DNA of 64,000 nt from Aradus depressus (Eukaryota > Arthropoda > Insecta > Hemiptera > Aradidae), in assembly GCA_963662175.1 (NCBI GenBank), contig OY759225.1, forward strand, positions 310,001 through 374,000, written 5' to 3'. A program made the translations under genes and the position numbers. The stretch's first letter is position 1, and the number at the start of each line of letters is the position of its first letter. This document shows positions 1-64,000 of the stretch, piece by piece. Under the pieces are notes generated by a model. The model was given only the letters and a program-made list of their open reading frames with translations, ran no database searches and was not told the DNA's origin.

Positions 1-1215
1 GTACATAGTTAGGAACGCTGGGCACTACAGCTAGTAAATGCCTTGCAACAACGGACCCCACAGCTAGTACGATATTAGGAACCCTGGGCATCACAGCTAG
101 TATGCTTTTGCAGCGACGGACCCCACAGCTAGTACGTTTTTAGGAACGCTGGGCCCTACAGGTAGTAGGTGCCTTGCAACTGCGGACCCCACAGATAGTA
201 TGTAGTTAGAACCACAGGGCATCACAGCTAGTATGAGTTTTGCAACGGTGGACCCCACAGCTAGTATCTACGTAGTTAAATACGCTGGGCCACACTGCTA
301 GCGCCTTGCAACAGCGGACCCCACAGCTAGTATGTAGTTAAATACGCTGGGCATTACAGTTAGTAAGTGCTTTGCAACAGCGAACTTCACAGCTAGTACA
401 TAGTTAGGAACGCTGGGCACTACAGCTAGTAAATGCCTTGCAACAACGGACCCCACAGCTAGTACGTAGTTAGGAACGCTGGTCACCACAGCTAGTATGT
501 GCCTCGCAACAGCGGACCCCACAGCTAGTACGAAGTTAGGAACGCTGGGCATCACAGCTATTAAGTGCCTTGCAACAGCGGACCCCACAGCTAGTACGTA
601 GTTAAATACGCTGGGCATTACAGTTAGTAAGTGCTTTGCAACAGCGAACTTCACAGCTAGTACATAGTTAGGAACGCTGGGCACTACAGCTAGTAAATGC
701 CTTGCAACAACGGACCCCATAGCTAGTACGATATTAGGAACCCTGGGCATCACAGCTAGTATGCTTTTGCAACGACGGACCCCACAGTTAGTACGTTTTT
801 AGGAACGCTGGGCCCTACAGGTAGTAGGTGCCTTGCAACTGCGGACCCCACAGATAGTATGTAGTCAGAACCACAGGGCATCACAGCTAGTATGAGTTTT
901 ACAACGGTGGACCCAACAGCTAGTACCTACGTAGTTAAATATGCTGGGCCACACTGCTAGCGCCTTGCAACAGCAGACCTCACAGCTAGTACGTAATTAG
1001 GAACGCTGGGCATCACAGCTAGTAAATGTCTTGTAGGTGCCTTGCAACAGCGAACCCCACAGCCAGTACATAGTTAGGAACGCTGGGGCTGAGCACTACA
1101 GCTAGTAAGTGCCTTGCAAAAGCGGACCCCACAGCTAGTACGATATTAGGAACGCTGGACATCACAGCTAGTAAATGTCTTGCAACAGTGAACCCCACAG
1201 CGAATACATAGTTAC
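1..1215. repeat. Minisatellite of ~60 bp monomers with a 659 bp higher-order period
   Basis: Monomers alternate blocks such as GGAACGCTGGGCATCACAG and CCTTGCAACAGCGGACCCC, each separated by CAGCTAGTA. Bases 1-80 recur almost unchanged at 660-739, an offset of 659 bp that I checked at two places. A shorter internal repeat offset of about 264 bp also occurs. Antisense open frames made of repeated VPNYVLAV-type peptides are a by-product of the monomer length being near a multiple of three and are not genes. Related monomers occur at 5560-5770, 9370-9580, 10090-10300, 15340-15560, 38200-38420 and 39140-39500. Confidence 0.85.
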
Positions 1216-1224
1216 TACTACTAC

Positions 1225-2335
1225 ATGTGAAATTCATGACAATCCGATTACCCTTCAATGATTCAGCATTATTTTTATGCTTAGCCCCCCCCCCTCCCAA
1301 ATTTTTAAAATGTCACAAAGTGTATTTTTTTATTTGACCATCAAGAATACTACATGTGAAATTCCATGACAATACGACCAACCGTTAATGAGCTAGCACT
1401 ATATTTATACTTAGGCCCCCCCGCCACAACCCCCCCTCCCGTACAAAATTTTGAGCCGTCACACCGCCTATTTTTCTATTTGGCCTCCAGGAATACTACA
1501 TGTGAAATTCCATGACAATACGACCAACCGTTAATGAGCTAGCACTATATTTATACTTAGGCCCCCCCGCCACAACCCCCCCTCCCGTACAAAATTTTGA
1601 GCCGTCACACCGCCTATTTTTCTATTTGGCCTCCAGGAATACTACATGTGAAATTTCGTGACAATCCGATCATCCGTTAATGACTTATCACTATACTTAT
1701 ACTTAGGCCCCCATCAACCCACCCTCCCTTTCAAAATTTTGTGACATATACACCCTATATTTCTATTTGGCTTTTAAGAATACTGCATGTGAAATTCCAT
1801 GACAATACGACCAACCGTTATTGAGCTAGCACCATATTTATACTTAGGCCCCCCCGCCACTACCCCCCCTCCCGTACAAAAGTTTGAGCCGTCACGCCGC
1901 CTATTTTTTTATTTGGTCTTCAGGAATACTACATGTGAAACTTTGTGACAATACGACCAACCGTTAATGAGCTAGCTCTATATTTATACTTAGGCCCCCC
2001 CACAACCCCCCCTCCCGTTCAAAACTTTGGAACGCCACACACCTTATTTTTCTATTTGGCTTTTAAAAATACTACATGTGAAATTTCATGACGATTCGAC
2101 CCCCCCTCCCGTTCAAAACTTTGGGACGCCACACACCTAATATTTCTATTTGGCTTTTAAAAATACTACATGTGAAATTTCATGACAATTCGACCATTAG
2201 TTATTGAGTTAGCACTATTTATATACTTAGGCCCCCTTACAACCCCCCCTCCCGATCAAAATTTTGGGACGCCACATAGCCTATTATTCAATCGGGCTCA
2301 TAGAGATGCTACATGGGAAGTTTCATAAAAATCCG
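1225..2335. repeat. Minisatellite of ~130-145 bp monomers (ACATGTGAAATTCCATGACA type)
   Basis: About eight degenerate monomers each contain CTACATGTGAAATT, a GACAATNCGACCA block, TATACTTAGGCCCCC and a C-rich CCCCCCTCCCG stretch. The reverse complement of the same monomer (GGAATTTCACATGTAGTATT) fills the plus-strand Helitrons at 4431-5863, 8630-9975, 13787-15645, 36533-38500 and 38501-39644. It is therefore a Helitron-internal satellite rather than an independent locus. Confidence 0.85.
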
Positions 2336-2428
2336 TCCAGCCGTTTGGGCGTGATGCTGGAACAAACATACATACAAACAAACAAACAAACAAACAAACA
2401 AACCCCGTTTCAGCTTTATTAATATAGA

Positions 2429-3314
2429 TTACACACATTCCAGATGTGGCCTTCATAGGCCCTATTAATTTTAACGTTTACATGAGGTTCCTCTCATTTT
2501 GTTAACTGACTTTAAAACTCGAAAAAAAAAACTATTTTTTTCTAATCATTCCCCCTCTCCCCTCTCAAATTCATTTTATGCTGGCATTATTGGATATATG
2601 AAATTAATGTATTGGCGTCAGCTGCACTCAAAAAAAAAAAAAGTTGCATTTACTTTTTTAAAACTATTTTTCAGATTTGAAAAAGGACTCAACTCGAAAT
2701 ATTTACTATTTTTGCGTAGTAATAATTACCATTTTCATAACTGTAAATCGTAATAAATGTCACTAATTCCTTTCATTAACTGATAATATTTCCATAAAAA
2801 AGATGTAACATTACAATTACATATTGATAGCTATAACAACTATGTAATAATAGTTAAATTTAATTTTTCTATTTTAATTATTAGTACTCTTTACTTTATA
2901 ATCTTGTTATTGATTACTACATAATATTTGTAATATATAAGAAAATATTCCATAAAGGATATTATTGAAATTCAATGAATAATAAATAGGAAAAATTAAT
3001 AACTAGAATGAATTTATTGAAAAAATGAAAATATTAAATAACTAATAGTATTGAAATAATTACAAAAAAATGTATAAGCAAAATGACAATGAATTTTAAT
3101 TATTATAAAAGTTTATAATAGCTAATAGTACGATAAAAATACTTTAAAAGATAATTTATCGAAAATGATTATCATGGGCCACAAAATATTTGTCAATGGC
3201 AAAAAGATGAAAAGTAGGTACGTGGGTCAAGTGATTTCAAAGAATTCAATTTTATAAATTCCAAATCTTTTCTAAATTGTATTTCACATGCTATTTGCTT
3301 GAAATAGTAAAACA
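2429..3314. other. AT-rich unassigned sequence
   Basis: Very AT-rich sequence between a Helitron 5' end and a SINE. No open frame with a recognisable domain, no repeat structure and no RNA gene is apparent. Confidence 0.6.
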
Positions 3315-3327
3315 TAATGCAGCAAGA
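3315..3327. repeat. Target site duplication of SINE copy 1, left (right at 3675-3687)
   Basis: TAATGCAGCAAGA occurs identically at 3315-3327 and 3675-3687 and brackets the SINE exactly. Confidence 0.93.
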
Positions 3328-3674
3328 GTGAGGGCGCCGGTAGCTCAGTGGTATGCGTGCTTGCCTTCTGAGCTCAAGGTCGTGGGTTCGTAACCCGACC
3401 GAGGCCCTTAGTTTATTTTATCTGGGAGGTAAAATAAACTTAAGCACGCCGTCCTTCGGATGGGACGTTAAGCGATGGTCCCGAGCCTGTACGTTGTCAG
3501 GTACTCGTTAAAGACCCCTACCCTAGATGAATAAAAATTTAGGGTTGGCGAAATTTAGGACTCCACAGTAGAGTCGGGCTCATGTCCACCAGAGTGACGA
3601 AAGAGCGCTCTGGTAGTAGGCGATATGACCTCGTTGTTAAAGCCCGGGCATGAGTCATAAAACCTAACCTAACC
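3328..3674 (+). mobile_element. tRNA-derived SINE, copy 1
   Basis: The head (GGGCGCCGGTAGCTCAGTGG) carries a Pol III A box (TAGCTCAGTGG) and a B box (GGGTTCGTAACCC), resembling a tRNA-Arg(TCT)-like parent. The body contains CCGTCCTTCGGATGGGACGTTAA, reminiscent of conserved central domains of metazoan SINE superfamilies, and a hairpin CCAGAG/CTCTGG. The tail is AACCTAACCTAACC. A perfect 13 bp target duplication, TAATGCAGCAAGA, lies at 3315-3327 and 3675-3687. A second copy is at 34985-35323. Confidence 0.92.
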
Positions 3675-3687
3675 TAATGCAGCAAGA

Positions 3688-4430
3688 AAACCGAAATCAT
3701 TTATATTGAGATCAGTATTCTCTGGTTTCCTATATAAAATATATCTTCAATTTTAGCTAATTGTGGGAAAATATATTCTCTTAATCTTATTTGGAGGCAT
3801 CCAGGTGAGTATGATGTTTTCAATATTCAACTTTTTAAGTTCAATGAAATCACTTTCAGAGGCAAGATACTTTTTCACACTGAGTGAAGTTTTAGTTCGC
3901 TTTGCGTTAAAGTCATTAAATGACTCGTACCTATAATTATCATATAAAAAGTAACATAGATAGATAACCCTGGAGATAATTCGAAGAACATAGTAAGACA
4001 ATGTTAGCCTTGCATGAGTCAAACCATTATGTATCGATTCAGTTAATAATGGAGGTCTATTACAGCTTGCAGGAGACGTAAAATATTCTAATCTAAAGTT
4101 CAACTTTAAATCAAAATACTTTAACATTTATAAACTCGTTTAATAACAAATTAACTTCATACTTTGCGACACCTTCAAGAAAGTCATGTATAATGTCTCA
4201 ACTGTAATTGTCCGCGGCGTGAAAATTATCTGCCTTATTCCATATACATTTTTCTTTAATATCCGAAGTTGGAGGATTATTTAGTCTTAAATTTTGACGT
4301 GACAACGTCTTATAATTTGGTAGGCCGGCACCCCATGTTTGAAAACTGTGTTATGTCACTTTCGGTAACACGTAACACACGTATCGCGCATGCGCCGAGA
4401 GAGAGAGTGAGAGACATCTCTTCCTACTTA
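3688..4430. other. Unassigned sequence between SINE and Helitron
   Basis: Sequence of mixed composition. A 124-codon antisense open frame (4127 to 3753) has no recognisable motif and is not supported as a gene. A short GA-rich stretch lies at 4397-4416, just before the Helitron 5' end. Confidence 0.5.
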
Positions 4431-5863
4431 TCTATATAATAAAAATTACTGGCTAATTTTGCTAAGCGCAAAACTCAGTGCGTGTTATCAGTTTTTAGTG
4501 CGCGTTATTTTCTTGGTTGTTTTAAAGCTTCGCTTTTGGCAATGTTCTGGCAAGTTCCTCGATTTATCTTTGGTTGTTTGGTTGTCATCTTTGTCATTTA
4601 CTTACTGTTTCGTTTTATTCAGTTTTTACATATCTACATCCATATATAATAAAAATGATTGGTTAATTTTGTACGGGAGCGGGGGTTGTTAGGGTACGCC
4701 TAATAGTCGGATTGTCATGGAATTTCACATGTAGTATTCTAAAAATCCAAATTTAAAAATAGGATGTGTGAAGTATCAAAATTTGAAAGGGAGGGGGGGG
4801 GGGGGCTAGGCCTAATATAAAGATAGTGATAGGTCTTTAACGGATGATCGGATTGTCATGGAATTTCACATGTAGTATTCTTAAAGGCAAAATTGAAAAA
4901 TACGCTACGTGACATCTCAAAATTTTGAACGGGAGGGGGGGTTGTGTGGGTAGGCCTACATACAAAGATAGTGATAGGTCTTTAACGGATGATCGGAATG
5001 TCATGGAATTTCACATGTCAAATTCTTGAAAGTCAAATTTGAAAAATAAAGTGTGTGACGTCACAAAAGGGAGGGGGGTTGTGGGGCTAGGCGTAAATAT
5101 AAAGATACTGATAGGTCATTAACGGATGATCGGATTGTCATGGAATTTCACATGTAGTATTCTTAAAGGCAAAATTGAAAAATAGGGTGTGTGACATCTC
5201 AACATTTTGAAGGGGAGGGGGGTTTTGAGGGTAGGCCTTAGCATAAAATAGTTGTAGCTCATTAACGAATGGTCGGATTGTCATGGAATTTCACATGTAG
5301 TATTCTTAAAAGACAAAAACAAAAAAAGGATATGTGACGTCTCAAAATTGTCAACGAGAGGGGGGTATGGGGAGGACAGGCATATACCTAAATAGTAGTT
5401 TCGAAAGCAATATTTAAAAATTGGCTGTGACCCTTTTGGACGGGAGGGGCAGGGGTGCATTAATGCTGAATGAATCTCACATGGAGCTTTCTTAAAGATG
5501 GGAAATAGCCCTAATTTTAATAGGGTGGGTTTCCTAAGCAAGTATTACCTTGAAGGTGCACCGTTGCACGGTAAATAATAGCTCTCACCAGCGTTCTTAA
5601 GCACAAAATACCTAGGGCATCCGCTGTTGCAAGGCACATACTAGCTGCGGTGCACTGCGTTCCTAACTACGTACTATCTGTGTTGCCCAGCGGTCCCAAG
5701 AACTTAATAGCTGGTTGCACGGAGTTGCAAGGCGCATACTATCTAAGGTGCCCGGTGTTCTTAAGTAGGAACTTGCTATGGTTCCAAGTAAAAAAAATAA
5801 TAATAAAAAAAATAAATCCAGTCCAATAGCTTTTGACAGAACGACGTCTGTCGGGTCAGCTAG
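4431..5863 (+). mobile_element. Non-autonomous Helitron
   Basis: The 5' end TCTATATAATAAAAATTA is followed by GCTAAGCGCAAAACTC, a common insect Helitron start. The 3' end at 5863 is ACGACGTCTGTCGGGTCAGCTAG, with a GACGTCTGTCGGGTC hairpin and terminal CTAG. The left flank ends in A. A second, inner 5'-like end (CATATATAATAAAAATGATTGG) occurs near 4651. The interior holds 100-120 bp G-rich minisatellite monomers and the GCTGTTGCAAGGCACATACTAG minisatellite. No Rep/helicase frame is present. Confidence 0.85.
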
Positions 5864-6164
5864 TCTATATAATAACATGTAGTATGCTTAAAGGCAAATT
5901 TAAAAATACGCTACGTGACATTTCAAAATTTTGAACGGGAGGGGGGGTTGTGGGGTAGGCTTACATATAAAGGTAGTGATAGGTCTTTAACGGATGATCG
6001 GAATGTCATGGAATTTCACATGTAGTATTCATAATAGACAAAATCAAAAAAAGGATATGTGACGTCTCAATTTGTCAACGGGAGGGGGGTATGGGTGTGC
6101 AAGAATATACCTAAATGGTAGTCTCAAAAGCAATATTTAATAATTGGCTGTGACCTTTTGGACG
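4819..6164. repeat. Long direct duplication A, left copy
   Basis: This 1346 bp segment recurs at 8630-9975 with a constant offset of 3811 bp and only scattered substitutions. It comprises most of the Helitron ending at 5863 plus the beginning of the fused next one. The two copies exactly flank the truncated LINE at 6165-8629. Confidence 0.9.
5864..6164 (+). mobile_element. 5' part of a second Helitron fused head-to-tail, cut off by a LINE
   Basis: TCTATATAATAACATGTAG begins immediately after the CTAG 3' end of the preceding element with no base between. It continues with the G-rich minisatellite and stops where the LINE fragment starts. The homologous stretch in duplication A' (9675 onward) continues further, to about 10303. 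Confidence 0.7.
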
Positions 6165-7592
6165 CTCTCTTGGTCCGACCACATCAGACAACTAAAGGAG
6201 TCCTGTTTGAGAAGAATGAACATTCTAAAGGTATTAGCAAACACATCCTGGGGCTCTGACAGGCTATCTATGATCCGGCTATATAAAGCCCTGATATTAT
6301 CCAGGTTAGACTACGGAGGCATGGTCTACGCATCAGCCAGGAGCACATATATTAGCTTATTAGACTCGGTGCATCATGCCGGAATCCGTTTGGCCACTGG
6401 TGCCTTCCGTACAAGCCCAGTAACAAGCCTCTGTGCAGAGTCTGGTATTCCCCCCCTTCTCTTCCGTCGCCACCACATGGCGTCTGGCTATATAGCATCC
6501 CTCAGTATGCAACCTCAAAACCCCGCATATAAGCCAGTTTTCTCACCCAAGTATGCTAGAGCGTACGAGGAGAGGCAAAGTGAGACTAGACCGCTTGGGA
6601 TTCGGGGTAGGGGTTACGCCGGTGAGCTTCTTGCTACAAACCCACCACCCTTAGTATTGGGGGACCCTCCCTGGCTGACTCCCTCTATACAGATTAACCT
6701 CGAACTACATACTAACAGCAAACATGAAACTGCCCCTTCAGTATGTGTACAATCCTTCCATAATTTACTTCATAGACTGCCCCATGCAAAAATTTTATAC
6801 ACTGATGCTTCAAAATTAGATGAGGGTGTAGGAGCGGCAGTCGCAATGGATGGTGCTGTCTTAAAACGACGACTCCCAGGCATTTGTAGCGTTCACACTG
6901 GTGAACTGTTTGCACTGTCCATGGCGTTGTACAGCATCATGAATCTCAGGGGAGAGCGGTACATTATCTGCTGTGATTCACTCTCAGCCCTGCAAAGTAT
7001 CCAAGAGTTATACTCTGATAACTGTTTGGTTGCCAAGATACACAGCTATTACAAAACCCTCACCGAACTGAAGAAAACTATCCTCTTTTGTTGGGTTCCT
7101 AGCCATGTTGGGATAAGGGGTAATGAATTAGTAGATGCTGCTGCGAAAGAAGCGGCAGCAAGTCTTCTTGAGGAAGTTGTGGTATATACAAAGAAGGACC
7201 TGCAGCGGTGGCTTCGACGTAGCGTGATGGAAGGCTGGAGAAATATGTGGGAGGAGATCGAGAACAGCAAGCTCAAAGTGGTGAAGAGAGATGTGAAGCC
7301 GTGGGGATCCTCTTGTAGAGGCAGCCGAAGGGAGGAGGTGGCGTTGACCCGACTCCGAATTGGCCACTCTCGGCTAACCCACGGCCATCTGATGACAAGA
7401 AGTGAACCGACCACATGTTGTGGGGTGCCCCTCAGTATCCAACATATCTTGGAAGAATGCCCCCGCTACGGAGAGCGACTGGCCAGACTGGCCATACCAC
7501 GCTATCTAGCTGAGGCCCTCAAAGATGACAGCCGGATGGCTGATCGTATCGTTGACTTCCTCACGAAGACTGGGCTCATCAACCAACTGTAA
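6165..7592 (+). pseudogene. LINE ORF2 C-terminal fragment (thumb and RNase H)
   Basis: An uninterrupted frame enters the element at its truncated 5' edge. Upstream codons back to 6144 belong to minisatellite sequence, so there is no genuine start. The N-terminal part (IRQLKESCLRRMNILK, LDYGG) matches the region just after the reverse transcriptase palm. The RNase H domain shows TDASK (first Asp), the Glu of GELFALSMAL, CCDSLSALQSI and WVPSHVGIRGNELVD with the catalytic His and Asp. The C-terminus holds a zinc-binding pattern, CCGVPLSIQHILEECPRY. Without endonuclease and palm it cannot transpose by itself. Confidence 0.85.
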
Positions 7593-8629
7593 ATATACAG
7601 TCGTTAAATGACAAACATGGCTGGGGACTGACCGACTGTCAGTTGACTCTGCAGATATCTATTTTTGCCTTCTGGATAGGTATATGCAAATTTAAAATAT
7701 AGCTAAGTATGTGTGTATGTGAATGTATGTGCATATATATGTGTATATATATATATGTATATATATATATATGGATAACTTATGTGTGTGCTTGTATGGG
7801 TAGTGAATGTGTATATATGTATGCATATGATAACAAATATCATTTAAATTATAAAAATAGAAATAAAAAAATATCAAAATATATAATGAAAAAAAAAAAT
7901 AATAAAAAAAAAAATAAAATAAAAAAATAAATAAATAAAAAAAAAAGAAATAAAAAAAATAAATAAAAAAAAAAAATAAAAATAAAAAAAAAAGTTACAA
8001 AACAGCAAGGAAGAATATATATACAAAAAATGAGTAAAAAGAATATTAATGAAAAAAAAAAAAAAAAAAAAAGTTACAAAACAAGGAAGAATATATATAA
8101 AAAATGAGTAAAAAGAATGGTAATGGAAAAAAAAAAAAAAAAAAAAAGTAGGTGTGTGTAATTTTATTCCTTATCATCTATCATGCATTGTCAGCTAGTA
8201 CATAGGACTATAGACTTATAAGATATGCTTTGCAGCTCTGTCGTAAAAATTCAACTACACTTAATAGCTGTGTGTTTGGCCTCCTTACGTAGATCTCACT
8301 GTGACTGCTCCCAGATCGCAGCGGGAATGTGCCGTTCTCCTAGAGTCTCTTAGCTGGGCCCCGGGATAGTCGGTCCGTCATCATGTTGTCTCTCTGGTCC
8401 GCTCTGATCTGCCTCCAATTATATGACTGCATATTATGACTACCTATTTTTCTTATTTTTTGTTATTATTTTCTTAAAAAAAAGGGGGGAAAAAAAAAAA
8501 AAAAAAAATACACATATATATATACCTATATATATATAGATATAGTGAGCGATACTGCAAAATACGCTAGACTGGCGCTATGACCCTGGCTGTTGCGTGC
8601 CAAACAAAAACCCAAATACTACTACTACT
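7593..8629 (+). other. 3' untranslated region of the truncated LINE
   Basis: Non-coding tail with a (TG/TA)n stretch (7709-7775), long A-rich runs (7880-8150), two ~70 bp copies around AGTTACAAAACA(GC)AAGGAAG, and a final ACTACTACTA microsatellite. Open frames here consist of YIYIHI-type low-complexity peptides. Confidence 0.75.
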
Positions 8630-9975
8630 AAAGATAGTGATAGGTCTTTAACGGATGATCGGATTGTCATGGAATTTCACATGTAGTATTCTTAAAGGCC
8701 AAATTGAAAAATACGCTACGTGACATCTCAAAATTTTGAACGGGAGGGGGGGTTGTGTGGGTAGGCCTACATACAAAGATAGTGATAGGTCTTTAACGGA
8801 TGATCGGAATGTCATGGAATTTCACATGTCAAATTCTTGAAAGTCAAATTTGAAAAATAAAGTGTGTGACGTCACAAAAGGGAGGGGGGTTGTGGGGCTA
8901 GGCGTAAATATAAAGATACTGATAGGTCATTAACGGATGATCGGATTGTCATGGAATTTCACATGTAGTATTCTTAAAGGCAAAATTGAAAAATAGGGTG
9001 TGTGACATCTCAACATTTTGAAGGGGAGGGGGGTTTTGAGGGTAGGCCTTAGCATAAAATAGTTGTAGCTCATTAACGAATGGTCGGATTGTCATGGAAT
9101 TTCACATGTAGTATTATTAAAAGACAAAAACAAAAAAAGGATATGTGACGTCTCTAAATTGTCAACGAGAGGGGGGTATGGGGAGGACAGGCATATACCT
9201 AAATAGTAGTTTCGAAAGCAATATTTAAAAATTGGCTGTGACCCTTTTGGACGGGAGGGGCGGGGGTGCATTAATGCTGAATGAATCTCACATGGAGCTT
9301 TCTTAAAGATGGGAAATAGCCCTAATTTTAATAGGGTGGGTTTCCTAAGCAAGTATTACCTTGAAGGTGCACCGTTGCACGGTAAATAATAGCTCTCACC
9401 AGCGTTCTTAAGCACAAAATACCTAGGGCATCCGCTGTTGCAAGGCACATACTAGCTGCGGTGCCCTGCGTTCCTAACTACGTACTATCTGTGTTGCCCA
9501 GCGGTCCCAAGAACTTAATAGCTGGTTGCACGGAGTTGCAAGGCGCATACTATCTAAGGTGCCCGGTGTTCTTAAGTAGGAACTTGCTATGGTTCCAAGT
9601 AAAAAAAATAATAATAAAAAAAATAAATCCAGTCCAATAGCTTTTGACAGAACGACGTCTGTCGGGTCAGCTAGTCTATATAATAACATGTAGTATGCTT
9701 AAAGGCAAATTTAAAAATACGCTACGTGACATTTCAAAATTTTGAACGGGAGGGGGGGTTGTGGGGTAGGCTTACATATAAAGGTAGTGATAGGTCTTTA
9801 ACGGATGATCGGAATGTCATGGAATTTCACATGTAGTATTCATAATAGACAAAATCAAAAAAAGGATATGTGACGTCTCAATTTGTCAACGGGAGGGGGG
9901 TATGGGTGGGCAAGAATATACCTAAATGGTAGTCTCAAAAGCAATATTTAATAATTGGCTGTGACCTTTTGGACG
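8630..9975. repeat. Long direct duplication A', right copy, containing a Helitron 3' end
   Basis: Near-identical to 4819-6164. It contains a Helitron 3' terminus (GTCAGCTAG ending at 9674) followed directly by the next 5' end TCTATATAATAACATG at 9675. Differences from the left copy are single substitutions, for example near 9115 and 9152. Confidence 0.9.
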
Positions 9976-10303
9976 GGAGGGGTGGGGGTGCATTAATGCA
10001 GAATGACTCTCACATGGAGCTTTCTTAAAGATGGGATATAGCACTAATTTTAATATGGTGGGTTTCCTAAGCATGTATTACCTAGGAGGTCCACTGTTGC
10101 ACGGTAACTAATAGCTATCACCAGCGTTGATAAGCACAAAATACCTGGGGCATCCGCTGTTGCAAGGCACATACTAGCTGCGGTGCCCAGCATTCCAAAC
10201 TACATACATACTATCTGTGTTGAGCAGCGTTCCTAAGAACTTATTAATACCTGGTTGCACGGAGATGCAAGGCGCATACTATCTAAGGTGTCCGGCGTTC
10301 TTA
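9675..10303 (+). mobile_element. Partial Helitron, 5' part
   Basis: Starts TCTATATAATAACATG directly after a CTAG terminus and runs through G-rich and GTTGCAAGGCACATACTAG minisatellites until about 10303, where satellite array 1 begins. No 3' hairpin or terminal CTAG is seen, so it is truncated. Confidence 0.65.
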
Positions 10304-13300
10304 GGCTGCATACAGTAACGAAGATGATCAACCAAAGAAAGATTCAGATGTATCGGAGAAGTCCCATCCGAAGGACGACGTGCTCAAGGTTATTTTTAAC
10401 CTAAGTGAAATTTGGACAACTACCGTTGACGACTACCGTTTAGACAAATTTTCTGAAAAACAAATTAATACAGCTATGTTGGTAGATAGGCAGCATCCAG
10501 AAACGAAGATGGACAAGCAAAGAAAGATTCAGATGTATCGGAGAAGTCCCATCCGAAGGACGACGTGCTCAAGGTTATTTTTAACCTAAGTGAAATTTCA
10601 GCTACCCAGGTTTAGATACGTAACATGCTACTCATCATCGAGTACCGGACATACGAAAAGGCCCTCGATCATAGCTTAAAGCCCAATCCGAAGGACGACG
10701 TGCTCAAATTTATTTTTATGTGGAATATAAATGGGCTTTGAGGTACCTACCGTTTAGACAAATTTTCTGAAAAACAAATTAATACAGCTATGTTGGTAGA
10801 TAGGCAGCATCCAGAAACGAAGATGGTCAAGCAAAAATAGATTCCGATATATCGGGAAAGTCCCATCCGAAGGACGACGTGCTCAAATATATTTTTATCT
10901 TCCCGATTAAAACATCTGACCTAAGTGACTTGTCTAGATTTCTAAATGGCGATCCTGAGCTCAGTAGACTCCATTCTTCAAATTTCTAGCTTTAAACGGT
11001 TTTTAGATTTAATATTTGTTAAAACTGATGAACAACCGGGATATCTGAATTATACAAAAAAACTGAAATAAAAATGTTTCTCCAAAAAAGTCGGGCTAAA
11101 TACCATTCTTCAAATTTTCTGCTTTTTAACGGTTTATTCATTCAATATTTGTTAAAACTGATAGACAGATTCAGATATATCGAAAAAGTCCCATCCGAAG
11201 GACGACGTGCTCAAGTAATTTTTAACGTAAATGAAATTTCAACTACCCAGGTTTAGATACATAACATACGACTCATTATCGAGTACCTGACATACGAACA
11301 TGCTCTCGATCATAGCTTAAAACCCAATCCGAAGGACGACGTGCTCAAGTTATTTTTATCTTCCCGATTAAAACATCTGACCTCATTGACTTGGATAGAT
11401 TTCTAAATGGCGATCATGAGCTCGGTAGACTCCATTCTTCAAATTTCTAGCTTTTAAACTAGATTTAAAACTGATGAACAACCGGGATATCTGAATCCTA
11501 CACCAAAATCGAAATAAAAATGTTTTTTTAAAAAATTCGGGCTAAATCCCATTCTTCAAATTTCTCGCTTTTTAACGGTTTATAGGCTTAATATTAGTTA
11601 AAACTGATAGACAGATTCAGATATATCGGGAAGTCCCATCCGAAGGACGACGTGGTCAAGTTATTTTTAACGAAAATGAAATTTCAACTACCCAGGTTTA
11701 GATACATAACATACGACTCATTATCGAGCACCTGACATACAAAAAGGCCCTCGATCATAGCCTAAAGTCCAATCCGAAGGACGACGTGCTCAAATATATT
11801 TTTATCTTCCCGATTAAAACATCTGACCTAATTGACTTGGATAGATTTCTAAATGGCGATCATGAGCTCGGTAGACTCCATTCTTCAAATTTCTAGCTTT
11901 TAAACGGTTTTTAGATTTAATATTTGTTAAAACTGATGAACAACCGGGATATCTGAATCCTACACAAAAATCGAAATAAAAATGTTTTTAGAAGAAAGTC
12001 GGGCTAAATCCCATTCTTCAAATTTCTCGCTTTTTATCGTTTTATAGATTTAATATTTGTTAAAACTGATAGACAGATTCAGATATATCGGGAAAGTCCC
12101 ATCCGAAGGACGACGTGCTCAAGTTATTTTTAACGTAAATGAAATTTCAACTACCCAGGTTTAGATACATAACATACGACTCATTATCGAGTACCTGACA
12201 TACGAACAGGCCCTCGATCATAGCTTAAAACCTAATGCGAAGGACGACGTGCTCAAGTTATTTGTATCTTCCCGATTAAAACATCCGACCTAATTGACTT
12301 GTCTAGATTTCGAAATGTCGATCCTGAGCTCGGTAAACTCCATTCTTCAAATTTTTCGCTTTTTAACGGTTTATAATTTAAATATTTGTTAAAACTGATG
12401 AACAACCGGGATATCTGAATCCTACACAAAAACCGAAATAAAAATGTTTTTACAAGAAAATCGGGCTAAATCCCATTCTTCAAATTTCTCGCTTTTTGAC
12501 GGTTTATAGATTTAATATTTGTTAAAACTGATAGACAGATTCAGATATATCGGGAAAGTCCCATCCGAAGGACGACGTGCTCAATTTATTTTTAACGTAA
12601 ATGAATTTTCAACTACCAAGTTTTAGATGCATAACATGTGACTTACTAACGAGTACCTGACATACAAAAAGGCTCTCGATCATAGCTTAAAGCTCAATCC
12701 GAAGGACGACGTGCTCAAATTTATTTTTATCTTCTCGATTAAAACATCTGACCTAAGTGACTTAACTAGATTTCTAAATGGCGATCCTGAGCTCGGTAGA
12801 CTTCATTCTTCAAATTTCTAGCTTTTAAACGGCTTTTAGATTTAATATTTGTTAAAACTGATGAACAACCGGGATATCTGAATCCTACATAAAAATTGAA
12901 ATAAAAATGTTTTTCGAAAAAAGTCGGGCTAAATACCTTTCTTCAAATTTCCTGCTTATTAACGGTTTATAGATTTAATATTTGTTAAAACTGATAGACA
13001 GATTAAGATATATCGGGAAAGTCCCATCCGAAGGACGACGTGCTCAAGGTCTTTTGAAGCTAAGTGAAATTTTAGCTACCTAGGTTTAGTTACATAACAT
13101 ACGACTCATTATCGAGCACCTGACATACAAAAAGGCCCTCGATCATAGCCTAAAGTCCAATCCGAAGGACGACGTGCTCAAATATATTTTTAACTTCCCG
13201 ATTAAAACATCTGACCGAATTTACTTGGATAGATTTCTAAATGGCGATCATGAGCTCGGTAGACTCCATTCTTCAAATTTCTAGCTTTTAAACGGTTTTT

Positions 13301-13786
13301 AGATTTAATATTTGTTAAAACTGATGAACAACCGGGATATCTGAATCCTACACAAAAATCGAAATAAAAATGTTTTTCGAAAAAATTCGGGCTAAATCCC
13401 ATTCTTCAAATTTCTCGCTTTTTAACGGTTTATAGGCTTAATATTAGTTAAAACTGATAGACAGATTCAGATATATCGGGAAGTCCCATCCGAAGGACGA
13501 CGTGCTCGAGTTATTTTTAGCGTAAATGAAATTTCAACTACCCAGGTTTAGATACATAACATGCGACTCATTATCGAGTAACTGACATACGAAAAGGCCG
13601 TCGATCATAGCTTAAAGCCCAATCCGAAGGACGACGTGCTCAAATTTATTTTTATTTTCCCGATTAAAACATCTGACCGAAGTGCCTTGGCTAGATTTCT
13701 AAGTGGCGATCCTGAGCTCGATAGACTCCATATGTAAGATAAAATAAGTTACCGTTTGGTTCCAACTAAAATTATCAAGGAAGAAA
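10304..13786. repeat. Satellite array 1, ~460 bp compound unit
   Basis: About seven tandem units. Each contains two half-units that both carry CCGAAGGACGACGTGCTCAA, one preceded by GATATATCGGGAAAGTCCCAT and one by AGCTTAAAGCCCAAT. They are joined by blocks such as TCCCGATTAAAACATCTGACC and AACAACCGGGATATCTGAAT. Successive first-type half-units start near 11165, 11612, 12074, 12537, 13004 and 13460, giving periods of 447-467 bp. The first part (10304-10900) is more irregular. No coding potential beyond chance frames. Confidence 0.9.
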
Positions 13787-15645
13787 TCTATATAATAAAA
13801 ATGAGTGCTAAATTTTGCTAAGCGCAAAACTCGAGAACGGCTGGACCAATTCGGCTAATTTTTTTTTTTTTCAAATATTCGTTGAAGTCCGAGGAAGGTT
13901 CTTATGAAGAGTTCTTAGCTGTTTATTCTAGGGATGGCGATCTGAGATAGATTAATCGGAGAATCGATGTTTGGGGTCGTAATAATCGATGTGAACAATG
14001 AAATGATCAAGTGAATCGATCTCAGACACCCGAAAATCATTTACTTACCGTTTCGTGTTATTCAGTTTTTAGTGCATGTTATTTTCTTGGCCGAATAAAA
14101 CGTAATTACAACTCTTACTGTTTTGTTTTATTCAGTTTTTAGTGCGTTTCATTTTCTTGGTTGTTTTTAAATCTTCGCTTCTGGCAAGTTCCTCGATGTA
14201 TCTTTGGTTGTCATCTTTGTCATTTACTTACTGTTTCGTTTTATTCAGTTTTTACATATCTACATCTATATAATAAAAATGATTGGCTAAATTTAGCACG
14301 GGATGGGGGGTTGTGGAGGTAGGCCTTAGTATAAAGATACCGGTAACTCATTAACTAATAGTCGGATTGTCATGGAATTTCACATGTAGTATTCTAAAAA
14401 GCCAAATTTAAAAAAAGGATGTTTGAAGTCTCAAAATTTGAAAGGGGGGGGGGCGGGGGGCTAGGCCTAATATAAAGATAGTGATAGGTCTTTAACGGAT
14501 GATCAGATTGTCATGGAATTTCACATGTAGTATTCTTAAAGGCCAAATTGAAAAATACGCTACGTGACATCTCAAAATTTTGAACAGGAGGGGGCCTAAG
14601 TATAAATATAGTCCTAGCTAATTAACGGTTGGCCGGATTGTCACGAAATTTGACATGTAGTATTCTTAAAGGCCAAATTGAAAAATACGGTACGTGATAT
14701 CTCAAAATTTTGAACGGGAGGGGGGGTTTTGGGGGTAGGCCTACATATAAAGATAGTGATAGGTCTTTAACGGATGATCGGTATGTCATGGAATTTCACA
14801 TGTCGAATTCTTGAAAGTCAAATTGAAAAATAAAGTGTGTGACGTCATAAAAGGGAGGGGAGTTGTGGGGGTAGGCGTAAATATAAAGATACTGATAGGT
14901 CATTAACAGATGATCGGATTGTCATGGAATTTCACATGTGGTATTCTTAAAGCCCGAATTAAAAAATAGGGTATGTGACATCTCAACATTTTGAAAGGGA
15001 GGGGGGTTTTGGGGGTAGGCCTTAGCATAAAATAGTTGTAGCTCATTAACGAATGGTCGGATTGTCATGGAATTTCACATGTAGTATTCTTAAAAGACAA
15101 AAACAAAAAAAGGATATGTGACGTCTCAAAATTGTCAACGGGAGGGGGGTTTGGGGGGGGGGGCAAGCATATACCTAAATAGTAGTTTCAAAAGAATATT
15201 TAAAAATTGGCTGTGACCCTTTTGGACGGGAGGGGCGGGGGTCCATTAATGCTGAATGAATCTCACTTGGAGCTTTCTTAAAGATGGGAAATAGCCCTAA
15301 TTTTAATAGGGTGGGTTTCCTAAGCATGTATTACCTTGAAGGTGCACCGTTGCACGGTAAATAATAGCTCTCACCAGCGTTCTTAAGCACAAAATACCTA
15401 GGGCATCCGCTGTTGCAAGGCACATACTAGCTGCGGTGCCCTGCGTTCCTAACTACGTACTATCTGTGTTGCCCAGCGGTCCTAAGAACTTAATAGCTGG
15501 TTGCACGGAGTTGCAAGGCGCATATTATCTAAGGTGCCCGGTGTTCTTAAGTAGGAACTTGCTGTGGTTCCAAGTAAAAAAAATAAATAAAAAAAAAATT
15601 CAGTCCAATAGCTTTTGACAGAACGACGTCTGTCGGGTCAGCTAG
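13787..15645 (+). mobile_element. Non-autonomous Helitron inserted in satellite array 1
   Basis: Begins TCTATATAATAAAAATGAGT, then GCTAAGCGCAAAACTCGAGA and AACGGCTGGACCAATTCGGC. Ends GACGTCTGTCGGGTCAGCTAG at 15645. The left flank ends AAGGAAGAAA and the right flank begins TGTGGAATATAAGTGG. The same two flanks are directly joined at 40912-40940, giving the unoccupied site and proving insertion exactly between A and T without duplication. An inner 5' end recurs at 14265. No transposase frame is present. Confidence 0.93.
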
Positions 15646-15787
15646 TGTGGAATATAAGTGGGCTTTGAGGTACCTACCGTTTTGACATATTTTCTGAAAA
15701 ACAAATTAATACTGCTATGTTGGTAGATAGGCAGCATCCAGAAACGAAGATGGTCATCCAAAGAAAGATTCAGATGTATCGGGAAAG
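15646..15787. repeat. Remainder of satellite array 1
   Basis: Continues the array after the Helitron, from GTGGAATATAAGTGGGCTTT to CAGATGTATCGGGAAAG. Closely matches 39645-39780 and 40922-41060. Confidence 0.85.
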
Positions 15788-16223
15788 TTTTTTTTTGACT
15801 ACATAGACTTAGTACACAGAGATAGTAAAAAAGTAGGTAATATTCGGTTAAATTCAATATTTTACATAAATTACAGAGAAAACAGTTTGGAGAACAGCTG
15901 GCTGGTGAACTTGAAGTGTTAAAAAAAAAAAAAAAAAAATCTTTTTGACTAACCTTATTTATTTTTTAAATTAAATTTTTTTTTTTTGTTTAAAAAAAAA
16001 ATAAAATAATAATAATCTGAATTGACAAGAATCCACGCTGAACAAGAGCACCCAGGATGCGGCCAAGTGAGGGCCGGAGCCCGACAGGACGAACCCCCTG
16101 GTAGGCCACTCCCAGACAAGTCCCCAAGAGAAAGACGCTCTCCCCGCGACCAGCACTCCCGGGTCATCGGCCAATAAGGTAAGGGCTAAGCTATCACCCT
16201 CTATCAATGCAGAACCCCTCGCC
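15788..16223 (+). other. Junction and probable 5' untranslated region of the R1-like LINE
   Basis: Starts with T- and A-rich sequence (15788-16015), then becomes GC-richer from about 16020 and leads into ORF1. The exact 5' end of the LINE cannot be fixed. An ATG at 16207 is in a different frame from ORF1. Confidence 0.5.
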
Positions 16224-17488
16224 GTGCCTACAGCAGAGGCTTATAATATACAAAACATGGTTGCCTCCACTTTATCTCAAGCAAAAGTAAACAAAGCCGC
16301 GCAGGCGACTATAAACAACGGGGTACGTCGACTGACTGAACTGTTAGTCATGGTGACTGGGAGATACACAGTCGCCGAGGCCCGAGAAAAGGCTGCCTAT
16401 GCGCTACTAGATAGTCTGAGCCCGAATGTTATGGCGGAGACGATAGCTGAAAAGATACGGGAGTGTTACCTGCCACCCCCCTACCACCAACCCTCGCCCA
16501 AAACGTCAGGTGATGAACCAAGGGACGTAACGAAGCCCTGCCTGGCCCAAACTACAAAAACGGCCAACTTAACCCAGCGATTCATAGGGAGCTCTTCCAA
16601 GCCCAAAAACACCGCACCCACTACATCTGCAGGACCCCCCTTCCAGGACGTGCCTCCTACGAACCCTGAGGATCCCGCCTTCCCACCACCTGAGACGTGG
16701 TCCGAAGTCGTGAAGAAGAAAAGGAAGAGGAAGACAGCGCCCCCACCCCCCAAGAAGACCAAGCAAGATATCCTCCGGCAACTGATGGAGACTACGCCCT
16801 CCGTTTCGACGAAAAATGCGACTTTCATGGCAGTAGTTGAACCAACAGTAGGAAACGACGCAGGGAAGTTACAAGAAGCTCTGGACAAATTGACCCCGTG
16901 CGAGCTCGGGATCAACATTAAAGCCTGCCGGCCCGCCAGGAGAGGGGGGATACTCCTCGAGGTGTCCTCTGCTGACGAGCTGAGAGCACTGTCGACCAAC
17001 GCAAAGCTCCAGGAAGCGGGCCTCAAGGCAGAGGCACTCCAGAGAAGGAGCCCACGCCTCGTGGTATATGATGTGCCCTCGGGCTGGTCAGTAGAGGACA
17101 TCACCAGGAGGTTCCGAGCCCAGTACCCAGATCTTTCTCCCCCTGTCCCAGTATATAGAAAAGGCCCAGAAAAGTCCTCATCAATGCCGGCAGTATCACC
17201 CTAGGGTGGTACTCATGCAGGGTTCGCGACTGCTTGGATATCTCGCGATGTTGGAAATGCCAGACGTTCGGCCACATTGGTAAGTCGTGCAGCAAAACCA
17301 GGGTGTGCGCGATGTGCTCGGAAGAGGGGCATGACAGCAACAACTGCCCTAACAAAGCTAAGCCGCCGAAGTGTTGCAACTGCAGCACGAAGGGTACCCG
17401 CGCCGCTCACAAAGCTGATAGCGATGTCTGTCCATCATATATCCGCGCTCTTGAGTCTCAGGCCTCGCGTACGGATTATGGTAGATAG
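16224..17488 (+). pseudogene. R1-like ORF1 (Gag-like nucleic acid-binding protein), frameshifted
   Basis: The frame opens at GTG (16224). The second copy has ATG at the homologous place (43590), so the start appears mutated. The N-terminal half is helical, followed by a Pro-rich and Lys-rich segment (KKKRKRKTAPPPPKKTK) and the conserved R1 Gag region (about residues 195-310). A one-base shift near 17160-17180 moves the reading frame. The remainder, 17234-17488, holds three CCHC knuckles: CWKCQTFGHIGKSC, CAMCSEEGHDSNNC and a CCNCSTKG-type third. The stop is TAG at 17486-17488. The protein would package element RNA. Confidence 0.85.
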
Positions 17489-20400
17489 AAATCGCGGGGG
17501 CCTTCGTTTACTGCAGCTCAATATGAATAGGCGCCGGATTGTGGCTGAGGAAGTACGACAACTTGTGCCTACGGAGAATATCCAAGTGCTAGCCCTCCAG
17601 GAACCCTAGGTACTAGCCACAGAATTGTTACAGGCGCTCGGAACAACGAACGGCCAATGGCGTGGTGACCGGCCCCCAGGTGGATGTGATGGCGCTCCAC
17701 CATCTGTCCACCAGCCACATTGCTGTGGCTTTTATCAGGCACGCCAACGCCAGCTGCTATGTGATCAGCGGATACTTCCCTCCGTCTGAAAACATAGAAC
17801 GACAGCTGGGTCACCTGGATCTAGTATTGAATGCCCTCACAGGACGCAACATCATAGTTCTGGCTGACGTCAACTCCTGGTGTGTCTCTTGGGGATCGGT
17901 TCGAACTGACCGCCGGGGCGACAGGCTATTGGAGCTGATCGCCCGCCATGACCTGTGCATAGTCAACGACCCATCCTCACCGCCTACATTTCACGGCTCC
18001 CGAGGACACTCTCACATCGATGTCACACTGGTGTCGAGTGGACTGTACCCAGCTGTGGGCAGTTGGTGTGTCCGAGAGGTCACGTCTAGCGACCACAGCG
18101 TACTAGACGTTTTGCTCTTTGACAACCGCCTCCCCGCAACCAGGCCCAAAGACCCCCGTTACGCTACACGCAAAACAATATCTGAGGCCTTTGTGACCGC
18201 CGTTGCTGCCTACTCCTGTGATGAAGAATGGGAAGGTCTCAGGAGTTCGGACCCGGATGACCAGATTGAGGATGAGGTCGGCAAACTCAGTAATTTATTA
18301 CTTCGAGCTGCTGACGAGACCATCCCCAAGAAGGTCCACCGGGTTAAGAAGGTACCCTGGTGGAGCAAAGATCTTACCCTTGACAAGAGGACCGTTTATC
18401 GTGCCAGGCGGAGGTACCAGCGGTGCCGAGACCCAGTCCAAAGGGAGGCGCGAAGGGAGGAGTACCGGCAGCTCAGCAGGGCGTATGGCAGGAGAGTCGA
18501 GACCGCAAAAAAGGAGAGTTGGAGAAGTTTTGTTGAGGAAGAAAGCAGTAGGAACCCGTGGGGAATACCTTACCGTGTCATCACTGTGAGGCTCAAATCA
18601 ATTCCACCTGTAGCCTCCATCAGGGACGGCCACTTGCAAGCAATGTCCCTAGCGGAGACGAACAGGTTATTCCTGGAGGAGGCCTTTCCCGCTGACGATC
18701 CGGCACAGGATTCGCCCGGCCAACGCGATATCAGGAGCGCTGCTCGTACCCTGCCAGAGACGGAAAATGCACCTGACTGGGACGAGCTCGATCTGCTCTT
18801 GGCGGTTGGGAAACAGAAGAGTGGCGGCGCCCCTGGGAACGATCTCATCGACGCCGCTATAATCAAGAAAGCATTCCCGACCATCAAGACAGATCTTCTA
18901 CATCTGTTCAACGCTTGTCTAAGGCGAGGCCATTTCCCGAGCGCTTGGAAGCGTGCTCTAATATGCACCTTTGTTAAGCCCGGGGACAGGGACCTCTCCT
19001 TGGCAAAGAGCTACAGACCAATCAGCCTGCTCCCCGCCTTTGGGAAGGTACTGGAGACCCTTATCTTCAATGGAATTCAAACGCAAGTACACGCCTTAGT
19101 ATCCCATAGGCAATTTGGCTGCATGAGGGGTAGATCTGCCGAGGACGCATTGAGGATGCTGAGAGCAGACGTAGAAGAACGCGACGGCAAATATGCCCTC
19201 TGCGTTTTCTTCGATATTGCGTCGGCCTTTGATTGCGCCTGGTGGCCAGCCATCCTCACGAGACTGCGGACTATGGAATTGCCTAGGAATTTATTTGCGC
19301 TGATATCTAGCTTCCTCTGCGATCGATCCGCCACCATAAGCCAGCTGTATACTAGTACTACAGTGGACGTCACTAGAGGCTGTCCTCAGGGATCGGTTCT
19401 CGGACCAACCCTGTGGAATATACTCTTTGACGGGTTGCTCCGTGACCTCGAGAACCGTGGGCATAAGGCAATCGCCTATGTCGACGATCTCGTGGTTACA
19501 GTTCAGGCTGATAGTCATGCCAACCTTACCCTTCGCGCGCAAACTGCAATAGACGATATAGGCAGCTGGTGCTGCGCCAATAAGCTGGCTCTCTCACCGA
19601 GTAAGACCTCGGCCTTACTGATGAGGGGGAGACCCGATGCTCGACAACCCCTGGTTTTGACAGTCCATGGGCGGCACATTGAATGCCCAGCTGTGATAAC
19701 GTACCTTGGGGTGCGGATCGCACGAGGCCTGAAAGTGACGCCCCACGTTGTTGCCATTAAAGAAAAGACGATAGCCACTTTCAACGCCCTGAGTCGCCTA
19801 GCCCGCGCGACTTGGGGCCTCGACTATTCCGCGTGTAGGACCATCTACACAGGGGTATTCGTGGCTGTAGCAAGGTACGCTGCTGCAGGTTGGTGGCATC
19901 GCCCCACGAATCGGCAGCGCACGATTCGGACGCAAGCCCAGAGAGCAGCCCTTTTAAGAGTTACAAGGGCTTATCGTACTGTCTCTACGGCTGCGCTACA
20001 GGTACTAGCGGGAGCCGCCCCCATTGACTTGATCTTGGATGGGGCTGTCGCTTCGTATTTCTGTAGACGCAACATGCCCTTAGGAGCAGATATTGATGAG
20101 CCCTTACGTCTAGCCCTAGACGAAGAGATGCGCGGACAGTCCAGACCAGTGCGCTGCAAGGACATCGTCCAGAATTGGATTGTGGAAAAATGGCAACAAC
20201 GTTGGTCACGATGCCCGGATGGCCGAACGACGTACGCATACTTCCCGGACGACCGGGTTCGCCTTGACTCAACATGGGTACAGCCTAATCACTGGACGTC
20301 TCAAATATTATCAGGTCATGGTGATTTCAACTCCAAGCTGTTCTTCTTTCACAGGAAGAACACCCCGAACTGTTCGTGCGGCGGTATCGAGACTGCAGAA

Positions 20401-20565
20401 CATGTGGTCCTCGAATGCCCGCTGTACGACCAAGCTAGGGTGGAGTTGATTCATGGGACAAGATCGTATTTGGGACTAGATCTACGGCAGATGGTGACGG
20501 AAACTGACTACCCGATGTTCTGCCGATTCGTCGGCTCCTGGCTGGAGCAGAAACAGGCAATGTAA
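17478..20565 (+). pseudogene. R1-like ORF2 (endonuclease and reverse transcriptase), frameshifted
   Basis: The start ATG at 17478 overlaps the end of ORF1 by 11 bp, the usual R1 arrangement. The endonuclease begins LLQLNMNR and LALQEP but is broken near 17607, where a short deletion is also likely, and again near 17655. From 17662 the frame is open to the end. Endonuclease motifs SDHSVLDV and HGSRGHSHIDVT are visible. The reverse transcriptase shows YRPISLLPAFGK, FFDIASAFDCAWW, GCPQGSVLGPTLWN and the catalytic AYVDDLVV (19474-19497). The C-terminus has CSCGGIETAEHVVLECPLY. The protein would nick target DNA and copy the RNA into it. Confidence 0.9.
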
Positions 20566-20802
20566 TGATCCCGATCTTTGCCTAAACGTAGACTGGGTGA
20601 TGTTGCTGCAACGCAAGGCAAAGAGGGTGCCTCTTTTAGAACAAACTAAAAAAAAAAAAAAGACCTACTAATCTACTGAATATATCCAGCTAAAGCCAGG
20701 GTAATCATCGGAACACCATCCCTGTCTGTAACGGGGGTCCCGTGCAGTGACGTTACCAATGGAGACTCAGTATACCCCCCCCCCCCCCCCCCCTCCGCTA
20801 AA

Positions 20803-20806
20803 CAGT
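20803..20806. repeat. Target site duplication CAGT of the gypsy element (right copy 30720-30723)
   Basis: CAGT directly precedes the 5' LTR and directly follows the 3' LTR, a 4 bp duplication as used by Ty3/gypsy integrases. Confidence 0.9.
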
Positions 20807-21933
20807 TGTAATGTAATCAATTTGTGACTGCATCTAAATATATTGTAAAATATAAAGTTTGTAATGTTAATAGTATTTGTGGACAGTAATGGTGAAAGAA
20901 ACCCTTAATTCTATAGGCGGGCTAGGGAGACCCGGATCAGGTAGAAGGAGCTTATCCCATTTTGCCTCCGTCAAGAAAGAAGCTGACAGGATGCAATAAA
21001 AGAAGGCACCAACAGTCACCTGGAGGAATATTTATATAGCTTTTACAACCAGGATTTTACAATCTGGCTACAGTCAGGTACCAGATTGGAGCTCCAAGCC
21101 CGTTGTTAGTGGCCCATAAAGCTATCTGGACTGCCAAAGTAAAGCTCACAAGGACAAATTAAAGGAGACACCGCGAAGTTCCCCTGAATGACAGAGAAGA
21201 AAGGAGAAGAAAGAAGGAGAAGAGTAGGGGAAACTGGTAGAAAGTGGGGGAAGATGGCAGTCCGAGTTCCAGTCGAGATCCACCAGAGTCAGTTCCAGTC
21301 GAGATCCACCAGAGTCAGTTACAGTCGAGATCCACCAGTGGAAGTGGACACTTCACTTTCCTGGACCAGTGGAAGCCTTCAGCTCCAGTCGAGATGAGCC
21401 GTTGATGCCTAGACCTTGAGGAGGAACTCAGCCAGCCGACAGCCCTCTTTCTACCCTCTGGCCATCGCAGACCTCCCTGGCCTCCAATCATCAGTTATCG
21501 TCTCCAGCCCCGTCTCTCTACAGTTTTCAGTAGTAATAAGGTTCATATTTTATGTTATATTTTTTTTTTATTCTTAATTATTAATTTTTTTGATTTGATT
21601 TGTAATTATACTCTTTTAAATATGAGTTTCTAATTTTTCAGTAGTTTGTTTCCCATGCCATCACAAGTCAATATTGATTTAAGAATTTGGTTTTTCAAAA
21701 CTCTTTTCGCTGAACGAATCCTTTCGCCTTTGGTTATAGAAATCCAATTCGTATATTCAAATCAGTAAATTTAAATGATCGTCTATTACCTAAGCGATCT
21801 GGCATCCTATGGACATTTTAAATTAGTAAAGACACAGCAGTTTTATAGAAAATCTCCGCAATTTCGATTAAAGTAAATTCAAAATACCACATTTTATATA
21901 TTAAAACCGCGACGCGCAACCGTCAATATTACA
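20807..21933 (+). repeat. 5' LTR
   Basis: Runs from TGTAATGTAATCAATTTG to CGTCAATATTACA, with terminal inverted repeat TGTAAT/ATTACA. Inside are three 26 bp tandem units (AGTTCCAGTCGAGATCCACC-type) at 21265, 21291 and 21317, a possible TATA-like TATTTATATAGC near 21030, and a T-rich segment after 21540. A 69-codon frame at 21188 is not supported as a gene. Confidence 0.96.
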
Positions 21934-21936
21934 AAT

Positions 21937-21954
21937 TGGCAACCCCTTGTGGAG
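21937..21954 (+). promoter_or_regulatory. Primer binding site
   Basis: TGGCAACCCCTTGTGGAG starts three bases after the 5' LTR. TGG is the complement of the tRNA CCA end. The priming tRNA is not identified. Confidence 0.7.
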
Positions 21955-22132
21955 ATTTTGGTAAAATCATTATTATTCAGCAAGAGAGGAAAGGCGAAAT
22001 TTTTAAACCAAAATTGACTTGGAAAGCTGGGTACAAACTTGATTTGATATTTTACATTTATTAAATTTTTAAATTTAATTTACATTTTATATAGTTAGAT
22101 ATTTTTTTTCTGAAATTTTATAGTTTTTAAAT

Positions 22133-24091
22133 ATGGATAAACAATTAGTTTTTGAGGATATTGACCAATCTGAGGAAGCAAGTGTTGAGAGTGGGGTAGA
22201 AAGTTTAAATATTCCGGTGTCGGCAGGGACAAGGTCACACAAAATAAATGTTATAAACGAGGGACAAGAAACCAAAGATTCTGATATGGAAAAAATGATA
22301 GAAAAAATATTGAAAGGAGTAGGATCACAAATAGCTAATTTAGAAAGTAAAATGGGGACACAAATAGCTGATTTAAGAAGTGATATGGGAAATTTAGAAA
22401 AAAATTTAGAAAGTAAAATGGGGACACAAATAGCTGATTTAAGAAGTGATATGGGAAATTTAGAAAAAAATTTAGAAAGTAAAATGGAGACACAAAGTGC
22501 TAATTTAGAAAGTAAAATGGAGACACAAATAGCTAGTTTAAGTAGTGAAATAGGAAATTTAGGAAGTGGAATGAGTAATTTAGAAAGTAAAGTGGGGTCA
22601 CAATTTACTAATTTAGAAACTGAAATAGGGTCAAATATAGAAAAAATAATAAATCGGTTAGAGAAAGCTGAGGAAAATTGCGATGCGCGTTTTCAAATTT
22701 TAGAAACGAAATTAGTTTCAGATAAACAAGAGAACGAAGAGAAATATAATAAAATTTATGAAAAGGTAGAGAAAATAGAAGATAGTTTAATTGAGGAAAT
22801 AAAAGAAAACCAAAAGTTAAGTAACACCGTTGATAAAAATTCAAAAAAAATATCAGGTTTAGAGGGGGAGTTAAACATTTTTCGGAAAGAAATCGGGCGC
22901 GAGTTAGAAAATAAACAAATGAAAGTTTGTAAAGAATTTTCCATGGTAAAAGATGTTCAAAGTAATTTTGAAAGTAAAATCACAGAATTACAGGAAAAAA
23001 TAGAACATTCCGTTGAACAGCTGTCAGATAGAATGGAGGCTGTCTCCGTGTCAAATAATTCTCCCAATTTGTTAGCCCACCAAGACTCAGGGTTGTCCCA
23101 TTCCCTTCTGTTACTAAACCAGAGCATACTTAAACAAGGTATCTCAAATGGGAAGTCCTGTTCCTTCAGGAACAGTACTAAAGATAACCCAAAGGAATTT
23201 TTAGACAATTTAGAAATACAATTTAAATTATGGGGGGGGAAAGTAAAATTAAATGAATTTTTAGTTAATTATTTAAAGGAGGAAAGCCTTGTTTTTTGGC
23301 AAATTAATAGCCACAAGGTAGGGAACTTTGAAGAATTCATGGAACTTTTTAAGGCCAAATTTTGGGGTACACATTTTGACTCCATTGTAATGAAGGAATT
23401 AGGACAGGGATCTTATTTTACTAACGGGAAAGGGCTTAACCCACAAGAATATTTTTCCAATCTTGTATTAAGAGCAAGATCTTGCCAGTACCAGATGCCG
23501 GAGGAATTTGTTTGTAAAAACATGGCGAATCACTTTGGGCAAGAGGTAGAAAGTATAATTATTTACCAGGGAATAAGGAAAATCGAAGATTTTGTAGAAG
23601 TGCTGGATAGGATTGGGAGAGATAGAATCAATAATAATAAAAGTTGGGGAAATAAAAGTTATAGTGGAAACCATTTTGAGGTTGGGAATAATTCGGGGGA
23701 AAATCTATTTAGAAGGAGAGAACAAAGATGGGCAGGGCCAAGCCAGGACATAAGAAAAAATCAGGAAAAGGGAGGTTTCCAAGAAAATAGAAATAGACAG
23801 GGGAATCAAAATTATAATAACAGATATGTCCCAATGAATTATAATCGGAATCAAAATAGGTTCGTTAGAAATCCACAAAATGAGGGACAAAATAGTAGGT
23901 ATCAATATTCCCCCCAATCTGGAGATAGAATCCCAGAACCATATGGCCAAGACAGGGATTGGCAGTATAAAAGACAATTCAATAAGCCTTATCTGAGACC
24001 CTTAATGAGTCAGGATCAGAAACCTCCTGATCAGATGAGGAAACAAAATTTTAATAACAATAATAAAGTCACTGATAAGATTTCAGAGTGA
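22133..24091 (+). CDS. gag: Gypsy Gag polyprotein
   Basis: This 652-residue structural protein starts at ATG 22133, about 200 bp after the primer binding site. Residues about 50-300 form a long coiled coil with 22-residue repeats (LESKMGTQIADLRSDMGNLE), encoded by 66 bp tandem units at 22342, 22408 and 22474. Residues about 355-470 match the retrotransposon Gag core (NPKEFLDNLEIQFKLW, FEEFMELFKAKFW, NPQEYFSNLVLRA). The C-terminal 150 residues are rich in Asn, Arg, Gln and Tyr and contain no CCHC knuckle. The frame ends in TGA (24089-24091), directly followed in the same frame by pol. Confidence 0.93.
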   Translation: MDKQLVFEDIDQSEEASVESGVESLNIPVSAGTRSHKINVINEGQETKDSDMEKMIEKILKGVGSQIANLESKMGTQIADLRSDMGNLEKNLESKMGTQIADLRSDMGNLEKNLESKMETQSANLESKMETQIASLSSEIGNLGSGMSNLESKVGSQFTNLETEIGSNIEKIINRLEKAEENCDARFQILETKLVSDKQENEEKYNKIYEKVEKIEDSLIEEIKENQKLSNTVDKNSKKISGLEGELNIFRKEIGRELENKQMKVCKEFSMVKDVQSNFESKITELQEKIEHSVEQLSDRMEAVSVSNNSPNLLAHQDSGLSHSLLLLNQSILKQGISNGKSCSFRNSTKDNPKEFLDNLEIQFKLWGGKVKLNEFLVNYLKEESLVFWQINSHKVGNFEEFMELFKAKFWGTHFDSIVMKELGQGSYFTNGKGLNPQEYFSNLVLRARSCQYQMPEEFVCKNMANHFGQEVESIIIYQGIRKIEDFVEVLDRIGRDRINNNKSWGNKSYSGNHFEVGNNSGENLFRRREQRWAGPSQDIRKNQEKGGFQENRNRQGNQNYNNRYVPMNYNRNQNRFVRNPQNEGQNSRYQYSPQSGDRIPEPYGQDRDWQYKRQFNKPYLRPLMSQDQKPPDQMRKQNFNNNNKVTDKISE

Positions 24092-27000
24092 CATGTACGG
24101 GCAGAGAGTCAGAATCAACCTTGCTTTGAGGATGGGTTGATGTCGTTACGGAAGGAGTTTAATGAAATATTATTATCAGAAGAGACATGGGACCAAGAAG
24201 TAAATTTAACGTATTGCCCCGAAATAAAAATTAAAATCGGTTCTGTTCAATGTAATGCCCTTTTGGATTGCGGTTCGATGGTTAACGCGGTAAATGAAAG
24301 ATTTTTCTATAAAAATAAAGATAATTTTAAGCATGAGATTTTGCCTATCTCAAATGTAAGTATAATAACTGCAGTAAATAAAAGATCAAAGCCCATCAGG
24401 TATCAGATTATATCGGCAATTTCTTTTCATACGCATAATATTGATATCCGATTTTTAATAGTCCCCGAATTAAGCTATAATATAATTTTAGGAAGCGAAT
24501 TTTTTAATAGTCATGCCGTAATTTTAGATTTCAAAGACAAAATACTGCAGTTAAATTCAGATCCCGGGAACATAATTAAAATCCCTTTCGTAACAGATGT
24601 CGATTCAACCCAGACAATTACTCAAAAAATACAATGTATTGAGGGACTGGAAAATTCAATTTTCGAAAGCAAGATTGATCTGTTCGAAGATAAGATTCAG
24701 GACATATTGTCAGAAAATGATTCTCTGCCTCCACCTGTTATTCAGGAATTTAAAGAAATTCTAAATAAATATGAACATATATTTTCAAATGAACCCGGTC
24801 TGATCAGAGGATTTCAGTATCGTTTGATGGTCAATGATGATACCCCGTATTTCATAAAGCCATATAAAATAAAAGAGTACCAAAGGGAGGCTGTCCATTC
24901 TGAGGTGCAGGCAATGCTTCAAGCAGGCATAATTGCTAGGAGCCGTAGTCCTTATGTTAACCCGATGGTAGTAGTTGGAAAGTCAAATGGAAAGGTCAGA
25001 ATTTGTTTAGATGCGAGAAAACTAAATGCCCGTTTGATCCCAGACTATCAGATGTCCCAATCAATTGATGACATATTACGTCATTGTGGAGACACAAAAT
25101 TTTTAAGTACGGTGGACCTCACTAAAAGTTTTTGGCAAATTGAGTTGCACCAAGAAAGCCAGCCATATACTGCCTTTATGTATGAAGGAGTTGTTTATCA
25201 ATTTCGTAGAGTTCCCTTCGGTTTGTCCATTTCACTAGCTGCCTTAAGCAGAGGACTCCAACATATCCTTTCGCAATTTTATGACCAAATTCATCCGTAT
25301 GTAGATGATTTGTTATGTTTGTCAAAATCCTCCCACTCCCATTTAAATTTGTTAGAATCCCTATTTTCCACTCTATCTGAGAATGGTGTAACTGTAAATA
25401 TAGAAAAATCAAAATTCTTTAGAAGAGAAGTAGATTATGTCGGATTTATTCTAAGTGTAGATGGAATCAAGCCCCAACCAGAGAAAGTCAGTAGTATAAA
25501 GAACTTTCCCACTCCAACTAATATCACAGAATTGAAAGGCTTTATAGGGTTAACCAACTATTATCAGCGATTCACAAAGGACTATGGACAATGTATTGGG
25601 GGATTATCTCATTTACTTCGAAAGGGTGTTAAGTGGCAATGGGGGTTACAAGAAGAAAACATTTTTAATAAGGCAAAGAGTATATTTTTAGACAACGTAA
25701 TACTGAGACATCCAAATTTTTCTAAACCTTTTTATTTACAAACAGACGCCAGTGGTTTTGCAATAGCTTCACAACTTTACCAACTTACAGACGAAAAGGA
25801 GAAGGGAGTTGTGGCATTTGCCAGCCGAGTACTTAGGACAGCCGAAAAAACATATACAATAACAGAACTAGAATTGCTTGCCATCGTATGGTCAGTTCAG
25901 AAATATGAAACTTATTTGGCTGGTAGAAAATTTTTTATAGAAACCGATCATAAAGCCCTTATATTTATAAAAAACTGTAAGAACACAACAAGTCGCCTCA
26001 TGAGGTGGAGTTTATTTTTACAGCAGTTTAATTTTGAAATTTTACATATTAGTGGTAAAGCGAATGTGGTAGCCGACACTCTGTCGAGACAAATAACAAC
26101 AAATGATACACACAATATTAAACACAGAACAAATGATATACAAATTAACAACATTATCCAAAATACACCAATCAACAAGATAGTTAAGGAGTTCCACAAT
26201 AAATATACTACTCACGATTTACCTCAACATATTTTAAATAAATTATTCCAAACTCCAAATACACTAACAGAATACAAAACATTGAAATACAAATATGTCA
26301 ACAATCTCATTTTGTCACAACGTGCTTATAAACCCTTTAGAATATTAGTGCCAGACACAGTCAAATCACAATTTATAGAAACAATACACAACACGTACTT
26401 ACACATCGGAGTTCATAAACTATTTCAATTGATCAACCCACACTACCACATCGCTCACTTAATGGAGAAAATCAGTAAAATCTTGCGTACGTGTCATAAA
26501 TGCCAACTGAATAAGATTTCAAATAAGACCTACTATTCAAAATACAACTGGATTGAGACAACAGAGCCCTTACAACTAGTTAGTGTAGACTTTTTAGGAC
26601 CATTGCCACGGGGAAGACGCGGAGTGAGATATATATTCGTGATGATCGATAATTTTTCAAAATATGTTAAGCTATATGACGTAGGAAAGGCAACAACACG
26701 CGCAGCGTTGCGGTGCGTTGACAGATTCATAACAGAACTAGGAAAACCGACAAAAATACTAATGGACCATGGGACACAATTTACTAGTCGTCAGTGGCAA
26801 CAGACTTTGACTGAATACAACATTAAATACGTATACGCTTCGATAAGACACCCCCAAAGTAATTTAAGTGAACGGACTAACAGAGATATAGGGAATTACC
26901 TCCGGACAGTACTGACAGACAGACATACCGCATGGGCCAACCACTTGAAGGACGTAGAATTTGTGATAAATAATACCTACCATTCCACAATAAAGGCCTA

Positions 27001-27433
27001 TCCATGCGAGGTCATATTAGGGATTAGACATCAGACGCCATGGTCCAAACTGTACTATAAGACGATTAATAAAGACGAAAACCAACAGACAGATGAAACA
27101 CACCTTGGAGAAGGATACATTAGAAGACTAAGGGACCAAGTTGTCGACAATATTAAAATCGCGGGGAAAATAAATTCGCGGAAATACGATGAAAGTCATC
27201 AATTATATAAATTTAGCATAGGGGATTTAGTAGCAGTCAAATCATTAAGGACTTGTGAAAATGTCGAAACCCAAGCTACTAAATTCCAGAGTATTTTTGA
27301 GGGACCGTATAGAATCAAGACTAGTTACGGGGACACTACTTACTTACTAACTGACATTGACAATCCTGAATTAGAAAGGGGAAAATTTCATTCCACATTA
27401 TTAAAGCCATATTATCGTAAAGAAATAGGTTAG
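24092..27433 (+). CDS. pol: Gypsy Pol polyprotein (protease, RT, RNase H, integrase)
   Basis: The frame is in phase with gag and open from the base after its TGA; the first internal ATG is 24140. The protease has LLDCGSMVNAV, with Cys where DTG or DSG proteins have Thr or Ser, and a distal NIILGSEF. Reverse transcriptase motifs are RICLDARKLN, STVDLTKSFWQIEL and YVDDLLCLS (25298-25324). RNase H shows QTDASGFAIASQL, TITELELLAIVW and FIETDHKAL. Integrase shows HIGVH with CHKCQLNK (zinc finger), SVDFLGPLPRGRRG, LMDHGTQFTS and NLSERTNRDIG (D,D,E). All key residues appear intact, so it is probably expressed as a Gag-Pol read-through product. Confidence 0.94.
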   Translation, partial: HVRAESQNQPCFEDGLMSLRKEFNEILLSEETWDQEVNLTYCPEIKIKIGSVQCNALLDCGSMVNAVNERFFYKNKDNFKHEILPISNVSIITAVNKRSKPIRYQIISAISFHTHNIDIRFLIVPELSYNIILGSEFFNSHAVILDFKDKILQLNSDPGNIIKIPFVTDVDSTQTITQKIQCIEGLENSIFESKIDLFEDKIQDILSENDSLPPPVIQEFKEILNKYEHIFSNEPGLIRGFQYRLMVNDDTPYFIKPYKIKEYQREAVHSEVQAMLQAGIIARSRSPYVNPMVVVGKSNGKVRICLDARKLNARLIPDYQMSQSIDDILRHCGDTKFLSTVDLTKSFWQIELHQESQPYTAFMYEGVVYQFRRVPFGLSISLAALSRGLQHILSQFYDQIHPYVDDLLCLSKSSHSHLNLLESLFSTLSENGVTVNIEKSKFFRREVDYVGFILSVDGIKPQPEKVSSIKNFPTPTNITELKGFIGLTNYYQRFTKDYGQCIGGLSHLLRKGVKWQWGLQEENIFNKAKSIFLDNVILRHPNFSKPFYLQTDASGFAIASQLYQLTDEKEKGVVAFASRVLRTAEKTYTITELELLAIVWSVQKYETYLAGRKFFIETDHKALIFIKNCKNTTSRLMRWSLFLQQFNFEILHISGKANVVADTLSRQITTNDTHNIKHRTNDIQINNIIQNTPINKIVKEFHNKYTTHDLPQHILNKLFQTPNTLTEYKTLKYKYVNNLILSQRAYKPFRILVPDTVKSQFIETIHNTYLHIGVHKLFQLINPHYHIAHLMEKISKILRTCHKCQLNKISNKTYYSKYNWIETTEPLQLVSVDFLGPLPRGRRGVRYIFVMIDNFSKYVKLYDVGKATTRAALRCVDRFITELGKPTKILMDHGTQFTSRQWQQTLTEYNIKYVYASIRHPQSNLSERTNRDIGNYLRTVLTDRHTAWANHLKDVEFVINNTYHSTIKAYPCEVILGIRHQTPWSKLYYKTINKDENQQTDETHLGEGYIRRLRDQVVDNIKIAGKINSRKYDESHQLYKFSIGDLVAVKSLRTCENVETQATKFQSIFEGPYRIKTSYGDTTYLLTDIDNPELERGKFHSTLLKPYYRKEIG

Positions 27434-29578
27434 AATAGGATAGGGACTTATGTTGTTTGAGGCCTTGGAAGCAAAGCAGGATGGATAGTAAAGCCACTAA
27501 TTACTATCAGACAGCTATTAAGTTCAAAATCTGGTGAATTCTATTTGTTGATGGTGCTGTAATTTTACGTATAATATATTTTAATTATTATTTAAATCCC
27601 ATTGTTGAAATGAATTGTTATTAATATAGATGTTGTAAATAGTTTTTTTTTTAGATTCGATAAATTTTAAGAGAAAAATTAAATAAATAATAATAATCAA
27701 ATAAATCGCGTCAGTTGCGATATGGAATTTTTTTTTATCTTATCGAACTAAATAGTAACTTAATTTTTTAGTATTTTATAGATATAGACAATTCATTTTA
27801 GATTTCGGAAGTTAATTTTTTTAGGGGAGAAGATTTTTTTGTAAATAAGCTATATTGATAATAGTTTGAATTTATATATAATATTTATGCGTTTTTTTTT
27901 ATTATTTTAATTATTGGTGATGGTTGTTTAGTTAGTAGTATTAAGGGTTTAAAAAAAAAAAAAAAAAAAATAGTTTATAAAGTTAGTTCGTTTAATTTTG
28001 TTTATTGACCAAGTTGAATTATTTATATAGATTTTAAAGAAGTAATAGGGATAAAGGAATTAAAAGATTTTAGTAAGGGATTTTAAGGAATCTATATTTG
28101 ATTTTTTTATATGGGTATTTTTTTTTGAATCGATAAGAAGTATTTGAGAGAATTTAATGGTTGATATAAGTACATATTTTTTTGAATTAATAAGAAGTAA
28201 TTGAGAAAAGTGGTTGAAATAAGAATATATTTTTTAATTGATAAAAGGAGAGATTAATTAAGAAGTATTATTGGTCGAGACACAATATTGTTTTAAGAAT
28301 TTAATGGGAAGAAAGGAATTTGAAAATTTTTCGATGGGAAATTATATTTAGAATTTTTTATGGATAACTGTAAATTTTGTTTTTTCGATAGGAAGATGAT
28401 TCTGGTCGTTTTTTTTGGTAAAACCATTTTAAGATAGAAAATGACAGTTTTAAAAAGGGTAAGGTAGGAAAGAAAGGAATAACATGCGCGGTATAAAAGG
28501 TTTTATAAATATATTTATCCAGAATTGATTCATAAAAGAGCAAAGAATAATTAGAAAAATATATAGGGATGTTTTTTTTTTGTTTGTATGTGACGTTAGT
28601 AAAACTTCGCGGAGAATTAATATGGAGAAAGGTTATTATGTGAAAATGGGCTATTTGTTTAAGAGTATATAGATGAGAATTTTATTTATTATGAGATTGC
28701 CTACCCAGAGAAAGGAGGAATCTATCTGTACTACGACGATATAATTATGAGATGCCCTACCCAAGGAAGGGAGGATCCATGAAATCTACGACGATATAAA
28801 GTAATAATATGTGTTAGAAACATATGAGATATTTTTTTTTGAGTATATGAGATTATTTTTTGATGTTAAGAGAAATAAAGAATAGGTAGGGAATGGGTGA
28901 AGACCTGAGTAGCGTCATATATATATATATATAATAAGAAACATGTAATTAAAAAGGGGGGATATATTGAATAAATAAGAAAATAAGATGGATTTTTGAT
29001 TGCTCGAATGTAGATGATAGGGTGAAATATTTATAAAATGAGACCATAGAACGAAAGTTTTGAATTTAGAAGGCAACCCATTTCTTTTTTGTCATTGATA
29101 ATAAGAAAAGAAAAATTTTTCGACCCAGATTTTTTTGAGAAATTTAAGTATTAAAGTGTAATTGTTAGAATTGGTTATCCATATTGTAGAGAAGATTAGT
29201 TATGTTTTTTTTTTTTGGCATAGAATAATTTAATTACTGTAAAATAAGAAGAAAGGACGAAAATTATGTAAAATAAATATTGAAGTTTTTGTACCCATAG
29301 TAAAATTTAATAATTTGTTTTTTTTATATTAATTATAAATTTCTTGTAAATATATATTATTCAAACCCTAGTTAGTAAGTTCTGTTGTTTGTTTTTGAAA
29401 TTCGTGTACAGTTTAAGAATAAAGGAGATGATTTTTTTTTGTTAATTATAGATTTAATATAAAGATAAGTTGTTTAAACATTAGTTTTTTTTTTGTATAA
29501 CTTTTTTTTGTTTCGTTTTTTTTAATGGAAATTATTGTAGGTAGAAATAAAATTGTCCTACGTACAATTTTAGTAAAC
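27434..29578 (+). other. Gypsy 3' non-coding region, 2.1 kb, AT-rich
   Basis: Lies between the pol stop and the polypurine tract. It is dominated by T-runs and AT-rich sequence with no domain-bearing frame and no env. It contains a two-copy ~55 bp repeat at 28690-28798 and a (TA)n run near 28917-28933. Confidence 0.75.
28690..28798. repeat. Two-copy 55 bp direct repeat in the gypsy 3' region
   Basis: Unit 1 (28690-28743) and unit 2 (28746-28798) share TATGAGAT, GCCTACCCA or CCCTACCCA, a GGAGGA core and CTACGACGATATA. They are conspicuous islands of mixed composition in otherwise AT-rich sequence. Confidence 0.75.
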
Positions 29579-29590
29579 TAAGGGGAGGGT
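29579..29590 (+). promoter_or_regulatory. Polypurine tract
   Basis: AAGGGGAGGG lies immediately before the 3' LTR start (29593), where plus-strand priming is expected. Confidence 0.75.
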
Positions 29591-29592
29591 AA

Positions 29593-30719
29593 TGTAATGT
29601 AATCAATTTGCGACTGCATCTAAATATATTGTAAAATATAAAGTTTGTAATGTTAATAGTATTTGTGGACAGTAATGGTGAAAGAAACCCTTAATTCTAT
29701 AGGCGGGCTAGGGAGACCCGGATCAGGTAGAAGGAGCTTATCCCATTTTGCCTCCGTCAAGAAAGAAGCTGACAGGATGCAATAAAAGAAGGCACCAACA
29801 GTCACCTGGAGGAATATTTATATAGCTTTTACAACCAGGATTTTACAATCTGGCTACAGTCAGGTACCAGATTGGAGCTCCAAGCCCGTTGTTAGTGGCC
29901 CATAAAGCTATCTGGACTGCCAAAGTAAAGCTCACAAGGACAAATTAAAGGAGACACCGCGAAGTTCCCCTGAATGACAGAGAAGAAAGGAGAAGAAAGA
30001 AGGAGAAGAGTAGGGGAAACTGGTAGAAAATGGGGGAAGATGGCAGTCCGAGTTCCAGTCGAGATCCACCAGAGTCAGTTCCAGTCGAGATCCACCAGAG
30101 TCAGTTACAGTCGAGATCCACCAGTGGAAGTGGACACTTCACTTTCCTGGACCAGTGGAAGCCTTCAGCTCCAGTCGAGATGAGCCGTTGATGCCTAGAC
30201 CTTGAGGAGGAACTCAGCCAGCCGACAGCCCTCTTTCTACCCTCTGGCCATCGCAGACCTCCCTGGCCTCCAATCATCAGTTATCGTCTCCAGCCCCGTC
30301 TCTCTACAGTTTTCAGTAGTAATAAGGTTCATATTTTATGTTATATTTTTTTTTTATTCTTAATTATTAATTTTTTTGATTTGATTTGTAATTATACTCT
30401 TTTAAATATGAGTTTCTAATTTTTCAGTAGTTTGTTTCCCATGCCATCACAAGTCAATATTGATTTAAGAATTTGGTTTTTCAAAACTCTTTTCGCTGAA
30501 CGAATCCTTTCGCCTTTGGTTATAGAAATCCAATTCGTATATTCAAATCAGTAAATTTAAATGATCGTCTATTACCTAAGCGATCTGGCATCCTATGGAC
30601 ATTTTAAATTAGTAAAGACACAGCAGTTTTATAGAAAATCTCCGCAATTTCGATTAAAGTAAATTCAAAATACCACATTTTATATATTAAAACCGCGACG
30701 CGCAACCGTCAATATTACA
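29593..30719 (+). repeat. 3' LTR
   Basis: Same 1127 bp sequence as 20807-21933 with a handful of substitutions. Ends CGTCAATATTACA, followed by the CAGT duplication. Confidence 0.96.
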
Positions 30720-30723
30720 CAGT

Positions 30724-31075
30724 ATTACATTTAAAAATCTTATTCAAAGTGTGTTGTATTCAGTAAATTTTCCGATTGGGATAATATTCGGAAGAAGCGT
30801 CTACTTACAATTCTGAGCATGCCGTCCTTCGGTGTTATACATGTATTATAATTAAAAATCTTATTCAAAGTGTGTTGTATTCAGTAATTTTTCCGATTGG
30901 AGAATATGTGGGAAAAATCATCGACCTACACTTTTGAGAATGCCATCCTATGTATTAAATTAAAAAATAATTCCAAGCGTGTTGTATTCAGTAATTTTTT
31001 AAATATTGAATTTTTCTATAGTTTTATTAAATTTGATATATGTTGTTAACAGGTGTGAGCAATCGTTTGACTCGT
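30724..31075. repeat. Polinton terminal-repeat remnant with ~118 bp tandem units
   Basis: Three units share AAAGTGTGTTGTATTCAGTA and CCGATTGG. Two of them end in GAGCATGCCGTCCTTCGGTG or a decayed version. The third runs into the TATTGAATTTTTCTATAG block. They match 45043-45105 and 45655-45890 in the second Polinton. Confidence 0.75.
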
Positions 31076-31136
31076 CTATCATCGGATGTGTTCGGCTATA
31101 AGCGGCTCCCTTCAGGTTTGATCGGTTTCTCCATCC

Positions 31137-31169
31137 TATAAGAATAAGCTGTGTTTCAGTCTTCATTGA
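31137..31169 (+). promoter_or_regulatory. Possible promoter of polB copy 1
   Basis: CCTATAAGAATA at 31135-31146 with TTTCAGTCTTCATT initiator-like sequence 21-28 nt downstream. The spacing is less exact than in the second Polinton. Confidence 0.4.
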
Positions 31170-31256
31170 GACTTTGAGGTGGCAACATCGCTGAGATCTG
31201 TGAAGGTGAATTGTACTTTGAACATTCGGTTATCTTGGGGTAAATACTGATTTATC

Positions 31257-34200
31257 ATGCATAAGTGCAATTATTTTGGAGATGAAATACTCCTTAAAAT
31301 GAATTTTGACATACATATGGCTTTAAATCATGGGGTTAGACCTAATAATTTTGTGTGTAAACATTGCAAGTCGAGTTTCAATAAATCCTGTCACCTAAAG
31401 CGACATGAACTTAGTTGTGGAAAGGTCTATAAGTGTAAACACTGCGGCCATGAGTTTCCCAATAGGTTTAATGGTAGTCGACATGAGTCTGTGTGTAATG
31501 ATGTTCCGGTTATGAAAACAACTAAAAATGAACCTCTTAAGAAAACTTTATTAAAGCTTGTACCTAATGAGTCTAATCTGGTTCTCTATGATACTTCTTT
31601 CGAGGGTAGAGTTAAGTCTTATTTTGTAAGATCCAATAAACACGGGGACCTGGCATGCTTTTTGGAAGATGTGCGTGATTGCTTAAAGAAAAAAATCTTG
31701 GAACAACTTCAGATCCATTCGGCTTTAAAAGTTAAGTTCCTAGTAGAGTGCTTGTTTGAAAATGTCGTAGGCGATCTAACGGATAAAGCTTTCAAGACTA
31801 AAAATCGTTCTATCTTTAAGGATACCAATATAGACGAATACTTAGATGTATCTTTTAAGAGATTAACTGTTGAGATGGAAGAAGCGCAAATGAAGAAGAG
31901 CGGATGGTTTCTTACTGCTGTGGATGGCTTAAGGTTGCGTATAAATCGATACCAACCTCTTCGTGGAAGTACGTACATTCCCTTACCTATAAACATTGAA
32001 GCCCGGAAAGCATGTGTAAATGTTAAAAACTTGGACCACCTCTGTTTTCAGTATTCCATCCTAGCAAAATTTGTAGGAAAGGATCCTCAGCGGGTAAATA
32101 ACGATAAACATTTGGAGCACGGGTATGACTTCTCTTGTGTATCTTTCCCGACTCCTTTGAATGAAATAAAAAAATTTGAAAAAATCAATAATATTTCCCT
32201 AAATGTGTTCGGGTTGGACGAAAACAATAATGTGTACCCTATTAAAGTTGTCGAAACGGAAAAAACCCAGCACCGCGATTTGTTGCTGTTGGATAATGGT
32301 GTTAAGCAGCACTATGAATACATTAAAAATTTCGAAAGGCTCGTACGGTCACAAATTACTAAGCGTGAAAACAAAATTATAATTTGTAAGCGATGCTTTC
32401 AGCATTTTGACAATCAGTATGGCAGGTTAAGTGAGGATAAATTGCGAGAACATAAAATTTATTTTGACAAAAACAGTCCTGTTAGGATAGAGCTCCCCAA
32501 GGACTCCATTTTGGAATTCAAAAATGTTGAGCGGCAGCTCCGACTCCCTTTTGTAATATATGCGGATTTCGAAACCATGTTGGCTCCTCTCCCCGAAGAT
32601 ACATTAAAGGCGACTGTTCCTTATCAGCGACATGTACCCATGTTTTTTTGCGTGCATGTAGTATCCGATAGTTCTATGAATATACCTCCATACATTTATA
32701 GAGGTGAAGATGCGGGTGCTCACTTTATCAAGTACATCGATTCATTAGCTTTCAAAATTTCAGAAATGTATAAAAAAAATATGCCCATCATTATAACCAA
32801 AGCCGAGGAGATGAAGTGGGAAAAAGATCAAAATTGTTACCTTTGTGAAGGGAGTTTCTCTGAGATTAATCCCAAAGTAAAGGATCATGATCACTTGACC
32901 GGAAAATATAGAGGAGCAGCCTGTAATAGTTGCAACCTACGGTGTAAAACTCCCTCATATATACCTGTAATTTTTCATAATCTATCGAATTATGATGCAA
33001 ACATTATAGTTATGGAGCTGGGTAAAGATTCAGAGCGGGTTGATGTGATTCCAAATACCGAGGAAAAATACATAAGCTTCACTAAGCATGTTCACGGTGT
33101 TAAGCTTAGATTTATCGACTCTTATCGCTTTTTAAGTCGTAGTCTTGACTATATGGCTAGCGTGCTTCCGAAAACAGCCTTTAAGGAAACATCTAAATAC
33201 TTTACTGAGGATCAGCTTCCTCTTGTGATCAAAAAAGGGGTTTTCTGTTACGATTATGTTGATGCTTGGGAAAAACTCGATGAGAAATGTCTACCTTGAC
33301 TGATACCCCGTTGAGTGAAGAGGACTATGAGCGTGGACTACGTGTTTGGGATATGTTCAAGTGCTCTACCCTTGGAGAATACAGCGACATCTATCTTAAA
33401 ACGGATGTACTCATCCTCGCGGATATTTTCCAGAATTTCCGAGATGTTATGCTTAATAGTCATAAGGTGGACCCCGCACATTATTTCACTGCTCCTGGGA
33501 TGACATGGGATGCGATGTTGAAGCATACTAAGATGAAGTTGGAACAATTAATGGAATATGACATGATATTATTCTTTGAGCGGGGGATCAGGGGAGGTTT
33601 ATGTCAAGTATCCCACCGGTATGCGAGTGCTAATAATAGTTATATGCCCGAGTATGATCCGGAAAAGGAATCCTCTTATATTGCATACTTAGACGCAAAT
33701 AATCTTTATGGACATGCGATGAGTAGACCTCTACCTTATGGGGGTTTTGAATGGGTGAAAGACCCCGAAAGCATAAATATTGAAAACTTGGCTGATAATG
33801 GAGAATTAGGATGGATTCTGGAAATTGACGTAGTCTATCCCTCCGAGTTACACACAGCTCATAACGATTTACCATTTTTACCTGAGACAGTGAGTCCTCC
33901 AGTCGGGAAAGTACACAAATTAGTTGCTCATTTCAATCCTCGCGAGCGATATGTTGTGCATTAGTCAACTTAAAGCAAGCGATTAAACATGGCTTAAAAG
34001 TTAAAAAAATTCATAGGGCGATACAATTTCGACAGTCTCGTTGGTTACAGTCATACATTGATTGTAATACTGAGGTTCGTAAAAAGGCGAAAAATGACTT
34101 TGAAAAAGATTTTTACAAACTTTTGAATAACGCTGTCTTCGGGAAAACTATGGAGAACATAAGAAACCGTATGAACATGATGCTAGTTACAGATTCCAAA

Positions 34201-34893
34201 AAATTAATGAAACTGATCGCCAAAGCGAACTTTCTAGACAGGATAATTTATCATGAAAACTTAGTATCTGTAACTATGAGTAAAACAAAATTATTATTTA
34301 ATAAGCCTATATATGTAGGCATGTCGATTTTAGATTTGTCCAAAACTGTGATGTACGATTTTCACTATAATGTAATGATGAAAAAATATAATCCTAATAC
34401 TCTAAAATTAATGTACACAGATACGGACAGCTTAGTTTATTTAATTAATACACCCGACTGGTATCAGGACATGAAAGCGATGGAGAATTATTTTGATACG
34501 TCTGATTTCCCGCAGAATCATCCTTGCTATTCTGTTTTAAATAAAAAAATTCTAGGCAAGTTTAAAGATGAGACTAATGGTGTTATCATTAATAAATTCG
34601 TAGGACTCAAACCGAAGATATATGCTATGGATATAAGTAAAAGAATTAAAAAATGTATTAAAGGTGTTAAAAAAGCAGCCGTTGAAAAAAATATATCGTT
34701 GCAAGATTTTGAGAAATCACTTTTTGAAGGAAAAATAGTATATACGGACATGAAAATGATTCAGTCTAAGAAACATGAGCTGTTTAGCGTTAGACTAAAT
34801 AAAAAAGCTTTATCACCCGAGGATGACAAAAGAGTAGTTTTATCTGATGGGGTTCATACCTTAGCTCATGAACATTACTCAATTCAAACCTAG
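31257..34893 (+). pseudogene. polB: Polinton DNA polymerase B, copy 1, frameshifted
   Basis: Protein-primed family B polymerase. ATG at 31257. The N-terminus carries C2HC/C2H2-like fingers (CKHCKSSFNKSCHLKRHELSC, with CKHCGHEFPNRFNGSRHESVC next). The exonuclease motif is VIYADFETML. A CYLCEG and CNSCNL cysteine pair lies between. The polymerase motifs are AYLDANNLYGHAMSRPL (A), NNAVFGKTMENI (B) and YTDTDSLVY (C, about 34413-34440). Compared with copy 2 there is a small deletion with frameshift at about 33297 and a two-base insertion with stop at about 33962. The last frame (from about 33968) ends at 34893. Not functional as it stands. Confidence 0.9.
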
Positions 34894-34984
34894 TGCTGGG
34901 AGGTATAACCAGGCTACCCGTTTTTCCGAGGGCACTTAAATATCGGAAAACATTCCTATTCCCATCCCATTCCTAAAACCCTCT

Positions 34985-35323
34985 GAGGGCGCCGGTAGCT
35001 CAGTGGTAAGCGTGCTTGACTTCTGAGCTCAAGGTCGTGGGTTCGTAACCCGACCGAGGCCCTTAGTTTATTTTATCTGGGAGGTAAAATAAACTTAAGC
35101 ACGCCGTCCTTCGGATGGGACGTTAAGCGATGGTCCCGAGCCTGTACGATGTCAGGTACTCGTTAAAGACCCCTACCCTAGATGAATAAAAATTTAGGGT
35201 AGGCAAAATTTAGGACTCCCACAGTAGAGTCGGGCTCATGTCCACCAGAGTGACGAAAGAGCGCTCTGGTAGTAGGCGATATGACCTCGTAGTTAAAGCC
35301 CGGGCATCAGTCATAAAACCTAA
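34985..35323 (+). mobile_element. tRNA-derived SINE, copy 2
   Basis: Nearly identical to 3328-3674, with the same A and B boxes, CCGTCCTTCGGATGGGAC core and AACCTAACCT-type end. It is flanked by CCTAAAACCCTCT at 34972-34984 and 35324-35336. The first bases of that duplication overlap the AACCT tail, so the true length is 11-13 bp. It inserted into the Polinton fragment just after its polymerase gene. Confidence 0.92.
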
Positions 35324-35380
35324 CCTAAAACCCTCTTGAGGCTTAATCTAGACTGATCTGATATCTCTTGGTTTTTGAAT

Positions 35381-35486
35381 GGTCACTGGCGTGGTGTCAA
35401 AACCTGTAAACCTATTTGGTCACTGGCGTGGTGTGAAAACCCGTAAACCTAATTGGTCACTGGCGTGGTGTAAAACCCGTAAACCT
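35381..35486. repeat. Three GGTCACTGGCGTGGTG repeats downstream of polB copy 1
   Basis: Units of about 37 bp at 35381, 35418 and 35455 each read GGTCACTGGCGTGGTGT, then AAACC(C)GTAAACCT. Two related units lie at the same place in the second Polinton (51102-51180). Confidence 0.85.
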
Positions 35487-35650
35487 GTACAAAAGAAAAA
35501 CCTAAAGATTGAAGAAAAGCCCTGATTCGAGCTTTTATTCCTTCCCTAATCCCACCCCACCTCTTCGACGTATTTCTACCTTGACGCTGGTGAAGAGGCT
35601 TACCGGTTTATTGATTAATCAATAAAGCGAACTAAAAGAAATACACACCC

Positions 35651-36532
35651 CTGTAAAGTCTGTTTCAGATACCTGATGTAGAGATGCTGGTGAGAATCAT
35701 CCTAAGAAAGTGTTGGAGATGAGAAGCAGCCTACGAAGAAAATAAATGTAAGTTAAATATACCGCCTAAGAATGTTTCCATGAGACCTCTGGACCTAGAC
35801 CTAGCCCTAGAGCGAGTGAGAGGTTAATGGGTGTAGGTGTATGTATGGGTAGACCGGGTTATGATGAAAATGTTAGCCGATCTAGAGGAGAGGTTGTAGG
35901 AGTTGGGCGAAGCAGGATGGTGCCGAAGCTAAAATTACTGGACTATGATGAAATCTAAAGAAAATTGCTCGGATGTACACAAGTAGAGAAAAAAAAAATT
36001 AGACAATTTATGTGGGGAAATATAAGTGAGAAAATTGAGATGGATTGACTATACCGCTGAACTGAGGGTTGAAAGAGGATTAATATGAGGAAGTAAAAGT
36101 GAATGTATGCCGGTCTTGAAAAATATTTCGGATGGAGCGCCGGTGTAAGGGTTCCTATTGAGGTTGTTCTGAAAATATTCCAGGTTTAGAAGGAGAAGTA
36201 CAATTGATCTGAGGAAGCAGGATTTACGAATTATGATTTTAGGATAATTGACGTGGGGAAGTAGGATTACAATAAAATATTAGAGGAGATTACAATCAAT
36301 ATGGGGAAGCACATTGGATGTGTTTACTGACGTGAGGGGATGTAAGATTAAATCATGAAATAAAAATTGGGAGGGGGGTAATGTGATGAATTAGTATTAA
36401 GTAGGTATTAATATAGTAAGGATGATGAGGAGGGGCGGTGGGAGGAGGGAAGAGTTGCCCCTGCACTGAAAAAGGATACTAACCCAGTTGCCCTTTAGCC
36501 CTGCGCCAGAACCATCTTATCTCCCCTACTAA
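35651..36532. other. Unassigned purine-rich sequence
   Basis: Loosely repetitive GGGGAAG- and GGAAGTAGGATT-type blocks without a coding frame or known element. It ends at the Helitron start at 36533. Part could belong to the degenerate Polinton. Confidence 0.45.
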
Positions 36533-38500
36533 TCTATATAATAAAAATGACTGGCTAATTTTTCTAAGCGCAAAACTCGAGAACGGCTGGACCAATTCGG
36601 CTAATTTTTTTTTTCAAATATTCGTTGAAGTCTGAGGAAGGTTCTTATGAAGAGTTCTTAGCTGTTAATGCAAGGGATGGCAATCTGAGATAGATTAATC
36701 GAAGAATCGATGTTTGGGGTCGTAATAATTGATGTGAACAATGAATCGATCAAGTGAATCGATCTCAGACACCCTAATATCATTTACTTACCGTTTCGTT
36801 TTATTCAGTTTTTAGTGCATGTTATTTTCTTGGCTGAATAAAACGTATTTACAACTCTTACTGTTTCGTTTTATTCAGTTTTTAGTGCGTGTTATCAGTT
36901 TTTAGTGCGTGTTATCAGTTTTTAGTGCGTGTTATCAGTTTTTAGTGCGTTTCATTTTCTTGGTTGTTTTTAAATCTTCGCTTCTGGCAAGTTCCTCGAT
37001 GTATCTTTGGTTGTCGTCTTTGTCATTTACTTACTGTTTCGTTTTATTCAGTTTTTACATATCAACATCTATATAATAAAAATGATTGGCTAAATTTTGC
37101 ACGGGAGGGGGGGGTTGTGGAGGTAGGCCTTAGTATAAAGATACCGGTAACTCATTAACTAATAGTCGGATTGTCATGGAATCTCACATGTAGTATTATA
37201 AAAAGCCAAATTTAAAAAAAGGATGTGTGAAGTCTCAAAATTTGAAAGGGGGGGGGGGGGCTAGGCCTAATATGAAGATAGTGATAGGTCTTTAACGGAT
37301 GACATCATGCCCGATTGACATGGAATTTCACACTTAGTATTCTTAAAGGCCAAATTAAAAAATACGGTACGTGACATCTCAAAATTTTGAACGGGAGGGG
37401 GGGTTGTGGGGGTAGGCCTACATATAAAGATAGTGATAGGTCTTTAACGGATGTTCGGAATGTCATGGAATTTGACATGTAGTATGCTTAAGGGCCAAAT
37501 TGAAAAATACGCTACGTGACATCTCAAAATTTTGAACAGGAGGGAGGGTTATGGGGGGGGGGGGGGGGGGGGCTAAGTATAAATATAGTCCTAGCTCATT
37601 AACGGTTGTTCGGATTGTCACGAAATTTGACATGTAGTATTCTTAAAGGCCAAATTAAAGGCCAAAAATACGGTACGTGACATCTCAAAATTTTGAAGGA
37701 GGGGGGGTTGTGGGGGTAGGCCTACATATAAAGATAGTGATAGGTCTTTAACAGATGATCGGTATGTCATGGAATTTCACATGTCGAATTCTTGAAAGTC
37801 AAATTGAAAAATGATGTGTGTGACGTCATAAAAGGGAGGGGAGTTGTGGGGGTAGGCGTAAATATAAAGATACTGATAGCTCATTAACGAATGGTCGGAT
37901 TGTCATGGAATTTCACATGTAGTATTCTTAAAAGACAAAAATAAAAAAAGGATATGTGACGTCTAAAAATTGTCAACGGGAGGGGGGTATGGGGGGGGGG
38001 GGGGGGGGGGGGGCAAGCATGTACCTAAATAGTAGTTTCATAAGCAATATTTAAAAATTGGCTGTATAAAAAAATTTGGACGGGAGGGGCGAGGGTCCAT
38101 TAATGCTGAATGAATCTCACATGGAGCTTTCTTAAAGATGGGAAATAGCCCTAATTTTAATAGGGTGGGTTTCCTAAGCATGTATTACCTTGAAGGTGCA
38201 CCGTTGCAAGGTAAATAATAGCTCTCACCAGCGTTCTTAAGCACAAAATACCTAGGGCATCCGCTGTTGCAAGGCACATACTAGCTGCGGTGCCCTGCGT
38301 TCCTAACTACGTACTATCTGTGTTGCCCAGCGGTCCTAAGAACTTACTAGCTGGTTGCACGGAGTTGCAAGGCGCATACTATCTAAGGTGCCCGGTGTTC
38401 CTAAGTAGTAGCTTGCTGTGGTTCCAAGTAAAAAAAATAAATAAATAAAAAAATCCGGTCCAATAGCTTTTGACAGAACGACGTCTGTCGGGTCAGCTAG
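36533..38500 (+). mobile_element. Non-autonomous Helitron, first of a head-to-tail pair
   Basis: 5' end TCTATATAATAAAAATGACT after an A; 3' end GACGTCTGTCGGGTCAGCTAG at 38500. A second inner 5' end TCTATATAATAAAAATGATT lies at 37069. Between the two 5' ends, TTTTTAGTGCGTGTTATCAG is repeated about four times (36875-36955). The rest is the G-rich minisatellite, with G-runs at 37555-37572 and 37990-38013, and the GCAAGGCACATACTAG minisatellite. No Rep/helicase frame. Confidence 0.9.
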
Positions 38501-39644
38501 TCTATATAATTAAAATGAGTGCTAAATTTTGCTAAGCGCAAAACTCGGAAACGGCTGAACCAATTCGGCTAATTTTTTTTTTCAAATATTCGTTGAAGGA
38601 AGGTTCTTATGAAGAGAGTTCCTAGCGGTCAACTAGAGGGGGGGGGGGGGGGGGGGGGCGAAGCACAAAAATTGCTCTAGCGCATTAACGGATGGACGGA
38701 TTATCATGAAATTTCACATGTAGTATTCTTAAAAGCCAAGTTAAAAAATAGGCTATGTGACGTCCATAAATTTTGAACGGTAGGGGGGGTTGTAAGGGGG
38801 ACCTAAATATAAAGAGTGTCAATAACGGATGATCGGATTGTCATGGAATTTCATATGTAGTATTCCTAGAGGGCAAATTGAAAAATGGGCTATGTGGCAT
38901 CTCAAAATTTTGAAAGGCAGTGGGGGTTGTGGGGGTAGGCCTAAATATAAAGATAGTGCTGTCAACGGATGATCGGATTGTCATGGAATTTCATATGTAG
39001 TATTCTTAGAAGGCAAATTGAAAAATACACTATGTGATATCTCAAAAATTAGAACAGGAGGGGGGGGGGGGGGGGCCAAGCATAAAAATAATACTGACTC
39101 ATTAAAAGTAATCGGATTGAAATTTCATATGTAGTAATAGTAACTACGTACTAGCTGTGGTGCCCAGCGTTCCTAACCACGTTCTAGCTGCGGGGTCCGC
39201 CGTTGCAAGTTACATACTGGCTGTGGTGTCCAGCGTTCCTAACTACATACTAGCTGTGGGGCCCGCCGCTGCAAGGTACATACTAGCTGTGGTGCCCAGC
39301 GTTTCTAACTACGTACTAGCTGTAGGGTCCGCCGTTGCAGAGCACATACTAGCTGTGGTCACAAGCGTTCTTAAGTACGCACTGACAAGAACGTCCAGTG
39401 ACGCTAAGTATTCACTAGCTGTGGTTTCCGCCGTTGAATGGCGCGTACTAGCTATGGTGCCCTGCGGTCATAAAAACTTACTAGCTGGGATGTCTGCCGT
39501 TGAAGGACTATAAGCCTTATTCCGTATGAATAATTCAAAATTATAACATCATGAATTTACTGTTGAAAAATTGAATAGGATTCGAACGAGAGATATTAGA
39601 AGAAAAGTCAAAGTTCCCCGGGCAACGCCGGGTATTACTGCTAG
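38501..39644 (+). mobile_element. Non-autonomous Helitron, second of the pair, with a different 3' end
   Basis: Starts TCTATATAATTAAAATGAGT immediately after the CTAG of the previous element. Ends CCCCGGGCAACGCCGGGTATTACTGCTAG at 39632-39644 and just before; the CCCGGGCAACGCCGGG hairpin is another common Helitron terminus. It contains G-rich monomers and the 39140-39500 minisatellite. The following base is T, and satellite array 2 begins there. Confidence 0.85.
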
Positions 39645-42600
39645 TGTGGAATATAAGTGGGCTTTGAGGTACCTACCGTTTTGACATATTTTCTGAAAAA
39701 CAAATTAATACTGCTATGTTGGTAGATAGGCAGCATCCAGAAATGAAGATGGTCACCCAAAGAAAGATTCAGATGCATCGGCGAAGTCTCATCCGAAGGA
39801 CGACGTGCTAAAATTTATTTTTATCTTCTCGATTAAAACATCTGACCTAACTGACTTGGCTAGATTTCTAAATGGCGATCCTGAGGTCGGTAAACTCCAT
39901 TCTTCAAATTTCTCGCTTTTAAACGGTTTTTAGATTTAATATTTGTTAAAACTGTTGAACAACCGGGATATCTGAATCCTATTAGTTAAAACTGATAGAC
40001 AAATTCAGATATATCGGGTAGTCCCATCCGAAGGACGACGTGCTGAAGTTATTTTTAACGTAAATGAAATTTCAACTACCCAAGTTTAGATACATAACAT
40101 ACGACTCATTATCGAGTACCTGACATACGAACAGTCCCTCGATCATAGCTTAAAACCCAATGCGAAGGACGACGTGCTCAAGTCATTTTTATCTTCCCGA
40201 TTAAAACATCCGACCTAATTGACTTGGCTAGATTTCGAAACGTCGATCCTGAGCTCGGTAAACTCCATTCTTCAAATTTCTCGCTTTTTAACGGTTTATA
40301 TATAGTTTTAATATTTGTTAAAACTGATGTAGAACCGGGATATTTGAATCCTACACAAAAATTGAGATAAAAATGTTTTTCGAAAAAAGTCGGGCTAAAT
40401 ACCATTCTTCAAATTTCCTGCTTTTTAACGGTTTATAGATTTAATGTTTGTTAAAACTGATAGACAGATTCAGATATATGGAATAAGTTCCATTCTAAGG
40501 ACGACATGCTCAAGATTATTTTTAACCTAAGTGAAATTTCAGCTAGCCAGGTTTAGATACATAACATACGACTCATTATCCAGTACCTGCCATAGAAAAA
40601 AGCCCTCGATCATAGCTTGAAGTCAATCCGAAGGACGACGTGCTCGAGTTATTTTTAACGTAAATGAATTTCAAATACCCAGGTTTAGATACATAACATG
40701 CGACTCATTATCGAGTAAATGACATACGAAAAGGCCCTCGATCATAGCTTAAAGCCCAATCCGAAGGACGACGTGCTCAAATTTATTTATCTTCGCGATT
40801 AAAACATCTGACCTTAGTGCCTTGGCTAGATTTCTAAGTGGCGATCCTGAGCTCGTTAGACTACATATGTAAGATAAAATAAGTTACCGTTTGGTTCCAA
40901 CTAAAATTATCAAGGAAGAAATGTGGAATATAAGTGGGCTTTGAGGTACCTACCGGTTTGACATATTTTCTGAAAAACAAATTAATTCTGCTATGTTGGT
41001 AGATAGGCAGCATCTAGAAACGAAGATGGTCATCCAATGAAAGATTCAGATGTAGGGAAAGTTTCATCCGACGTGCTAAAATTTATTTTTATCTTCCCGA
41101 TTAAAACATCTGACCTAAGTGACTTGGCTAGATTTCTAAATGGCGACCCTGAGCTCGGTAGACTCCATTCTTCAAATTTCTAGCTTTTTAACGGTTTTTA
41201 GATTTAATATTTGTTAAAACTGATGAACAACCGGGATATCTGAATCCTACACAAAAATCGAAATAAAAATGTTTTTTGAAAAAATTCGGGCTAAATACCA
41301 TTCTGCAAATTTCCTTCTTTTTAACGGTTTATAGATTTAATGTATGTTAAAACTGATAGACAGATTCAGATATATGGAAAAAGTCCCATCCGAAGGACGA
41401 CATGCTCAAGGTTATTTTTAACCTAAGTGAAATTTCAGCTACCCAGGTTTAGATACATAACATACCACTAATTATCCAGACCTGACGTACAAAAAAGCCC
41501 TTGATCATAGCTTGAAGTTCAATCCGAAGGACGACGTGCTCAAGTTATTTTCAACGTAAATGAAATTTCAACTACCCAGGTTTAGAAACATAACATGCGA
41601 CTATTATCGAGTAACTGACATACGAAAAGGCCCTCGATCATAGCTTAAAGCCCAATCCGAAGGACGACGTGCTCAAATTTATTTTTATTTTCCCGATTAA
41701 AACATCTGACCTAAGTGCCTTGGCTTTCTAAGTGGCGATCCGGGCTGAATCCCATTCTTCAAATTTCTCGCTTTTTAACGGTTTATAGGCTTGATATTAG
41801 TTAAAACTGATAGACAGATTCAGATATATCGAGAAGTCCCATCCGAAGGACGACGTGGTCAAGTTATTTTTAACGTAAATGATATTTCAACTACCCAGGT
41901 TTAGATACATAACATACGACTCATTATCGAGTACCTGACATACGAACAGGCCCTCGATCATAGCTTAAAACCCAATCCGAAGGACGAAGTGCTCAAGTTA
42001 TTTTTATCTTCCCGATTAAAACATCTGACCTAAGTGACTTGGCTAGATTTCTAAATGGCGATCCTGAGGTCGGTAAACTCCATTCTTCAAATGTCTCGCT
42101 TTTAAACGGTTTTTAGATTTAATATTTGTTAAAACTGATGAACAACCGGGATATCTGAATCCTACACAAAAATTGAAATAAAAATGTTTTTCGAAAAAAC
42201 TCGGGCTAAATACCATTCTTCAAATTTCCTGCTTTATAACGGTTTATAGATTTAATATTTGTTAAAACTGATAGAGAGATTCAGATATATCGGGAAGTCC
42301 CATCCGAAGGACGACGTGCTCGAGTTATTTTTAACGTAAATGAATTTCAACTACCCAGGTTTAGATACATAACATGCGACTCATTATCGAGTAACTGACA
42401 TAGGAAAAGGCCCTCGATCATAGCTTAAAGCCCAATCCGAAGGACGACGTGCTTATCTTCCCGATTAAAACATCTGACCTAAGTAACTTGGCTAGATTTC
42501 TAAATGGCGATCCTGAGCTCGGTAGACTCCATTCTTCAAATTTCTAGCTTTTCAACGGTTTTTAGATTTAATATTTGTTAAAACTGATGAACAACCGGGA

Positions 42601-43575
42601 TATCTGAATCCTACACAAAAATTGAAATAGAAATGTTTTTCGAAAAAAGTCGGGCTAAATCCCATTCTTCAAATTTCCTGCTTTTTAACGGTTTATAGAT
42701 TTAATATTTGTTAAAACTGATAGACAGATTCAGATATATCGGGAAAGTCCCATCCGAAGGACGACGTGCTCAAGGTCTTTTGAACTTAAGTGAAACTTTA
42801 GCTACCTAGGTTTAGTTACATAACATACGACTCATTATCGAGCACCTGACATACAAAAAAGCCCTCGATCATAGCCTAAAGTCCAATCCGAAGGACGACG
42901 TGCTCAAATATATTTTTATCTTCCCGATTAAAACATCTGACCTAATTGACATGGATAGATTTCTAAATGGCGATCATGAGCTCGGTAGACTCCATTCTTC
43001 AAATTTCTAGCTTTTAAACGGTTTTTAGATTTAATATTTGTTAAAACTGATGAACAACCGGGATATCTGAATCCTACACAAAAATCGAAATAAAAATGTT
43101 TTTTGAAAAAATTCGGGCTAAATCCCATTCTTCAAATTTCTCGCTTTTTAACGGTATATAGGCTTAATATTAGTTAAAACTGATAGACAAATTCAGATAT
43201 ATCGGGTAGTCCCATCCGAAGGACGACGTGCTGAAGTTATTTTTAACGTAAATGAAATTTCAACTACCCAAGTTTAGATACATAACATACGACTCATTAT
43301 CGAGTACCTGACATACGAACAGTCCCTCGATCATAGCTTAAAACCCAATGCGAAGGACGACGTGCTCAAGTTATTTTTATCTTCCCGATTAAAACATCTG
43401 ACCTAATTGACTTGGCTAGATTTCGAAATGTCGATCCTGAGCTCGGTAAACTCCATTCTTCAAATGTCTCGCTTTTTAACGGTTTATAGTTTTAAAATTC
43501 AGATATATCGGGAAGTCCCATCCAAAGGACGACATGCTCAAGTTATTTTTAACGTAAATGAAGTTTAAATAGTTT
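39645..43575. repeat. Satellite array 2, ~460 bp compound unit
   Basis: Same unit as array 1, in the same orientation, with deletions and rearrangements. CCGAAGGACGACGTGCTCAA-type motifs recur about 19 times. The 140 bp GTGGAATATAAGTGGGCTTT block occurs at 39645 and 40922. The array ends near AACGTAAATGAAGTTT, next to the truncated R1-like copy. Confidence 0.9.
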
Positions 43576-44583
43576 TTTTTTTTTTAAATATGCCTACAGC
43601 CGAAGCATTGCCACCGCGAAGAAGGTAAGCTGGAGAAATTTTATAGAGGAGGAAAGTGTTAGAAACCCGTGGGGGATCCCTTACCGGGTCGCCACTGGGA
43701 GGCTCAGGCCGGTCGCCCCGGTGGCCTCCATCAGGGACGGGGACGTTTACGCCTTGTCCCTGGAGGAGGCAGGAAGGATGTACCTGGGGGTGGCCTTTCC
43801 GGCGGACGACCCGACGGAGGATTCCCCCGCCCAGGTAATTATGAGAGAGACTGCCCGTGCCCTGCCGGATACGGAGGACGCTCCGGACTGGGATGAATTA
43901 GATCTAAGTCTGGCGGTTGGGAAGCAGAGGAATGGCGGCGCCCCTGGGATGGATCTCATAGACGCCGCCATGATCAAGAAAGCATTCCCGGCCATAAAGG
44001 CGGATCTTCTTCATCTGGTAAACTCCTACCTAAGGACCGGCCACTTCCCGAGTGCTTGGAAACAGGCACTTGTGTGCACGTTTGTCAAGCCTGGGGGCAG
44101 GGACCTCTCCTTGGCGGGTAGCTATAGACCAATCAGCCTACTCCCAGTCTCTGGCAAGGTGCTGGAGACTCTGATCTTCTCCGGAATTCGGGCCCGAGTA
44201 CAGGCCTTTGTGTCGCACAGACAATTCGGATGCATGAGAGGCAGATCCACTGAGGATGCGTTGAGAATGCTGAGGGCGGATGTCGGAGAGGGCAGAGGGA
44301 AATACTCTCTCTGCATCTTCTTCGACATAGCCGCGGCCTTCGACTGCGCCTGGTGGCCCGCCGTCCTCTTGCGACTACGGTCTGTGGGAATACCCAGGAA
44401 CCTATTCGGGCTCATCTCCAGCTTCCTCAGCGAGCGCTCTGCGACGGTGAGGCAGCAATTCACCAGCACTACAGTGAACGTCACCAGAGGGTGTCCCCAG
44501 GGCTCGGTCCTCGGACCAACACTCTGGAACATACTCTTTGACGGACTGCTTCGTGACCTCGAGACTCGTGGACATAGGGCAGT
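43576..44583 (+). mobile_element. R1-like LINE, copy 2, internally deleted and interrupted by the Polinton
   Basis: After a T-run the copy has ATGCCTACAGCCGAAGC (43590), matching the ORF1 start of copy 1, then jumps within about 15 bp into the middle of ORF2. Similarity to copy 1 stops exactly at 44583, where the Polinton begins. The rest of ORF2 is predicted just beyond the right end of the window. Confidence 0.85.
43613..44583 (+). pseudogene. R1-like ORF2 fragment (reverse transcriptase)
   Basis: An open frame from the deletion junction, starting AKKVSWRNFIEEES, homologous to copy 1 from about 18506. It includes YRPISLLPVSGKVLETL, FFDIAAAFDCAWW and GCPQGSVLGPTLWN. It stops at RGHRAV, one step before the AYVDD active site, because of the Polinton insertion. 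Codons after 44583 read into the Polinton terminus. Internal deletion and disruption make it non-functional. Confidence 0.88.
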
Positions 44584-46058
44584 AGTAAGGAAATGGGGAC
44601 TTTGGCGCAGTTGCTCCACATGACCTTTGACCCCACGGGGTCACGTGACCCATCACCCCCACCACCATACTCCCACCCCCTCCTCAGCTCCGAATCACTC
44701 ACCATCGTAAATCCCCAGCTCAATAAGTTTCCACTCTCCCTCTAAACCTCAATAAGTTTCCACTCTCCCTCTAAACTTCAATACGTTTCCGCTCTCCCTC
44801 TAAATCTTAATAAGTCCCCCCCCTCCCAAATTTTTTTTTGGACCAGTTGCTCCTCATGACCTTAGACCCACGTGACCCATCACCCCCACCATTCACCCCC
44901 CCCCCCCCCCTCCCCAGCTCCGAATCACCCACGATCGTACATTCCCAGGTCAATAACTACTGTAATATCGTTATATTTATAGCGATATCCTTATATTTTT
45001 TCTCAACTGTCCTTGATGATAGTTCCCCTTTAGCGTGTTTTATTCAGTAATTTTTTTTTAATATTGAATTTTTCTATAGTTTTATTAAAGATATATGTTG
45101 TTAACAAGTATCAGCGATCGTTTGGCTAGGCTATCTTCAAGGCTATCTTCGGGTACGCTCGGCTATCATCGGGTACGCTCGGCTTTCATCGGCTACCTTC
45201 AGGTGCCACCTGAAATGCCACCATTGTACATCCCTCAATAAGTTTCCGCTCTCCCTCAAAACAATACTTTAAATTTTTAACCCACCCCTCGCCTGTGCCC
45301 CTAAATTTTGTTTAATTAGCCCACTAGCGCTCCCAAGCGTCTAGAATTGTAATTAATCTTTAATTAAGTAGCTAAGGTCGACTTCTTATGAAAAAAAAAA
45401 ACTTACTTGACTGGTTTTGAGCTCACCACCTTCCGTATAGGAGGTTGGCTTGCTAACCCCTCGTCTATCGTGTCATAGTTGTTCAACAGAGCTAAAATCT
45501 AGGTATATAACGTTCGTCATAGATTTTCAGATATCAAGTAACAATTTTGATATTTTTTCAGTCTGATTTCGTGACCTTGAACAGGCACTTGCGTGTTCAA
45601 GCATGTCGAACCCTGCATTCGTGTAGCCTACCTTATCATGTCCTAGCATCATCATCATCATCATTGTATTCAGTATTATTTAAAACTGGAGTATTATGAT
45701 GGAAAAATCGCCTACCTACACTTTTGAGCATGCCGTCCTTCGGTGCCTTGAATAGTATTGCATTTAAAAATATAATTCAAAGCTCGTCATATTGAATATG
45801 TTGTCCGATTGGAGTAATATGTGCGAAAAAATATTTATCTTCAATTCCGAGCATGCCGTCCTTTGGTGTTGTTTGTGAATTCTTGTTTTTTATTATTATT
45901 TATTTTTTTTATATCTAACATGGTTTGGAAATGACCTTCATATCTATAGGGATTAAGTCGTTGTTTACATGTTCAAACATGTCGAGATATTTGGGGATTA
46001 TTTCTCTTGGTGACCCTGAACAGGCACCTGCATGATCAAGCATGTCGAGACCTGCAGT
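44584..46058. repeat. Polinton left terminal inverted repeat
   Basis: The reverse complement matches 57568-58263 plus 63083-64000. It contains a ~236 bp subrepeat (TTGCTCCACATGACC at 44611, TTGCTCCTCATGACC at 44847) and three GGCTATCATCGGGTACGCT units (45131-45200). It also has a tRNA-like segment on the minus strand (45391-45472), (ATC)n at 45649-45664 and two ~129 bp units with GAGCATGCCGTCCTTCGG (45727, 45856). The inner edge is at GTCGAGACCTG. Confidence 0.92.
45391..45472 (-). other. tRNA-like sequence with T-run in the left inverted repeat
   Basis: Reverse complement of the segment at 58151-58233. The minus strand reads GAGGGGTTAGCAAGCC, an arm-like CCAACCTCC..GGAAGGTGG and a decayed B-box region, then T11. 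The B box is better preserved in the right copy. Confidence 0.45.
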
Positions 46059-46106
46059 CCCCCCTCCCCTCTTTTTATCGAGTAATGCGCATGCGCAGAG
46101 TCGGTC

Positions 46107-46148
46107 TATATAAGGAGCAGCTCTCTCTGGGGGAGCTCATTCTTCAGT
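46107..46148 (+). promoter_or_regulatory. Core promoter of the Polinton polymerase gene
   Basis: TATATAAGG box at 46107. Initiator CTCATTC has its A at 46139, 32 nt downstream. It lies just inside the left inverted repeat. Confidence 0.75.
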
Positions 46149-46185
46149 GCTATTGAAGAGATCTACCTACTAATTTGCTGCTACA

Positions 46186-46506
46186 GTAAGTACTTTGTAA
46201 AATTATTTGATTGTCTCCTAATTATATTTTTGAGTGTTATATATATTTTGTTTTCTCTTTAATTCCGATATTATCTAAATAAATTCATCAATTAGTTTCG
46301 TTCATTTTCTCAAATTTGTTTCGTTTATTGTTTATATTCGTGTTTATATATGTAGTTTATTTCATTTTTGTTTCGTTCGTTGTTTGCCTACGTGTTTTAT
46401 ATAGTTAAATTTCAAATTTGTTTTGTTCGTGTTATATTTTTTACATTTATAGAAAAGTTTGGTTCATTGTTATTCATTTTGTTTTCTTTAATACGTGTTG
46501 GATTAG
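46186..46506 (+). other. Possible 5'-leader intron of polB
   Basis: A strong donor ACA/GTAAGTAC at 46186 and an acceptor GGATTAG at 46500-46506 after a T-rich tract would join the promoter-proximal leader to sequence nine bases upstream of the ATG at 46515. This is inference only. Confidence 0.35.
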
Positions 46507-46924
46507 ACTTAAATATGGAAGGTGATAGCGAAGTGTTTTTTCATATTTGTAAATTCTGTGCGATGTCTTTTAATAGAAAATATAATTGCACTAGACATGA
46601 ATATACATGTGAACAATTATCGAATGATGACGGTTTTAATGCAATTGCCGACACTATCTGTGAAAATTGTGGCAAAACATTTTCTCACACAGACAGCAGC
46701 ATGAGACATGAAGTAGGTTGTTATGGTAGCAATTACAACTTAACTTGTAAATATTGTAGTTGCACGTTCTCAAACCGCATATTGCACGAAAAACATGAAA
46801 ATGCTTGTTCAGACGAACCTCCTAATAAAAGACAACGGAAAACTATTAAAGAACTGTTAGCCTCCAGACCGGATAATCAAGGAATATCCGAATACGAGAC
46901 TGCTTTCGGAGGAAAATTAAAATT

Positions 46925-47349
46925 TTGGAGTCTTTTTTTCAAGTTATTCTATTCTAGAGGTATAACGTTACAATTAATTATGTTCATCTTATAATTCTAT
47001 TTACTCCAATCATTTGTAAGAGAGACCAGAACGGAAACGCGAATCTTAATTCCACATTTTAATTAAAAACCCAATGTGAAATTTGGAAAACCCCGGAGGT
47101 GTCGTATAAGACGCTCCTTCCTTGCATAGCCTTTTGTTAACCGCCGCTTATTCAGAAGTTATCGGGACTCAATAAGAATAGAATACTATCTTTCCATGTC
47201 CATCCCTTGGGAAACAACCCTATCTTTGCTAACCATGCCCTCTAGCAAATAACTTAGTTATGTACAAAAGAAACGGAAGATTGGATAGGTTGACAAAGCC
47301 TACATTGTAGAAATATCTCATATCCAAGATAATTCGACACTCCATTTTT
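46925..47349. other. Unidentified insertion within polB copy 2
   Basis: Sequence absent from copy 1, lying between the zinc-finger region and the central domain. Its edges show GGAGTC (46926) and GACACTCC (47337), a weak inverted pair, with T-rich flanks. There is no poly-A tail, LTR or convincing splice pair. It could be a small DNA transposon remnant. Confidence 0.45.
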
Positions 47350-49409
47350 TATTCGCAATGAAAATTTTACCGATATCAACAGTTTCCTTACAGCAGTTAA
47401 TGATAAGATAGTAACAAAACTTAATGAAACCCTAGACCGGCATAAATCTCTCAAATTCAATTTATTTTTAGATATTGAGTTAATTAATCAAACTTGTGAA
47501 ATATTAACAGCTTCACTAAAAACAAAAAAATCATCTTTATTAATAGAATCCAACATTAGCACAATTTTGGAAAATCAATATAATAAATTAATAAAAGAGT
47601 TGGAAGACATTGAGACCAAGAAAAGCGGTTGGAAATTGTATATAATTAATGGCCTCAGGATAAGAACATCCAAAAATAAACCTTTACGAGGGAAATCATA
47701 TATAGATTTACCACCAAACATTCGTGATAAACATGCATGTATCAATGTAAAAAACTATGACAACAAATGTTTTATGTACATTATATTAGCTAAATTCGTA
47801 GACAGAGATGCTGATCGTGTATCCAAATATAAGGTATTACAAGATAAATATAATTTCGAAAATGTTACATTTCCTGTTTCATTGAGGGACATTAAGAAAT
47901 TTGAAGACAACAATAACATTTCCATAAACGTTTTCGGTATTGATGATAAAAAAAATATCTACCCATTAAAGATTGTTAAAAAAGAGCTAATAGACCACAG
48001 AGATTTGTTGTTGCTTGAGGAAGGTGACAAACAACACTATGTATATATAAAACATTTTGATAGACTAATTAGAAGCCAGCTTACAAAACATAGAAGTAGT
48101 ATATATGTCTGCAAGCGTTGTCTCACATATTTTTATCATGAAACAACTTCACTTTGCGATTTCGAAGACCATAAAAAATTGTGCAATGATAATAAACCCT
48201 GTAAAGTCCAACTTCCAAACCCTCACAAAGCCTTTATACAATTTGAACACACAGAAAGACAAATCCGCGTACCATACGTGATTTATGCTGATTTCGAAGC
48301 AATTTTAGAGCCAATACCCCCCATTGATGATCCTAACGTTAAAACTACTCCCTACCAAAAGCATAAGCCCATATCTTTTTGTGCCCATGTAAAATCTAGT
48401 CCCGGAATCAATAATACCATAAGTTCTGAACCTTTAATCTATAGAGCCCCGATGCACCAGCTCAATTTATGAGATACATCACAGATGTAGCCAGACAAAT
48501 AAGTAATGTATATAAAACAAACCGAAGTATGCAAATTAATCACAATGAAATTAAAGAATGGAATGATGCAAGAACGTGTTATTTGTGTAATCAGGGATTC
48601 ACTGAAAATAATCATAAAGTAAAAGATCATTGTCACATTTCAGGAAAATTCCGTGGTGCAGCTTGCAATAATTGTAATTTGAAAGCAAAACACGTTTCTT
48701 TCATTCCAGTAATAATTCATAATTTGTCCGGCTATGACAGCCATTTCATAGTAAAAGAATTAGGTCTTGAACCTGATAATGTTGAAGTGATCCCTAACAC
48801 ACAAGAGAAGTACATATCTTTCACTAAATACGTAGGAGATATAAAACTCAGATTTATTGATTCTTTTAGATTCACGGCAGCTAGTCTATCTCACTTAATC
48901 AGTACATTACCAAAAACTGAATTTAAAGAAACCAGTAAATTTTTCACCCCTAGCGAAATCCCTCTAGTAACAAGAAAAGGTGTTTTTCCATACGATTATT
49001 TAGATTCGGAAGATAAATTAAATGATACATCCCTCCCGCCCAAAGAAGCTTTTTACTCAAAATTAAATGAAGAGGATATTTCTGAAAATGATTATGATCA
49101 TGCAAAGAAGGTCTGGGAACAATTTAAATGTAAAAACCTAGGAGAATACAGCGATTTATATTTAAAAACTGATGTTTACTTCTCTGCGATGTATTCGAAT
49201 ACTTCTTGTAATGATAAAATCCCATAAAGTTGACCCAGCACATTACTTCACTGCACCTGGCATGACGTGGGATGCAATGTTAAAATATACGAATATTAAA
49301 CTAGATTTGTTAACTGACTACGAAATGATATTAATGATGGAACGTGGAATTAGAGGCGGTATTTGTCAAGTGTCTCACCGATTTGCCGAGGCTAACAACA
49401 AAGACTTAC

Positions 49410-49676
49410 AGCACACCCTCTCTATCAGGCCTCGCCGTTCTCCCTTCAAACTGCCTGCTATAGGGCCTGCTGCGGGGAGAGGCCTGGTCGCGCCTCCCTT
49501 TGTCCCCTGGTCGGGCCTCGCCGCTCGTGGGGTGGCCCCTTGTCTCTGCCTGGCTTTTCTGTCTCGCACCTCTTGGTCTCCTGGTGAAGAGCTTAACCCC
49601 GACATTAATATCGCTGTACCGGGCACTCATGACCCTTAGCGGTTGAAATGCCCTCCAAAAAAAAAACAAAAAAAAA
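49410..49676 (+). mobile_element. GC-rich SINE-like insertion in polB copy 2
   Basis: The 267 bp insert begins AGCACACCCTCTCTATC, is GC-rich and unlike its surroundings, and ends in an A-rich tail. It is bounded by a perfect 13 bp duplication, AACAAAGACTTAC, at 49397-49409 and 49677-49689. Removing it restores polymerase codons around NKDL without loss. No clear tRNA-type A or B box was found, so its family is unknown. Confidence 0.9.
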
Positions 49677-50960
49677 AACAAAGACTTACCACATTACAAT
49701 CCACAAAAACAAAGCAGTTATATTATGTATTTTGACGCGAACAATTTATACGGCATGGCAATGAGTCAATATCTACCAACCGGGGGGTTTGAGTGGGTTC
49801 AAAATATTGATACTATAGATAGTAAATGGATAAATGACATTGAAGAAAACGGGGAACATGGTTATGTTTTTGATGTTAATATTAATTACCCTGAGCATTT
49901 ACACGAATACCAATGCGATTTGCCATTTTTACCAGACAATATTGCTCCTCCAAACAGTAAAATAAAAAAGCTAATACCCCATCTAGGACCTAGAAGTAAT
50001 TATGTTGTACATTATAAAGCTCTAAAGCAGGCTCTTTCCCACGGCTTAGAAATAACAAAAATCAACAGAATTCTTAAATTCAAACAAAGTCAATGGCTAA
50101 AACCTTATATAGATTTGAATACAGAATTAAGAAAAGCTGCTACAAATGATTTTGAAAAAGACTTTTATAGATTATTAAATAATGCAGTATTTGGAAAAAC
50201 TATGGAGTCCATACGCAAGAGATTAGATATTAAATTAGTAACGAACATGAAAAAAGCATTGAAACTTATTGCAAAACCTAACTTCAAAGACCGTACCATT
50301 TACTCAGAAAATTTAGTCGCAATCCAAATGGAAAAAAATTCCCTTTATTTTAATAAACCAATTTATGTAGGACAAGCAATTTTGGATATTTCAAAGACAA
50401 TAATGTACGAATTTCATTATAACGTTATGTTGAAGAAATGTGGCCCTAATACTATTTTGCTATACACCGATACAGATTCCTTAATTTATCTAATACTAAC
50501 TAATGATGCTTATGACGACTTAAAAAATATGGATGAACATTTTGATACTTCAGATTATCCCATTAACCACAAATGCTTTTCATTGAAAAATAAGAAAGTA
50601 CTAGGAAAATTCAAGGATGAGTTGAACGGAGTTGCAATGTGGAAATTTGTCGGACTTCGTCCAAAAATGTATGCAATAAAAATTGATGACATTATTAAGA
50701 AAAGGGCCAAGGGAGTCAAAGCAGCTTCCTTAAAGAAACATATAACTTTTGAAGATTACGAAAATATTCTTTTTCAACAGAGTGAAATGACCACCCCTAT
50801 GCGTATGTTCCAATCAAAGGAGCATACAATCACAACAGTTGAAATAAATAAAAGTTCTTCATCTAGCAGGGACGATAAGAGATTTATTTTAGATGATGGG
50901 ATTCGGACCCTTCCTTATGGTCATAAAAATCTAAATTTACCTGACTGTTTATTAGTTTGA

Positions 50961-51505
50961 ATTTATTTTATAAAAGCCGATTATTATTTTTGTTTGTTAC
51001 TTTTCGTTGAAGATAATATATTTATTTGTTTTGAGCCTAATGGTTTATTACCATTTTGTTGTATGAACTTATGTCATAAAAAAGATTCAAGTATGAATGG
51101 AGGTCCCTGGCGTGGTGCGTAAGGCACCCGTAAACCAGAATGAAGGTCACTGGCGAGGTAGTAAAATACCCGAAAACCTAACTGATGTAACGAAAACATA
51201 GTAGAGAAAAAAGGAAAATAATAAAAATAAAATTAACATGTAAAAAAAATAATAAAGCCCTTCAGGCTACAACTTCATAAAGCGCCTGAGGCTTTAACTT
51301 CGCCAAAGCCCGTTCCAAGCCGGGTTACAAAAGAAGGAGGAGGGTCTCAGGCTTTAACTTCACCAAAGCCCCGTTCCAAGCCGGGTAATGAACGAATTAT
51401 AGAATAGCTTGTACAATCTTGTATACAAAATAAAACCTATCTTTGCCCCCTCGATGTTGTAATAATCACACCACATCTGCAACCTCATGGTAGTCAGCGG
51501 AAAAC
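50961..51505. other. Intergenic region with conserved repeats downstream of polB
   Basis: Holds two GGTC(A/C)CTGGCG(T/A)GGT units (51102, 51145) related to 35381-35486. Two tandem ~70 bp blocks of GGCTTTAACTTC(G/A)CCAAAGCCC and GTTCCAAGCCGGGT follow (51291-51388). No coding frame. It could be a transcript end or replication-related region. Confidence 0.7.
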
Positions 51506-51541
51506 TATAAATAGCCGGAAGGCACTGATGTTTACTCAGTA
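51506..51541 (+). promoter_or_regulatory. Core promoter of the ATPase gene
   Basis: TATAAATA at 51506-51513. Initiator CTCAGT has its A at 51538, exactly 32 nt downstream. The leader to the ATG at 51548 would be only 10 nt. Confidence 0.8.
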
Positions 51542-51547
51542 GTCATC

Positions 51548-52207
51548 ATGCGCTTCGTGAAGCAGGAACAAAATCTTAAAGTGTTCTATAATGTCGGCAA
51601 TAGCTTACCTCGAGATCCCAAACATGGCCCTTTGTTTCCATCTAATTGCGGTAAAACCAACTTGATGCTGGCCTTACTATATGACCCCCATGGACCTAAG
51701 TTTGAGAACATATATCTTTTCAGCAAAACATTAAACCAACCTAAATACATACAGCTCTCGAAAGTTTTGGAAACAATTAAGGATATACATTTTTTTCCAT
51801 ATGGAGATCATTCGGAAATTCCTAATCCCAGTTTGGCTTTACCTAATTCTATTTTCATATTCGATGATATTTCATGCGACAGACAGGATCCAATCAGGTC
51901 TTACTTCTGTCAAGGACGTCATAATGGTGTCGACAGTTTTTATCTGGCACAGAGTTATACTCGCGTCCCAAAACATTTGATTCGGGACAATGCTAATTTC
52001 ATAATAGTCTTCAAACAAGATAATTTAAATATGAAGAGAATTTATGAAGACCATGTGAATTCTGACATGACCATTAATGATTTCAAAGAAATTTGTCAAA
52101 CATGTTGGGGGAGAGATAAGTATGGGTTTCTGGTTATCGATAAAGATAGTGATCTCAATAATGGGCGTTACCGCAAGGGTTTCGATACCTATATAATAGT
52201 TCAGTAG
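51548..52207 (+). CDS. Polinton packaging ATPase (FtsK/HerA-type)
   Basis: This 219-residue P-loop ATPase would pump element DNA into a capsid. The phosphate-binding loop reads PSNCGKTNLM, but the residue at the usual first Gly is Phe (LFPSNCGKT), and the preceding stretch (PRDPKHGPL) looks altered compared with the GPSNCGKT form usual in Polintons. The acidic strand SIFIFDDIS is the Walker B motif. A conserved DSFYLAQSYTRVPKHLIRDN segment follows. The frame is uninterrupted. The start is placed by the promoter 10 nt upstream. Its 3' end overlaps the next gene's promoter. Activity is doubtful if the loop is truly mutated. Confidence 0.88.
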   Translation: MRFVKQEQNLKVFYNVGNSLPRDPKHGPLFPSNCGKTNLMLALLYDPHGPKFENIYLFSKTLNQPKYIQLSKVLETIKDIHFFPYGDHSEIPNPSLALPNSIFIFDDISCDRQDPIRSYFCQGRHNGVDSFYLAQSYTRVPKHLIRDNANFIIVFKQDNLNMKRIYEDHVNSDMTINDFKEICQTCWGRDKYGFLVIDKDSDLNNGRYRKGFDTYIIVQ

Positions 52208-52224
52208 TCAAAGATCTATCCAGT
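52190..52224 (+). promoter_or_regulatory. Core promoter of the fourth-position gene, inside the ATPase 3' end
   Basis: TATATAAT at 52190 lies within the last codons of the ATPase frame. Initiator TCCAGTC has its A at 52222, exactly 32 nt downstream. ATG at 52237. Confidence 0.78.
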
Positions 52225-52236
52225 CAATCACAAACC

Positions 52237-53298
52237 ATGGAAGGAGCAACATCTAAGAGTGTCACTAGAGAACTCGAAGACATCAAAAGGTCCATACGAG
52301 ACAAATGTTATTTTTTGAAACGTAAAAGACAGGAATATGAGGAACATTTAAAATTAAAGTATAGGCCTATCATAAAACCTCTTGAGAATTTACTCCAGGA
52401 CCGAGTCATTGATAAGCCAAATCTCAAACAAGAAACAATGGAAAGCAAAATTAGACCATCTTTCTTACCCATTCCATCTACATCACGGTATGAACGAGAA
52501 GGAGAACGATTAGTGAAAGACGAAGTGGACGTACAATGGACTCCCAAATGGCATAAACAGACCCATTCTCCGACAGACCTCCGGTTCGAGGAAGCATCAT
52601 GTGCTCCCTCCCCTTCTACCTACGTAGATACACAGGATAGGGACAAAAGAACGGCCGAACCAACATGTATGCCTAGTTACTTGTGCGAGGAAGAAGTGAT
52701 TGAAACACCTTCCACGCCATTAGAGGAAGTTCAAACTGCGGCAATGTCTCTGAAAGGAAGAGAATTGGTTAGAAAGGGTTTGGAAGAGGTTGGTCCTATG
52801 ATTTTGATCCTCCTGGTGATTTTGATAGCCAGTACGGGATCCGCTACGATGGTGGAAATTTAATAATCGGAGATACAATAGTGTCCATAAGAGAAGATTG
52901 GCTAGATGTCGATGGAAATTTATACCAGGCCACACCAGGATTGTTCGAGCTTCTTTTCAAGAAGCAGCCAAATTGAAAATTGGTAAAAAGAAATTGATAT
53001 GAATAAATATAAAGAAATATTGAAGCTAACCAACGCACATAAGAAACGGTATAGCGAATCCGGAGGCTTGAACGTTCTTCCAAATTATTCGAAATATAGA
53101 GAAGTCATCTGTAAGCTTTTTCCAACCTCCACTACATCTACTTTGAAGAAAAAGAAAACTGGAAAGGGAGTTAATTTAAATCCAAATGATCTAGTTGAAA
53201 AATTAAGATATCTTTATGAAAATTTGACAAATGCAAACAGCTGGAAAAGCATAGAAAAAATTGAAATCCAATTGAAAAAAGGTGGGATCATTGTATAA
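52237..53298 (+). pseudogene. Conserved Polinton protein of unknown function, frameshifted
   Basis: The first part (52237 to about 52795) has a basic, coiled-coil-like N-terminus and a variable middle. The apparent hydrophobic tail of that frame (LILLVILIA) is an artefact: another frame over the same bases, from about 52798, encodes DFDSQYGIRYDG and later TPGLFELLFKK, a pattern I recognise from an uncharacterised protein common in arthropod Polintons. It stops at about 52975. A third frame from about 52987 supplies NKYKEILKLTNAH and the C-terminal NDLVEKLRYLYE region to 53298. One gene with at least two lesions is the simplest reading. Function unknown, perhaps virion-associated. Confidence 0.75.
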
Positions 53299-53334
53299 AT
53301 AAGATATCAAATCATTAGTCCATTCATTCACAGT
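53294..53334 (+). promoter_or_regulatory. Core promoter of the integrase gene, overlapping the upstream stop codon
   Basis: TATAAATA at 53294-53301 contains the TAA stop (53296-53298) of the preceding gene. Initiator TTCATTC has its A at 53326, exactly 32 nt downstream. ATG at 53339 gives a 13 nt leader. Confidence 0.82.
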
Positions 53335-53338
53335 CAAG

Positions 53339-54268
53339 ATGTCTGATGTTAAACATCAAATTGTAAACGAGTTGCACAAACCTGTGAGAAGAATATTTAG
53401 GAGGCGATCCATGATACTGAAAGGTATAGACGATTTGTGGCAAGCAGATTTGATTGAACTAATACCATATGCAAAGGATAATAGTGGTTTTAAATATGTC
53501 CTGACCGTAATTGACTGTTTTTCTAAATTTGCTTGGGCTGTTCCCATAAAACGAAAAACTGACAAAGAAGTGACTGATGCATTTCAAAGTATTCTCAAAG
53601 GAGAGCGACGACCTGGAAACCTACAGACTGATGAGGGAAAGGAATTTTATAATGTAAAATTCAAAAATCTAATGAAAACTTACAATATAAATCATTACTC
53701 AACATATAGCAATATAAAAGCTTGCATTGTCGAACGGTTCAATCGTACTCTAAAAAATGTAATTTGGAAACAGTTTAGTTTACAAGGTTCCTACAAATGG
53801 ATGCCTGTGATTCAGTCATTAGTGCTCAGATATAATAACACGAAACATCGAACCATAAATATGAAACCCTGCTGTGTCAAGGGAAAAGTTAAGGAAAAAT
53901 TGCTGTTGGAAAACGTATATTCGAAAAAAGGTTTACCCCAGAAACCAAAATATAAAGTAGGTGATTTCGTAAGAATATCAAAACATAAAAGCGCATTCGC
54001 TAAAGGATACAAACCCTCTTGGTCGACGGAAATATTTCAAATTAATGAAGTAAAACGAACCATACCCATCACTTATCATCTAAAGGACAATCAGGACGAG
54101 CTGATTGCCGGTGGGTTCTATGAACAAGAAATACAACCTGTTAAACATCCTGATATTTTTTTGGTAGAAAAGGATTTGAAAAGAAAAGGGGATAAAGTTT
54201 ATGTTAAGTGGTTGGGATTCGATGCTAAACACAATAGTTGGGTTGAAAAGAAAAATCTCAACCTATAA
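53339..54268 (+). CDS. Polinton integrase (RVE family) with C-terminal chromodomain
   Basis: This 309-residue retroviral-type integrase would insert the element with 6 bp duplications. The catalytic acidic residues are visible as D37 (LWQADLIELI), D98 (NLQTDEGKEFY) and E132 (CIVERFNRTLK), with YVLTVIDCFSKFAWAVP between. A helical and SH3-like middle (PKYKVGDFVRISKHK) precedes a chromodomain at about residues 262-309 (VEKDLKRKGDKVYVKWLGF, NSWVEKKNL). The frame is complete, and its TAA stop lies within the next promoter. No N-terminal zinc finger is evident. Confidence 0.93.
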   Translation: MSDVKHQIVNELHKPVRRIFRRRSMILKGIDDLWQADLIELIPYAKDNSGFKYVLTVIDCFSKFAWAVPIKRKTDKEVTDAFQSILKGERRPGNLQTDEGKEFYNVKFKNLMKTYNINHYSTYSNIKACIVERFNRTLKNVIWKQFSLQGSYKWMPVIQSLVLRYNNTKHRTINMKPCCVKGKVKEKLLLENVYSKKGLPQKPKYKVGDFVRISKHKSAFAKGYKPSWSTEIFQINEVKRTIPITYHLKDNQDELIAGGFYEQEIQPVKHPDIFLVEKDLKRKGDKVYVKWLGFDAKHNSWVEKKNLNL

Positions 54269-54300
54269 ATATACGTCATTCTACGTGCATCTTCCATTCT
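54264..54300 (+). promoter_or_regulatory. Core promoter of the protease gene, overlapping the integrase stop codon
   Basis: TATAAATA at 54264-54271 contains the integrase TAA (54266-54268). Initiator TTCCATTCT has its A at 54296, exactly 32 nt downstream. Confidence 0.82.
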
Positions 54301-54327
54301 TCATTCAACCTTCGTACTGTGAACATC

Positions 54328-54822
54328 ATGGACAGTAAATCCAACAAAACGAAGCTAGTTAAAAAAAAGCGCGTGATTCCGAATCCTAAAAAAATTGGAG
54401 GAATTCGTAAAATACTCAACATTAATCATACTCTATCTGAAGAAACAAAAAATGTTTTCAAGAGTTTTCCATCAATGGCACTTAGTAATTTTGATTTGAT
54501 AAAATTTGCAAAAAAGAATAAACTTCAGAATTTTAGAGGGGTTTTCATGAGAGATACCTTACCGAGTAAACCTTATAGTAAAGAAAACGCTATTTTCAAT
54601 TTAGATAAAAGTAGTGGTAAAGGCACTCATTGGGTATGCTACAGGAAAAATGGGAAATACGTTAAATTCTTTGATAGTGCGGGCACAAGTGGCCCCCCTT
54701 CGGAACTCGTGCGCTATCTGAAAGGGTGTCGAATAACGTTTGACTGCAAAACCTATCAAAGCTCCAACTCGAATATCTGTGGTCATTTATGTTTATTATT
54801 CCTGTTAAATCTTATAAATTAG
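54328..54822 (+). CDS. Polinton cysteine protease (adenain-like maturation protease)
   Basis: This 164-residue protease is placed at ATG 54328. An upstream in-frame GTG at 54319 is not needed, and 54328 is 32 nt after the predicted transcription start. The order of active-site residues matches adenovirus-type proteases: H101 (GTHWVCYR), D116 (FFDSAG), Q144 (TYQSSNSN) and C151 (ICGHLCLLFLL). The N-terminus is strongly basic (KLVKKKRVIPNPKK). It would process capsid precursors during particle maturation. The frame is intact. Confidence 0.92.
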   Translation: MDSKSNKTKLVKKKRVIPNPKKIGGIRKILNINHTLSEETKNVFKSFPSMALSNFDLIKFAKKNKLQNFRGVFMRDTLPSKPYSKENAIFNLDKSSGKGTHWVCYRKNGKYVKFFDSAGTSGPPSELVRYLKGCRITFDCKTYQSSNSNICGHLCLLFLLNLIN

Positions 54823-54885
54823 ACTGTCATTCATAATTTCATTCATTCATCGTCTGGACGTCGAATGATGCACATCAGGAGAGTA

Positions 54886-54922
54886 TATAAAGGCGTTAGG
54901 AAATCATCACAAACGTTTATTC
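54886..54922 (+). promoter_or_regulatory. Core promoter of the major capsid gene
   Basis: GTATATAAAGG with TATAAA at 54886. Initiator-like GTTTATTC has its A at 54919, 33 nt downstream. ATG at 55011. Confidence 0.65.
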
Positions 54923-55010
54923 TACCTATAACTGACAAAGGATCAACACCTCTGACTAAAGAGAATATTTCCTTTCTTCGTTTGGTCGGGTACAAAGTAT
55001 TGTCTTCGAC

Positions 55011-56238
55011 ATGGACATCTTAGATTTGGAACACGCAACTTTGGATAGTTCCATAGAAGGCGTGGAATATCATTCTCATTACCCTTACGCGTCGAGTAAA
55101 CTTCAGGCTGGAGATGAAATAAGAATTGCTGTACAACATCAAGACATATACACTTTGCCATCGTACAGTTTTCTTTATTTAGAAGGTCGGTTTTTGAAAG
55201 AGGATGGTACGGCGGTACCAACATCATCCAAATTAACGAATAATGCATTCGCATTCTTATTTGATGAAATCAGATATGATTTATGTGGAATCGAAATAGA
55301 TCGGGTTAGAAATCCGGGTATAACTACCACTTTGAAGGGCTTAGTGTCGTACAGAAACGGGTCAGTCAATCTGGAGAGTCAGGGCTGGTGTTCTTCTAAT
55401 AGCAGTACTTTGAACATTACATCGCCTGAGGGATATTTCAACGTTTGTATACCTCTCAGCAGCCTTCTTGCGTTCGAAGAAGATTATAAAAAAGTTATAA
55501 TTAACGTTAAACAGGAATTGGTGCTTATTAGATCCAGAAGAGACGACAATTGTTACTTAGTCGCGGCTAATAATGAAAATAACCTTGCAGAAAGGGCTAA
55601 AATCGAGCTTACCAAACTTTGTTGGAAACTCCCGTACGTAACAGTTAATGAATATAGAAGATTATCGCTTCTTCGACATTTGAGATCGGAGAAAGTAATT
55701 TCGGTTGGCTTCAGGAGTTGGGAGTTGTACGAATACCCGCTATTACCTGCTACACAAAGACAAGTGTGGGCGGTTAAAACATCTAATCAGATGGAGAAAC
55801 CTCGATACATAATATTAGCATTCTCAACCAACAGGACAAATAACATTCATAGGGATGCTGCCTCTTTTGATCATTGTCATCTGTCCAATGTTAAACTGTA
55901 CCTAAATTCGAAATCATATCCCTATGATGATCTTAATATTAACTTTGATAGAAATCAATATGCAGTTTTTTACTACATGTACGCAGGTTTCCAAAGCTCT
56001 TATTACCCCGAATAACCATCACATCCCCTACTTTCAAAATTTCAAGGACAAAGCTCCTTTAGCGGTGATAGATTGTCCAAAGCAATCGGAGTCCATTAAG
56101 ACCGGACCGGTGGACGTTCGTCTAGAATTTGAAGCGACGCAAGCTTTCCCTGCTGATACCACGGCTTATTGCATAATCATACATGATAGCGCCATAGAAT
56201 ACAACCCCCTCACAAATGTATTGCGAAGACTGCTATAA
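55011..56238 (+). pseudogene. Polinton major capsid protein (double jelly-roll), one frameshift
   Basis: The first frame (55011 to about 55990) gives about 325 residues with SYSFLYLEGRFLKEDG, NNAFAFLFDEIRYDLCGIEI and ELYEYPLLPATQRQVWAV, a pattern I associate with Polinton/adintovirus-type major capsid proteins. After QSSYY the frame is lost by a one-base change. The neighbouring frame continues with VIDCPKQSESIKTGPVDVR and ends at TAA 56236-56238. The total span of 1228 bases fits one single-base indel in a gene of about 409 codons. The protein would form the icosahedral shell. The stop codon lies inside the next promoter. Confidence 0.85.
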
Positions 56239-56270
56239 ATAACAACCCTGTTTCAATTAGACCTCAGTTG
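56234..56270 (+). promoter_or_regulatory. Core promoter of the last Polinton gene, overlapping the capsid stop codon
   Basis: TATAAATA at 56234-56241 contains the capsid TAA (56236-56238). Initiator CCTCAGT has its A at 56266, exactly 32 nt downstream. ATG at 56276 gives a 10 nt leader. Confidence 0.83.
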
Positions 56271-56275
56271 CAACC

Positions 56276-56785
56276 ATGGCCTCCAACGAAGCGGTTATTG
56301 TTGAGATTCAGTGTTTCCTGAACGATAACTTGGAATATATTTTGAAAGAACTGTCCATTATGGACGTTACCCGCTTTGCTAGTAGACACTGGATATTCAA
56401 ATCCCCTAAACAACCTATTACAAATGTAAAGAGCATAAGATCAAATAGATGGCTTATGAAAAATTACCACAGATTAGAATGGAGTGATGGGGAAACTGAA
56501 TACGAAGAAGTTGAACATATTCTAATGACTACCCTACTGAAATATCGATACATTTTTGTCAAGGGATTGGAAAAGAAGAGGTTTTTATATAATTTACTTA
56601 GACACGAGAATATTGTTAATATGGAATATTATGGTTGCCCAAGAGTTGAAACATTATCTCCTATTTCAGGATCAGAGTGCCTTTTGCATTCAAAGTTCCC
56701 AAACATGTGTACTCATTATAGGGTTCACGTATTAAGAGACTGGATAATGTCCAATTATGATTTTATATTGCTATTCTTTTTTTGA
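56276..56785 (+). CDS. Conserved Polinton protein of unknown function
   Basis: An intact 169-residue frame with its own promoter. Visible features are VIVEIQCFLNDN and LKELSIMD near the N-terminus, YIFVKGLEKKRFLYNLL in the middle, MEYYGCPRVETL, and a C-terminal MCTHYRVHVLRDWI. The spacing of an N-terminal acidic pair, a KGxEKxxxL block and a C-terminal Cys/His block recalls uncharacterised proteins of animal Polintons. A nuclease-like or RNase H-like fold is conceivable, but no catalytic set can be proved here. It could alternatively be a minor capsid component. Confidence 0.7.
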   Translation: MASNEAVIVEIQCFLNDNLEYILKELSIMDVTRFASRHWIFKSPKQPITNVKSIRSNRWLMKNYHRLEWSDGETEYEEVEHILMTTLLKYRYIFVKGLEKKRFLYNLLRHENIVNMEYYGCPRVETLSPISGSECLLHSKFPNMCTHYRVHVLRDWIMSNYDFILLFFF

Positions 56786-57567
56786 GATCATAAAACTATA
56801 GTATTTTTTATTTATTTTGTTTTTGTTTGTATTTTTTTCAAACAAGGAAAATTTTGATTTGATTATTTTGATTTAATTTACCTAATAGAAACGCTTTTCG
56901 TTTTAAAAAAAGTTTATTTGCTATTGTTCTTTTTATTAAATTATATAAAGGTAAAGCTGGTTATTTTGTTGAGGTAGCTTTCATTGGAATGGTGAGGAAA
57001 GCTATAAACGTCTGAAGGTTGTGGGGATGAAGGCTTGGAGAGGCTATTGACGCACGCAGGTCGTATGACTGAAGGTTTGGAGAGGTTATAGACGCCCGCA
57101 GACCATGATTGTGTAAATGCCTGCAGGTTGGGGAAAGTTTTAGACTCACGCAGACAATTTTTTTTTTTTTATTGAAAGCTACTTCAACCATTCCTCCTCG
57201 AAGCACCTTCACCTTAACGCGGTGGGGAGGCTTTCTACTAAGAAAGGTGCTTATATGAATCTAACAATTTAGTTCTGTTTCAGTAAATAAAGAATGTTTT
57301 ACAAAACAAGAACCCATTCATGATGACCAGGTGACTAGAAAGACACTGGACCGATCTCCTAAAAAAACTAGGAGACGGATATAAAATGCAGTATGAGCAA
57401 TGGAAGAATCAAGAAAACATTGAAAATATAATATGAAATTCAATACACAAAACTGTATGTAAATGAGGCTAAATAAAAATCCATATCTACTATTATAAAT
57501 TAAGTGTATTTTCCAATATCCTAAAATTCGTATTCTCTGTGTATATGATGGTGAAGTATGCCTGCAA
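56786..57567. other. Polinton right subterminal non-coding region
   Basis: AT-rich, then two to three degenerate ~65 bp units (GAAGGYTTGGAGAGG, TAGACGCCCGCAG) at 57000-57150. An inverted pair TAGCTTTCA (56975) and TGAAAGCTA (57173) follows, and a CCTTAACGCGGTGGGGAGGCTTT block at 57212-57234 is related to 35577-35600. No gene is seen. Confidence 0.65.
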
Positions 57568-58263
57568 CAACAGGTCTCTACATGCTTGATCATGCAGGTG
57601 CCTGTTCAGGATCACCAAGAGAAATAATCCCCAAATATCTCGACATGTTTGAACATGTAAACAACGACTTAATCCCTATAGATACGAAGGTCATTTCTAA
57701 ACCATGTTAGATATAAAAAAAATAAATAAAAAACAAGAATTCACAAACAAAACCAAAGGACGGCATGCTCGGAATTGAAGATAAATATTTTTTTGCACAT
57801 ATTACTCCAATCGGACAACATATTCAATATGACGAGGTTTGAATTATATTTTTAAATGCAATACTATTCAAGGCACCGAAGGACGGCATGCTCAAAAGTG
57901 TAGGTAGGCGATTTTTCCATCATAATACTCCAGTTTTAAATAATACTGAATACAATGATGATGATGATGATGCTAGGACATGATAAGGTAGGCTACACGA
58001 ATGCAGGGTTCGACATGCTAGATCACGCAAGTGCCTGTTCATGGTCACGAAATCAGTCTCAAAAAATATATAAATCGTTACTTGATATCTGAAAATGTAT
58101 GACGAACGTTATATACCTAGATTTTAGCTCTCTTGAACATCTATGCCACGATAGACGAGGGGTTAGCAAGCCAACCTCCTGTACGGAAGGTGGTGAGTTT
58201 CGAATCCCGTTAGGAATGTTTTTTTTTTTTTTTGTTTTCTTAAGAAGTCACACCTAATTGTTT
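57568..58263. repeat. Polinton right terminal inverted repeat, inner part
   Basis: Reverse complement of 46058 to about 45375. Contains two CCGAAGGACGGCATGCTC-type motifs (57753, 57877), (GAT)n and a tRNA-like segment. It is interrupted by the LINE at 58264 and continues at 63083. Confidence 0.92.
58151..58233 (+). other. tRNA-like sequence with T-run in the right inverted repeat
   Basis: GACGAGGGGTTAGCAAGCC (A-box-like), an arm CCAACCTCC..GGAAGGTGG, GAGTTTCGAATCCCG (B-box-like with one extra T), then T15 that could end Pol III transcription. The acceptor stem is not convincing, so this is not called a tRNA gene. Confidence 0.5.
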
Positions 58264-58794
58264 TAATCTAGTCCCTCAGTCCTCGTCCCAATGTCAACCA
58301 CCTCTTGGCGGACTTTCTTGTTGATTCTTCACATTAAATTAATCGCTTACAATAATTTTCATTTATTTACTTGATTTTTTTTTTTTTTTTTCTTCTGTGG
58401 CTTTAGTGTTTTAAAGTCCTTAGAGGAATAATAATGATAATAAATGTATTTCCGTTAAACCAATACATGTTAATAGGATAGGGTACGTCAAAAGAATTTA
58501 AACATTAAGATAGCTTATAGTGCCCCACCAGCTCCCGAGGTGGAAACACGTACTTATTTTCGTGCTGTCTCGACTTCAAATTGTCTATGATTTTGTGAAT
58601 TATTGTTTTGTTTTGTGCATCACTATCTAGACTTTTGGGATGAATAGTGAGTAACTAACAGTTTCTTTTTGTTTTTTTCTATTTATTAAATTTCGAAATG
58701 TGTAGTGAGTGACGCCGATCCTGTCAAGTCCTGTCTGCCGGGCACTCAAGTGATACTCTATATATGGTTCTGGCTCCATTTCTATCACTGTCAC

Positions 58795-58886
58795 CGTGGA
58801 GTAGGAGCTAGACGTTGTCCCTTCTAACTGGAAGGTACCGAGTTCAAGGCTGCCTCTCGCACTTTTTTTTTTTTTTTTTTTTTTTT
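58795..58886 (+). other. tRNA-like segment and T-run before LINE ORF1
   Basis: TGGAGTAGGAG resembles an A box, CCTTC/GAAGG can pair as an arm, and GAGTTCAAGGC resembles a B box. A T24 run follows at 58863-58886, 32 bp before the ORF1 ATG. It may be a captured Pol III promoter or chance. Confidence 0.4.
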
Positions 58887-58918
58887 GTTAATTATCATTA
58901 CTTTATTTATTTCTAAAA

Positions 58919-60198
58919 ATGGATGTTGTTCAAGACGACAATTCAGGATTCAATGTCGTCAGTAGTAAAGCACGGAAGCGAACCTACAAGAAAGCTTCAG
59001 ATGCAAATAAAACAGGTTCACCCCAAACTAAACAAGCCAAAAACACGGAAGGAGAAACCTCAGAGGATGAAGCCAGCCTTCCCCCTCCCTCCACATCCCA
59101 GCAACCCGCCAACACCCAAGTCCCCAAGCCACCTCCTATCGTTGTGAAGAATATCTCAGACTTCAAAAAGTTCTGCTCCCAGCTAATTAGGACTGTTGGA
59201 GAGGGGACTTTAACGTGCCGCTCCCGTCTCTACGACCTAGTCGTTTACCCCCAAGACAGCGACACCTTCAGAAAGACTGTGAAGCATCTTGAAGACACCG
59301 AGGCTGACTTTCATTGTTATCAGCTTCGGGAAGACAGGTCTTACCGGGTAGTAATAAGAGGACTGCACCATTCAACGCAACCCGATGAGATTAAATCGGC
59401 GCTTTTTCAAAAGCACGGGTTCAGCGTGAAAAACGTTAATAATGTGCGTCATCCTATCTATAAGACACCTCTTCCCCTCTTCTTCGTGGACCTGGCTATA
59501 AGTGAAAAGAGCAAAGAAATATTTAAGTTACAGTATTTACGTACACAAGAATACAGGTCGAGGAACCGCGACGCAGAAAAGATATCCCTCAATGCACAAA
59601 ATGCCAGGAGTATGGCCACACTGACTCTTACTGCCACCATCCCCCCAGATGTGTGAAGTGTCCGGGCAATCATCTTACGGCGGACTGTGCTAAGAAGGAC
59701 CGTATTGAACCCGCGATCTGCGTCCTTTGCGGGGATAACCACCCAGCCAACTACAGGGGTTGCCAGGTCCACAGAGAAATACAAGATCGTATGAAGAAGA
59801 GGCAAGCTGCAGCCAAACCCCCCATGAAGACACCGACGGCTCCTTCACCAGTCCCACCGCCACCATTGAGACCAGTGCCCCAGCTCAGGTTCCAGCCAGC
59901 TGCAGCCCGTCAGCCCAGAGCCACCTCCTCACTTCCCCGGTCCTACGCCCAAGTGGCCAGCCCACCACGAACACAGCCACCTTCTACCTCTCACTACCCA
60001 CCTCCTACCTCTCACTACCCCCAACAGCCAAAAAACCTTCCTCATCCTCTCCCATCCAGCCAGCTCCCTACATCCTCAACCCCTGATGTTATCAGTCACC
60101 TCACCTCCTTTCTCAATGACTTTAAGTCGTTAATCACCCCTCTCATATCGATGTTAAGCCTCCTCGTCTCTAAACTCCTACCCGAATCCTCCCGATGA
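58919..60198 (+). pseudogene. Jockey-like ORF1 (Gag-like RNA-binding protein), one frameshift
   Basis: The ATG at 58919 opens a basic, Ser/Pro-rich N-terminus, then a PRE_C2HC/RRM-like region (YRVVIRGLHHSTQPDEIKSA, LPLFFVDLA). A one-base shift near 59565 diverts the first frame, which ends at 59656. The other frame carries the zinc knuckles CTKCQEYGHTDSYC, CVKCPGNHLTADC and CVLCGDNHPANYRGC, and a Pro-rich tail to TGA 60196-60198. The stop overlaps the ORF2 ATG as ATGA. The protein binds element RNA. Confidence 0.88.
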
Positions 60199-62900
60199 TC
60201 CCTTTAAATTCCTTTCCTCTCCAGATCCTCCTTTGGAATTCGAATGGGCTGTTACCCCATAGACAAGAACTAGAACTACTACTAACTGACAGACATGTAG
60301 ACATCGCTCTCATTACGGAAACCCACTTGACAACCAGCCTGTACTTCAGTATCCCAGGATACCGGAGCTACAGGTCTGACTACCCAGGAGATAGGGCCCG
60401 AGGTGGCGCACTCATCCTTATCAAACAGTCCTTATCCCATCACCTTTTCTCCTCACAGGCTACAGAATCATTCCAAATCGCTACGATCTCCTTGTCACTT
60501 TTTCCCTTCCCTGTCACTATCTCGGCAGTATATTGTACTCCCAGTAAACTCATTCCCCATCACGAGTTCCTCACCCTTTTCCGATCCCTGGGGCCTCGCT
60601 TCATCGTTGGCGGTGACTTCAATGCGAAGCACCACCAGTGGGGAAGCAGAGTTCCAAATTCCCGAGGACGAATCCTAAACGATGTTATTAACACCCAACA
60701 CTATGACATCTACTCCCCCGGCTCTCCCACCTATTGGCCTACTGATCCTAACCGCAACCCAGACCTCGTAGACTTCTTTGTTGGATCTGGCACAGGATCC
60801 TTATTCTCCTCTACCTATTCCTTCCCCGACTTATCCTCAGACCATAGTCCTGTTCTCCTCACCGTTGGTCTAACCCCGTTATCTGTCCCATCAAAGCCTT
60901 CCTTAACTCCCGGCCCAGTGAATTGGGACCTCTTCAGAACCTCCTTAGAAAACCAAATTGACTTAAATGTAATCCTTAAAACTCCTGAGGACTTAGATGA
61001 AGCCGTACAAAAATTCACTAAAGCCATACAGGACTGTGCTTGGAACGCTTCATCTACTCCTACTCCTACAGTTTCAAACCCGAACCCTCCTCTTCCTCGC
61101 CACATCCAACTTCTCCTTTCAGAAAAACGCCGCGCTCGTGCCCTATGGCAACGAACACGGTATCCTTCCGACAAAACTGCCTTCAATAACCTTTCCCGAA
61201 ACCTCAAAATCCAACTTTCACAATTCCGCTCCGAAAATTATAATGAATACCTAGCTTCCCTTTCCACCAAAGATAATTCCCTGTGGTTTGCAACCCGAAA
61301 AATTCTAAAATATAGTCCTTTATCCTATCCCATCAAGCAAAATGGCTCCTGGGTCAGATCCGACGAGGAGAAGGCTCAGCTCTTTGCCTCTCACCTCAAA
61401 AATACGTTCACACCCCATCCTGATTATAACGCCCTTCATACTTCAGAAGTTGAAGAGTTCCTTACCAGTCCTTTGCCTCTCTCTCCTCCGCCAAAGGCCT
61501 TTCATCCCTCTGATGTACAACACATTCTAAATAAAATTCCAATCCGTAAGTCTCCTGGATTTGACCTGATCACAGGGAAAATCCTACGAAACCTTTCCCG
61601 CAAAGCTGTCCTATTCCTCACCCTTATATACAACTCAGTCCTCAGAACTACCTACTTTCCTGTCCAATGGAAGTATTCCATCCTTACTGTTATTCCCAAA
61701 CCCAACAAACCTCTCTCTGATGTCTCTTCCTACCGTCCTATTAGCTTGCTCCCAATCTTCTCTAAAATCCTTGAAAAACTTTTGTTGAAACGTTTTATCC
61801 CAATCCTTGAATCTCAATCCATTTTACCTAAACACCAGTTTGGATTTCGTCCTGAACATTCCACTACCCAACAGTGTTTTCGGGTTGTCGATTGCATATC
61901 TAATGCATTAGAATGCAAGGAGTATTGCACGGGCGCCTTTCTCGACGTGGCGCAAGCCTTTGATCGAGTCTGGCACCCGGGGCTGCTCTTCAAACTGAAA
62001 CACTTCCTTCCCAGTACCTACTACCTCATCCTGAAATCTTACCTTAGTGATCGCCATTTCAAGGTCCGAGTAGGCTCTGAGTACTCAGAACTCATACCTA
62101 TTCGGGCCGGTGTCCCACAGGGTAGCATCCTAGGTCCCATCCTTTACAATACATATACTGCCGACATTCCTATCCATCCTCAGACATTACTGACGACTTA
62201 CGCTGACGACACAGCAATCCTTTCCACCAATCCTGATCCTGCTGTAGCCTCACTCATCCTCCAGGAGCACCTCACTGAAATAGAGAGGTGGTGCAACCTC
62301 TGGAGAATTAAATTAAATGAGCAGAAATGTGTTCAAGTCACATTTACCCTACGCCGTCAATCCTGTCCTCCCGTCATCATTAACAACATCCTGATTCCCT
62401 CTTCAAACCAAGTCCGCTATCTCGGGTTTTACCTAGACAGTAGACTTACGTGGAACCCACATACACGACTTAAACGACAAGAACTGAATCGATGATACGG
62501 ACTGTTACGTCGACTACTTGGACCAAAATCGAAACTGACGACTAACAACAAACTTACGATTTACAAGACCATTATACGTCCAATTTGGATTTACGGACTC
62601 GAACTTTGGGGTACAGCTAAACAATCCAACATCAATCGTATCCAAGCATTCCAGTCCAAACTCCTCCGACGAATTGTCAATGCTCCTTTCTATGTCACCA
62701 ATAAAGTCCTACACAGAGATCTCAGTATTCCCACTGTAAATGAATTAATCAAATCCCGATTCCAATCATTCCACCGAAACCTTTCTTCCCATTCAAATCC
62801 TCTCGCACAAGACCTTTCCTCTCATTCCCATCCTGACAATCCTCCCCGCCGCTTGAACAGGAGGTGGCCTCGCGATCTTCTCTCGGAGGATAGTGAATAA
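60195..62900 (+). pseudogene. Jockey-like ORF2 (endonuclease and reverse transcriptase), one nonsense codon
   Basis: ATG at 60195 overlaps ORF1 by 4 bp. Endonuclease motifs are WNSNGLLPHRQELE, ALITETHL, GGDFNAKHHQWGS and DLSSDHSPVLLTV. Reverse transcriptase motifs are YRPISLLPIFSKILEKLL, FLDVAQAFDRVWH, AGVPQGSILGPILYN and TTYADDTAIL (about 62194-62223). A TGA at 62493-62495 follows LKRQELNR. The same frame then stays open (YGLLRRLLGPKSKL, RPIWIYGLELWG) to TAA 62898-62900, the expected C-terminus. A CGA to TGA change would explain it. The full length of about 901 codons fits the Jockey group, which lacks RNase H. Confidence 0.92.
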
Positions 62901-63021
62901 TGACAATTAACTTTCGAGGGAGTGTCAGCGCTGGCTGGCTTCTCCCATCAAGTGACGTTATATTTTTCTTTTACCACATATTTGCTTATTATGTATATAT
63001 TGTATATAGATTGCAAATAGA

Positions 63022-63074
<53 letters not shown>
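62901..63074 (+). other. LINE 3' untranslated region and poly-A tail
   Basis: Short untranslated stretch with GTGTCAGCGCTGGCTGGC, then GAATAAA followed by an A-run from about 63024. Confidence 0.85.
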
Positions 63075-63079
<5 letters not shown>

Positions 63080-63082
63080 TTT

Positions 63083-64000
63083 CAATATCAATAATAATTT
63101 GATTTCTAGACGCTTGGGAGCGCTAGTGGGCTAATTAAACAAAATTTAGGGGCACAGGCGAGGGGTGGGTTAAAAATTTAAAGTATTGTTTTGAGGGAGA
63201 GCGGAAACTTATTGAGCTGGGGATGTACGGTGGCATTTCAGGTGGCACCTGAAGGTAGCCGATGAAAGCCGAGCGTACCCGATGATAGCCGAGCGTACCC
63301 GAAGATAGCCTTGAAGATAGCCTAGCCAAACGATCGCTGATACTTGTTAACAACATATATCTTTAATAGAACTATAGAAAAATTCAATATTAAAAAAAAA
63401 TTACTGAATAAAACACGCTAAAGGGGAACTATCATCAAGGACAGTTGAGAAAAAATATAAGGATATCGCTATAAATATAACGATATTACAGTAGTTATTG
63501 ACCTGGGAATGTACGATCGTGGGTGATTCGGAGCTGGGGAGAGGTGGGGGGTGATGGGTCACGTGGGTCTAAGGTCATGAGGAGCAACTGGTTCAAAAAA
63601 AAATTTGGGAGGGGGGGGGGACTTATTAAGATTTAGAGGGAGAGCGGAAACGTATTGAAGTTCAAAGGGAGAGTGGAAACTTATTGAGGTTTAGAGGAAG
63701 AGTGGAAACTTATTGAGCTGGGGCTGGACGATGGTGAGTGATTCGGAGCTGGGGAGGGGGGGGGGGGGTGATGGGTCACGTGGGTCTAAGGTCATGAGGA
63801 GCAACTGGTTCAAAAAAAAATTTGGGAGGGGGGGGGGACTTATTAAGATTTAGAGGGAGAGCGGAAACGTATTGAAGTTCAAAGGGAGAGTGGAAACTTA
63901 TTGAGGTTTAGAGGAAGAGTGGAAACTTATTGAGCTGGGGCTGGACGATGGTGAGTGATTCGGAGCTGAGGAGGGGGTGGGAGTGTGGTGGTGGGGGTGA
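63083..64000. repeat. Polinton right terminal inverted repeat, outer part (continues beyond window)
   Basis: Reverse complement of 45350 to 44653. The GTGATGGGTC unit occurs at 63551 and 63768 (217 bp apart), so this arm has one subrepeat more than the left arm. Window end 64000 corresponds to 44653. Confidence 0.92.

Follow-up and report, generated by a model that had tools for sequence, protein, structure and literature searches.

We analysed a window of 64,000 nt (the whole stretch of DNA examined) that contains an adintovirus-like Polinton, a virus-like mobile element of the Aradus depressus genome. The element carries terminal inverted repeats (TIRs), a type B DNA polymerase (PolB), an rve integrase with a chromodomain, a double jelly-roll major capsid protein and an adenain-like cysteine protease; according to the accessible parts of the literature, adintoviruses and vertebrate Mavericks likewise combine PolB, a chromodomain integrase, adenain and a hexon-like capsid. 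The left TIR consists of two stretches, 44608-45355, which matches 63095-63807 at 91.5% identity, and 45391-46054, which matches 57571-58229 at 94.7% identity. The right TIR is split by a non-LTR retrotransposon with two ORFs (58919-59656 and 60195-62495) and a poly-A tail.

44608..46054, no strand: left TIR, in the two stretches given above
46515..50960, + strand: PolB gene (PF03175, 6.6e-7 on one piece)
51548..52207, + strand: packaging-ATPase-like gene (weak phrog_197 match, 0.0044; 42-53% in other families)
52237..53298, + strand: gene called mCP here, used as a label only
53339..54268, + strand: rve integrase with chromodomain (PF00665, 6e-13; PF00385, 4.8e-7)
54328..54822, + strand: adenain/S273R-like cysteine protease with its own ATG in the window copy (S273R protease 6lj9, 6.9e-05)
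54865..55023, + strand: small ORF of 52 aa, 5' of the capsid gene and overlapping its start
55011..56238, + strand: double jelly-roll major capsid gene (PF21738, 1.8e-89 and 7.9e-20)
56276..56785, + strand: last gene of the element
57571..58229, no strand: inner part of the right TIR, which continues from 63095
58240..63090, + strand: non-LTR retrotransposon splitting the right TIR (borders approximate)

The window copy is damaged. PolB (46515-46994, 47774-48472, 48469-49227, 49169-49639 and 49725-50960), the 52237 gene (52237-52863 and 52999-53298) and the frameshifted capsid gene (55011-56015 and 55924-56238) each lie in pieces. In the related copy L027 the mCP gene is a single ORF of 361 aa, and it spans 339-421 aa in several other families. 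The profile match of the ATPase ORF is to a Zot-like family and is weak; its homologue in copy L010 has a clear P-loop-like GPSACGKT. The L010 ATPase start was taken as the homologous start, 33 nt past the first ATG, and the 42-53% comparison used the first ATG. A Pfam search with the protease ORF gave no match. The small ORF displays an LT..N..FL..LG.K motif that is common to other families.

TATA/initiator pairs at the gene starts

The initial annotation of this DNA had described six TATA/initiator pairs exactly 32 nt apart, counted from the first T of the box to the initiator A, and a capsid pair at 33 nt. All lie at the bases given (46107/46139, 51506/51538, 52190/52222, 53294/53326, 54264/54296 and 56234/56266; capsid, 54886/54919), and the leaders of about 10-15 nt that it had predicted for four genes compute to 10, 15, 13 and 10 nt. 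It had overlooked a further pair upstream of the capsid pair, at 54813/54845, and the capsid pair itself sits in codons of the small ORF. The predicted promoters are as follows.

46107..46144, + strand: promoter 1, PolB-side gene; TATATAAG at 46107, initiator TCATTC with its A at 46139, 32 nt
51506..51543, + strand: ATPase promoter; TATAAATA and TCAGTA, 32 nt, leader 10 nt
52190..52227, + strand: promoter of the 52237 gene; TATATAAT and CCAGTC, 32 nt, leader 15 nt
53294..53331, + strand: integrase promoter; TATAAATA and TCATTC, 32 nt, leader 13 nt
54264..54301, + strand: protease promoter; TATAAATA and CCATTC, 32 nt, leader 32 nt
54813..54850, + strand: small-ORF promoter; TATAAATT and TCATTC, A at 54845, 32 nt, leader 20 nt
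54886..54924, + strand: capsid promoter, within the small ORF; TATAAAGG and TTATTC, 33 nt, leader 92 nt
56234..56271, + strand: promoter of the 56276 gene; TATAAATA and TCAGTT, 32 nt, leader 10 nt

The leader of the first ORF would measure 376 nt from 46139 if unspliced. Downstream of promoter 1, GTAAGT at 46186 could serve as a 5' splice site and TTAG, with its last base at 46506, as a 3' splice site; from these we infer an intron whose removal would shorten the leader to about 55 nt. The box at 54813 has two mismatches to TATAWAAR, so this pair fails one-mismatch tests. The initiator of the capsid pair, TTATTC, is weak, and the distance becomes 35 nt if counted from TATATAAA at 54884.

Several boxes are interleaved with the end of the preceding gene. 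At three junctions the upstream TAA falls 2 nt into TATAAATA, as had been proposed: TAA 53296 ends the mCP gene within the integrase promoter, TAA 54266 ends the integrase within the protease promoter, and TAA 56236 ends the capsid gene within the promoter of the 56276 gene. The box at 52190, placed inside ATPase codons by the same annotation, indeed occupies the last ones, 15 nt before the stop, and the TATAAATT box of the small-ORF promoter ends at the protease stop TAG 54820.

Pairs at 32 nt are far more frequent than chance predicts. With motifs modelled on the annotated sites, the + strand of 45391-58228 contains seven pairs at exactly 32 nt (the six annotated ones and 54813/54845), compared with a mean of 0.14 and a maximum of 2 in 1000 dinucleotide shuffles; the - strand of the same interval contains none. 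The independent published Drosophila consensus TATAWAAR/TCAKTY (PMC1538597), with one mismatch allowed in each motif, yields nine 32-nt pairs on the + strand (500 shuffles averaged 1.18, maximum 6) and one on the - strand. Six of the nine are annotated sites; the others, at 46272, 50922 and 57284, lie away from gene starts. A matrix built from nine host histone promoters detected only two 32-nt pairs (shuffle mean 0.06, maximum 1). Most of the boxes used to train it are TATATA, a bias that makes it unsuited to TATAAATA boxes, and it was dropped as a detector. When all distances are scored permissively, the signal rises broadly over 28-35 nt, with additional 2-nt echoes from TATATATA.

In the window, the TATA boxes lie within the 27-34 nt upstream of an initiator that characterize Pol II core promoters, and the pairs look like ordinary arthropod-type core promoters in a compact element. 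Judged by eye, the host histone promoters have TATA-initiator spacings of 29-32 nt. The accessible text of PMC1779604 gives 27-34 for mouse, with 30 and 31 the commonest, and that of PMC1538597 reports Drosophila pairs over-represented at centre distances of 30-34, with a peak at 31-32. Since the second T counts as the TATA centre in the latter paper, a distance from first T to A should be about 2 nt above its figures if the initiator centre is the A. A WSSV paper, in the part available, quotes 25-30 nt as the Drosophila spacing (PMC1550435). By this comparison, 32 nt is within the normal TATA/initiator range and no Polinton peculiarity. The Polinton shares both motifs and a similar spacing with arthropod core promoters (host histone, Drosophila) and differs from them in that several of its pairs lie inside neighbouring ORFs and its leaders are mostly 7-32 nt.

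Related copies and divergent families

The spacing of five pairs is kept in all seven of the copies L002-L008 of the window's family, and an eighth, L027, keeps it for four of the five. Since these copies are 93-97% identical, their agreement is weak evidence. Six divergent families, whose integrases are 45-56% identical to that of the window, were compared within the one genome. A gene start was scored as having a pair if the two motifs were 30-34 nt apart and the initiator lay 5-35 nt before the ATG. Of the 18 gene starts tested, 11 had such a pair; 300 shuffles gave a mean of 1.84 and a maximum of 6, and internal and antisense ATGs, used as controls, scored in 29 of 301 and 20 of 204 cases. 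At the stricter threshold of one TATA mismatch, 6 of 18 gene starts retained a pair versus 3 of 301 internal and 7 of 204 antisense ATGs, a threshold at which the window's own small-ORF pair fails as well. The remaining 7 of 18 starts, including 4 of 6 integrase starts, have no pair: the grammar does not extend to every gene.

At the tested threshold, the capsid promoter lies within the small ORF in three of five families (shuffle mean 0.55, maximum 3, with 3 reached in 1% of shuffles). Gene order varies among the families, yet internal pairs recur. The DNA upstream of gene starts is AT-rich. The box at 52190 coincides with codons of a D-T/S-F/Y-I/M motif that recurs in several families, so likeness at this position may partly reflect protein constraint. 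IMG/VR scans with the integrase and a capsid alignment returned no relatives. Among named capsid proteins, the nearest come from the hemipterans Rhodnius prolixus and Cimex lectularius.

The protease is organized differently in much of this set. In 6 of 9 sampled families it lacks a start codon before the conserved N-terminal part and follows PLA2X (a name in use for a Megastigmus wasp adintovirus) through either UGA-CU in frame or the slippery site A_AAA_AAC; there it appears to be made by recoding. PLA2X matches the Adeno_PX profile weakly, below its cut-off, and was not found in the window's family. The protease of the window's family has its own predicted promoter, whose TATA box doubles as the integrase stop codon. 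A -1 frameshift has been suggested for penton and hexon-adenain in PMC11071296, the accessible text of which does not name PLA2X-protease. We lean modestly towards the view that insect Polintons use two interchangeable tricks, namely host-type promoters within neighbouring coding sequence and retrovirus-like recoding of PLA2X-protease by UGA readthrough or -1 frameshifting.

Transcription of the Polinton genes

Because nearly every gene has a pair and the relatives repeat the grammar at many genes, host machinery appears to transcribe the element one gene at a time. We consider it quite probable, from sequence features, that host Pol II starts the genes one by one at the TATA/initiator pairs and produces nested mRNAs. 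TBP/TFIID would bind the TATA box, and transcription would begin 30-34 nt further on, at an initiator of arthropod type (TCAKT and variants), nearly always at 32 nt in the window's family; most genes would thus have leaders of about 7-32 nt. Space would be saved by placing the box at the end of the preceding gene; where frame permits, TATAAATA would also serve as the TAA stop of that gene. The capsid promoter would fall entirely within the small gene ahead of it. In the window's family, a poly(A) region beyond 56785 is probably common to the post-PolB genes, and the 5'-proximal ORF of each nested mRNA would be translated.

The 3' ends bear on the earlier claim of one Pol II transcript per gene. 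Separate host-type promoters at most genes agree with it; canonical poly(A) signals at the internal post-PolB junctions of the window element, however, are absent. Between 51430 and 56785, AATAAA occurs only at 53002 and 54517 and ATTAAA only at 51730 and 52353, all inside ORFs, and the first signals past the last gene are ATTAAA at 56935 and AATAAA at 57286. Nested mRNAs with a common 3' end are therefore likelier in the window's family, for which separate 5' ends with shared 3' ends seem the better fit. AATAAA is not significantly depleted within the post-PolB ORFs under synonymous shuffling (fraction at or below observed, 0.23; 0.07 with ATTAAA). Family F (L022) differs in having several AATAAA between its ATPase gene and the one that follows.

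The missing internal signals would also suit a single left-end promoter whose polycistronic RNA is spliced or re-initiated, the internal pairs being relics or minor starts. The candidate splice donor after the left promoter fits such a scheme, as do genes of relatives that have no pair or show overlaps of a few nt, ATGA at the capsid gene and TAATG at the protease. We nevertheless regard it as improbable: poly(A) signals after PolB, at 51220-51429, would be expected to end the RNA before the ATPase gene, and the internal pairs persist despite differing gene order. TATA-driven units of adenovirus, the major late promoter among them, use host Pol II with a TATA box and initiator, and adenovirus late genes depend on one common promoter and splicing, whereas most window Polinton genes have their own predicted promoter.

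A somewhat smaller chance attaches to the stop/TATA fusion being a dedicated coupling device kept by selection, for example one by which a gene's transcription or termination regulates the next. The 2-nt register is exact at three of five junctions of the window's family and recurs at the ATPase junction of family G, the one fused junction outside that family; a degenerate CTTAAAT with TAA occurs at the integrase start in family C and copy L027. The same ATPase-mCP junction, however, is unfused in A, B, C and D. Moreover, since TATAAATA carries a TAA that ends the preceding ORF in one of three frames, tight packing alone suffices and the fusion needs no dedicated function.

That the pairs arise by chance in AT-rich, A-rich compact DNA, with the initiator adjusted to fit, is very unlikely even though TATA-like words are frequent (39 on the + strand of 12.8 kb), permissive scores yield many other distances too and three of nine independent-consensus pairs lie away from gene starts, because far fewer pairs occur in dinucleotide shuffles, the opposite strand, 44-45 kb neighbouring DNA, and internal and antisense ATGs, and because the pattern is repeated in divergent families.

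Gene-by-gene initiation by host Pol II, the reading we prefer, has counterparts among viruses. As far as the accessible texts describe them, WSSV and baculovirus early promoters likewise combine, for individual genes, a host-like TATA box with an initiator, TCANT or CAGT (PMC1550435, PMC5988703), and these viruses have, as their own feature, an additional late class with other motifs. Nineteen baculovirus polycistronic RNAs are reported in PMC5988703, in the part available, to share their 3' end with the gene lying furthest downstream. Mavirus and EMALE virophages, which are Polinton relatives, carry a promoter motif upstream of their ORFs, although their TCTA motif matches a giant virus late promoter, unlike the host Pol II type of the window Polinton (PMC8547959, accessible text).

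Transcription of animal Polintons seems hardly described. A literature search on titles and abstract starts, with subscription journals largely outside it, found no paper on their core promoters; the word promoter is absent from the main text of PMC11071296 and occurs twice in PMC8097293, never for the element's own promoters, with TATA absent there. If the grammar holds, any insect RNA data set could serve to check the predicted start sites, and copies could be described by promoter state besides their ORFs. The element would then be wired for host Pol II and not for a helper virus as in virophages, and it would offer a clean case of promoter accommodation in overlapping coding sequence.

Candidate core promoter pairs in the window Polinton

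The window contains one adintovirus-like Polinton, whose genes follow one another on the + strand, starting with PolB (in pieces).

Features of the Polinton (window positions)
44608–46054, inverted repeat
51220, 51226, 51251 and 51429, AATAAA signals after PolB
51548–52207, +, packaging-ATPase-like gene
52237–53298, +, gene labelled mCP (no function implied), broken
53339–54268, +, rve integrase with chromodomain
54328–54822, +, adenain/S273R-like protease
54865–55023, +, 52-aa small ORF
55011–56238, +, double jelly-roll capsid gene, frameshifted
56276–56785, +, last gene, without assigned function
56935, ATTAAA beyond the last gene
57286 and 57472, AATAAA beyond the last gene
57571–58229, inverted repeat, resuming at 63095

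The right repeat is interrupted by an inserted non-LTR retrotransposon (58240–63090), and the stretch left of the element (36855–43570) holds tandem and interspersed repeats in long, diverged arrays. Among the 120 capsid matches listed, the closest named proteins belong to Rhodnius prolixus, Cimex lectularius and Macrosteles, which makes a hemipteran insect the probable host. An NRF1-like TGCGCATGCGCA palindrome at 46086–46097 immediately precedes the left TATA box.

The initial annotation described seven candidate Pol II core promoters in this element, each pairing a TATA box with an initiator 32 nt downstream (33 nt for the capsid gene), and all seven were recovered in place. Motifs modelled on these sites pick out seven + strand pairs with a spacing of exactly 32 nt, compared to 0.14 in 1000 shuffles, and none at that distance on the opposite strand; one of the seven, 54813/54845, had been absent from the annotation. 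The Drosophila consensus (PMC1538597) yields nine pairs at 32 nt; 500 shuffles average 1.18 and never exceed 6 at this spacing, and the highest count at any one distance in a shuffle is seven. Six of the nine coincide with annotated pairs, and the other three (46272, 50922 and 57284) lie away from gene starts. The 54813/54845 pair is missing from the consensus set because its box carries two mismatches.

Recurrence across families and host promoter geometry

From 28 integrase loci fetched from the host genome (G000; 698 Mb, 74 contigs), we took one representative of each of six Polinton families other than the window's (B, L010; C, L016; D, L025; E, L019; F, L022; G, L023), with family letters assigned by integrase scores rather than from a tree. 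A start was scored as positive when a pair spaced 30–34 nt placed its initiator 5–35 nt before the ATG. Eleven of 18 homologous starts carry such a pair, where 300 shuffles average 1.84 and reach 6 at most; all six of the window's starts carry one too (0.61 expected from shuffles). In real sequence, the same criterion selects 29 of 301 internal and 20 of 204 antisense ATGs (4 of 76 and 5 of 87 in the window). With one box mismatch, the figures are 6 of 18 starts versus 3 of 301 internal and 7 of 204 antisense ATGs, and 5 of 6 versus 0.07 for the window. No pair is present at the ATPase start of G, at the 170-aa gene in D or G, or at the integrase in B, D, F or G; in B, 2 nt separate the integrase ATG from the stop before it, and in G the integrase overlaps the preceding gene.

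Spacing among the 11 positive starts is 30–33 nt, and strict 32-nt spacing is therefore a trait of the window's family. Across five junctions in eight further copies of the window's family, L002–L008 retain the spacing of all five pairs and L027 that of four, its protease pair being 31 nt apart and its integrase box reading CTTAAATA. Since these copies are 93–97% identical to the window, their agreement is weak evidence.

The last gene's promoter in L027 also contains an insert of ~160 nt (~6271–6431, minus-strand orientation) that carries an 80%-identical copy of the left-end promoter, with TATATAAG, 32 nt, TCATTC and a GCGCATGCG element; it is a promoter duplicated within the element. Separately, 42 of the 128 integrase matches scored from 2065 candidates fall on one 16.4-Mb contig, C14, which makes up ~2% of the genome and may be a sex chromosome or another chromosome that does not recombine.

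Nine distinct host histone loci out of 20 display, by eye, a TATA box and plausible initiator spaced 29–32 nt, although alternative TATA-repeat registers give 28–33 in three of them (L060, L062 and L066). Five of the nine have TCAGT, CCAGT or TCATT as initiator, and the other four have weaker ones. PMC1779604 places mouse TATA promoters mainly at 27–34 nt, most commonly 30 and 31. Because both ranges include 32 nt, the window's spacing falls inside normal Pol II geometry.

Candidate capsid promoter and PLA2X/protease junction

The annotated capsid pair (54886/54919) is correctly positioned, with the qualification that it sits within codons of the small ORF. In other families, the capsid gene overlaps or touches a preceding small ORF whose C-terminal motif is conserved (20 stretches fetched, of which seven were displayed; in some the start of the capsid gene is broken or unclear). 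The similar ORF in the window would have 54813/54845 as its own promoter, the box touching the protease stop. By eye, five families have a TATA-like box within this ORF, namely TATATAA (B, C, E), TTTATAAT (G) or CATATAAAAA (H), with TTAGTA, TCAGTA or CCAGTA ~32–35 nt downstream. A fixed test for a capsid promoter in the small ORF is passed by three of the five (E, G, H), family H through a pair different from the by-eye one, and by two of five with one box mismatch allowed.

PLA2X, the gene before the protease in several other families, carries a phospholipase A2 domain (PF08398) and a weak Adeno_PX match. In families B, C, D and G, it continues in frame into the protease across a single TGA followed by CT in 18 of 18 copies (TGA-CT(A/T/G); seven in L009–L011, L013, L017, L023 and L024, eleven in L088–L098). 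Copies within each family are near-identical, so the independent evidence amounts to four families; at least two copies (L090, L092) are otherwise damaged. The first protease ATG in TGA-type copies falls at the end of a conserved LP.RALTN...FRG stretch, with none ahead of it, making these junctions candidates for stop-codon readthrough. Pseudogene decay is an unlikely source of the TGA, as copies of four families have the same stop.

In families E and H (L079–L082, four of four copies), PLA2X terminates at A_AAA_AAC with stops immediately after and the protease in the -1 frame; this slippery heptamer is a candidate programmed frameshift site, and in H an ATG lies within the conserved protease stretch. 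An A-run links the two frames in two of five slices of a further family. The protease ATG of F overlaps the preceding stop. Simple folding with no shuffle baseline brought out no strong downstream RNA structure at these junctions. For penton and hexon-adenain, -1 frameshifting has been suggested (PMC11071296). A 409-aa metagenome protein (P0277), among 120 matches listed of 1706 and four sequences inspected, has PLA2X fused straight to the protease. A tblastn search with two queries detected no PLA2X in the window Polinton, whose protease has its own ATG and predicted promoter.

Predicted transcript ends and stop/TATA overlap

Between 51430 and 56785, AATAAA occurs only at 53002 and 54517, both within ORFs, where its depletion is not significant. 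Judged by position, the signals suggest that each block would have one 3′ end and that its mRNAs would be nested. AATAAA lies 14 nt downstream of the integrase stop in family C and 5 nt in G. Two families speak against nested mRNAs: in C, ATTAAA directly follows the stop preceding the integrase, and in F several AATAAA separate the ATPase gene from the one that follows.

Stops embedded in the next gene's TATA box, originally noted at three junctions, are indeed found at three of the window's five, each at box + 2. The same register occurs at the ATPase junction of family G, and in C the stop before the integrase falls within a degenerate CTTAAATT box; the corresponding box in L027 is the CTTAAATA variant. 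Families A, B, C and D show no fusion at the ATPase junction. TATAAATA includes TAA, so a box sliding into the preceding gene ends that gene in one frame out of three. The stop/TATA pattern is accounted for by recurrent packing, and a special device is not needed.
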